Shown here piece after piece: positions 1-34,178 of a stretch of DNA of 34,178 nucleotides (its first letter is position 1; each line of letters starts with the position of its first letter). Source of the DNA: Polyangiaceae bacterium (GTDB taxonomy: Bacteria > Myxococcota_A > Polyangia > Polyangiales > Polyangiaceae). The stretch is taken from contig JALHPN010000088.1 of the NCBI GenBank assembly GCA_022842465.1, positions 1 to 34,178 of the forward strand. Direction: 5' to 3'. The position numbers were made by a program, and so were the translations under genes. The notes under the pieces were generated by a model that had not been told where the DNA came from, searched no databases, and saw nothing but the letters and a program-made list of their open reading frames with translations.

Positions 1-155
1 CGCCGTCCGTCGCGGCGTCGCGCACGGCGTCGCCCGCCGGGAGGCCGAAGGCGGCGCCGCGCGCCTCCGCTCCCGCCGGGAGCGCGCGCCGGTGCGATCC
101 GCCGTACGATCTCGACGCTGCGGGTCGCAAGATCTTCCGCGTCGAGTGCCTCTGA
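1..155 (+). CDS. 3' end of a gene, probable Ser/Thr protein kinase C-terminal tail (partial)
   Basis: Reading in frame from base 3 gives 50 uninterrupted residues to a TGA at 153-155, so the 5' part lies outside the window. The segment is Ala/Pro/Ser/Arg-rich, like the disordered linker of a myxobacterial kinase, and closes with CDPPYDLDAAGRK followed by a short stretch ending ECL. I recall Ser/Thr kinases of Polyangia ending in a similar 'C-PPY--D--G-K-----ECL' tail; that match is from memory, not from a search. No catalytic residue is visible, so the kinase assignment is an inference, while an open frame with a clean stop is directly seen. It would be transcribed toward the lipoprotein gene that starts 150 bases downstream. 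Confidence 0.5.
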   Translation, partial: PSVAASRTASPAGRPKAAPRASAPAGSARRCDPPYDLDAAGRKIFRVECL

Positions 156-172
156 GGCGCCGTCGGATCGGC

Positions 173-198
173 GCGATCGCACTCGCGATCGCGATCGC
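173..198. repeat. Cluster of three GCGATCGC palindromes
   Basis: The octamer GCGATCGC occurs at 173-180, 185-192 and 191-198, the last two overlapping by two bases. Together they can pair as a hairpin. The cluster lies downstream of the kinase-like stop and about 58 bases upstream of the -24/-12 element at 257-272. It may be a terminator hairpin or an upstream protein-binding site; nothing here decides between them. Confidence 0.5.
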
Positions 199-256
199 AC
201 CCCGCTCCGATCCACGAGCGAGGGAGGAAAGGGCCGCGATCTTCGTCGATTACGGC

Positions 257-272
257 AGGCACGTCGCTCGCA
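257..272 (+). promoter_or_regulatory. Candidate sigma-54-type -24/-12 promoter
   Basis: The bases GGCACGTCGCTCGC preserve the GG-N10-GC spacing and most of the sigma-54 consensus (TGGCACG-N4-TTGC), with TC in place of TT. Predicted transcription start is near 283, giving a short leader that contains the GGAGGA ribosome site at 295-300 and the GTG start at 306. The same strict motif (GGCAYG-N4-TYGC) occurs in front of three other lipoprotein genes in this window. Confidence 0.5.
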
Positions 273-305
273 ACGCCCTCGTCGCACCTTCCGAGGAGGA
301 AACCC

Positions 306-1544
306 GTGACGACCCGACGCGCTTCATCGATCGCCTTCACCGGCGCTGCCTTCGTCCTCGCCGCCTGCGGGGCTGGAGCGGCCGACCCCGGCGAGTCCCG
401 CTCGGACGCGGCGACCGGTCCCTCCTCCTCCGCTCCCACTGCCCAGGGGAAGCTCCCTCTCGACGCGAACGGGTGCATCGATCTCGCCGCGCATCGCCCG
501 CGGCCGATCCCGCTCCGCGGAAAGCTCGTCGTCACGTACGTCGAGCCGACGCTGGACAACATGTGCGAGTGGGACGAGGCCGCGCGCTCCTACTGGTGCC
601 GCTCCGCGTCGCGCGAGTCCGAGGCGTGCGCCGAGGTGAGCGGGACATTCTGGTGCCCCGTCGCGGATCCGCCGCCCGAGCGGCTCGGTGACCCGCAGGA
701 GCTCGCCTCGTTCGACCTCGAGAACCCCGGCGCGGGCGTCCGCCGCTGGACGAACGACGTCCTCCACGAGGCGGAGCTCGACGTGTCCGAGGACGGAACG
801 AAGGTCGTCTACGCCGTCCGAAAGCGGCTGGATGCCTTCGAGGACGGCCTCGGCATCTGGGTCGCCGACGCCGACGGGAGCAACGCGAAGAAGGTCGTCG
901 ACCGCGCGGGTCACACCGGCATCCCGACCTGGCTCCCGCCGAACGCCGAGCGATTCATCTTCCTCGCCGACGGCCTCCACGTCTTCGACACGAGGACGGC
1001 GACGACGACGGACGTGGCGATCACGGGGTTCGATCGCGGGCTCGTCGTCGACCCTGGCGTCGCCCACGACGGGAAGAAGCTGACGTTCAAGGCCGACGAG
1101 CGGGGCGGGAACCGACCGGCCGTCTACGTGATGGACTTCGACGGGACGAAGGGCAGCCAGGTGAAGCAGCTCACACGTGGCTTCTCCGACCACGACCCGG
1201 TGTTCTCGAAGGACGACCGGAAGATCCTCTTCGAGCGCTTCTACGGGAAGGGCGACTGGGACGACTTCGAGGATCGGCTGGGGAACCCCGAGGCGAACAA
1301 GTGGGGGATCGTCGAGGTCGACGTCGCGACGGGGGAGGAGCGCGTGCTCGTGCCCCACGACGCGTGCGGACGTCACTTCTTTTGGCTCCCCACGATCTCG
1401 CCGGACGGCGCCCACGTCATGTTCGTCCACGACTACGTCGCCGAGGACGGCTACCAGGATCTTTGGGTCGCCGACATCGACGGAGGCAACGCGCAGCCGG
1501 TCCCCGGCACGAAGGGCTTCCACTGGTTCGACTGGACGAAGTGA
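306..1544 (+). CDS. Lipoprotein with WD40/TolB-like (PD40) beta-propeller
   Basis: This 412-residue lipoprotein has a signal peptide ending in a lipobox (VLAAC, Cys21) and an Ala/Ser/Asp linker to about residue 50. A short Cys-containing segment (about 60-120) follows. Repeated blades at about 155-400 have the PD40/TolB pattern 'SxDGxK-hhhh...hhVxDxDGxN'; clear examples are VSEDGTKVVYA, IWVADADGSN, VYVMDFDG and ISPDGAHVMFVHD. The fold points to a propeller on the periplasmic or outer face of the envelope that binds protein or ligand. No catalytic motif is seen, so the exact role is unknown. GTG was chosen because GGAGGA sits five bases upstream and the signal peptide begins immediately. The gene stands alone behind a sigma-54-like element. 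Confidence 0.85.
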   Translation: MTTRRASSIAFTGAAFVLAACGAGAADPGESRSDAATGPSSSAPTAQGKLPLDANGCIDLAAHRPRPIPLRGKLVVTYVEPTLDNMCEWDEAARSYWCRSASRESEACAEVSGTFWCPVADPPPERLGDPQELASFDLENPGAGVRRWTNDVLHEAELDVSEDGTKVVYAVRKRLDAFEDGLGIWVADADGSNAKKVVDRAGHTGIPTWLPPNAERFIFLADGLHVFDTRTATTTDVAITGFDRGLVVDPGVAHDGKKLTFKADERGGNRPAVYVMDFDGTKGSQVKQLTRGFSDHDPVFSKDDRKILFERFYGKGDWDDFEDRLGNPEANKWGIVEVDVATGEERVLVPHDACGRHFFWLPTISPDGAHVMFVHDYVAEDGYQDLWVADIDGGNAQPVPGTKGFHWFDWTK

Positions 1545-1691
1545 CGACGACGTCCAGACGAAGCCGACGACCGCGGCTTCGACTTCGCAAGGCTCGACGG
1601 TCGGCGCCTCGACGACGCCCTCGGGTCCGCTTCGCCCGGTAGAGCGTGGCCTCGACGTAGCCTCGGCGCGGGGGCGTGCTACCGGATCGCG

Positions 1692-2267
1692 ATGCGCCTC
1701 GTTTGCCTGCTCGTGCCCGTCATGGTCGTCCTGTCGTCGGCGCCGTACGCTCGAGCCGACGAGGAGGAGGTGGTTCCGCCGGGACGGGTGCGCGCGATCT
1801 TCGAGCCGCGCGCGCCGCACGTCGTGCTCGAGCGACGCCCCGAACGACGGAAGGGGGGAGACGTGGATTCGGAGGGCGGGACCGTCGTCGCGATGGCGGG
1901 CGACGACGTCCTGCTCGATCCGCTCGCGACGTATCAGATCGGCGGGACGTGGGTGGAGCCGGCGTCGTTCCGACTGCCCGCCGGCGATCCCGGCCCATTC
2001 CGAATCACGGCGACGCCGGGCTCGTCCCGCACCGCCGGCTGGGGCACCGGGTTCGTCCTCGCCGGCGGAGGACTCCTCGCGCTCGGTGGCAGCACGGCGG
2101 CCGCGCTCGGGTTCTCCGGCGCGACGAAGAACGCCGACGGCGACTCCGCGGCGTCGATCGCCTTCACGTCGTCGCTCGTCGTCGCCGCGGTGGGCCTCGT
2201 GCTCGTCGTCGCCTCGCTGCCGTTCCGGAGCGAAGCGACGAAGGTCGAGGTGACGAAGCTCCGCTGA
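1692..2267 (+). CDS. Secreted or membrane protein with two C-terminal transmembrane helices
   Basis: This protein of 191 residues starts with a signal peptide ending near PYARA-DEEE. The middle, about 30-115, is probably beta-rich. A Gly/Ala-rich helix (about 118-142) and a second hydrophobic helix (about 157-177) are separated by a short polar loop. The two-helix tail resembles that of the TPR/PEGA protein at 28894-29778, which suggests a periplasmic domain anchored by a C-terminal hairpin. I do not recognise a named family. The ribosome site is weak. It follows the propeller lipoprotein by 147 bases and may be independently transcribed. The 1545-1691 gap holds only a poor GG-N10-GC match near 1647. 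Confidence 0.75.
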   Translation: MRLVCLLVPVMVVLSSAPYARADEEEVVPPGRVRAIFEPRAPHVVLERRPERRKGGDVDSEGGTVVAMAGDDVLLDPLATYQIGGTWVEPASFRLPAGDPGPFRITATPGSSRTAGWGTGFVLAGGGLLALGGSTAAALGFSGATKNADGDSAASIAFTSSLVVAAVGLVLVVASLPFRSEATKVEVTKLR

Positions 2268-2287
2268 CGCGCCGCGTGCTTCGCGGG

Positions 2288-2578
2288 TCAGCGCGCAGGT
2301 GTCGGGAGGGGAGCCGGCGCGGGTAGCGTGACGGGCTTCGGCGCGATCGGGCGCGGCTTGATGCTGTCGTCGGGGATGCCGGTCCTCGCGACGGGCTTGA
2401 TGCTGTCGTCGGGGATGCCGGTCTTCGCGACGGGCTTGATGCTGTCGTCGGGGACGCCGGTCCGCCCGGCGCTCGGCGCGCGGAGCTCGTTCGTGAGACC
2501 CGGGACCGCGTCGGTCTTCGTGTCACAGCCGACCACGGCGAGGAGCGACAGGGCGAGGGCGATCGAGGAGAGCTTCAT
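2288..2578 (-). CDS. Tandem-repeat mini-lipoprotein
   Basis: The product is 96 residues. The start at 2578 gives MKLSSIALALSLLAVVGC, a textbook lipoprotein signal with Cys18; an in-frame ATG at 2611 would add 11 residues that spoil it. The body contains three copies of a 13-residue unit, TG(I/V)PDDSIKPVA(K/R), followed by a Pro/Ala tail. It is probably an unstructured, envelope-tethered peptide and no enzymatic role is likely. It is convergent with the 1692-2267 gene (20 bases apart) and divergent from the large lipoprotein at 2703, sharing a 124-base promoter region that contains a 12-bp palindrome. Confidence 0.75.
   Translation of the reverse strand: MKLSSIALALSLLAVVGCDTKTDAVPGLTNELRAPSAGRTGVPDDSIKPVAKTGIPDDSIKPVARTGIPDDSIKPRPIAPKPVTLPAPAPLPTPAR
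2356..2471 (-). repeat. Three 39-bp direct repeats inside a lipoprotein gene
   Basis: Copies begin at 2356, 2395 and 2434, a period of exactly 39 bp (13 codons). The first two are nearly identical at DNA level, differing at about one base, which suggests recent slippage or unequal exchange. The third diverges at its end (GGCG instead of GACGGG). The unit encodes TGIPDDSIKPVAK-like peptide in the 2288-2578 gene. Confidence 0.85.
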
Positions 2579-2610
2579 GGGTGCACCGTAGGACGGACGT
2601 GAGAGCTTCA

Positions 2611-2622
2611 CGTGACGTCACG
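2611..2622. promoter_or_regulatory. Perfect 12-bp palindrome, candidate operator
   Basis: CGTGACGTCACG is its own reverse complement. It sits between two divergent lipoprotein genes, 32 bases from the 2578 start and 80 bases from the 2703 start. A symmetric dimer-binding site for a regulator is the natural reading. The regulator is unknown. Confidence 0.4.
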
Positions 2623-2702
2623 CAAAAGGATGTCACCCCCTCGGGCGACACGCCATCGCGCCGCGGGAAGGTTCCCACATCCGCACACGTACGACGGGAC
2701 GC

Positions 2703-4421
2703 ATGGCGCCCCTTCCCTCGCGGCTTCTCGCCCTCACGGTGCTCTCGACGCTCGCTGCCCTCGCTCCCGGCTGTGCGGCGCCCGATGCCGCCGACGACAC
2801 GGCCACGGCCGACGCCGAGCTCACGCGCTCGGTCGTGACGTACTCGCTGACGACCGCGGCGTCGCTCGGGTACCTGCAGGGCCTCGCCCTCGGTCCCTCA
2901 CGCGACGGCGCGATGCTGCTCGCCGAGACCTACGCGCCTGGCCGCAACGTGACGACGCCGAACCTCTGGAACGGCGCGGCGCTCACGCCTATCGCCGCCG
3001 GGCCGTTCTACACGACGGGGTCCTTCGCCTACGACGCGGCGGGGGGCGTCACGTATTTCCTCCAGTACAGCGGTAGCCCGGTCCAGTACGAGTCGCTGTT
3101 CCGCTACGACGCCTCGGGGTGGCGTCAGCTCTACTCCGGTCGCTTCGCCGGCGCGTTCGCGACGCTCGCCTTCGACGCCACGCGCAAGGTGCTCGTGCGC
3201 GTCTCGAAGCCGGCGGTCGAGCGCTTCGACGAGAGCGGGACGACGTTCGGCAGAGGCCGGTGGCTGTCCGACGGCCCTGGACCCGGGGACTCCTGGTCCA
3301 CGGGCTCCGCCGCCTTCGACGAGAGGCGCGGTGTGCTCGTCCTCTTGTCGGGCGGGGCGCCGCTCGAGCGCGCGAGCACGGCCTCCGGCGCCGGCGCCTG
3401 GGTGTCGAACACGCCGGCGTCGGTGTCGCCGCCGAGGCCCGCAGGCTCGACCGGCGGCGCTGCGGGCGCATGCGCGGTCGCGACCTACGATCCGACCCTC
3501 CAGCGCATCGTCGGGATCTGCATGACGCCCGGGCGTGGCGCGCGGATCGTCGAGTGGGACGGCGCCGCGATGCACGTCGGCGTGCTCGAGGCCGGTGATC
3601 GCGTCTGGGGGCCGAAGGCGTTCGCGTACGACCGGGTGCAGGGGGCCTTCGTCGCCGCCGACCCCGATCGGTTCTACACGGTCACGCGGACCGTGAAGAC
3701 GGTCCCGAACGGGAGCCCGGCGCTCACGTCCCCGACGGCGGCCACGATCTACGCGACGGAGGAGGCCGCGGTGCCCGTCGTCGCGACGGACGCCGATCTC
3801 GATCCCGTGACGATGACGCTCGTCGACCCTCCGGCCGGCGCTCGCCTCGAAGGGAACGTGCTCCGGTGGACGCCCGCCGTCTCCGACGAAGGCAAGCGCG
3901 TCGTGCGCGTGCGGCTCGCCGACGGCGAGGCGACCGTCGAGCAGGCCGTCGAGCTCGACGTGAAGGTGCTCCGCTACGGGGCGAGCCTCCCCGCCGGCGA
4001 CGTCGCGATCCAGAAGTCGTTCGCCGTGAGCGGGCCCGGCTCGCTCCGCGGGCGCACGCGTAACACGCACGGTCAGGTCGCCTGCAAGCTCACCGGGAGA
4101 AACCCCGGCGTCGTCCGCGCGAGCTGCGGGATCACGGCGGAGATCTGCGGCGACCCGAGCGGCGCGGGGACGAGCCCGTGCTCGGTGGCCCAGGCCCGCC
4201 GCATCAACGCGGCGAGCGTCGTGTCCGAGAACGGTTCGTTCGGCGAGTCGCAGTCGCAGTCGAAGACGTGCACGCGGTGCACGCGCTGGACGTCGAACGT
4301 CTCGGGCAGCTTCGATCCCGCGAAGGGCGTCTGTGTCGGCTACCGCTACGACACCGACGTCTGGTCCGGCGGCGTCCTCGGACGCGCCGAGTCGTCGGCG
4401 AACGGCTGCAGCGGGATCTGA
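2703..4421 (+). CDS. Large lipoprotein: kelch-like propeller, Ig-like domain, Cys-rich tail
   Basis: This 572-residue protein has a lipobox at APGC (Cys24) followed by CAAP and an acidic linker. About 40-330 shows repeated 'FAYD...GxxV/L' units (GSFAYDAAGGVTYF, ATLAFDATRKVLV, AAFDERRGVLVLLSGG, KAFAYDRVQGAFV), the pattern of kelch/galactose-oxidase-type propellers. About 335-421 looks like a bacterial cadherin/He_PIG Ig-like domain (VVATDADLDPVTM and WTPAVSDEGKR). The last 110 residues carry eight cysteines, probably disulphide-bonded, including a TCTRC motif. It is likely displayed on the cell surface as a binding or adhesion module; copper-oxidase chemistry is not supported because its ligands are not identifiable. 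It is convergent with kup, four bases apart. Confidence 0.82.
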   Translation: MAPLPSRLLALTVLSTLAALAPGCAAPDAADDTATADAELTRSVVTYSLTTAASLGYLQGLALGPSRDGAMLLAETYAPGRNVTTPNLWNGAALTPIAAGPFYTTGSFAYDAAGGVTYFLQYSGSPVQYESLFRYDASGWRQLYSGRFAGAFATLAFDATRKVLVRVSKPAVERFDESGTTFGRGRWLSDGPGPGDSWSTGSAAFDERRGVLVLLSGGAPLERASTASGAGAWVSNTPASVSPPRPAGSTGGAAGACAVATYDPTLQRIVGICMTPGRGARIVEWDGAAMHVGVLEAGDRVWGPKAFAYDRVQGAFVAADPDRFYTVTRTVKTVPNGSPALTSPTAATIYATEEAAVPVVATDADLDPVTMTLVDPPAGARLEGNVLRWTPAVSDEGKRVVRVRLADGEATVEQAVELDVKVLRYGASLPAGDVAIQKSFAVSGPGSLRGRTRNTHGQVACKLTGRNPGVVRASCGITAEICGDPSGAGTSPCSVAQARRINAASVVSENGSFGESQSQSKTCTRCTRWTSNVSGSFDPAKGVCVGYRYDTDVWSGGVLGRAESSANGCSGI

Positions 4422-4425
4422 CCCC

Positions 4426-6363
4426 TCAGAGCTGGATCTGGGCGCCGAGCTCGACGACGCGGTTCGGGGGGAGCCCGAAGTAGGCCGTCGCCGGCCGCGC
4501 GTTGCGTGACACGAAGGCGAAGAGGACCTTCCGCCAGCCGGCCATCGCCGACGTCCCCGAGAGGACCAGCGTCTCGCGTCCGAGGTAGTAGCTCGCGCGC
4601 GCAGGCTCGATCGCGAGCCCCTTCGTCCGGCACTCCTCGAGGGCGGCGGGCACGTCCGGCGTCTCGACGAAGCCGTAGCGCAGAGAGACGCGGAAGAAGC
4701 CTTGGCCGAGGTCCTCGACCGTGAGCCGATCGTGGGCCGAGACCTCCGGCACCGGCAGGCTCTGCACGGAGAGCAGCACGACCTGCCCGTGGAGCACCTG
4801 GTTGTGCTTGAAGTTGTGGAGGAGCGCCGGCGGCGTCCCCTTCGGATTCGATGCCATGAAGACGGCGGTGCCCTTCACGCGATGCGGCGTCGTCTGCGCG
4901 ACGTCGTCGAGGAAGGTGTCGAGCGGCAGGAGCGTCGGCTCGATCGCCTCCCAGAGGAGCTGCCGCCCGCGGTGCCAGGTGGTCATCACGAGGAAGACGA
5001 CGATCGCCATCGTGACGGGGAACCACCCGCCGTGGACGAACTTGGCGGCGTTGGCGCCGAAGAACGCCAGGTCGAACGTCAGGAAGAGGACGAGGAGCGG
5101 CGCCGCGCGAAGGGGGCTCCAGCCCCAGGTCCGCGTCGTCACCACGTAGTAGATGACCGTCGTGATCCCCATCGTGCCCGTGACGGCGATGCCGTAGGCC
5201 GCCGCGAGGGCGCTCGACGAGCGGAAGAGGAGCACGCACGCGACACACGCGACGAGCAGGAGTGAGTTGATCTCGGGGACGAAGATCTGACCCTCCGTCT
5301 CGCGCGACGTGTGCACGATCGTGACGCGCGGGAAGTAGCCGAGCTGGACCGCCTGCTGGGTGAGGGAGAACGCGCCCGAGATGAGCGCCTGGGACGCCAC
5401 CACGGTCGCGCACGTCGCGATCACGACGACCGGGTACAGCGCCCAGCTCGGCACGAGCGCATAGAACGGGTTCGACGCCGCCTCCGGGCGCTCGAGGAGC
5501 ATCGCGCCCTGCCCGAAGTAGTTGAGGAGGAGGGCCGGGAACACGATCGCGAACCACGCCCGACGGATCGGCGATCGACCGAAGTGGCCCATGTCGGCGT
5601 AGAGCGCCTCTCCACCGGTCACGACGAGGAAGACCGAGCCGAGGACGAGGAAGCCGTGCTTCCCGTTCGCCGCGAAGAAGGCGACGGCGCGGCGCGGATC
5701 GAGCGCGAGGAGCACGTCGGGCCGCGCCACCAGCTGCTTCAGCCCGAGCGAGGCGATCGTCAGGAACCACACGAGCGTGAGCGGACCGAAGACCCGGCCG
5801 ATCCCGGCCGTCCCCCGCTTCTGGATCGCGAAGAGGCCGACGAGGACCGCGATCGTCAGGGGAACGACCGCAGGCTCCAGGGCCTTCGTCGCGACCTCGA
5901 GCCCCTCGATGGCGCTCAGGACGGAGATCGCCGGCGTGATCACGCCGTCGCCGTAGAGCAGGGCCGTGCCGAAGAGGGCGAGCAGCAAGACGACGCTCCG
6001 GCCCTGGCGGAGGGCGCGCGGGACGAGCGCGAGGAGCGCGAGGATGCCGCCGGCGCCCTCGTTGTCGGCGCGCATGATGAACGTCAGATACTTGAGCACG
6101 ATGACCATGCCCAGAGACCAGAAGACGAGGGAGAGGACGCCGAGCACGTTCCCGGTCGTCACCGCGACGGCGTGCGGGTTCTCGGGGCTGAAGCACTCCT
6201 TCAGCGCATAGAGCGGGCTCGTCCCGATGTCCCCGTAGACGACGCCGAGCGCGCCGAGCATGAGCCCCGCCTTGGACGCACCGCCGTGCGACCCATGCGG
6301 GCCAGGGGCCGCCTTCGCGCCGGGGGCGTGTGGAACGACAGGCGTGGAGTCGGATGCGGACAT
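4426..6363 (-). CDS. kup: Kup/HAK family potassium uptake transporter
   Basis: Kup is an inner-membrane transporter that imports potassium, with proton symport shown for family members. The 645 residues match the family length. The N-terminal signature GVVYGDIGTSPLYALKECF lies at about 40-58, followed by about 12 hydrophobic segments to about residue 460 and a cytoplasmic C-terminal domain. The first 30 residues form a His/Pro/Gly-rich soluble extension. The gene is third in a same-strand set after kdpD-like and kdpE, with 117 bases between the kdpE stop and this start. That gap is locally AT-richer (around 6440-6465) and could hold a separate promoter. The context suggests potassium- or turgor-responsive control by the adjacent two-component system, which is an inference. 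Confidence 0.95.
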   Translation of the reverse strand: MSASDSTPVVPHAPGAKAAPGPHGSHGGASKAGLMLGALGVVYGDIGTSPLYALKECFSPENPHAVAVTTGNVLGVLSLVFWSLGMVIVLKYLTFIMRADNEGAGGILALLALVPRALRQGRSVVLLLALFGTALLYGDGVITPAISVLSAIEGLEVATKALEPAVVPLTIAVLVGLFAIQKRGTAGIGRVFGPLTLVWFLTIASLGLKQLVARPDVLLALDPRRAVAFFAANGKHGFLVLGSVFLVVTGGEALYADMGHFGRSPIRRAWFAIVFPALLLNYFGQGAMLLERPEAASNPFYALVPSWALYPVVVIATCATVVASQALISGAFSLTQQAVQLGYFPRVTIVHTSRETEGQIFVPEINSLLLVACVACVLLFRSSSALAAAYGIAVTGTMGITTVIYYVVTTRTWGWSPLRAAPLLVLFLTFDLAFFGANAAKFVHGGWFPVTMAIVVFLVMTTWHRGRQLLWEAIEPTLLPLDTFLDDVAQTTPHRVKGTAVFMASNPKGTPPALLHNFKHNQVLHGQVVLLSVQSLPVPEVSAHDRLTVEDLGQGFFRVSLRYGFVETPDVPAALEECRTKGLAIEPARASYYLGRETLVLSGTSAMAGWRKVLFAFVSRNARPATAYFGLPPNRVVELGAQIQL

Positions 6364-6480
6364 TCGGGACGGTCACTCCGCCGACGACGCAGACACTACG
6401 ACCACGATCCGCCGTCCGGGAGTCGGCGGCCGGGCTCCGCATGATTCTTAATCTCTCCTTTACGAGGCTCGAGAGCGAGC

Positions 6481-7185
6481 TCAGGACGGCGTACGGAGGC
6501 GATAGCCGACGCCCGGCTCCGTGACGAGATACCTTGGCCGCGCCGGCTCGAGCTCGAGCTTGTGGCGGAGCTGCACCATGTAGACGCGGAGGTATTGCGT
6601 CTCGTCCAGGTGAGACGGTCCCCACACCTCCTTGAGGAGATGCCGATGCGTGAGCACCCGGCCGGCGTGCTTCATCAGGACGGCGAAGAGCTTGTACTCG
6701 ATCGGCGTCAGGTGGACCTCGCGGCCGCGCGCGAAGACCTGGCGTCGCGCGAGGTCGAGCCGCAGATCGCCGACGGTGACGGTCGCCTCGGCCGGGCCCT
6801 CGCCGCCGACGCGCTCGGCGTTCCGCAGCGCGACGCGGATCCGCGCGAGGAGCTCACCGGTGCTGAACGGCTTCGTCAGGTAGTCGTCGGCGCCGCTGTC
6901 GAGCGCCTGGATCTTCTGCTCCTCCTGGTCACGGGCCGAGAGGACGAGGATCGGCGCCGCCGTCCACTCCCGGAGGCGCCGAATCACCTCGAGGCCGTCG
7001 AGATCGGGGAGCCCGAGATCGAGCAGGACGAGCTCGGGGTTGTAGGCGGTCGCCTGGCGGAGCCCCTCCTCGGCGGTCTCGCTCTCGACGAGGCGGTATC
7101 CGTGGGCCGTCAGGGCGGCCCGGAGGAAGCGCCGCATCTGCGCCTCGTCCTCGATCAGGAGGACGCGTTGACCGGGCGATCCCAT
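6481..7185 (-). CDS. kdpE: KdpE-like OmpR-family response regulator
   Basis: This DNA-binding response regulator has 234 residues. The receiver domain (about 7-118) holds the acidic pair ED at 12-13, phospho-acceptor Asp56 in LVLLDLGLPD, and Lys105 in DYLTKPF. A winged-helix trans_reg_C domain (about 135-230) follows, with LTPIEYKLFAVLMKH and VGYRLR near the end. Overall it is most like KdpE. The ATG overlaps the TGA of the upstream kinase gene (TGATG at 7183-7187), so the two are translationally coupled. Family knowledge says phosphorylated KdpE activates kdpFABC; here the only potassium transporter nearby is kup, so the target may differ. A longer reading of this frame upstream is overlap with the kinase gene, not N-terminal sequence. 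Confidence 0.93.
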   Translation of the reverse strand: MGSPGQRVLLIEDEAQMRRFLRAALTAHGYRLVESETAEEGLRQATAYNPELVLLDLGLPDLDGLEVIRRLREWTAAPILVLSARDQEEQKIQALDSGADDYLTKPFSTGELLARIRVALRNAERVGGEGPAEATVTVGDLRLDLARRQVFARGREVHLTPIEYKLFAVLMKHAGRVLTHRHLLKEVWGPSHLDETQYLRVYMVQLRHKLELEPARPRYLVTEPGVGYRLRTPS

Positions 7186-8318
7186 CAGGGCTCCGTCACG
7201 ATCGGCTCCGCGACCTCGCCGGGGACGACCGGCGCGACGCCGGACGTCGGCAACGTGAACGTGAAGACGGCTCCGCCTCCGCTTCTCGCCTCGGCGCGGA
7301 TCCGCCCTCCGTGCGCGCGGACGATGCCCTCGCAGATCGCGAGGCCGAGCCCGGCGCCGCCGCGGTCTTGCCGTCCGCGATGAAACTTCTCGAACACCTG
7401 CCGCTCGTCGCCGGGGCGCACGCCGGGCCCGCGGTCGGCGACCGCGATCTCGACGGCGCCCTCGAGCATCGCGGCCGAGATCGCGATCGGCGTCCCGGCC
7501 GGCGTGTACTTCCCCGCGTTCTCGAGCAGGTTCACGAGCACCTGCTCGACGAGGATGGGGTCGAGAGAGACGAGCGTCGGCTCGGACGGGAGTCTGGTCT
7601 CGATCGCGCGGCCCTCGAGCACGCCCTCGACGCGGGCGAGCGCCGAGCCGACGACCTCCTCGAGGGAGTGCCACTCGCTCTTCACCTGGATCCGGCCCGC
7701 CTCGACGCGGGTCATGTCGAGGAGGTTCCGCACGAGCCGATCGAGGCGCTCGGCCTCCTGGAGGATGGTCTCGGTCAGCTCCCGTCGAACGTCGCGGTCC
7801 AGGCCCTCCTGGAGGAGCGTGCCGGCCGCGCCCGTGACGACCGCGAGCGGCGTGCGGAGATCGTGGGAGACCGAGCTCAGGAGCGCGCTCCGGAGCCGCT
7901 CGGACTCGGCGCGGAGCTCCGCGCGCTGGGCCTCCTCGCCGAGCCGGCGCGCCGCGCTCGCCTGATCGCGCACGCGCTTGGTGAGGCCGCTGATGAGGAC
8001 CGCGACGAGGAACATGACCGCGAACGTGACGACGTGACGGAGGTCGGAGACCGCGAGCGTGTAGTAGGGCGGGATGAAGAAGAAGTTGAAGGCGACGACG
8101 CTGAGGACGGCCGCGGCGACGGACGGACCGTACCCGTAGCGCATCGACACGAGGACGGTGCCGACGAGGTAGACCATGACGACGTCGGCGAGGTACTGCC
8201 GACCGAGGAGCGCGAAGGCGGCGGCCGTCGCGAGCGGGACGACGACCGCGCTCGCGAAGAAGCCGCGCCAGGCCTCGGGCGGCCTCGCAGGCTCGGCTTC
8301 GTGGACGGACGCTTCCAT
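7185..8318 (-). CDS. kdpD: KdpD-like sensor histidine kinase lacking the N-terminal KdpD/USP domains
   Basis: The 377-residue kinase begins with a 20-residue cytoplasmic tail and a DUF4118-type membrane domain of four helices (about 20-112, with the typical NFFFIPPYYT loop). A linker helix, a HisKA domain with phospho-acceptor His152 in SSVSHDLRTPLA, and an HATPase domain (NLLENAGKYT, VADRGPGV, GGAGLGLAI) follow. E. coli KdpD is about 890 residues and begins with a potassium-sensing KdpD domain and a USP domain; both are absent. The start has normal spacing from the preceding gene and no upstream in-frame coding extension is visible, so this looks like a genuine short form. It forms an operon with kdpE and probably kup. 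Confidence 0.9.
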   Translation of the reverse strand: MEASVHEAEPARPPEAWRGFFASAVVVPLATAAAFALLGRQYLADVVMVYLVGTVLVSMRYGYGPSVAAAVLSVVAFNFFFIPPYYTLAVSDLRHVVTFAVMFLVAVLISGLTKRVRDQASAARRLGEEAQRAELRAESERLRSALLSSVSHDLRTPLAVVTGAAGTLLQEGLDRDVRRELTETILQEAERLDRLVRNLLDMTRVEAGRIQVKSEWHSLEEVVGSALARVEGVLEGRAIETRLPSEPTLVSLDPILVEQVLVNLLENAGKYTPAGTPIAISAAMLEGAVEIAVADRGPGVRPGDERQVFEKFHRGRQDRGGAGLGLAICEGIVRAHGGRIRAEARSGGGAVFTFTLPTSGVAPVVPGEVAEPIVTEP

Positions 8319-8405
8319 GGCGAGACGACGCTACTCCGCGTCGCAGCTCGCGTCATCGTCGGGAGCACCTGCGTCGCGGCAAGGCACGGCCTCGCCGTCG
8401 GACCG

Positions 8406-9155
8406 TCAGCGCGGCGACGCCGCGAAGCGGGCGCGAGGACCGTCGCCGTCGAACAGCGTGAGGGTGCGGCCTGCGATCTCGAAGCGGCGCGTGGCAGCGA
8501 GGGCGCGGAGGAGGTCGGGCTCCACCGCCCCGCCCGGACATGCGCGGCGGGTGTTCGCGACGTCGTCGAAGCGGAGACCGCCCGCCGGCCCGACCACGTC
8601 CGTCGCCCAGGTGCCGCTCAAGTTGTTGCAGCCGCCGTAGCCGCGGACACGGCGTCCGTCGTCGGCGAGGTAGAGGTGGGGGACGCGGGACGTCCCCGAG
8701 GGAGCCTTCCCGTCGAGCTCCACGAGGTCCCACTGGGTCCCCGCGAGCCGCATCGACGAGGCGGCGGCGACGGCGCAGGCGCTGACGTCGCGGCTCGACG
8801 ACACGAGGCGGTCGATGACGAGCATGCGCGCCCGGCCGTCGACGTGATCGGGCTCCGGGCGCTCGGCGACGCGCCCGAGCACCTCGACCACGACGAGGCC
8901 ACCGCCGGCCTCGAGCGCCTCACGCTCGGCGAGCCGCGCGGCGCCTTCGGGCGCGACGGGCCACGTGACGCCGGTCACGCAGTCCTGGAAGGTGGTCGCG
9001 TCCGCGACGTGACGGAGGACGCCGCGGTGAACGCTCGAGCTCGCGTCGGGCGCGTTCGTCGCGGCGGCGGTGGTCGTGGCGGTCGATCGCTCCTCCGAGC
9101 GGCTGCACCCCGCGGCCAGGGCCGCGACGAGGACTGCGGTCGAGCGTCGTTTCAT
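8406..9155 (-). CDS. Lipoprotein with META/HslJ domain
   Basis: The lipoprotein has 249 residues with its lipobox at LAAGC (Cys17). The first half (about 40-125, containing GVLRHVADATTFQDCVTG and WPVAPEGAARLAEREAL) resembles the domain that accompanies META domains and the C-terminal part of NlpE-like lipoproteins. The second half (about 128-240) is a META/HslJ domain: GTQWDLVELDG, then GYGGCNNLSGTW and a Cys in RRACPGG. META proteins are envelope proteins linked to stress or antibiotic resistance in other bacteria; a role in copper or envelope stress is only suggested by that family link. AGGGAGA lies upstream of the ATG. It is transcribed alone, toward kdpD. Confidence 0.82.
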   Translation of the reverse strand: MKRRSTAVLVAALAAGCSRSEERSTATTTAAATNAPDASSSVHRGVLRHVADATTFQDCVTGVTWPVAPEGAARLAEREALEAGGGLVVVEVLGRVAERPEPDHVDGRARMLVIDRLVSSSRDVSACAVAAASSMRLAGTQWDLVELDGKAPSGTSRVPHLYLADDGRRVRGYGGCNNLSGTWATDVVGPAGGLRFDDVANTRRACPGGAVEPDLLRALAATRRFEIAGRTLTLFDGDGPRARFAASPR

Positions 9156-9275
9156 GTGTCACTCTCCCTGCGCGGACCCTGCGCCCTCGACAAGGTAGCC
9201 ACGTCGGAGCTGCAAGGAATCAGGCACCGGGTCGCAGGTCCGGGTTCGCGCCGCGCGCGGACGCGCGACCGAGCC

Positions 9276-10277
9276 TCACCGCCTGCGCGCCGCACGGTAG
9301 GCCGCCGGTGTCGTCCCCGTCCAGCGCCGGAAGGCGCGCGTGAACGCGGCGGCGTCCGAGTAGCCGAGGAGGAAGCCGACCTCGTACGCCCCGAGAGCCG
9401 GATCGGCGAGGAGTGCCTCCGCGCGCGTCTTCCGCGCCGCGTCGAGGAGCGCCGCGAAGCTCGCTCCGTCGTCCTTCAGTCGCCGGTGCAGGGTGCGCGG
9501 CGAGACCGCGAGGCGTCGCGCGACGTCGTCGAGGCGGGGCTCGCCGTGCGGGAGGAGCTCGACGACGACGGCGCGCGCCCGCTCCGCGAGAGGCACCTCG
9601 TCGCGAACGCCGCCGAGGAGGACCTCGGCGCGTCGCGCGAGGTACGCGAAGAGCGCCGGGTCCGCGTGCGCGAGCGGTCGCGCGAGCAGCGCGGCGTCGA
9701 ACGCGAGCTCGACGCACGGTGCTCCCCACGACGGCTCGCGCCCGAAGAACGCTGCGTGCGGCTTCGTGCGAGCGGGGCGTGCGTGCGGGAACGCGACGTG
9801 CGCCGGCGCGATCTCCTCGCGCGCGAGGAAGCGGAGGAGGCTCGTCGTAGCGGACGCTTGCGCCTCGGCCGGATGGCGGAGTCGCGCGAAGCGCTCGGGG
9901 AGCGCCTGGCGCAGCACCACGAGCGAGCCCTCGACCGCGACCTGCGGGACGGCGTCGACCTGCACGAGCGAGCGGAACCGTCCGAACACTGTGAGCGCTT
10001 CGCCGACCGTACCGCTCGCGCGCATCGCGAGCCCGACCACGCCGAGGGCGTTCCGCGCGAGGCGCGGCCCGATCGCGAGCCCGACGTCGCCCGGCTCCTT
10101 CGCGATCTCCTCCCAGAGCCGCGCGTGCGCCTCGAGCGGCACGCGGCCGTCGGGGTCGACGAGGTCGCTGCGCGCGAGCCCCGCGGCGCGGAGGAGGGGA
10201 GCCGCGGCCAGCCCGACCGACACGGCGGCGTCGACGACGGCCGATGTGAGGGCGGCGAGCACGGTCCGGTCGCTCAT
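9276..10277 (-). CDS. AraC-family transcriptional regulator (arabinose-binding-like N-terminal type)
   Basis: This regulator of 333 residues has an N-terminal ligand-binding region of the 'AraC_binding_2/OruR-like' type (about 1-210, with GLAAAPLLRAAGL and an LGVVGLAMRAS segment). A C-terminal AraC double HTH (about 235-330) reads LDDVARRLAVSPRTLHRRL and EVGFLLGYSDAAAFTRAFRRWTG. The start at 10277 is preferred over an in-frame ATG 54 codons upstream because the conserved domain starts here and the longer form would run into the divergent gene. It is divergent from a DAPG-hydrolase-like gene with 97 bases between them, which contain an inverted repeat. The usual inference is that it controls that neighbour and itself in response to a small hydrophobic ligand. 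Confidence 0.88.
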   Translation of the reverse strand: MSDRTVLAALTSAVVDAAVSVGLAAAPLLRAAGLARSDLVDPDGRVPLEAHARLWEEIAKEPGDVGLAIGPRLARNALGVVGLAMRASGTVGEALTVFGRFRSLVQVDAVPQVAVEGSLVVLRQALPERFARLRHPAEAQASATTSLLRFLAREEIAPAHVAFPHARPARTKPHAAFFGREPSWGAPCVELAFDAALLARPLAHADPALFAYLARRAEVLLGGVRDEVPLAERARAVVVELLPHGEPRLDDVARRLAVSPRTLHRRLKDDGASFAALLDAARKTRAEALLADPALGAYEVGFLLGYSDAAAFTRAFRRWTGTTPAAYRAARRR

Positions 10278-10293
10278 CGCGCGAGCTTCAACA

Positions 10294-10312
10294 TGCACGG
10301 GGGTGGCGTGCA
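10294..10312. promoter_or_regulatory. Inverted repeat TGCACG-N7-CGTGCA, candidate operator
   Basis: Perfect six-base arms at 10294-10299 and 10307-10312 flank seven bases. The repeat lies in the 97-base divergent region between the AraC-type regulator (start 10277) and the DAPG-hydrolase-like gene (start 10375). AraC-type proteins more often use direct repeats, so assignment to that regulator is tentative. Confidence 0.35.
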
Positions 10313-10374
10313 AGGACAAGCGAGTGGCGGGCGCGGTCAACGCGGGGGCGCGTCCGGCACCGCATGCTCTCCTC

Positions 10375-11046
10375 ATGACGAAGCAAGGACTGCCGGCTCC
10401 GCTTCCCGTCGGTTGGGCGATGAAGGACCTGGCGAGCACCGAGGAGGCTCGCGTCGACGTGCTCGACGACGGCCGCCTGCACCTCTCCCTCCGCCACGAC
10501 GTGGTTCACGGCGTCACACCGGAGATGATCGTGTGGTGGTTCCACAACGTCGAAGGCGACGTCGCGTTCGAGGGCGTGCCGGTCGCGAAGTACCGGCTCT
10601 GGCATCCGCGCGACCACGTCTCGTTCCGCTACGTCCGCCGCGCACCGGACGGTGGCGCCGGGCCGGGCTCCGTCTACCACATCGTCGAGGCGTTCGGCCG
10701 GAACCCGGCCTACCTGCTCGACGTCGACCTCCACGTGAAGCGGCTCGACGAGGGCGGCTTCGTGCACCTTCCGAGGCTCCACGGCCTGCGGCTCGCCCGC
10801 GCCGACTACGCCTTCGAGCGTGTGCGCGGCGGGACTCGCTACGTCAACGCGATCACGTTCGGCCTCGAAGGCCGGGTGTTCCGCCCGCTCAACGACCGGC
10901 TCGTGCGTGCGGTCTTCCCGGAGGCGCGAGGGCGGGCGTGGCTCCTCCACAACGTCGAGGAGGTCGGCAACTGGGAGCGCTTCCTCCCCGAGCTCTTCGC
11001 GGCTGCGCGCGCCGGTCGCGAGGCGCGGCTGTCGGCGGCGGCCTGA
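10375..11046 (+). CDS. DAPG hydrolase (PhlG/phloretin hydrolase)-like protein
   Basis: The 223-residue protein carries the family hallmark VTPEMIVWWFHN followed by KYRLWHPRDH (about 45-80). Members of the PhlG/phloretin hydrolase family are zinc enzymes that cleave a C-C bond of acylated phloroglucinols. Candidate metal ligands here are the His residues of WHPRDH, the Glu of HIVEAFG and the His/Glu of LLHNVEE, but I cannot assign them rigorously. The natural substrate may be any hydrophobic phenolic or other compound. Short for PhlG (about 290 residues), it could be a divergent member. No strong ribosome site precedes the ATG; a second in-frame Met lies 15 codons in. It is paired with the divergent AraC regulator. 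Confidence 0.7.
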   Translation: MTKQGLPAPLPVGWAMKDLASTEEARVDVLDDGRLHLSLRHDVVHGVTPEMIVWWFHNVEGDVAFEGVPVAKYRLWHPRDHVSFRYVRRAPDGGAGPGSVYHIVEAFGRNPAYLLDVDLHVKRLDEGGFVHLPRLHGLRLARADYAFERVRGGTRYVNAITFGLEGRVFRPLNDRLVRAVFPEARGRAWLLHNVEEVGNWERFLPELFAAARAGREARLSAAA

Positions 11047-11092
11047 GGAGGTCGTGGTCGTGACGGGTAGGTCGACAGTCTAGGATCTCGGG

Positions 11093-11638
11093 ATGACGTT
11101 CTTCCGGGACTGGGTGCTGCGTTCCACCGAGGCGACGCAGTTCGACGTACACGAGCTCCGCAGCGAGATCGCGAACATGCCGTCGGCCGATGCCGTCGTG
11201 CGCCTCTCCGGGGAGCTCGGGGTCGCCATGGCGCGCCTCGACAGGCTCGAGCTCCTCTGCGACGCCATCCTGTCGCTCGCCGAGATGAAGGGCCTGTTCG
11301 AGGGACCGGAGGTCGAGGTGATGATGCAGCGCCTCGATCTCCTCGACGGTGTGGAGGACGTGAAACGGGGGCCGATTCGCGTCGACTCGCCGCGGTGCGC
11401 GCACTGCTCCCACTTCGTGAATCCGAAGCGGAGAACCTGCGTCTACTGCGACGCGCGGCTCCCCGCGTCCGCGGAGGCGCCGAGGGCGACCAGCCCCTAT
11501 CGCGATGCTCCCCCCGCGGTGCGCGAAGCCCCCCACGCGACGTGCGCGCGGTGCAAGCAGAGAGTGCCGCAGTCGGCGACGTATTTCACGCGGGAGGGGG
11601 AGCTCGCGTGCGCCGGGTGCTTCAACGCGGACGGCTGA
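11093..11638 (+). CDS. Hypothetical protein with two zinc-ribbon motifs
   Basis: The 181 residues divide into an N-terminal helical part (about 1-95, charged, leucine-rich, possibly coiled coil) and two Cys4 zinc-binding motifs. The first is CAHC-x10-CVYC at about 102-119. The second is CARC-x18-CAGC at about 151-176. They are joined by a Pro/Ala/Arg linker. No signal peptide is seen, so it is cytoplasmic. The ribbons suggest nucleic-acid or protein binding. I do not recognise a named family. It follows the DAPG-hydrolase-like gene by 46 bases and may be co-transcribed. It is convergent with the lipoprotein at 11681. Confidence 0.75.
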   Translation: MTFFRDWVLRSTEATQFDVHELRSEIANMPSADAVVRLSGELGVAMARLDRLELLCDAILSLAEMKGLFEGPEVEVMMQRLDLLDGVEDVKRGPIRVDSPRCAHCSHFVNPKRRTCVYCDARLPASAEAPRATSPYRDAPPAVREAPHATCARCKQRVPQSATYFTREGELACAGCFNADG

Positions 11639-11644
11639 CGTACG

Positions 11645-11666
11645 CGGCGGCGCAGCCCGTCCGCCG
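11645..11666. terminator. Candidate hairpin between convergent genes
   Basis: CGGCGG (11645-11650) and CCGCCG (11661-11666) can pair around a ten-base loop in the 42-base gap between two convergent genes. There is no T-run, so it is only a possible bidirectional terminator. Confidence 0.3.
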
Positions 11667-11680
11667 AGGTCGAGGTCGGG

Positions 11681-12835
11681 TCACCGCTCCCGCGCGACAC
11701 GCGCCTTCGCCCAGCTGGTGATCTCGTCGGTGTCGACGTCGAAGACGATCGGCTGCGGATCGCGCTGGTCGATCGTCCAGGTCGAAGGGCACGCGCCACG
11801 ACGCGCGGAGAACGTTCGCTCCTCGACGACGTGGCCGGTGTGCGCGTCGGCGACGACGACCCGCGAGTCCGAGAGGACCGCGCCGACGACGCTCGAGCCG
11901 AAGGTGCACGGCTCCGCCCTTCGCCTGGGGCCGGGCAGGTCGACGGCCACCCAGCGCACCCGGTCGACCGCGCCCGGCGGACCGACCCACACGACCTCGT
12001 CTCCGCTCACCTGGGCGTCACCCACGCTCAGCCATCGCTGCCCGCGCACGACCGCGAGCGTCTGCTGCGCGTCGGGAGCGCCGGGGAGCGGCTTGCCGTT
12101 CGCGACCTCGCGGAGGCGCTCCGCGGCGAGTCGGCGGAGCGCTCCGGGGCGCTTCACGAAGGCTCTCATCGGGCGCTCGAAGGTCTGGCTCGCCGTTCGG
12201 ATCGAGAGCGGTACGGAGGCCTCGAGGTCGGGCGCAGGCTCGGGAGCGAAGAGCGCGTCCGACCGCGCGCTCAGCGCCAGGGTGGCCGGATCGATGGTGA
12301 AGAAGAAGCCGCCTGGGCTCGAGGTGGCCGGCTTGCCCTGCACCCGCACTTCGGTCGCCGCCGGGACGTCGGCGCGATAGCGGAGAGCGCCGCTCGCGAA
12401 CGTCGTGGGAATGCGCTCCCCCGAAGGCTCCTCGAGCACGTCCTCCGGCCTCGCCTCGCCCGGCGCGGACTCGCGGGTGACCTTCGCGCAGAGACCGTCC
12501 TTCAGCGCGGTGACCTTCCCGACCCCCGGCAGCGGCTCGATCGGCAGCGTGAAGCGCTTCTCCGTCCAGCCGCGCGTCACGACGGCGACGTGCGAGGCAG
12601 AGGCCAGGTTCTCGAGCGGGATGCTGATCGTGAACCCCTCCACGCTCGGCGAGTAGGTCGCGGGTTGGCCGTCGACCTCCACCTTCGCGTTCGGAGAGCC
12701 GTGGACGGAGACGAGCACCGCGCACCCGTGGCGGGTCGCGCGGTCCGGTAGTCTCCGGCAGGCGGTCGCCGTCAGCGCGATCACCGTGAGCGCGAGCGCG
12801 CCCGTCGGCCTCGACCAGCTTCGATCGTCCTTCAC
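11681..12835 (-). CDS. Lipoprotein of unknown function
   Basis: With the GTG at 12835 the product is 384 residues and starts with a clean lipoprotein signal: a charged N-end, LALTVIALTATAC and Cys26. An in-frame ATG at 12991 would add 52 Arg/Ser-rich residues ahead of the signal, which is unlikely. The body has predicted beta-rich segments: about 37-110 is PEGA-like (CAVLVSVHGSPNAKVEVDG...) and is followed by long alternating hydrophobic stretches. No catalytic motif is seen. Its promoter region (12836-12966) separates it from the sigma-factor gene on the same strand. I cannot name a family. Confidence 0.7.
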   Translation of the reverse strand: MKDDRSWSRPTGALALTVIALTATACRRLPDRATRHGCAVLVSVHGSPNAKVEVDGQPATYSPSVEGFTISIPLENLASASHVAVVTRGWTEKRFTLPIEPLPGVGKVTALKDGLCAKVTRESAPGEARPEDVLEEPSGERIPTTFASGALRYRADVPAATEVRVQGKPATSSPGGFFFTIDPATLALSARSDALFAPEPAPDLEASVPLSIRTASQTFERPMRAFVKRPGALRRLAAERLREVANGKPLPGAPDAQQTLAVVRGQRWLSVGDAQVSGDEVVWVGPPGAVDRVRWVAVDLPGPRRRAEPCTFGSSVVGAVLSDSRVVVADAHTGHVVEERTFSARRGACPSTWTIDQRDPQPIVFDVDTDEITSWAKARVARER

Positions 12836-12966
12836 GCGGCATGATACGTCCCGCGCTCGGGGAGCTACCTGCGGACACGAGGCAGCGCCGGATCGCTCGG
12901 GCGCGCCCACGCGCAGCGGAAACATGCTCCTCGCCGACCTCAGATCCGATGCGGCTCGCGTCCTCG

Positions 12967-14235
12967 TCAGGAGGACGCGTCGTCGTGGCATCGCGCGGCG
13001 CGGGAGAGGAGGAGCTCGCGCTCACGTGCGTTCGAGGTCATCGCGGCGGCCGCCTCGAAGGCGGCTCTGGCCTCCGCGCCGCGCCCGAGCCTCGCGAGGA
13101 GATCGGCGCGCACGGCGCGGACGAGGTGATAATCGCGGAGCGCGGGCTCGTCGGCGAGATCGTCGACGATCGCGAGGCCCTCGGCGGGACCGAACGCCAT
13201 CGCGACGGCGACCGCGCGATTCAGCTCCACGACGGGGGAGCCGGTCGACTCGACCAGCGCGTCGTAGAGGGCGACGATCCGCCTCCAATCGGTGTCCTCG
13301 AAGCGCGTCGCGACGGCGTGGCATGCCGCGATCGCCGCCTGGAGGGCGTACGGGCCGAGCGGCCGCGCGAGCGTCTCCGCGCGCGCGAGCGCGGCGAGGC
13401 CGCGGTTGACGAGGAGGCGATCCCACGTCGCGCGATCCTGATCGGCGAGCAACACCGGCTCGCCGAGGGGGCCGACCCGGGCGCGCGATCTCGAGGCCTG
13501 GAGCTCCATGAGCGCGAGGAGCCCGTGCGCCTCCGCTTCGTGGGGGACGAGCGCCACGAGGATGCGCCCGAGCCGCATCGCCTCCTCGCAGAGGTCGTGG
13601 CGGAGGACTTCCTCGCCCGCCGTCGCTGCGTAGCCTTCGTTGAAGAGGAGGTAGAGGACCTCGAGCGTCTGGGGGATCCGGGCGCGGAGCTCGGCGCCTG
13701 TCGGCACCTCGAACGGGACCTTCGCCTCGGCGAGCGTCCGCTTCGCCCGCACGATGCGCTGCGCGATCGTCGGCTCCGTGGTGAGGAAGGCGCGCGCGAT
13801 CTCGCTCGTCGTCAGGCCGGCGACGAGCCGCAGGGTCAGCGCTGCGCGGGACTCCTTCGAGAGGACGGGGTGACACGCGACGAGCACGAGGCGGAGGACG
13901 TCGTCCCCCGTCGGCGCGTCGATCGCCTCGTCGTCGAGCGTCGCCCAGGCGTCCGCCGTGCGCTCGATCTCCCCGTGCTTCGCCCGCATCATCGCGCGCC
14001 TTCGCCCCTCGTCCACCGCGCGGTGGCGCGCCGTGGTCATGAGCCAGGCCCCCGGGTTGTCCGGGATGCCCGACTCCGGCCATCGCTCGAGCGCGGCGAC
14101 GAGCGCCTCCTGCGCGAGATCCTCGGCGCGGTCGACGTCGCGGACGAGGCGCACGAGCCCGCCGAGAAGGCGAGCGGACTCGATGCGCCAGACGGCCTCG
14201 ATGGCGTCCCGCGTGGGCGCTGCCGCGTCGCCCAT
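12967..14235 (-). CDS. ECF42-type RNA polymerase sigma factor with TPR-like C-terminal extension
   Basis: This sigma factor of 422 residues has sigma-70 region 2 (about 15-85, RAEDLAQEALVAALERWP and GAWLMTTARHRAVD). Region 4 (about 105-175) contains ALTLRLVAGLTTSEIARAFL and PTIAQRIVRAKRTL. The long C-terminal domain (about 180-420, DUF6596/TPR-like) contains LEVLYLLFNEGYAAT and repeats of WxRIVALYDALVEST type. That architecture, and an immediately upstream DGPF/YCII gene ending two bases before this ATG, is the signature of ECF group 42. Those sigma factors lack a classical anti-sigma factor, and their C-terminal domain is thought to be regulatory. Co-transcription with the DGPF gene from the candidate ECF42 promoter near 14750 is likely, with autoregulation. 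Confidence 0.92.
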   Translation of the reverse strand: MGDAAAPTRDAIEAVWRIESARLLGGLVRLVRDVDRAEDLAQEALVAALERWPESGIPDNPGAWLMTTARHRAVDEGRRRAMMRAKHGEIERTADAWATLDDEAIDAPTGDDVLRLVLVACHPVLSKESRAALTLRLVAGLTTSEIARAFLTTEPTIAQRIVRAKRTLAEAKVPFEVPTGAELRARIPQTLEVLYLLFNEGYAATAGEEVLRHDLCEEAMRLGRILVALVPHEAEAHGLLALMELQASRSRARVGPLGEPVLLADQDRATWDRLLVNRGLAALARAETLARPLGPYALQAAIAACHAVATRFEDTDWRRIVALYDALVESTGSPVVELNRAVAVAMAFGPAEGLAIVDDLADEPALRDYHLVRAVRADLLARLGRGAEARAAFEAAAAMTSNARERELLLSRAARCHDDASS

Positions 14236-14237
14236 CG

Positions 14238-14672
14238 CTACGACTGCTTCTGGCGCTCGACCTCGGCGCGGAGGCGCGCGTCCTGCTCGCGTAGCTCCGG
14301 CGTGAGCGCGCTCGCGAAGTCTTCCATCTCGAAGACCGGGCGGAGCTCGAGCTCGGCGTCCTCCCCGGGCATCGGATCCGGGCAGCGTCGCGCCCACTCG
14401 AGCGCCTCATCCATCGAGCGGACCTGCCAGATCCAGTAGCCCGCGACGAGCTCCTTCGTCTCCGCGAAGGGGCCGTCGACGACCGTGCGCTTGCCGCCGG
14501 AGAAGCGGATGCGCTTGCCCTTCGAGCTCGGGTGGAGCCCGTCGCCGGCGAGGAGGATCCCCGCTTTCACGAGCTCTTCGTTGTAGTTGCCCATCTCGGC
14601 GAGGAGCTTCTCGCTCGGCATCACGCCCGCTTCGCTGTTCTTCGTCGCCTTCACGATCACCATGACCTTCAT
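14238..14672 (-). CDS. DGPF/YCII-related protein, ECF42 partner
   Basis: The product is 144 residues with a YCII-type ferredoxin-like fold. KVMVIVKATKNSEAG forms the first strand, VVDGPFAETKELVAGYWIWQV contains the DGPF signature, and a C-terminal helix is rich in Arg/Glu/Gln. DGPF proteins are the near-universal genomic partners of ECF42 sigma factors; their biochemical role is not settled. The start at 14672 has an excellent ribosome site, AAAGGAG (14679-14685 on the minus strand), six bases away. An upstream extension in frame to 14753 is not supported. It is first in the two-gene operon with the sigma factor. Confidence 0.92.
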   Translation of the reverse strand: MKVMVIVKATKNSEAGVMPSEKLLAEMGNYNEELVKAGILLAGDGLHPSSKGKRIRFSGGKRTVVDGPFAETKELVAGYWIWQVRSMDEALEWARRCPDPMPGEDAELELRPVFEMEDFASALTPELREQDARLRAEVERQKQS

Positions 14673-14725
14673 CGCGGTCTCCTTTCGACGGGGGCACCCT
14701 GGCTCGGGCCCGTTTTCCCATGAGC

Positions 14726-14752
14726 GACGAACGAGGAGACGCCGGATCGACA
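14726..14752 (-). promoter_or_regulatory. Candidate ECF42 promoter (TGTCGA-N17-CGTC)
   Basis: On the minus strand TGTCGA (14752-14747) is followed after 17 bases by CGTC (14729-14726), upstream of the DGPF gene start at 14672. From memory, the published ECF42 promoter signature is TGTCGA in the -35 region and CG(A/T)C in the -10 region. The match in the right place and orientation suggests that the sigma factor drives its own operon. Confidence 0.55.
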
Positions 14753-14801
14753 CGGTCCGACGATTTTCTTCCGTCGCCGAGCTCGCCGAACCCGGTGCGC
14801 A

Positions 14802-15617
14802 TCATGTCGCATCGGGCGGACGTCGCGTCGTGACGGCGGGGGCCATCCCGAGCCGGTAGGTCGGCCAGCGGAGCACGACCCCGAGGCGCGCGAGCGCGCG
14901 CGAACCGTCGACGCGGCGGTCACCCCGCAGCGTCTCGTGGACGGACTCGAGCGGGACGAACGGCGGCATCGGGACGCCGTAGGCGTCACAGACGAAGCGG
15001 ATGACCTCGACGTGCGGCGCGGGCGCGTCGTCGCCGACCACGAAGGTCTCGCCGGAGGCGCGTGGCGCGGCGAGGACGAGCTCGGCGAGGTCCTCCACGT
15101 GGATCCGCGAGACGAAGCCGCTCCCGTCGCCCGGGATGCGATGGGCCCCCTGGAGGACCCGCACGTGGAGGCCGCGGTCGGGGCCGTAGATCGCGGGCGC
15201 GCGGAGCACGGTCGCGCCGCGTGCGCGCCACACGCGCTCCGCCTCGAGCCTGCGCGCGCCGGACGCGGACGGCCGCGTCGCAGTCGGGGTCGTGTCGTCG
15301 ACGCGGTGGTGCTCTGAGCCGTACACGCTCGTCGCGCTGACGTAGGTGATCGCAGCGGCAGCGGGCAGGCTCGACGCGAGACGCGCGTCCGTCGCGCCGT
15401 CCGGCGGGAACGTCACGACGACGTGCGTCTCCGGCGTGACGAGCGCAGAGGCGCCCTCGCCGAACGACGGAACGACGACGGCCTCGAGCCCGGCGGCGCG
15501 GAGATCCGCGGCGGCCTCCTCGCGACGTACGACGCCGCGCGCGGCGAGCCCCCGCCCTCGCGCGGCGAGCAGGACCGCGCGGCCCGTGTACCCTGCGCCG
15601 AGGACGAGGACGTGCAA
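14802..15617 (-). CDS. NAD(P)-dependent epimerase/dehydratase-like SDR
   Basis: This short extended-SDR protein has 271 residues from the TTG start. The Rossmann nucleotide loop is at the very beginning (LVLGAGYTGRAV). Further conserved signs are ITYVSATSVYGSE (active-site strand with VYG), VLRAPAIYGPDRGL, and SRIHVEDLAELVLAA. The usual YxxxK lysine is not evident after VYG, so catalytic competence is uncertain. Substrate is unknown. TTG at 15617 is preferred because GAGGA lies eight bases upstream and it places the Rossmann strand at the N-end. An ATG at 15704 would add 29 Arg-rich residues and overlap the divergent helicase start. It is a lone gene. Confidence 0.8.
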   Translation of the reverse strand: MHVLVLGAGYTGRAVLLAARGRGLAARGVVRREEAAADLRAAGLEAVVVPSFGEGASALVTPETHVVVTFPPDGATDARLASSLPAAAAITYVSATSVYGSEHHRVDDTTPTATRPSASGARRLEAERVWRARGATVLRAPAIYGPDRGLHVRVLQGAHRIPGDGSGFVSRIHVEDLAELVLAAPRASGETFVVGDDAPAPHVEVIRFVCDAYGVPMPPFVPLESVHETLRGDRRVDGSRALARLGVVLRWPTYRLGMAPAVTTRRPPDAT

Positions 15618-15702
15618 CGGCGCGATCCTCGCACCCCCCTGCGGGCAGCGGCAAGCGCCGCGAAGGCGACGTCGGGCGCGGGTTCGTCTAGAACGAGTCC
15701 AC

Positions 15703-17421
15703 ATGGCGATGCTCACGAAGCGCACGGTCACGTCGGTCTCCCGGAGGAGCGCGCTGCCGGCCTCGGGCGTCGCGGCCACGGGCGGGCGCGCGCTCGTCCT
15801 CGACGTACCCTTTGCGATGCGCGGGGTCGCGTCCGCGAACGGCGCTCGATGGGAGCCGGCTCACCAGGTCTTCGTGTTCCGCGGCGAGACGCTCCCGCGC
15901 GGCCTCGTCCCGTTCCGGCCGGCAGTCTACTCGTGGGAGGCGCACGTCCAGCACGCGCTCGACGCGGAGGCAGGCCTCGCACCCATCCGACGCCCGCCGA
16001 TCGCCGCGCAGACGATCGCGCCGCGTCCGCACCAGGCCGAGGCCGTGTCGGCGATCGTGGCAGCGCACCGCGCGGGGCGGCCCGGCTTCCTCCTCGCGGA
16101 CGACGTCGGTCTCGGCAAGACGATCGCGGCGTGGGAGGCCATCCGTCAGCTCCCGGAGGCGAACGCGCGCACGGTGCTCGTCGTCTGTCCGCTCGCGGTC
16201 GTCGCCCACTGGCGGCGGACGATCGAGGCGATGGGCGACATGGGAAAATCCGTCGTCCTCCTCAACTACGACCGCCTCGGCAAGCTCTTCGAGGTGAGCG
16301 AGGGAGCGCGGAAGAAGATCCGGTCGAAGAAGGGTCTCGCCCGCGCAGGGACGGCCCCCGACTTCGACGTGATCGTCTGGGACGAGAGCCACCGCTGCAA
16401 GAACCCGGCGGCGGCGCGCTCGAAGCTCGCCGCGAAGCTGACGGCGAACGCGGGGTTCTGCGTGTGGCTCTCGGCGACGGCAGGCCAGACTCCCCTCGAG
16501 CTCTCCTACCTCGCGCCCCTCCTCGCCTCCGTCACCGGCAGCCGCGCGGCCGATCTGAAGGACTTCGAGGCCTGGTGCCAGGAGCAGGGGCTCGGCCTCA
16601 CGCGCGGGGCGTACGGCAAGTGGGAGTGGCGCGGCGACGCGAAGGACTGCAAGACGATGCGCGAGCTCCTCTTCGCGCCGCGCGGCGAGAAGCGCCCCGC
16701 CGGGATGCGGCGGCGGCCGGAGGAGATCGCAGGGTGGCCGGCGATCAACCGCATGCTCACGCCGATCGAGCTCGATGGCGAGGCGCGTGTACTCTACAAA
16801 AACGCGTGGACCGAGTTCCGGCGCGCGATGGAGCTCTCGCCCCGGGGGAGCGATCCGAAGTCGGCGCTCGCGGCGACCCTCCGCCTCCGGCAGAAGGGGT
16901 CCCTCGTCCGGTGCACGGGGACGACGGAGCTCGCGCTCGAGCTGCTCGAGAGCGGGCAGCAGGTCGCGATCTCGGTCGCCTTCACGGAGACGCTCGCGGC
17001 GCTCCGCGGCGCCCTCGAGGCGGAGCGGCATCCGTGCGCGGTGATCCACGGCGGGATCCCCGCGGGGGAGCGCGAACGAGAGCGCCTCGCCTTCCAGCGC
17101 GGCGAGAGGCGCGTCGTCCTCTTCACCGTGGAGGAGGGGATCTCCCTCCACCAGGGCGAGCACGGGGACGCGCCGCGCTCCGAGATCATCCACGACCTCC
17201 GCTGGTCCGCGATCCAGATGGCGCAGATCGAGGGCCGCTGTCATCGCGACGGCCGCTTCGCGCAGGTCTACTGGGTCTACGCCGACGACACGATCGAGGA
17301 GCGCGTCGCGCGCGTCGTCGCCCGCCGGCTCCAGTCGATGAAGGAGATGATCGGCGACGACGTCGAGACCCTCCGCGAGATCGAGCGCCTCCTCGACAGC
17401 GCGACCGACGACGACGCGTAG
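15703..17421 (+). CDS. DUF5710-SNF2-type DNA helicase/translocase
   Basis: The 572-residue protein opens with a small DUF5710-like module (about 30-72, LDVPFAMRGVASANGARW, then a TLP segment). A SNF2-like ATPase follows: Walker A LADDVGLGKT (131-140), DESH box (227-230), WLSATAG motif III, and the C-terminal lobe motif QIEGRCHRDG with a Q/R/HR motif VI. Such proteins remodel DNA or protein-DNA complexes; DUF5710 fusions are, as I recall, often seen in phage or plasmid genes. Two in-frame Met codons (15703 and 15709) are both possible. It sits alone, with the divergent SDR 85 bases upstream and a lipoprotein convergent eight bases downstream, with no restriction or defence partner visible. Confidence 0.85.
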   Translation: MAMLTKRTVTSVSRRSALPASGVAATGGRALVLDVPFAMRGVASANGARWEPAHQVFVFRGETLPRGLVPFRPAVYSWEAHVQHALDAEAGLAPIRRPPIAAQTIAPRPHQAEAVSAIVAAHRAGRPGFLLADDVGLGKTIAAWEAIRQLPEANARTVLVVCPLAVVAHWRRTIEAMGDMGKSVVLLNYDRLGKLFEVSEGARKKIRSKKGLARAGTAPDFDVIVWDESHRCKNPAAARSKLAAKLTANAGFCVWLSATAGQTPLELSYLAPLLASVTGSRAADLKDFEAWCQEQGLGLTRGAYGKWEWRGDAKDCKTMRELLFAPRGEKRPAGMRRRPEEIAGWPAINRMLTPIELDGEARVLYKNAWTEFRRAMELSPRGSDPKSALAATLRLRQKGSLVRCTGTTELALELLESGQQVAISVAFTETLAALRGALEAERHPCAVIHGGIPAGERERERLAFQRGERRVVLFTVEEGISLHQGEHGDAPRSEIIHDLRWSAIQMAQIEGRCHRDGRFAQVYWVYADDTIEERVARVVARRLQSMKEMIGDDVETLREIERLLDSATDDDA

Positions 17422-17429
17422 CCCGCGGC

Positions 17430-18533
17430 TCAGCGCGGCACGTACTCGAAGACGAGCGAGCTCGACGCTGGGTCGAACCACGCGCGCTCGAACGTTTGGA
17501 TGCCGCTCCACGTCGCGTGGTTCTTCTTCGCCGTCTGCTCGGCGAGCGCCGAGAGCGCCTTCTGGAGGGCGGTCCGCGACGTCGCCTTCTCGAGGCCGTT
17601 CTTCACGTGCTTCTGGACGTTGTTCCGGATGATCTGATCGACGTCGACGAACACCGTGAGGAAGCCGTCGGGGATGTTGTTCAGGTTCCGGTCGAACGTG
17701 AACGCGGCGATCACCGAGCCGAACCCGAGCTGCGTCTTGTCCGCCGTGGGGGCGATGCCGGTCAGCTTCGCGTTCACCTTCATGTTCGAGAGCTCGAGGT
17801 CGGGGCAACCGAGGTACGAGGTCCAGTGGCGGCAGGGCAACGTGGGGCCGTTGCTCTCGAGCTCGAGGGTCAGGCTCGCGGTAGGCAGGCCTGCTTCCGT
17901 CGTCCAGCCGGCGTCGATCGTCCCCGGTCCGATCGTCGAGCGCACGTAGTTGATGTCGACGGTGATCCCGCCGGGCCCGAACGTGTCCCGGTCGATCGGC
18001 GCGATGTCGAACGTGTGGTCCTTCGCGCCGTACGACTCGGCGAGCGGACCGAAGTCGATGTAGCTGTGCTTCGGCCCCGTGGTCCAGTTGCACTCCTTCA
18101 CGTTCGGGTAGTCCTCGTTCATCTGCTGCAGGCACTGGAAGCGCGCGCTCCCTGCCATCGCGTAGCACTCGGCCTGCATCGCCTCCCGCGCCGCTTGGTT
18201 CGGATACGAGCAGTGGTAGAAGGGCTCGCTCGGGATCGACGGCGACGTCTTCGTCGTGTCGACGACGAGGCGTGAGCCCCCGAGGACGAGGAGGAGCGCG
18301 GCGTAGAGCTCGTCGCTCGAGATGCGAGCCTGCCAGGTGTTCGGGGTCGGATCGAGCACCCCGCCGCCGACGATGACGGGCGAGAAGACGCCGCCGGTGA
18401 GCTTGCTCGCCGCGAGCGTGAAGGGCGCCTCGGCCTCCCCGACCGGAGGCTCGAGCCCGTCCGCCGGCGGTGCGGCGCACGCGGCGAGGAGGAGGACGGA
18501 GACGACGAGAGAGGCCTTCGAGAGGGTCTTCAT
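17430..18533 (-). CDS. Lipoprotein of unknown function, CAAP type
   Basis: This lipoprotein of 367 residues has its signal at the start (KASLVVSVLLLAAC, Cys19) followed by CAAP and an acidic patch. The mature part shows long amphipathic beta strands (about 125-260, with ITVDINYVRSTIGPG and LTLELESNGP), then 'MKVNAKLTGIAP...LGFGSVIAAFTFDR' and a helical end. Alternating strands with a closing helix weakly recall lipid-binding TULIP-type folds; I would not assign it. At least six Cys outside the lipobox could form disulphides. It is divergent from the 18730 operon, and the shared 196-base region carries a paired-GC element with outward -24/-12 motifs. A predicted -24/-12 start would leave only about six bases of leader. 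Confidence 0.75.
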   Translation of the reverse strand: MKTLSKASLVVSVLLLAACAAPPADGLEPPVGEAEAPFTLAASKLTGGVFSPVIVGGGVLDPTPNTWQARISSDELYAALLLVLGGSRLVVDTTKTSPSIPSEPFYHCSYPNQAAREAMQAECYAMAGSARFQCLQQMNEDYPNVKECNWTTGPKHSYIDFGPLAESYGAKDHTFDIAPIDRDTFGPGGITVDINYVRSTIGPGTIDAGWTTEAGLPTASLTLELESNGPTLPCRHWTSYLGCPDLELSNMKVNAKLTGIAPTADKTQLGFGSVIAAFTFDRNLNNIPDGFLTVFVDVDQIIRNNVQKHVKNGLEKATSRTALQKALSALAEQTAKKNHATWSGIQTFERAWFDPASSSLVFEYVPR

Positions 18534-18550
18534 GATGGAGGCCGCCGCGA

Positions 18551-18565
18551 GCAACCGACGTGCCT
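18551..18565 (-). promoter_or_regulatory. Candidate sigma-54-type -24/-12 promoter (minus)
   Basis: GGCACGTCGGTTGC (minus strand, 18564 to 18551) matches the sigma-54 consensus at all fixed bases except the first T. It drives the lipoprotein starting at 18533. The predicted start near 18539 leaves a leader of about six bases, unusually short. The element is 44 bases from the GC-tract element at 18609-18643. Confidence 0.55.
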
Positions 18566-18608
18566 CCTCGGGAGGGGCCCGTTCGTCCCGGCTCCGGTGA
18601 GGCGTCCG

Positions 18609-18643
18609 GCGCGCGCGCTCGGCGCGGGACCGCGCGCGCGCGC
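18609..18643. promoter_or_regulatory. Paired alternating-GC element, copy 1 (candidate upstream activating site)
   Basis: A ten-base alternating GC tract (18609-18618), a 12-base spacer (18619-18630) and a 13-base alternating tract (18631-18643). It lies midway between divergent -24/-12 elements, 44 bases from the minus one and 43 from the plus one, a position expected for a shared activator site. Alternating GC tracts can also adopt Z-DNA or pair as a cruciform. Confidence 0.55.
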
Positions 18644-18685
18644 ACGTCGACACGGAGATGCGGGGGATCGGAGGCGCTCCGGAGC

Positions 18686-18700
18686 TGGTCCGCGGCTTGC
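18686..18700 (+). promoter_or_regulatory. Candidate sigma-54-type -24/-12 promoter (plus, weaker match)
   Basis: TGGTCCGCGGCTTGC has exact GG-N10-GC spacing and a perfect TTGC, but CAC is replaced by TCC. The predicted start is near 18712, just ahead of the GGAGG at 18717-18721 and the ATG at 18730. It would drive the operon 18730-23578. Confidence 0.45.
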
Positions 18701-18729
18701 CGAGTGGCGCCGCCATGGAGGCACATCCC

Positions 18730-19086
18730 ATGAACTCGCTCGTCGATCTCGCCAAGAACCTCGGTCTCGCCGGCTTCCTCGGCGTCTCGCTCTTCGCCTG
18801 CGCGATGCCATCGGAGGGCGGCGGGGAAGGGGAGGCCGACACCTCCGCCGAGGAAGAAGCTGCCGCGCAGACGGACGAAGCCGCGTCGGAGCTGCGCAAG
18901 AGCGGAGGCGGCACCATCGGCGAGGGCGACTCCTGCGGTGGCACGTCGTGCTCGTCGGAGGACGGCAACCAGAGCTGCTCGTGCAGCACCGGCGAGCGCT
19001 GCGTGCGGAACATCACGCGCTGCTGGTGCGAAGCCGCGACCCGACTCTGCGGCTTCGGCAGCAGCGGCGGCTTCATCCTCCGTTGA
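18730..19086 (+). CDS. Small Cys-rich lipoprotein
   Basis: The product is 118 residues. The signal ends in GVSLFAC (Cys24), giving a mature N-end CAMP followed by a Glu/Ala-rich acidic linker to about residue 60. The C-terminal 50 residues hold ten cysteines (CGGTSC, then SCSCS, then CVRNITRCWCEAATRLC), probably a disulphide knot. The start is chosen because GGAGG lies eight bases upstream and the lipoprotein signal begins here; an in-frame ATG further up has neither. It is first gene of a likely four-gene operon (18730, 19109, 20331, 22190; gaps 22, 22 and 26 bases). No recognisable family; a surface or envelope-bound small protein is the best description. Confidence 0.8.
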   Translation: MNSLVDLAKNLGLAGFLGVSLFACAMPSEGGGEGEADTSAEEEAAAQTDEAASELRKSGGGTIGEGDSCGGTSCSSEDGNQSCSCSTGERCVRNITRCWCEAATRLCGFGSSGGFILR

Positions 19087-19108
19087 TCGGACCAGGAAGG
19101 AAACGACC

Positions 19109-20308
19109 ATGAAGAAGCTCGCCGTCTCGCCGCTCGCGCTCGCGCTCCTCCTCGTCCCTGGTGCGGCCTCCGCCCAGCTCACGAAGGCGGGGACGTTCAC
19201 CACCACCACCACCACCAAGACCGGCACGATCGCGCCGGCGGAGGAGGTCGTCGACCTCGGTCTCTACGACGCCTCGACCACCACCCACACCGCCTACGCG
19301 ATCACCAAGAACGTCCCGACGTACGCGTATACGGGAGACCTCCTCCTCGATCCGGGGACGACCCCGACCGGCCCCTCGTCGGCCTGCCCCGCGCCGACGG
19401 CGACGTACGACTGGGACAAGGTCTTCAGCAAGGCGGACGAGTGGGGCAACGGCACCTTCGGCGCCGGGTACTGGGCGGGCCTCACCTTCTCGAGCCGCGC
19501 CGGGCGTGCCGGGGGGGCCGACACCTTCCGCGGCGAGGCGATGGCCCGCGCGTACGCCACGGTCTTCGGCAGCGACAAGGAGGTCACGCGGATCACGGGC
19601 ACCGGACAGCTCGTGGGGACGCAGGGCACCTCGAGCTACGCCGTCCGCGTGCTCGGCGTCACCGTGCGCTCGCGCTCGGTCTCGGGCAACCTCACCGAGA
19701 GCGCGCCGATCTACAACGCCACCTTCTTCTCGCAGTCGAAGACGATCTGGCTCGGTCCGGTCCCGGTCAAGTTCACCGGCGCGGTGAAGGGCACGCTCGG
19801 CGTCGACCTCGAGGCCTCCTACGCGACGAGCACCCTCTTCGCGAAGGCCAAGCCGATCGCGAAGGTCTACGCACAGGCGAGCGCGGGCGTCGACATGTGG
19901 CTCGCGAGCGCCGGCGTGAGCGGCACCCTCACCCTCGTCGAGGCGTCCGTCCCGTCGCAGGCGACCGCCGTGGTCTCCCCCACCAACGTGACGTTCGCGG
20001 TCCACAGCGACCTCGTCCTCGCGTCCCTCTCTGGCAAGGTCGAGGCCTACGCGACGCTGCCCGGGAAGCGCTGGACGATGACGCTCGCAAAGTGGGACCC
20101 GCTCTTCCGGGGCACCTACCCCATCATCCACGCGACCGCCTGCACGAACCCGATCGTCCGCCCCGTCTGCGGGGACAACGTCTGTCAGTCGGGGGAGACG
20201 TCCACGAACTGCTCACGTGACTGCGGCGCGCCCCCGCCCGACGACACGTCGGATCCGGACGTGCCGATCTACTGCATGGCGAAGCCGTGGATGTGCCAGG
20301 ACCTCTGA
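19109..20308 (+). CDS. Secreted beta-rich protein with C-terminal CGDNxC motif
   Basis: The 399-residue protein has a typical signal peptide (LLLVPGAASA). A Thr-rich start is followed by a mostly beta-predicted body with long stretches of alternating polar/hydrophobic residues. The C-terminal 60 residues contain CGDNVCQSGETSTNCSRDC, a short Cys-rich repeat common in exported myxobacterial proteins. I recognise no catalytic motif. AGGAAGGAAACG upstream provides the ribosome site; the leader resembles that of the next gene (both have GACC-ATGAAGA). The surrounding genes suggest it partners with the vitellogenin-like protein downstream. Confidence 0.78.
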   Translation: MKKLAVSPLALALLLVPGAASAQLTKAGTFTTTTTTKTGTIAPAEEVVDLGLYDASTTTHTAYAITKNVPTYAYTGDLLLDPGTTPTGPSSACPAPTATYDWDKVFSKADEWGNGTFGAGYWAGLTFSSRAGRAGGADTFRGEAMARAYATVFGSDKEVTRITGTGQLVGTQGTSSYAVRVLGVTVRSRSVSGNLTESAPIYNATFFSQSKTIWLGPVPVKFTGAVKGTLGVDLEASYATSTLFAKAKPIAKVYAQASAGVDMWLASAGVSGTLTLVEASVPSQATAVVSPTNVTFAVHSDLVLASLSGKVEAYATLPGKRWTMTLAKWDPLFRGTYPIIHATACTNPIVRPVCGDNVCQSGETSTNCSRDCGAPPPDDTSDPDVPIYCMAKPWMCQDL

Positions 20309-20330
20309 GCCTTCGATCAGGAACACGACC

Positions 20331-22163
20331 ATGAAGACCCCGACCTTCTCGCGCGCCTCACGCCTGGGCGCGCTCTCCCTCCTCGTGCTCGCGCTGGGCG
20401 CGGGCGGCGCCTCGCTCCTCACGCCGAAGCACGCCGAGACGTCCTCGTCCGGCGGTGAGTCGGGAGGCACGGGCGCGATCGGCAGGAGCGCGACGCCGTC
20501 GCGTCTCGACCGCGCGAGGGGGCCGGGGCTCCGTCGGACCTACACGACGAAGCTCGAGCAGCACGTCGCGCTGACGAGCGGCACCTCCTCCGGCTCGGAC
20601 GCGACCGTGAAGATCCTCCTCACGGGACGGCTCGATCTGGCCTTCGTCGGTCACGACGGAGGCAAGCACCGCCTCTTCGCCGAGCTCGCCGACGTGCGCC
20701 TCGCGATCGGGAGCGGCGCGCCCCCCGCGGAGGCCGCGGCCGTCGAGCAGGAGCTCGCGCGACCCTTCTACGTCGTCACGGAGGCCGACGGCCGGGTGCG
20801 CGGCTACGCGTTCGCGAAGGGCGTCTCGCCGATGGCCCAGAACCTCCTCCGGGGCGTCCTCGCGAGCGGGCAAGTGTCGGTACGGGACGAGGCGTCGTGG
20901 ACGGCGCAGGAGGACGACGTCCAGGGCACGTACACGGCGACGTACACGAAGGGCGAGGCAGGAGCGCTCGTGAAGACGAAGGCCGCCCCGAACGGCGCCG
21001 ACGGCATGGGCAAGCGGGAGCTGCGCGCGCGCGGCGTCGCGACGATCGCCGACGACGGCTGGCCGAGGACGCTCGTGTTCGACGAGCACCAGGTCGTCGC
21101 GATGGGAAAGGACATGCCCGTCGCGACCACCGACCTGCACCTCACGATGACGCTCGAGGGCACGCGGCAGGACCTCGCGCTCCTCGGTCGCTACGAGCAG
21201 GAGCTCGGCGACCTCGTCGTCGCAGGGACGACGGGGACGGCGGACGACGGCGAGTCGTCACGGATCGCCGACGCGCGGCTCGTCGGGGGGGCGACGGCGA
21301 CCGAGCTCCTTGCCGACGCGCGGCGCGCGACGGACGACGCTGCGGCGATCGCGGCGGGAGACAAGCTCGCGGCGCGCCTTCGCCTGACGCCCGAGGACGC
21401 GGCCTCCGTCGCCGCGATGGCGAAGACGCTGCCGGTGCGCGAAGGCAACGTCGCCCTCGGCGCCCTCGGCGGCGCGGCGACGAAGGAGGCGACGAAGGCG
21501 CTCGGCCAGCTCGTGGTCGACGCGAAGGCGACGCCCGCCCTCCGCGCGAACGCGGCCACGCAGCTCGCCTTCGCGACGGGCTCGAACGCGGTCGAGGCCC
21601 GGGAGGCGCTCTCGCAGGGGCTCTCCGATCCTTCGCGCGAGGTCCGCGACAGCTCGGCGCTCGCTCTCGGCAACGTGGCCCGCGAGCTCGGCGACGCGGA
21701 CGGCGACACCGTCCAGGACCTCCTCCGGCGCTACGGCGCGGCGCGGGACGACGAGGAGCGCGCGATGCTCCTCCACGCGCTCGGCAACAGCGGGAGCGCG
21801 GACATCCTGCCCGTCGTGCGCCTCGCGCTCGGGAGCGAGAGCGAGGCGGTCCGGGAGGCCGCTGCGCAGGCGCTCCGCTTCTTGCCGGTCGGAGAGGCGG
21901 ACGCGGTGCTCGGACGTGTCCTCGGCCAGGAGCCGTCGCAGACGGTGGTGGTCTCCGCGATCGACGCGATCGGGTTCCGGATCGTCGAGATGCACGCCAA
22001 GGGGCTCGACCGCGCGATCGGGGCGGACACGTCGGGACGCGTCCGCGGCGCCGTCGCCGAGATCGTCCAGCGCGCGCTCTCGACCCGCAAGGACACGCTC
22101 TCGGCGGAGGCGCGCGCGATCCTGCAGGCGCTCCTCGCGCGGGCCCGGACGGAGGCGAACTGA
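20331..22163 (+). CDS. Vitellogenin/MTP N-terminal-like (large lipid transfer type) HEAT-repeat protein
   Basis: The 610-residue exported protein begins with a signal/anchor (LGALSLLVLALGAGGAS). At about 65-270 it has features of the N-terminal beta-barrel of the vitellogenin/microsomal triglyceride transfer family. These are YTTKLEQHVAL, ILLTGRLDLAFVG, LARPFYVVTEADGRVRGYAF, MAQNLLRGVLASG, then DDVQGTYTATYTKGE, all in the family order. A helical HEAT-like half (about 350-610) follows, with SDPSREVRDSSALALGNVA and ALGSESEAVREAAAQALRFL. In animals this fold binds lipid; the bacterial role is unknown and this assignment rests on my pattern reading. It is third in the 18730 operon. Confidence 0.65.
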   Translation: MKTPTFSRASRLGALSLLVLALGAGGASLLTPKHAETSSSGGESGGTGAIGRSATPSRLDRARGPGLRRTYTTKLEQHVALTSGTSSGSDATVKILLTGRLDLAFVGHDGGKHRLFAELADVRLAIGSGAPPAEAAAVEQELARPFYVVTEADGRVRGYAFAKGVSPMAQNLLRGVLASGQVSVRDEASWTAQEDDVQGTYTATYTKGEAGALVKTKAAPNGADGMGKRELRARGVATIADDGWPRTLVFDEHQVVAMGKDMPVATTDLHLTMTLEGTRQDLALLGRYEQELGDLVVAGTTGTADDGESSRIADARLVGGATATELLADARRATDDAAAIAAGDKLAARLRLTPEDAASVAAMAKTLPVREGNVALGALGGAATKEATKALGQLVVDAKATPALRANAATQLAFATGSNAVEAREALSQGLSDPSREVRDSSALALGNVARELGDADGDTVQDLLRRYGAARDDEERAMLLHALGNSGSADILPVVRLALGSESEAVREAAAQALRFLPVGEADAVLGRVLGQEPSQTVVVSAIDAIGFRIVEMHAKGLDRAIGADTSGRVRGAVAEIVQRALSTRKDTLSAEARAILQALLARARTEAN

Positions 22164-22189
22164 GACGCGGCGTCTGGTATCGTCGGCGG

Positions 22190-23578
22190 GTGGTGTTCGA
22201 GACGACCATCGACGGTCCCGCGCGCAAGAAGGCGGACGACGACGACGACGTGGCACGGCTCTGCTTCGTCGTGGTCTGGGCGAGCGAGGATCGCGACCGC
22301 GTCGGCGAGGTGCTGTTCCCCGAAGAGGGGAGCGTGTTCGGCCGCGGACCCGTGGAGGACGATGGAGAGCGGCGCGTCGGCCTCCTCCGGCAGGAGCCCG
22401 AGAAGAACGCTCGCGCCGCGGCTCTCGAGAGCCCGTACCTGTCGCGGAGGGCGCTCGCCTTCGCGGAGACGAGCGACGCGATCGACATCGAGGCGCTCGG
22501 CAAGAAGGGGCTCCGGCTGGGGGACGCCGAGATGCGGTCGGCCACGATCCGCGAGGGTGACGTCTTCGAGATCGACGGTCTCTACGCCTTCTACTGCACG
22601 CGCCGGCCGACCTTCCTGCCGGAGGCCCACGGCGTCTCGCGGAAGCGCTTCGGGCACGCGGACGAGCACGGCATCGTCGGCGAGAGCCCGTCGGCGTGGG
22701 GCCTCCGCGCGTCGGTCGCGTTCTTCGCGAAGCGCAACGCGCACGTCCTCGTGACCGGGCCGAGCGGGACGGGCAAGGAGCTCGTGGCGCAGGCGATCCA
22801 CCGCCTCTCCACGCGGGGGAAGAAGGAGCTCGTCTCGCGCAACGCCGCGACCTTCCCGAGCGGGCTCATCGACGCGGAGCTCTTCGGCAACCTCGCGAAC
22901 TACCCCAACGCGGGCATGCCGGAGCGGCCGGGCATCATCGGCCAGGCCGACGGATCGACCCTCTTCCTCGACGAGATCGGCGAGCTGCCGGCCGATCTCC
23001 AGGCTCATCTCCTCCGTGTCCTCGACAGCGGGGAGTACCAGCGCCTCGGAGACTCGCGCCGGCGGATCGCCGATTTTCGGCTCGTCGCGGCCACCAATCG
23101 CTCGGTCGAGGATCTCAAGGAGGACGTCGCCGCGCGCCTCGGCTTGCGCGTCCACCTCCCCGGGCTCGACGAGCGCCGCGAGGACATCCCTCTCCTCGCG
23201 CGCCACCTCCTCCTCCGCGCCGCCGCCCGCGATCCCCAGATGAAGGAGCGCTTCTTCGAGGGGGACGAGCCGCGCCTCGATGCTGATCTCGTGCGCGCGC
23301 TCGTGCTCCACGAGTACGGGACCCACGTCCGCGAGCTCGAAGGTCTCCTCTGGAAGTCGGCCGCGACCAGCAGGGCCGACCGGCTCGAGCTCACGAAGGA
23401 CGTGGCGAAGCTCATCAAGACGACCGTTCGGGCAGCCCCGCGGGAGCTCGCAGCCGAGGACATCCGCGGCGCCCTCGCGAAGCACGCGGGCGTGAAGGAC
23501 AAGGCCTGGCGCGAGCTGGGGCTCCCCAGCCGGCACGCGCTCCACCGCCTCATGAAGAAGATGAACATCCCGGAGTGA
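22190..23578 (+). CDS. FHA-domain AAA+ transcriptional regulator with degenerate GAFTGA loop
   Basis: The regulator has 462 residues. An FHA domain spans about 30-137 (VFGRG, then SPYLSRRA), which reads phosphothreonine. The sigma-54-activator AAA+ core spans about 165-400: Walker A TGPSGTGKE (about 190-197), Walker B LFLDEIGELP (258-267), and RLGLRVHLPGLDERREDI. A Fis-type HTH (about 424-460) ends the protein. The loop that normally reads GAFTGA is NYPNAG (237-242), with the spacing to Walker B unchanged. The start could be GTG at 22190 or 22193. It is the last gene of the 18730 operon, 26 bases after the vitellogenin-like gene. The next gene cluster encodes a Ser/Thr kinase, a natural FHA partner. 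The target promoters are not known. Confidence 0.9.
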   Translation: MVFETTIDGPARKKADDDDDVARLCFVVVWASEDRDRVGEVLFPEEGSVFGRGPVEDDGERRVGLLRQEPEKNARAAALESPYLSRRALAFAETSDAIDIEALGKKGLRLGDAEMRSATIREGDVFEIDGLYAFYCTRRPTFLPEAHGVSRKRFGHADEHGIVGESPSAWGLRASVAFFAKRNAHVLVTGPSGTGKELVAQAIHRLSTRGKKELVSRNAATFPSGLIDAELFGNLANYPNAGMPERPGIIGQADGSTLFLDEIGELPADLQAHLLRVLDSGEYQRLGDSRRRIADFRLVAATNRSVEDLKEDVAARLGLRVHLPGLDERREDIPLLARHLLLRAAARDPQMKERFFEGDEPRLDADLVRALVLHEYGTHVRELEGLLWKSAATSRADRLELTKDVAKLIKTTVRAAPRELAAEDIRGALAKHAGVKDKAWRELGLPSRHALHRLMKKMNIPE

Positions 23579-23580
23579 AA

Positions 23581-23614
23581 CGCGCGCGCGCCGCGCGGTC
23601 GTGCGCGCGCGCGC
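23581..23614. promoter_or_regulatory. Paired alternating-GC element, copy 2
   Basis: A ten-base alternating GC tract (23581-23590), a 12-base spacer (23591-23602) and a 12-base tract (23603-23614). It follows the regulator stop by two bases, so a terminator-hairpin role cannot be excluded here, but the other copies lie in divergent promoter regions. It is 43 bases upstream of the -24/-12 element at 23657. Confidence 0.5.
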
Positions 23615-23656
23615 CGGCGGCGGAGGGCAACCTCGCGGGATCACGTGAGCGCGTCA

Positions 23657-23672
23657 GGGCATGACGGTTGCT
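23657..23672 (+). promoter_or_regulatory. Candidate sigma-54-type -24/-12 promoter
   Basis: GGCATGACGGTTGCT (23658-23672) with exact GG-N10-GC spacing. The predicted start near 23683 would leave a leader of about 145 bases before the ATG at 23829. The surrounding 23673-23828 holds no gene I can support. Confidence 0.5.
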
Positions 23673-23828
23673 CGTCGGCGGGTGCCGTCCCGCTCCGCGC
23701 GAGACCCTAACTTTGGGTGACATGCGCGCGGGCCGAAACGGATCGAAACTTCGTGCGCTCGGAGCCCGCCGAAGGCATGCTCCGCCCGCCGAACGCTGCC
23801 CCTCTCCACGAGCCCACGAGACACCACC

Positions 23829-24266
23829 ATGAAGCTCCAGACCTCCGTCTTCGCCGCCGCTGCCGTCGCCCTCGGAATCGTCGCATGCGCTGCGCCTGCG
23901 GAAGAGCAGGAGCGGGACGAAGAAACGGGGACCACGTCCCAGGCGCTGTGCCGCTTCCCCCCCTGCACGAAGCTCGGCGGCGGAACCTGGGGCGGGCTCG
24001 CGAGCAGCGGCACCCTCGACCCCGGCACGGGCGGTTCGAGCTCGGGCGGCTCCGGCACGGGTGAGACCTTCTCGTGCACGCCCGTCGGCAAGCGCTGCAC
24101 CGACCCTGACTACCGCCGTCTCGCCTGCAACCCGTACGACGCGAACGACTGCGTCTGCATGATCGGTTGCGGTGGCGGCGGCTGGCCGTACGGCACGTTC
24201 AACCCGTGCCCGTCCTGGTCGCCGCGCTACACCTGCAACAGCCTCGGCTCCTGCCGCTGCTACTGA
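23829..24266 (+). CDS. Small Cys-rich lipoprotein, CAAP type
   Basis: The product is 145 residues. The signal ends in LGIVAC (Cys20), with CAAP then an acidic linker and TTSQAL. A Gly/Ser-rich spacer (about 50-78) separates it from a C-terminal region with ten further Cys (including CVCMIGC, CPSWSPRYTC, CRCY at the end), consistent with disulphide bonding. The overall plan, lipobox, acidic linker and Cys knot, parallels the 18730 protein, although sequence identity is not evident by eye. It is first gene of a likely operon with 24272 and the kinase at 24729. Confidence 0.8.
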   Translation: MKLQTSVFAAAAVALGIVACAAPAEEQERDEETGTTSQALCRFPPCTKLGGGTWGGLASSGTLDPGTGGSSSGGSGTGETFSCTPVGKRCTDPDYRRLACNPYDANDCVCMIGCGGGGWPYGTFNPCPSWSPRYTCNSLGSCRCY

Positions 24267-24271
24267 GCGGA

Positions 24272-24718
24272 GTGCGCCCCGCCGCGCGTCCCTTCACCCT
24301 CGCGTGCGGCGCCGTCGTCGTCACGGCGCTCGCGGGGGCGTGCAGCGACGCGAAGGAGCGTCCGCCCGCGGCCCCTCGGGACGCCGGCGTCGACGTCTCC
24401 ACCGAGGTCGTCGTCCTCGACGCCGGCGACGTCGCGGACGCCGGAGCGCGCTGCGCGCTGCCGGCCTCGTTCGGCTCCACGAAGTGCAACGAGTGCGTCG
24501 CGACCCACTGCTGCGCGCCGCTCGCCGCGTGCGCGGCAGACGCCGCGTGTCGCGCGCTCCGCGACTGCAACCTCCCGTGTCTCGACGCGCCCGACGCGCC
24601 CGCGTGCTCGCGCGAGTGCCGCGCGAAGTACCCCGACGACGGGCGGCTCTGGTACGACATCGAGACGTGCTGGACGTTCAGCGACCCGTGCACGTTCCAC
24701 TGCGCCATCAGCCCGTGA
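24272..24718 (+). CDS. Lipoprotein with myxobacterial Cys-rich (CxxCxxxxCC) domain
   Basis: From the GTG at 24272 the product has 148 residues with its lipobox at LAGAC (Cys24). After an Asp/Ala/Val linker comes a compact disulphide-rich domain: CNECVATHCCAPLAACAADA, then CRALRDCNLPC and CSRECRAKYP. Such C-x2-C-x4-CC-x5-C repeats are frequent in exported proteins of Polyangia by my recollection. The start is five bases after the preceding stop, indicating tight coupling. A longer upstream reading would overlap the previous gene. Function unknown. Confidence 0.75.
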   Translation: MRPAARPFTLACGAVVVTALAGACSDAKERPPAAPRDAGVDVSTEVVVLDAGDVADAGARCALPASFGSTKCNECVATHCCAPLAACAADAACRALRDCNLPCLDAPDAPACSRECRAKYPDDGRLWYDIETCWTFSDPCTFHCAISP

Positions 24719-24728
24719 ACGTCGTCGG

Positions 24729-26135
24729 ATGACGAATCCCCTCGAGCTCGCGCCCGTCCTGCCGGGAGAGACCTTCGCCGGCAAGTACCGGGTCGAACGC
24801 GTGCTCGGTCACGGCGGCATGGGCATCGTCGTCGCCGCTCGCCATCTGGAGCTCGAGGAGCGCGTCGCGGTGAAGTTCCTCCTCCGGAAGGACGATCCGT
24901 CCGCGGTCGAGCGCTTCATGCGCGAGGCGCGCGCGTCCGCCAAGGTGAAGAGCGAGCACGTCTGCCGCGTGTACGACGTCGGGAGACTCGAGTCCGGCGA
25001 GCCCTACCTCGTCATGGAGTACCTCGACGGGCTCGACCTCGCGGACAAGCTCCGCGCGTCGAAGCGGCTCCGCGTCGCCGACGTCGCCGGATGGATGATC
25101 GAGGCGTGCTCCGCGCTCGCGGACGCGCACGCGCTCGGGATCGTGCATCGCGACCTCAAGCCGGCCAACGTCTTTCTCGCGCGTCGTTCGGACGAGACCG
25201 CGGTCGTGAAGGTGCTCGACTTCGGCATCTCGAAGATCGAAGGCGCGCACGGGATGACGTCGACGTCCGCCGTGATGGGCACCCCCGTGTACATGTCCCC
25301 CGAGCAAGTCGCGTCGTCGAAGGACGTCGATCACAGGACCGACATCTGGAGCCTCGGCGTCATCATGTACGAGCTCGTCTCGGGCAAGCAGCCCTTCCGC
25401 GGCGACTCGCTCATCCAGCTCAGCGTCCGGATCCGCGAGGCCGACGTCGAGCCGCTCGCGAGCGGCGAGGCAGGCTTCGACGCCGTCGTCGCGAAGTGCC
25501 TCGCGAAGGAGCCCGCCGAGCGATGGTCGAGCGTCGCCGAGCTCGCGTCTGCGCTCGCGCCCTTCGCGGGCGGGGCCTCTCGGGCGCTCGCCGTCCGGGC
25601 GGCGCGGACGCTGACGACCGCGAAGAGCGCGCTCGCGGAGACGATGCCCGACGACCGGTCTCCGTCGCGGCCCGACCCGGAGGGAGGGCAGGCGACGCTC
25701 GAGCCTCTCAGCACGGCGCGGCGCCCTTCGCTCTCGCGTCCGGCGTCTCGCTCACCGCGGCTCGCGATCCTCGGCGTCGCGGCCTTCGTGATCGGGGGGG
25801 CTGCCGTCGCGAGGCTCGCCGCGTCCGCGCCCGAGAAGGGAACGGAGACGAGGACGCTGGGCGTCGACGTGGAGGCCGAGCCTGCGCTCGCCCCGTCGTC
25901 GGCCGCCGCGAGCGCCGAGCCGCTGCCGAGGTCGCCTTCGCCTCCGAAGGCGCCTGCCGACGCTCCCGCGCCCGCCCGCCTCGTCGTCGCGAAGCCCGCC
26001 GCGGTCGCCTCCGCCGGGGTGGTCGTCGTGCCCGACGCGGCGCCTCCGCCCGCCTCGGTCACGCCTGCGGAGGCGACGAGCGTGAACGTGAGGAAGGCTC
26101 GACCGCTCGATCGCGACGACCCCTACGGCCCCTGA
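24729..26135 (+). CDS. Membrane-anchored Ser/Thr protein kinase
   Basis: The 468-residue protein has an N-terminal kinase domain at about 19-280: glycine loop VLGHGGMGIV, Lys49 in VAVKFLL, HRDLKPAN at 140-147 with catalytic Asp142, DFG at 164-166 and MSPEQ at 189-193. All key residues are intact, so it should be active. A Ser/Pro-rich linker precedes a transmembrane helix at about 343-364 and a Pro/Ala-rich extracytoplasmic tail without PASTA or other sensor domain. Thr phosphorylation would create ligands for FHA domains such as that of the 22190 regulator. It is separated from the preceding lipoprotein gene by ten bases and is likely in its operon. Its 3' end overlaps the protease gene on the other strand by 77 bases. 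Confidence 0.93.
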   Translation: MTNPLELAPVLPGETFAGKYRVERVLGHGGMGIVVAARHLELEERVAVKFLLRKDDPSAVERFMREARASAKVKSEHVCRVYDVGRLESGEPYLVMEYLDGLDLADKLRASKRLRVADVAGWMIEACSALADAHALGIVHRDLKPANVFLARRSDETAVVKVLDFGISKIEGAHGMTSTSAVMGTPVYMSPEQVASSKDVDHRTDIWSLGVIMYELVSGKQPFRGDSLIQLSVRIREADVEPLASGEAGFDAVVAKCLAKEPAERWSSVAELASALAPFAGGASRALAVRAARTLTTAKSALAETMPDDRSPSRPDPEGGQATLEPLSTARRPSLSRPASRSPRLAILGVAAFVIGGAAVARLAASAPEKGTETRTLGVDVEAEPALAPSSAAASAEPLPRSPSPPKAPADAPAPARLVVAKPAAVASAGVVVVPDAAPPPASVTPAEATSVNVRKARPLDRDDPYGP

Positions 26136-27264
26136 GCGTCGCGGCGAGCGCGGCGAGGAGGCAGAGGCCGGTCGAAGGGGACGTGCCGCCCGGCGAGGTC
26201 GTGCACCCCCGCTCCGGCGCAGGCAGGGCCGCGCGTGGCAGGCAGAGGCCCGCGTCGCAGCGGTCGGCCGCCGAGCAGCCTGCGTCGTCGACGCAGCGCG
26301 TGGTGCAGCGGAAGGAGCGCCTTTCGTCGCGTGATGCGCAGGCCGCCCGCTCCCCGCACGACGGATCGTCCTCGCCGCGACACAGCTCGCCGGGGCGTGG
26401 GGAAGGAGGGAAGAGGTCGGTCGCCCAGGCTGGAGCGGGCGCTTCCGTCGTGGCCGCGTCGAGGACCGTGCGCGCGATGAGCCAGGCCCAGAGGTCCGTC
26501 CGCTCGAAGACGCCGAGCGTGCAGGAGGTGCCGAGGGCGCCGAGGTCCCCCCGCGAGAGCACCCCGAAGACGACGTCGCGATCGGACGCGCGGAGGGCAC
26601 CGCCGCCCGAGTCGCCGCGGCAGGGGCCGCTGCCGCTCGTGATCTCCCGCTCGCTCGTGAAGTCTTCGTCGCCGTCGCAGCGGAAGCCGGGCCGTCCGCG
26701 GACGCAGCGGATCGGGATGTCGAAGCGGCTCCGCCTCGTCCCGAGATCCGACGCGCGGGGATCGGTCACGCCGAACGCGGCGAGGCCGAGCACGCGTTCG
26801 TCGACGGCGCGCATCAGCTCCGCCTCGTCCGTCACGGGCCTCGCGGGCGTCGCCTCCGAAGGCGCGGCGGGCTCGGCCAGGACGAGGAGGGCGATGTCGT
26901 CGCCGCAGAGCGACGTCGACTCCGGGACCCGCACGTCACGGACCTTCTTCCAGTTCGCCCCGTCGCCGCTCCACGGCGACAGGTTCGCCCAGACGTCGTC
27001 GATCTCGGCGGGGAGCGGGCCGAGCGTGGCGTCGCACGCGCGCGCGCCGGGGACGACGGACGTGAAGCAGTGGCGGACCCCGAGGACGACGTTGGTGCTG
27101 ACGAGGGTGCCGGAGCAGACCACCGCGCGTGCGCCCGGCGAGCCGCGCGCGATGGCGACGGCGTGGGTCGTCACCCGGTCCTCCTGACCGCCCTGGACGG
27201 CGACGGCGGCGCGGGTCGCGAGCGCGATCGAGGTGGCGAGGGCGACGGCGACCCACGCCTTCAC
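26059..27264 (-). CDS. Trypsin-like (S1) serine protease with MYXO-CTERM-like tail
   Basis: The product is 401 residues from GTG 27264, with a signal peptide (ALATSIALATRAAVA). The S1 chymotrypsin fold shows His in LGVRHCF, Asp in CGDDIALLVL and Ser in PCRGDSGGGAL, a complete triad. The C-terminal half has Cys-rich linker segments. The end has a Gly-Cys motif (ERGCTTSPGG), a short hydrophobic stretch and an Arg cluster, the MYXO-CTERM sorting-tail pattern, but 17 further residues follow. The start overlaps the stop of the upstream gene (GTGA at 27261-27264). It is the last gene of a four-gene operon. Secreted and probably surface-retained protease. Confidence 0.88.
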   Translation of the reverse strand: MKAWVAVALATSIALATRAAVAVQGGQEDRVTTHAVAIARGSPGARAVVCSGTLVSTNVVLGVRHCFTSVVPGARACDATLGPLPAEIDDVWANLSPWSGDGANWKKVRDVRVPESTSLCGDDIALLVLAEPAAPSEATPARPVTDEAELMRAVDERVLGLAAFGVTDPRASDLGTRRSRFDIPIRCVRGRPGFRCDGDEDFTSEREITSGSGPCRGDSGGGALRASDRDVVFGVLSRGDLGALGTSCTLGVFERTDLWAWLIARTVLDAATTEAPAPAWATDLFPPSPRPGELCRGEDDPSCGERAACASRDERRSFRCTTRCVDDAGCSAADRCDAGLCLPRAALPAPERGCTTSPGGTSPSTGLCLLAALAATLRGRRGRRDRAVEPSSRSRSSPPQA

Positions 27265-28889
27265 GGCGGGCACACGAAGGACCCGGTCGTCTGCTTGGTC
27301 GCGGCGGACCAGCGCACGGTCGGCACGTTTCGGAGAACGATGGTCCCGTCGGGCTCCTTCCCGAAGCAGAAGAGGCCCATGTCGCTCGCGATCTCGCCGG
27401 TCGCGGTGTTCCAGTCGAGATCGGTGTAGATGCCACGGATGTCGATGGGGCCGTTCCGGAGCGCGCTGATCGCCGTGTTCAGCGCGGGGCCCGGGCCGAG
27501 ATCGAACGTCGGCCCGCTCACGAGGCTCGGAAAGCCGGCCGAGATCGTCGGCCCGTCGAGCAGCGGCTGTCCGGTGCGCGCGGCGATCGCGAGGGCGAGG
27601 GCGTAGAGCGCCTCGTATCCGCTCGAGTTGCCGTTCGCCGCCTCCTTGTAGCTCGCTCTGTAGCTCGACTCGTAGCGCGCGAGGTTCTGCCGTCGCGCGT
27701 CGGTGAGGAAGGGGTGGGTCCCCGAGACTCGCGCCCGGAGCGCGTCATCGGCGAGGACCTGTTGGAACGGAGCCGCGTCGTAGGAGATCTGCGTGAGGAC
27801 GTAGTAGGGGCGCGGCGCGGACGGCGCGAGCGCGCCCTCGATGCGCGACAGGTGGTAGGTCGGGAAATCGGAGGCCATCGCCGCGATGACGATGTGGGGC
27901 GCGAACGCGGCGATCTGGCTCGCGGTCCCGTCGTAGTCGACGAAGTCCGTGCGCGGATCGGGCGTGCGAATCGGGAGATAGCGGGCGCCGTTCCCGAGGA
28001 CGTCGACCCCGTTGAAGGCGAGGACCTTGGGAAGCTCGTCGAGGAAGTGCCTCTGCGCGGGCGCACCGTCCACGAGGACCGCGACGCGGATGTCGCCCGG
28101 CGTCTGGGCCTTGATCTGCGCCTCGAGCTCGAGGACGCGGGACGAAACCAGGGCCGCGTCGCCCGCGAGAGGCGGCAGGATCCGCCAGACGCGAGCGTCG
28201 GGCGGGATCGGCGCGAGGCAGTCGGAGCAGACGACGGCGGTCTTCTTCTCGGCAGCGAGGGCTGCGACGTTCGCCATGTCCTCGTCCCAGCCTACGATGA
28301 CGGCGGAGGCGCCGACCACGTCCGTCAGGTGCGTGAACATCGCCTTCGCCTCGTCCGGGTCCCCCCGTGAGTCGCAGTGCAGGACGGCGATGGGACGCCC
28401 GGAGGTGCCGCCGACGAAGAAGCCCTGCGGCGCGCCGGTGTCGATCTCCTCCGAGGCGAGGTCGATGGCGCGGAGGAGGCGCTTGCTGTAGGGGCTCTCG
28501 ATCGAGCCGAGCTTCTGCTTCAAGTGCAGGGGGAGGAGCGAGCCGACGACGATCGCGTTCGGGTCACGCCACTTCCCCGTGATCGCCGGGCATCCGTCGA
28601 TCTGCCACGGGACGCAACCGCTCCCCGCGCGCTTGCACACGGACGCCCGCCCGCTGTTCGCCTGGGTGCAGACGTCGGTGCTCGTGCACGACGCGCCGGC
28701 TTCGTCGCTCACGGTCTGCGGCCGGAGCGCGCAGAAGCCCTGATCGCAGATGCGCCCCGAGAGCGCCGGACTCTCGTCGCAGTCCGCGTCGGTGGAGCAC
28801 TGGACGCGGTCTGCGGTGTTCACGAGGAACGAGCAGCCGGCCGCGACGAGCGCGGCGGCGAGGACGGCGGCACGCGCGATCGAGCTCAC
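27261..28889 (-). CDS. Lipoprotein with type-1 periplasmic-binding (Leu/Ile/Val-like) fold
   Basis: The lipoprotein has 542 residues with lipobox VAAGC (Cys19). A Cys-rich insert (about 30-95, with CSTDADC, ICDQGFC) is followed by a type-1 solute-binding domain (about 110-540). Its segments include IVVGSLLPL at the start, RRLLRAIDLASEEI-like helix (here KRLLRAIDLASEEI), AVIVGWDEDMANVAAL and a long alpha/beta region. No ABC permease or ATPase gene is adjacent, so it may act as a ligand sensor or scavenger rather than a transporter component. Position after the TPR/PEGA gene (four-base gap) and before the protease supports an operon with a LuxR regulator at its head. Confidence 0.82.
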   Translation of the reverse strand: MSSIARAAVLAAALVAAGCSFLVNTADRVQCSTDADCDESPALSGRICDQGFCALRPQTVSDEAGASCTSTDVCTQANSGRASVCKRAGSGCVPWQIDGCPAITGKWRDPNAIVVGSLLPLHLKQKLGSIESPYSKRLLRAIDLASEEIDTGAPQGFFVGGTSGRPIAVLHCDSRGDPDEAKAMFTHLTDVVGASAVIVGWDEDMANVAALAAEKKTAVVCSDCLAPIPPDARVWRILPPLAGDAALVSSRVLELEAQIKAQTPGDIRVAVLVDGAPAQRHFLDELPKVLAFNGVDVLGNGARYLPIRTPDPRTDFVDYDGTASQIAAFAPHIVIAAMASDFPTYHLSRIEGALAPSAPRPYYVLTQISYDAAPFQQVLADDALRARVSGTHPFLTDARRQNLARYESSYRASYKEAANGNSSGYEALYALALAIAARTGQPLLDGPTISAGFPSLVSGPTFDLGPGPALNTAISALRNGPIDIRGIYTDLDWNTATGEIASDMGLFCFGKEPDGTIVLRNVPTVRWSAATKQTTGSFVCPP

Positions 28890-28893
28890 CGGC

Positions 28894-29778
28894 TCACCAC
28901 GACGCGACGAACGCGGGGACGCCGGGCTTCGGCTTGCCGCGGAGGGTGAGCCAGAGAGAGATGCCGCCGGCGACGATCGCCGAGCCGATCAGGAGATCGG
29001 TCGTGAGCGCGAGCGCGTCCGCACGGTCGCCCTGCTTGTCGAGGTCGACGGCGGCCTGCTGGACGGAGCCGCTGAACGGCGCTCCGCGGCGCTCCTCGAA
29101 CGTCGAGTAGGCGTCGTTCGCCGCGATCCCCGTCACCACCGCGCCGGTGGCGAGCGCGCCCGTCACGATCCACCCGACGAGAGCGGGCGTGCCCATGCCG
29201 CGGTCGTCGACGACGACCTCGCGTCGCATGGGGACGAGCTTGACCTCGACGACGGTCTCGTCGCCCCCGGCCAGGCGCACGATGCGGGTCTGGCTCTCGT
29301 AGCCGGACTTCGTGACGACGATGCGGAGCGCGCCCGGCTCGACGGGGAGCTTCACGGCCGGCGCACGGACGACCTGATCGTTCACGAAGACGTCCGCGTC
29401 GACGACGTTCACCTGGATCGTGACGGTCGCGACACGGCCGGCGAGCGCCGTCAGATCCTTCTCCACCTCCGCGCGTCGCTCGGGCAGGATGTCCGCTCCG
29501 CCTTCGTCGAGGTAGCGGCGCAGCGCGCGCTGGGCCCGGGCGTACTCCCCGAGCTGCGCGTGGATCTGGCCGATGTTGTAGAGGAGCTTGTAGCTCGGCG
29601 CGATCTCGTAGGCGCGTTCGAGCTCGACGAGCGCGAGGCGGAAGTCCCCCTCGTCGTAGAGCTCGAGCCCGCGCTTCACGCGCGCCCGCGCGTCGTCCTC
29701 CGCGTCTGCTCGGGCGGGGAGCGCCACGGCGGAGACGGTCAAGGCGAGCGCGAGGACGAGGAGCGAGCGGGCCTTCAC
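28894..29778 (-). CDS. TPR/PEGA-domain membrane protein
   Basis: This protein of 294 residues has a signal peptide (VLALALTVSAVALPARA) and TPR-like helices (about 25-100, ALVELERAYEIAPSYKLLYN and GEYARAQRALRRYL). A PEGA-type beta domain lies at about 112-180 (VDADVFVNDQVV, GALRIVVTKSGY). Two C-terminal hydrophobic helices sit at about 195-220 and 255-275. PEGA/TPR proteins are common envelope components in myxobacteria, where they bind cell wall or proteins; the exact partner is unknown. The GTG at 29778 overlaps the LuxR stop (GTGA at 29775-29778), so translation is coupled. Confidence 0.85.
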   Translation of the reverse strand: MKARSLLVLALALTVSAVALPARADAEDDARARVKRGLELYDEGDFRLALVELERAYEIAPSYKLLYNIGQIHAQLGEYARAQRALRRYLDEGGADILPERRAEVEKDLTALAGRVATVTIQVNVVDADVFVNDQVVRAPAVKLPVEPGALRIVVTKSGYESQTRIVRLAGGDETVVEVKLVPMRREVVVDDRGMGTPALVGWIVTGALATGAVVTGIAANDAYSTFEERRGAPFSGSVQQAAVDLDKQGDRADALALTTDLLIGSAIVAGGISLWLTLRGKPKPGVPAFVASW

Positions 29779-30368
29779 CGCTTCGTCTCCGTCCACTCCA
29801 TGAGCGCGACGAGGCCCGTGCGGCTCCGGACGCCGCACGCGCGGTAGAGGGTGTGGAGGTAGATCTTCACGGTCGACTCGGACAGGCGGAGCTCCCGTGC
29901 GATCTCGCGGTTCGTGAGGCCCTGCCGCACGAGGAGCGCGAGCTGGAAGGTCCGACGCGTCAGGGCGTACCGCTCGTGGAACGCGGTGTAAAGCCGGTCG
30001 TCCCGCCGCTGCTCCTCCCGGATCCAGAGGAGGGCCGCGACGCCCGGGATCCCGTGGGCGGCGGCGACGCGGAGGTGGAGGGCGCCGCCGCCTCTCGCGA
30101 TGCGCGTCGAGACGGCCGGGACGCCCGCATCGCGCCACGCGACGAGGGCGGCGTCGAGGGGGCCATTCAGCTCCTCCCGGCCGCTGCCCCGGCGCCCGAG
30201 CAGCGCGCAGGCGCGCGGGCAGGCGAAGACGACGTCGTCCCGCTCGTCGACGGCGACGAGGCCGTCTCCCGTTCGCGCCACCACGGCGACGAGCAGGGCG
30301 CGGAGGGCACCGGCGTCGAGCCGGGGCTCGGAGGCAGAGCGCAGGCCGAGCGTCATCGGTCCGAGCAT
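29775..30368 (-). CDS. PAS-like LuxR-family regulator
   Basis: The 197-residue product has an N-terminal PAS-like domain (about 20-125, GDGLVAVDERDDVVFACPRA and ALHLRVAAAHGIPG). A C-terminal LuxR HTH (about 140-190) follows, with GLTNREIARELRLSESTVKIY and LYRACGVRSRTGLVALM. It is likely a ligand-responsive activator of its own operon. The start may be at 30368 or at the second Met (30356), because a predicted -24/-12 promoter puts the transcription start near 30370. It heads the operon that runs to 26059. Confidence 0.85.
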   Translation of the reverse strand: MLGPMTLGLRSASEPRLDAGALRALLVAVVARTGDGLVAVDERDDVVFACPRACALLGRRGSGREELNGPLDAALVAWRDAGVPAVSTRIARGGGALHLRVAAAHGIPGVAALLWIREEQRRDDRLYTAFHERYALTRRTFQLALLVRQGLTNREIARELRLSESTVKIYLHTLYRACGVRSRTGLVALMEWTETKR

Positions 30369-30381
30369 GGCGACCCTACGA

Positions 30382-30396
30382 GCATCCGCCGTGCCG
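30382..30396 (-). promoter_or_regulatory. Candidate sigma-54-type -24/-12 promoter (minus, variant)
   Basis: GGCACGGCGGATGC (minus strand, 30395 to 30382) keeps GG-N10-GC spacing, with AT in place of TT at the -12 box. The predicted start near 30370 is just ahead of the LuxR start codons. The GC element at 30436 is 40 bases upstream. Confidence 0.45.
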
Positions 30397-30435
30397 CGTC
30401 CGGGCGGCTGGTACGTCCGTGGCTCGCGGGAGACG

Positions 30436-30472
30436 GCGCGCGCGCGCGCAGCGCGAGAGGTGCGCGCGCGCG
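30436..30472. promoter_or_regulatory. Paired alternating-GC element, copy 3
   Basis: A 14-base alternating tract (30436-30449), a 12-base spacer (30450-30461) and an 11-base tract (30462-30472). It lies between the divergent LuxR and 30613 genes, 40 bases from the minus-strand -24/-12 motif and 81 bases from the plus one at 30554. Confidence 0.55.
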
Positions 30473-30552
30473 GATCGCACGGGGTGATCCCGCTTCGGGA
30501 TCCGGAGGCCCTGCCGAGCCACGACGAGCCCGGAATACTCGACGGACGACGC

Positions 30553-30568
30553 CGGCACGGCGCTCGCA
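30553..30568 (+). promoter_or_regulatory. Candidate sigma-54-type -24/-12 promoter
   Basis: GGCACGGCGCTCGC (30554-30567) has exact GG-N10-GC spacing. The predicted start near 30579 precedes the ATG at 30613 by about 34 bases, with GGAGAA at 30602-30607 as ribosome site. Confidence 0.5.
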
Positions 30569-30612
30569 GGTCCTCTTCCCAGGAACCTCTCACCGCCTCT
30601 CGGAGAACCGCC

Positions 30613-31104
30613 ATGAAGTCCCGTCGTCGTCTCGTCTCGCTCCTCCCCTTCGCCGCCTCGCTCGTGGCGCTCGCGCTCGTCGCCTGTGCGGCGCCCGTCG
30701 ACGAGGAGGCCGGGGACCAGGGCGCGGCCCAGAGCTCTCGAGAGACGTCACGCGAGGCGGGGGCCCCCACGCCCTCGAAGCCGGCCGCGGAGCTCATCGC
30801 GCTCGGCAAGTACGTGGATCCTTCCAAGGGCGTCCTTCTCGTCCGGGGCCGCGCGTCGGAGGACAACCTGCTCGCGAACCAGAGCGGGCTCGCCGTCGCC
30901 TACGGAACCCTCGGCGATGACGGTCGAACCCTCCGGACGCCGGAAGGCGACGTCTGCGGGGCGTACACGCTGAGCCAGGTCCCAGGTCGCTTGACGGTCG
31001 ACGTCCTCTGGCAGGCCGAGGGCTCGGTCGCGCGCGATCCCGAGATCGCGAAGGGCTGCATGGAGCTCGAGGGCACCTACGAGATGACCGAGTCCGGGGA
31101 GTGA
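30613..31104 (+). CDS. Lipoprotein of unknown function, CAAP type
   Basis: The product is 163 residues. The signal ends in ALVAC (Cys25) with CAAP and an acidic linker (VDEEAGDQGA). The mature domain of about 110 residues is mixed alpha/beta, with a lone Cys pair (GDVCGAY and KGCMELEG) that may form one disulphide. No named family. The promoter region shares the paired GC element with the divergent LuxR gene. The next lipoprotein starts 72 bases downstream and may be separately transcribed. Confidence 0.78.
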   Translation: MKSRRRLVSLLPFAASLVALALVACAAPVDEEAGDQGAAQSSRETSREAGAPTPSKPAAELIALGKYVDPSKGVLLVRGRASEDNLLANQSGLAVAYGTLGDDGRTLRTPEGDVCGAYTLSQVPGRLTVDVLWQAEGSVARDPEIAKGCMELEGTYEMTESGE

Positions 31105-31176
31105 CCGTCAGGGGGCCCCCCTGCGAAAGGAAGATCGAAGGCTCCCGTCGCGTAGGTACGCGCGGAGTCCTTCCCC

Positions 31177-32658
31177 ATGCGCCTGCGTCCATCCTCGTGT
31201 CTCCTCGCTCTCGCCCTCGCCGCCGTCGCTTGCGGTTCGGCGAGCGATCCGACGACGGGAACGGCGCCGACCTCGCCCGGGAGCGAACCGGGGACGTCCG
31301 CGGACGGCGAAGGCGAGCCCGACGGAACCGTTGCGACGTGCCCGGCGGGCTGCGCCGCCGGTGAGCTCTGCTCCGAGGGACGGTGCGTCGCCCTTCCCGC
31401 CACGTGTCCGTGCCCGGTGGAGTCCTACTGCGACCTCGCCACGAGCTCGTGCATCGTCGGCTGTACGCGCGACGGCGAGTGCTCGACCGGCAAGTATTGC
31501 GAGGTCGCGACCCGGACGTGCAAAGTCGGCTGCTCTTCGGACGCGGGGTGCGCGAAGGACGAGTACTGCGACGTCGCGACGAACACGTGCAGGCAGGGGT
31601 GCCGAACGACGGCCGACTGCGCGAGCCCGACGAACGGGACGGCCGTCTGCACCGACCGCAGCTGCGTCTCGACGTGCAACGCCGGCTTCCTCGCGTGCGG
31701 CGGCGCCTGCGTCGCCGAGAGCCCCACGAGCTGCGGCGCCGCCTGCACGGTGTGCCCGGTCCCCGCGAACGGCTCGGCCGTGTGCGCAGCGGGCGCGTGC
31801 GACGTCGTCTGCGCGGAGGGCTACATGAGGTCCGGCGCGGCGTGCGTCGTCGAGCCGTTCTACGAGCCCGAGCCGACGCTCACGGCGGGCGACTCCCATA
31901 CCTGCGCCATCCGCCCCGGAGGCGCGGTCGAGTGCTGGGGCAGTAACCAGAAGGGGCAGGCGACGCCGCCGGCGCGCACGTTCCGGAGCGTCGACGCGGG
32001 ACTCGCTCACTCGTGTGGCATCGACGGCGGCGGCACGGTGCGCTGCTGGGGTGACAACGGCTGGGGCCAGTCGTCGGGCCCGACGGTCCCGGCCGCCCCG
32101 CTCGCCGCCGTGAGCGCGGGCAGTCAGTTCAACTGCGGGCGCCTGCTGCAGACCGGGACCGCGACCTGCTGGGGCCACGGGCCGGGCGGGCAGACGAGCC
32201 CTCCTCCCGGGACGTTCGCCCTCGTCCGTGCAGGCGGCGGCGCGGTGTGCGGTCTCCGAGGCGACAGCTCCATCACGTGCTGGGGCGAGGGGATCGGAGC
32301 CCCGCCTGCCGGGACCTTTCGGTCCGTCAGCGTCGGACAGAGCACGTTCTGCGCGGTGCGGATGTCGGACCGGGCCGTCGTCTGCTGGAACGCGGTGACC
32401 GCGCCCGCGGTCGCGCACTCCGGTGCGTTCCGGTCCGTCAGCGCAGGTACGGGTCACGCGTGCGGTCTTCGCAACGACGACACGATCGCATGCTGGGGCC
32501 TGAACACGAACGGCCAGGCGACGGCCCCCGCGGGGACGTTCCGCTCGGTCGCTGCGGGCGGCGGTCACACGTGTGGCGTTCGGACGGACGGCACCGTGAA
32601 GTGCTGGGGAGCGAACTTCGCCGGTCAGGCCACGCCGCCGGCCGGCGCGTTCCTCTGA
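31177..32658 (+). CDS. Lipoprotein with Cys-rich repeats and an RCC1/BLIP-II-like propeller
   Basis: The 493-residue lipoprotein has its lipobox at LAAVAC (Cys19). The first half, about 54-225, consists of Cys-rich repeats (e.g. GCTRDGECSTGKYCEV, GCSSDAGCAKDEYCDV; about four units). The second half, about 235-493, holds roughly seven RCC1-type repeats of the form 'SxGxxHxCAhrxdGxVxCWGxNxxGQ...PxGxF', for example GHACGLRNDDTIACWG and GHTCGVRTDGTVKCWG. Repeats of this kind fold into a seven-bladed propeller. It is probably a surface-exposed binding protein. Two small hairpins (see 32705-32755) follow the stop. Confidence 0.88.
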   Translation: MRLRPSSCLLALALAAVACGSASDPTTGTAPTSPGSEPGTSADGEGEPDGTVATCPAGCAAGELCSEGRCVALPATCPCPVESYCDLATSSCIVGCTRDGECSTGKYCEVATRTCKVGCSSDAGCAKDEYCDVATNTCRQGCRTTADCASPTNGTAVCTDRSCVSTCNAGFLACGGACVAESPTSCGAACTVCPVPANGSAVCAAGACDVVCAEGYMRSGAACVVEPFYEPEPTLTAGDSHTCAIRPGGAVECWGSNQKGQATPPARTFRSVDAGLAHSCGIDGGGTVRCWGDNGWGQSSGPTVPAAPLAAVSAGSQFNCGRLLQTGTATCWGHGPGGQTSPPPGTFALVRAGGGAVCGLRGDSSITCWGEGIGAPPAGTFRSVSVGQSTFCAVRMSDRAVVCWNAVTAPAVAHSGAFRSVSAGTGHACGLRNDDTIACWGLNTNGQATAPAGTFRSVAAGGGHTCGVRTDGTVKCWGANFAGQATPPAGAFL

Positions 32659-32704
32659 GGGGTCCGAGGCGCTCGCACCTCCCGTTTTGGGCAGGGATCG
32701 CGTG

Positions 32705-32755
32705 GGTGGTCCGTCCACCTGCCGGCCCTTCGACGACGTCCTGAAAAGCGTCGTT
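32705..32755. terminator. Two small hairpins between genes
   Basis: GGTGG-TCCGT-CCACC (32705-32719) and ACGACG/CGTCGT around a ten-base loop (32733-32754) lie between the RCC1-lipoprotein stop and the next start. No T-run follows either, so a terminator role is only possible. Confidence 0.3.
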
Positions 32756-32789
32756 CCGATCGGCCGCGCTGTGGATATCCTGGAGGACG

Positions 32790-34067
32790 ATGGCGCGGGA
32801 CCAGCGCGACGAAATCGCGGAGATTTCGACGAGCGGAACGGTGGAGCCGCGCGGGTCTCTCGCGCAGCTCCGACTGCAGTCCCGCTCGGGCGAGTATCGC
32901 GTCCTGCCGGCGCCGGCCGAGGTGGTGCTCCTGAAGCGCGCCTCCGAGGACGGCCACGATCGCGCGTGCCTCGTCTTCGGAGAGCTGCGCGCCCCCGGGT
33001 CACTCTGCGATCTGCTCGGCTTCGTCAGCCACACGGGCTGGCGCGGCGAGTTCGTGGTGAAGGACGAGCACTCGACGCGATCGCTCTTCTTCGACCAGGG
33101 GCACGTCGTCGGGGCGAAGTCGACCGTGCTCGCGGAGCGCCTCGGTGAGGTCCTCTACCGTCACGGCGTCCTCACACGCGAGCAGGTGGACCGCTGCAGC
33201 GACGCCACGGCCGAGGGGGCGCTCCGCTTCGGGGAGAACGCGGTCCGGCTCGGATTCATCGCCCGCGAAGCCCTCTTCCGGTCGATGGGGCGGCAGATCG
33301 AGGAGATCGCGTACGGCGCGCTCCTCGTCGGCTCCGGGACCTACTTCTTCATGGAGGGGTTCGAGGAGGAGCACCTCGCCGCCCGCCAGCAGCTCTCGGT
33401 CAACGCGCTCCTCCGCGAGGGGATCCGGCGGATGCACGAGACTCGCTACTTCAAGGCGCGCCTTCCGACGGTCGAGCACGTCCCCGTGCTCGTGAGCGCG
33501 CCGTCGGTGGCCGACGCCATCGGCGTGACCAGCGCGATCGACGGTCAGTCGTCCATCGCGGCGATCTGCCGGAGGCTCGGGCAGGGAGAGTTCGAGGTGA
33601 TGCGCGTGCTCTTCCAGCTCGTCCAGGGCGGCCATGTCGTCGTGCGCGAGCCTCGCCTCACGCTCGTGGACGCCGTGAAGATGTACAATGCAGCCATCGC
33701 GCTGCTCCTGCGCGAGCTCGACGCGATGGACGAAGGAGACGCCGTACGCGTCCAGCTCGCGGCGTTCGCCGGGACGCCCCCGCTCGCCGACGTCTTCCTC
33801 GGCGCGGGACCTGCCGACGACGGGACGCTCGACGAGCAGGTGGTCGACGCGAACGTGCGGGCGAGCGACGCCCCGGCGGTGCTCGCGGAGACCGTCCCGG
33901 CGAAGCTCCACGAGATGGCGTCGTATGCGCTGTTCCTCGCGCGCCCTCACCTCGCTCGCGTCGCGTCGACGGGCGACGCGACGCGGCCCCGCCTCTCGAC
34001 CCGCGTGGCGGCGATGCTGGAGCCGCTCGGCGCGTCGGCGGCGGGGAAGCGGAGCAACGAGCCATGA
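32790..34067 (+). CDS. DUF4388-type (PATAN-like) regulatory protein
   Basis: This cytoplasmic protein of 425 residues has a DUF4388-like domain at about 55-120 (GSLCDLLGFVSHTGWRGEFVV and RSLFFDQGHVVGAK). A second similar segment follows at about 140-200 (ENAVRLGFIAREALF and GTYFFMEGFEEE), then helical regions to the end. DUF4388 proteins are common in myxobacteria, often linked to two-component or motility signalling; no specific function can be assigned. GGAGG at 32782-32786 is unusually close to the ATG. The TGA overlaps the next ATG (ATGA at 34064-34067). Confidence 0.82.
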   Translation: MARDQRDEIAEISTSGTVEPRGSLAQLRLQSRSGEYRVLPAPAEVVLLKRASEDGHDRACLVFGELRAPGSLCDLLGFVSHTGWRGEFVVKDEHSTRSLFFDQGHVVGAKSTVLAERLGEVLYRHGVLTREQVDRCSDATAEGALRFGENAVRLGFIAREALFRSMGRQIEEIAYGALLVGSGTYFFMEGFEEEHLAARQQLSVNALLREGIRRMHETRYFKARLPTVEHVPVLVSAPSVADAIGVTSAIDGQSSIAAICRRLGQGEFEVMRVLFQLVQGGHVVVREPRLTLVDAVKMYNAAIALLLRELDAMDEGDAVRVQLAAFAGTPPLADVFLGAGPADDGTLDEQVVDANVRASDAPAVLAETVPAKLHEMASYALFLARPHLARVASTGDATRPRLSTRVAAMLEPLGASAAGKRSNEP

Positions 34068-34178
34068 GGCGTCGAACGTGGTCCTCGTGCGTGCTCGTCG
34101 TGCTGGCGCTGTCCTTGGCGCCGCTCGCGTGCACGAAGCCGCGGCCCGCGCCTCCGCCGACGGCGCCGCTCGTCGACG
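34064..34178 (+). CDS. N-terminus of a lipoprotein gene (partial, runs off the window)
   Basis: The ATG at 34064 overlaps the preceding TGA. The first 38 codons read MRRRTWSSCVLVVLALSL, then APLAC with lipobox Cys23, then a Pro/Ala-rich stretch. The frame is open to the window end. Coupled to the DUF4388-type gene; function not visible. Confidence 0.75.
   Translation, partial: MRRRTWSSCVLVVLALSLAPLACTKPRPAPPPTAPLVD

Follow-up and report, generated by a model that had tools for sequence, protein, structure and literature searches.

In NtrC-type systems, the upstream activating sequence is a site that is repeated ahead of a -24/-12 promoter. For Myxococcus xanthus, enhancer-binding proteins of the FHA type were reportedly described by Jelsbak, Givskov and Kaiser in 2005, and canonical FHA domains bind phosphothreonine with a residue set composed of Arg, Ser, His and Asn-Gly. 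GAFTGA serves as a filter for calling sigma-54 activators, and proteins that lack it are counted as not driving sigma-54 (PMC3162934). TyrR, DhaR, HupR and the NtrC proteins of Rhodobacter and Caulobacter lack GAFTGA and are reported to act without sigma-54 (PMC3162934, PMC10274813), and the second of these sources places GAFTGA-less proteins at sigma-70 promoters (PMC10274813). A literature search, which covered titles and the first part of abstracts among the matches listed, with few subscription papers within reach, found no description of the system presented here, and GAFTGA featured in none of the 20 papers found to pair two of GAFTGA, the FHA domain and myxobacteria.

The window analyzed here is a 34-kb stretch of a 9.57-Mb Polyangiaceae genome (72% GC, designated G000). 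Its region 17430-31104 is probably the core of a sigma-54 regulon of surface lipoprotein genes that is coupled to a kinase, controls itself and has the GAFTGA-less activator 22190 at its head (Table 1); transcription units were assigned from strand and spacing. In the proposed mechanism, the 22190 protein (divergent FHA, AAA+ and Fis-like HTH) would bind a doublet of alternating GC runs, and would drive the lipoprotein genes, its own gene, the gene of a membrane Ser/Thr kinase and a LuxR/ligand-binding/protease unit. The kinase, in turn, would probably control 22190 by way of a phosphothreonine-FHA contact, which would make the circuit a self-reinforcing switch.

The 22190 protein resembles the M. 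xanthus FHA-type proteins in its FHA-like, AAA+ and HTH layout, in the notion that Ser/Thr kinases feed into sigma-54 and in its myxobacterial setting. It differs from them in having a divergent FHA domain, in lacking GAFTGA, as do all 40 inspected proteins of its family, and in coming with a candidate enhancer and a candidate lipoprotein regulon. Like NtrC-type sequences, the locus places a repeated site ahead of -24/-12 promoters, yet its half-sites consist of nothing but alternating (GC)4-8 runs, at a short and almost constant distance from the promoter. The AAA+ domain of 22190 is of the same kind as those of TyrR, DhaR, HupR and the Rhodobacter and Caulobacter NtrC proteins, and like them lacks GAFTGA. 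In the NtrC proteins, however, the loop is deleted, whereas in the 22190 family it has retained its length and a conserved YPN core, and the family is associated with -24/-12-like promoters.

The AAA+ sigma-54 activator domain of 22190 matched PF00158 (E 2e-40), as did that of all 15 family members tested, and Walker A and B are conserved in the family. In 22190 itself the GAFTGA position reads NYPNAG; the replacement loop has a YPN or YPH core in 39 of the 40 family members and is unchanged in length, and the ATPase may work through it. In 93 fetched loci, the AAA+ activators outside the family had GAFTGA-like loops (78/78 of the loops matched by one pattern, which would miss loops of other length). 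No member of the 22190 family was found among at least 80 named-genome loci (at least 588 stretches); their identity of 30-46% was concentrated in the AAA+ domain, and they were used solely for loop comparison. The replacement of the GAFTGA loop is absent from the earlier note, which was made from the sequence of this region.

At the C-terminus, Pfam HTH_8 was matched in 9 of 15 members and not in 22190 (P0001); the aligned C-termini share an HTH pattern. The regulators that use the doublet form a single clade (100/98 support). All seven members of this clade carry the recognition helix SRHALHRLMKK, which occurs in 0 of the 33 others. This co-occurrence of clade and helix supports the association of these regulators with the doublet, to which 22190 would bind directly.

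The earlier note had called 22190 an FHA regulator. Profile comparison bears this out for a divergent FHA domain, and a Pfam match was not obtained: PF00498 gave no match in P0001 at E 1, and the gene is not among the 93 FHA matches of its genome. PF00498 weakly matched 2 of 15 family members (best E 0.017). In a single hhalign comparison of the 22190 family with 10 canonical FHA domains, chosen from 20 fetched because further ones lacked a clean frame, the probability was 96% (E 2.9e-9, 61 columns); three wrongly framed rows were excluded, and the probability was 89% when they were included. Matches to GarA chains were weak, at E 0.18 and above. Within the FHA-like domain, the Gly-Arg and Ser are invariant (R52 and S85 in 15/15), and the His and Asn-Gly-Thr are not kept.

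The kinase encoded at 24729 matched PF00069 (E 3e-48) and has HRDLKPAN, DFG and SPE motifs in its sequence. In 22 of 39 loci the family regulator gene has a kinase-like gene no more than 2 kb away, compared with about 2.4-5.3 expected, which supports a kinase-regulator gene linkage; kinase matches reported in the genome number 154. The regulator and the kinase were previously placed inside the controlled genes, and both indeed lie within inferred units that carry the element. The kinase-to-FHA regulon reading of the earlier note is partly supported, and the relay itself would run from the kinase to the FHA-like domain.

Sites resembling sigma-54 promoters were scored against TGGCACGN4TTGC (11 scored positions), and the exact doublet was defined as (GC)5-N8-18-(GC)5. 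By sequence, the -24/-12 consensus is present at the predicted promoters. Five units had been said to carry a -24/-12-like motif with a GC element 40-44 bases away (81 for 30613), and we recovered five sites at 9/11 or 10/11 with three doublets, at measured spacings of 43, 42, 42, 39 and 81 bp. The doublet lies upstream of the site by 39-43 bp in four units; the 81 bp at lp30613 does not fit the model. More generally, the doublet arms are (GC)4-8 runs about two helical turns apart, usually ending 39-45 bp upstream of the -24/-12 promoter. The doublets are inverted repeats.

Seven sites of at least 9/11 occur in the window, six of them inside three intergenic regions that together make up about 2% of its length (688 bases). 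Shuffling these regions by dinucleotide gave a mean of 0.136 sites and reached six in 0 of 2000 cases; over the whole window there is no excess of such sites (7 compared with 5.5 in 10 shuffles). The sixth intergenic site, at 30409 (+), is additional to the five noted earlier. Across the 9.57-Mb genome, the exact doublet was found at six distinct places, of which this region holds three. These results support a shared promoter architecture, at which sigma-54 would be used. A single rpoN gene was found in each of 19 genomes searched, a set outside which G087 and G092 lie. A second, specialised sigma-54 was considered and was not found in these 19 genomes.

Table 1. Genes, predicted promoter sites and GC doublets of the region.
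Feature	Position	Strand	Remarks
lp17430, lipoprotein, 367 aa, controlled unit	17430..18533	-	47% identity to a G010 lipoprotein whose gene, with the same element, is on a different contig from G010's regulator
Sigma-54-like -24/-12 site of lp17430	18551..18565	-	AGGCACGTCGGTTGC, 10/11; all 15 bases identical in G007 and G004
GC doublet 1, between two divergent promoters	18609..18643	.	43 and 42 bp to sites
Sigma-54-like site of lp18730-FHA22190 unit	18686..18700	+	TGGTCCGCGGCTTGC, 9/11
lp18730, small Cys-rich lipoprotein	18730..19086	+	opens the unit of regulator 22190
Secreted protein, family unassigned	19109..20308	+	weak match to a secreted protein adjoining a G010 element; not found in G007/G004 loci
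Secreted Vitellogenin_N/HEAT-repeat protein	20331..22163	+	not found in G007/G004 loci
FHA-like/AAA+/HTH regulator 22190 (P0001)	22190..23578	+	NYPNAG replaces GAFTGA; candidate GC-doublet binder
GC doublet 2	23582..23614	.	starts 4 bases past the stop codon of regulator 22190
Sigma-54-like site of lp23829-kinase unit	23657..23671	+	GGGCATGACGGTTGC, 9/11; leader 157 nt (160 in G007 and G004)
lp23829, Cys-rich lipoprotein	23829..24266	+	
lp24272, Cys-rich lipoprotein	24272..24718	+	
Ser/Thr kinase (Pkinase E 3e-48)	24729..26135	+	one hydrophobic stretch, probably membrane-spanning
Trypsin-like protease	26059..27264	-	closes LuxR unit
Peripla_BP_6 ligand-binding lipoprotein	27261..28889	-	
Exported protein	28894..29772	-	TPR-like on inspection of sequence
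LuxR-type regulator (GerE HTH)	29775..30368	-	
Sigma-54-like site of LuxR unit	30382..30396	-	CGGCACGGCGGATGC, 9/11; G087 and G092 LuxR genes arranged alike
GC doublet 3	~30436..30471	.	39 bp to LuxR site, 81 bp to lp30613 site
Sigma-54-like site of lp30613	30553..30567	+	CGGCACGGCGCTCGC, 9/11; atypical spacing
lp30613, lipoprotein, 163 aa	30613..31104	+	

Co-conservation of gene order and motifs in related genomes had been proposed as a check. The gene block is mostly kept in G007 and G004 and partly in G002, and the doublet and site are kept in G007, G004, G002 and G010. In G010, six other contigs also have the composite element ahead of lipoprotein genes, among them the lp17430 homologue, which has retained the element on a contig other than that of the regulator. 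The proteases of the window and of G010 showed no meaningful similarity. Among five loci picked by the regulator gene only, 12 of the 13 sites of at least 9/11 within 150 bp of a doublet lay at 39-45 bp, and 15 of 28 doublet sides were without such a site within 150 bp. In G087 and G092, which were fetched for the regulator alone, the doublet and site precede a LuxR gene. These results support conservation of the architecture. The use of the element at lipoprotein genes elsewhere is missing from the earlier note.

Distant composite sites were compared across genomes with a pattern in which the spacing was fixed beforehand. Seven doublet-clade genomes yielded 59 composite places with 22 sites of at least 9/11, of which 15 lie before a called lipoprotein; the orthologous promoters of G000, G004 and G007 are not independent. 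The 18 other genomes with matches yielded 66 places with three such sites (L147, L304 and L320) and none before a lipoprotein, and 4 of these 66 places trigger the lipoprotein rule. For site and lipoprotein together, the two groups differed at p = 4e-6 (Fisher), which supports use of the element at distant lipoprotein genes. G087 and G092, first listed as controls and moved once the element appeared in them, have one composite site of at least 9/11 each, neither before a lipoprotein. A 9/11 site in G007 (L101) is without an explained gene.

It is rather unlikely that 22190 binds the doublet as an antagonist or repressor and that opening of the sigma-54 promoters falls to a separate activator with GAFTGA, which might share the site, bind one that overlaps it or work in a mixed ring. 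Two points suit this reading: the sources take a missing GAFTGA to mean that a protein has ceased to drive sigma-54 (PMC3162934, PMC10274813), and the genome encodes numerous further AAA+ proteins of the same type (43 scored matches of 158 candidates). However, the doublet lies at a nearly fixed spacing, where an activator site could sit, and a search within the window revealed no second AAA+ activator among the block's other genes. Moreover, the replacement loop is unaltered in length and conserved in its own right, which suggests that contact is retained. In the proposed mechanism, 22190 would activate rather than repress. A role for 22190 at housekeeping promoters, with no involvement of sigma-54, would follow the Rhodobacter and Caulobacter NtrC proteins, which lack GAFTGA and are reported at sigma-70 promoters (PMC10274813). 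This is very unlikely, given that the A/T consensus positions are kept in a 72% GC genome (A5 in 25/27 and T13 in 26/27 collected sites, chosen largely by score) and that the sites stand at matching positions in relatives while their flanks have diverged, with two sites in G002 scoring 11/11.

We give hardly any credence to binding of the shared sites by the LuxR protein 29775 instead of the AAA+ protein. The LuxR gene does lie inside the block and carries the element in G000, G087 and G092, but the G004 locus matches just a LuxR fragment and the G007 locus none, the G010 and G002 loci that were searched have no LuxR match, and the elements persist in loci without an intact match. Nor does it seem at all probable that the GC doublets have nothing to do with these promoters and reflect structural or terminator-like hairpins, or base composition across the genome. 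Their inverted symmetry and the start of doublet 2 just after the regulator stop codon are compatible with such an origin, as is a reversed control pattern that matches as often as the doublet pattern (11 compared with 8 matches per strand, which may overlap the same GC runs). Against this stand the near-fixed spacing, the position of one doublet between two promoters, the conservation, the presence of doublets at distant lipoprotein genes and the rarity of the combination in the 18 control genomes.

With GAFTGA used as an annotation filter, a functional family that lacks it would be discarded. Tentatively, and with somewhat less assurance than an even chance would give, we propose a phylum-wide class of AAA+ activators in which a conserved YPN-type loop stands in for GAFTGA at true sigma-54 promoters. 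Its members would be linked to Ser/Thr kinases encoded next to them and to enhancers specific to each paralogue, some two helical turns in length, and would run lipoprotein regulons of their own. If true, such activators would overturn GAFTGA as the mark of sigma-54 activators. The question lends itself to direct testing, as the proposed enhancer is easily recognised, its spacing almost constant and the gene set defined, and the family is a candidate for the wiring between particular kinases and particular surface proteins in kinase-rich bacteria. Among ten paralogue promoters without GC doublets, a dyad search beat shuffles at p ≤ 0.05 in two, and a 10/11-bp repeat signal was significant in one; the best lag, assessed post hoc, was 20-23 in seven of the ten.

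The genome containing the window (9.57 Mb, 431 contigs, about 72% GC) carries a block of genes around FHA22190, a regulator in which NYPNAG replaces the GAFTGA loop of its AAA+ domain. The open reading frames of the units listed in the earlier note were present in the order it gave. Pfam matches in the block were to an AAA+ sigma-54 activator domain, a kinase, trypsin, a periplasmic binding protein, a LuxR HTH and a Vitellogenin_N/HEAT protein.

Gene units and minor features (lp, lipoprotein; s, secreted; STK, Ser/Thr kinase; PBP, ligand-binding lipoprotein; tryp, protease; multigene units inferred from strand and spacing)
Feature	Location	Strand	Description
lp17430	window	-	lipoprotein
lp18730-s19109-vit20331-FHA22190	window	+	tightly packed unit
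lp23829-lp24272-STK24729	window	+	unit
LuxR29775-TPR28894-PBP27261-tryp26059	window	-	unit
lp30613	window	+	single gene
vit20331	window 20331-22163		secreted; Vitellogenin_N and HEAT matches
lp23829 unit leader	window 23672-23828		157 nt
Extra -24/-12-like site	window 30409-30423	+	9/11; far side of doublet 3
CCAAAGTTAG	window 23708	-	near GC doublet
CCAAAGTTAG	L272 11233	-	near GC doublet
CCAAAGTTAG	L273 8322	+	near GC doublet
LuxR-position frame	L041 (G004) 6258-6383		decayed look, by eye; LuxR fragment
LuxR-position frame	L039 (G007) 9240-9530		decayed look, by eye; no LuxR match
L055	G000:C293:7936-9279		second family regulator; YPN loop; contig end

Two alternating-GC runs (the GC doublet), approximately 10-13 bp apart, were found in each of three intergenic regions. 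Genome-wide, the exact doublet has six distinct occurrences, and the window accounts for three. Those on contigs C57 and C43 each precede a lipoprotein gene, the C43 site without the last C of the consensus, and one on C61 apparently lies, as read by eye, within coding sequence. Of seven -24/-12-like sites in the window scoring at least 9/11 against TGGCACGN4TTGC, six were in the three intergenic regions, versus 0.136 expected there from shuffling. The spacing that the earlier note had described between doublet and site was borne out, at 43, 42, 42 and 39 bp for four of its five sites and 81 bp for the fifth. One further site was absent from that note (table).

Nine window genes (lp17430, lp18730, lp23829, lp24272 and the regulator, kinase, trypsin, PBP and TPR genes) were matched, with order kept, in the relatives G007 and G004, in whose loci s19109, vit20331 and lp30613 had no match. 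Between the lipoprotein and TPR genes, LuxR was matched as a fragment alone in G004 and not in the G007 locus. The product of vit20331, which lies within the regulator's unit, is a bacterial relative of a lipid-carrier domain, gained in the window's genome or lost in G007 and G004. Matches in G002 were to the regulator, lp24272, kinase, PBP and TPR genes, and the G010 contig stops 885 bases beyond the regulator. Doublet and site were kept in all four relatives despite diverged surrounding DNA, and G002 carries two 11/11 sites, one at 45 bp from a doublet. Across five loci picked solely for holding the regulator (the window, L039, L041, L042 and L043), 13 sites of at least 9/11 had a doublet no more than 150 bp away, and for 12 of them the distance was 39-45 bp; among the 28 doublet sides, 15 had no such site over that range.

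The observation was confirmed and extends further than the earlier note described. A looser composite pattern (doublet plus site, spacing limited to 38-54) was run on 38 genomes, and the fetched matches were counted under a single rule. Five of these, together with G087 and G092, all contain a doublet-using regulator, and these seven genomes yielded 59 composite places, 22 with a site of at least 9/11. Fifteen of the 22 lay upstream of a called lipoprotein; the others preceded LuxR (three), lp23829 homologues missed by the rule (two), a 777-aa secreted protein (one) and, at L101, no explained gene. In the 18 other genomes where the pattern matched there were 66 places, with 3 such sites and 4 lipoprotein calls and none having both; the remaining 15 of the 38 gave zero matches. 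The two features together distinguished doublet users from the 18 (Fisher p 4e-6), a comparison in which orthologous promoters of close genomes are non-independent counts and G087 and G092, first listed as controls, were regrouped after showing the element. In G010, six sites of at least 9/11 stand upstream of lipoproteins on contigs separate from that of the regulator (L110, L113, L115, L119, L120 and L121); L115 encodes a trypsin-like protein, L119 an FG-GAP protein and L120 a subtilase by Pfam, and L121 shares 47% identity with lp17430. The assembly gives no contig order; one or two of these contigs might therefore lie next to the one carrying the regulator, and it is unlikely that all six do.

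Within the window's genus, composite sites of at least 9/11 preceded lipoproteins in 5/5 genomes with a close orthologue of the regulator and in 0/7 without one; G005, which has no close orthologue and is 72% complete, had a single such site, with no lipoprotein called downstream of it. It is possible that the doublet is bound by a different protein distributed like the regulator. In a tree of 39 family proteins, all seven doublet users formed a single clade (support 100/98), and all seven carried SRHALHRLMKK in the HTH, a motif absent from the other 32 and from L276, inspected separately outside the tree. G087 and G092, fetched as relatives of the regulator at 55% identity, proved to carry a doublet and site (spacings 42 and 43 bp) upstream of a LuxR gene. 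Among paralogue promoters lacking GC doublets, 7/10 (L044, L049, L058, L275, L278, L284 and L290) showed, post hoc, their strongest self-match at lags of 20-23, and a clear tandem repeat of 10 bp is present in L291; these are possible paralogue-specific enhancers.

The regulator family was found in 22/282 genomes across the phylum (E 1e-65). YPN or YPH stood at equal position and length in 39/40 members, with NYTHSG in L276; other AAA+ activators matched in the fetched loci had a GAFTGA-like loop in 78/78. Two papers link the absence of the GAFTGA loop with lost sigma-54 use (PMC10274813, PMC3162934). The promoter sequences analysed here point against this link, and would fit an activator or an antagonist alike.

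A kinase-like gene lay within 2 kb of the family regulator gene in 22/39 cases, its orientation varying between loci, and the count rose to 25/39 at a distance of 5 kb; several of the contigs stop early. The number expected within 2 kb was 2.4 (154 kinases per genome), 4.3 (280 per genome, the first-look candidates) or about 5.3 (from 11 matches in 309 kb of other fetched DNA). The window adds a further pair, 1.15 kb apart. This linkage supports a working kinase-regulator pair, not a phosphorylation route. The regulator's FHA-like domain is divergent, and the proposed kinase-to-FHA relay appears plausible. Systems combining sigma-54, FHA and kinase are familiar in outline; the GAFTGA-less loop, the alternating-GC candidate enhancer and the putative lipoprotein regulon would set this one apart as a variant.

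Of the 25 promoters measured, 12 had their predicted start codon just 12-17 nt downstream of the -12 box, and these messages may therefore be nearly leaderless; L272 and L273 have GTG codons 12 and 13 nt downstream. The lp23829 leader, far longer than the others and 160 nt in L039 and L041, is possibly regulatory. The string CCAAAGTTAG near the doublet, shared by the window, G087 and G092, is possibly the site of a second regulator.
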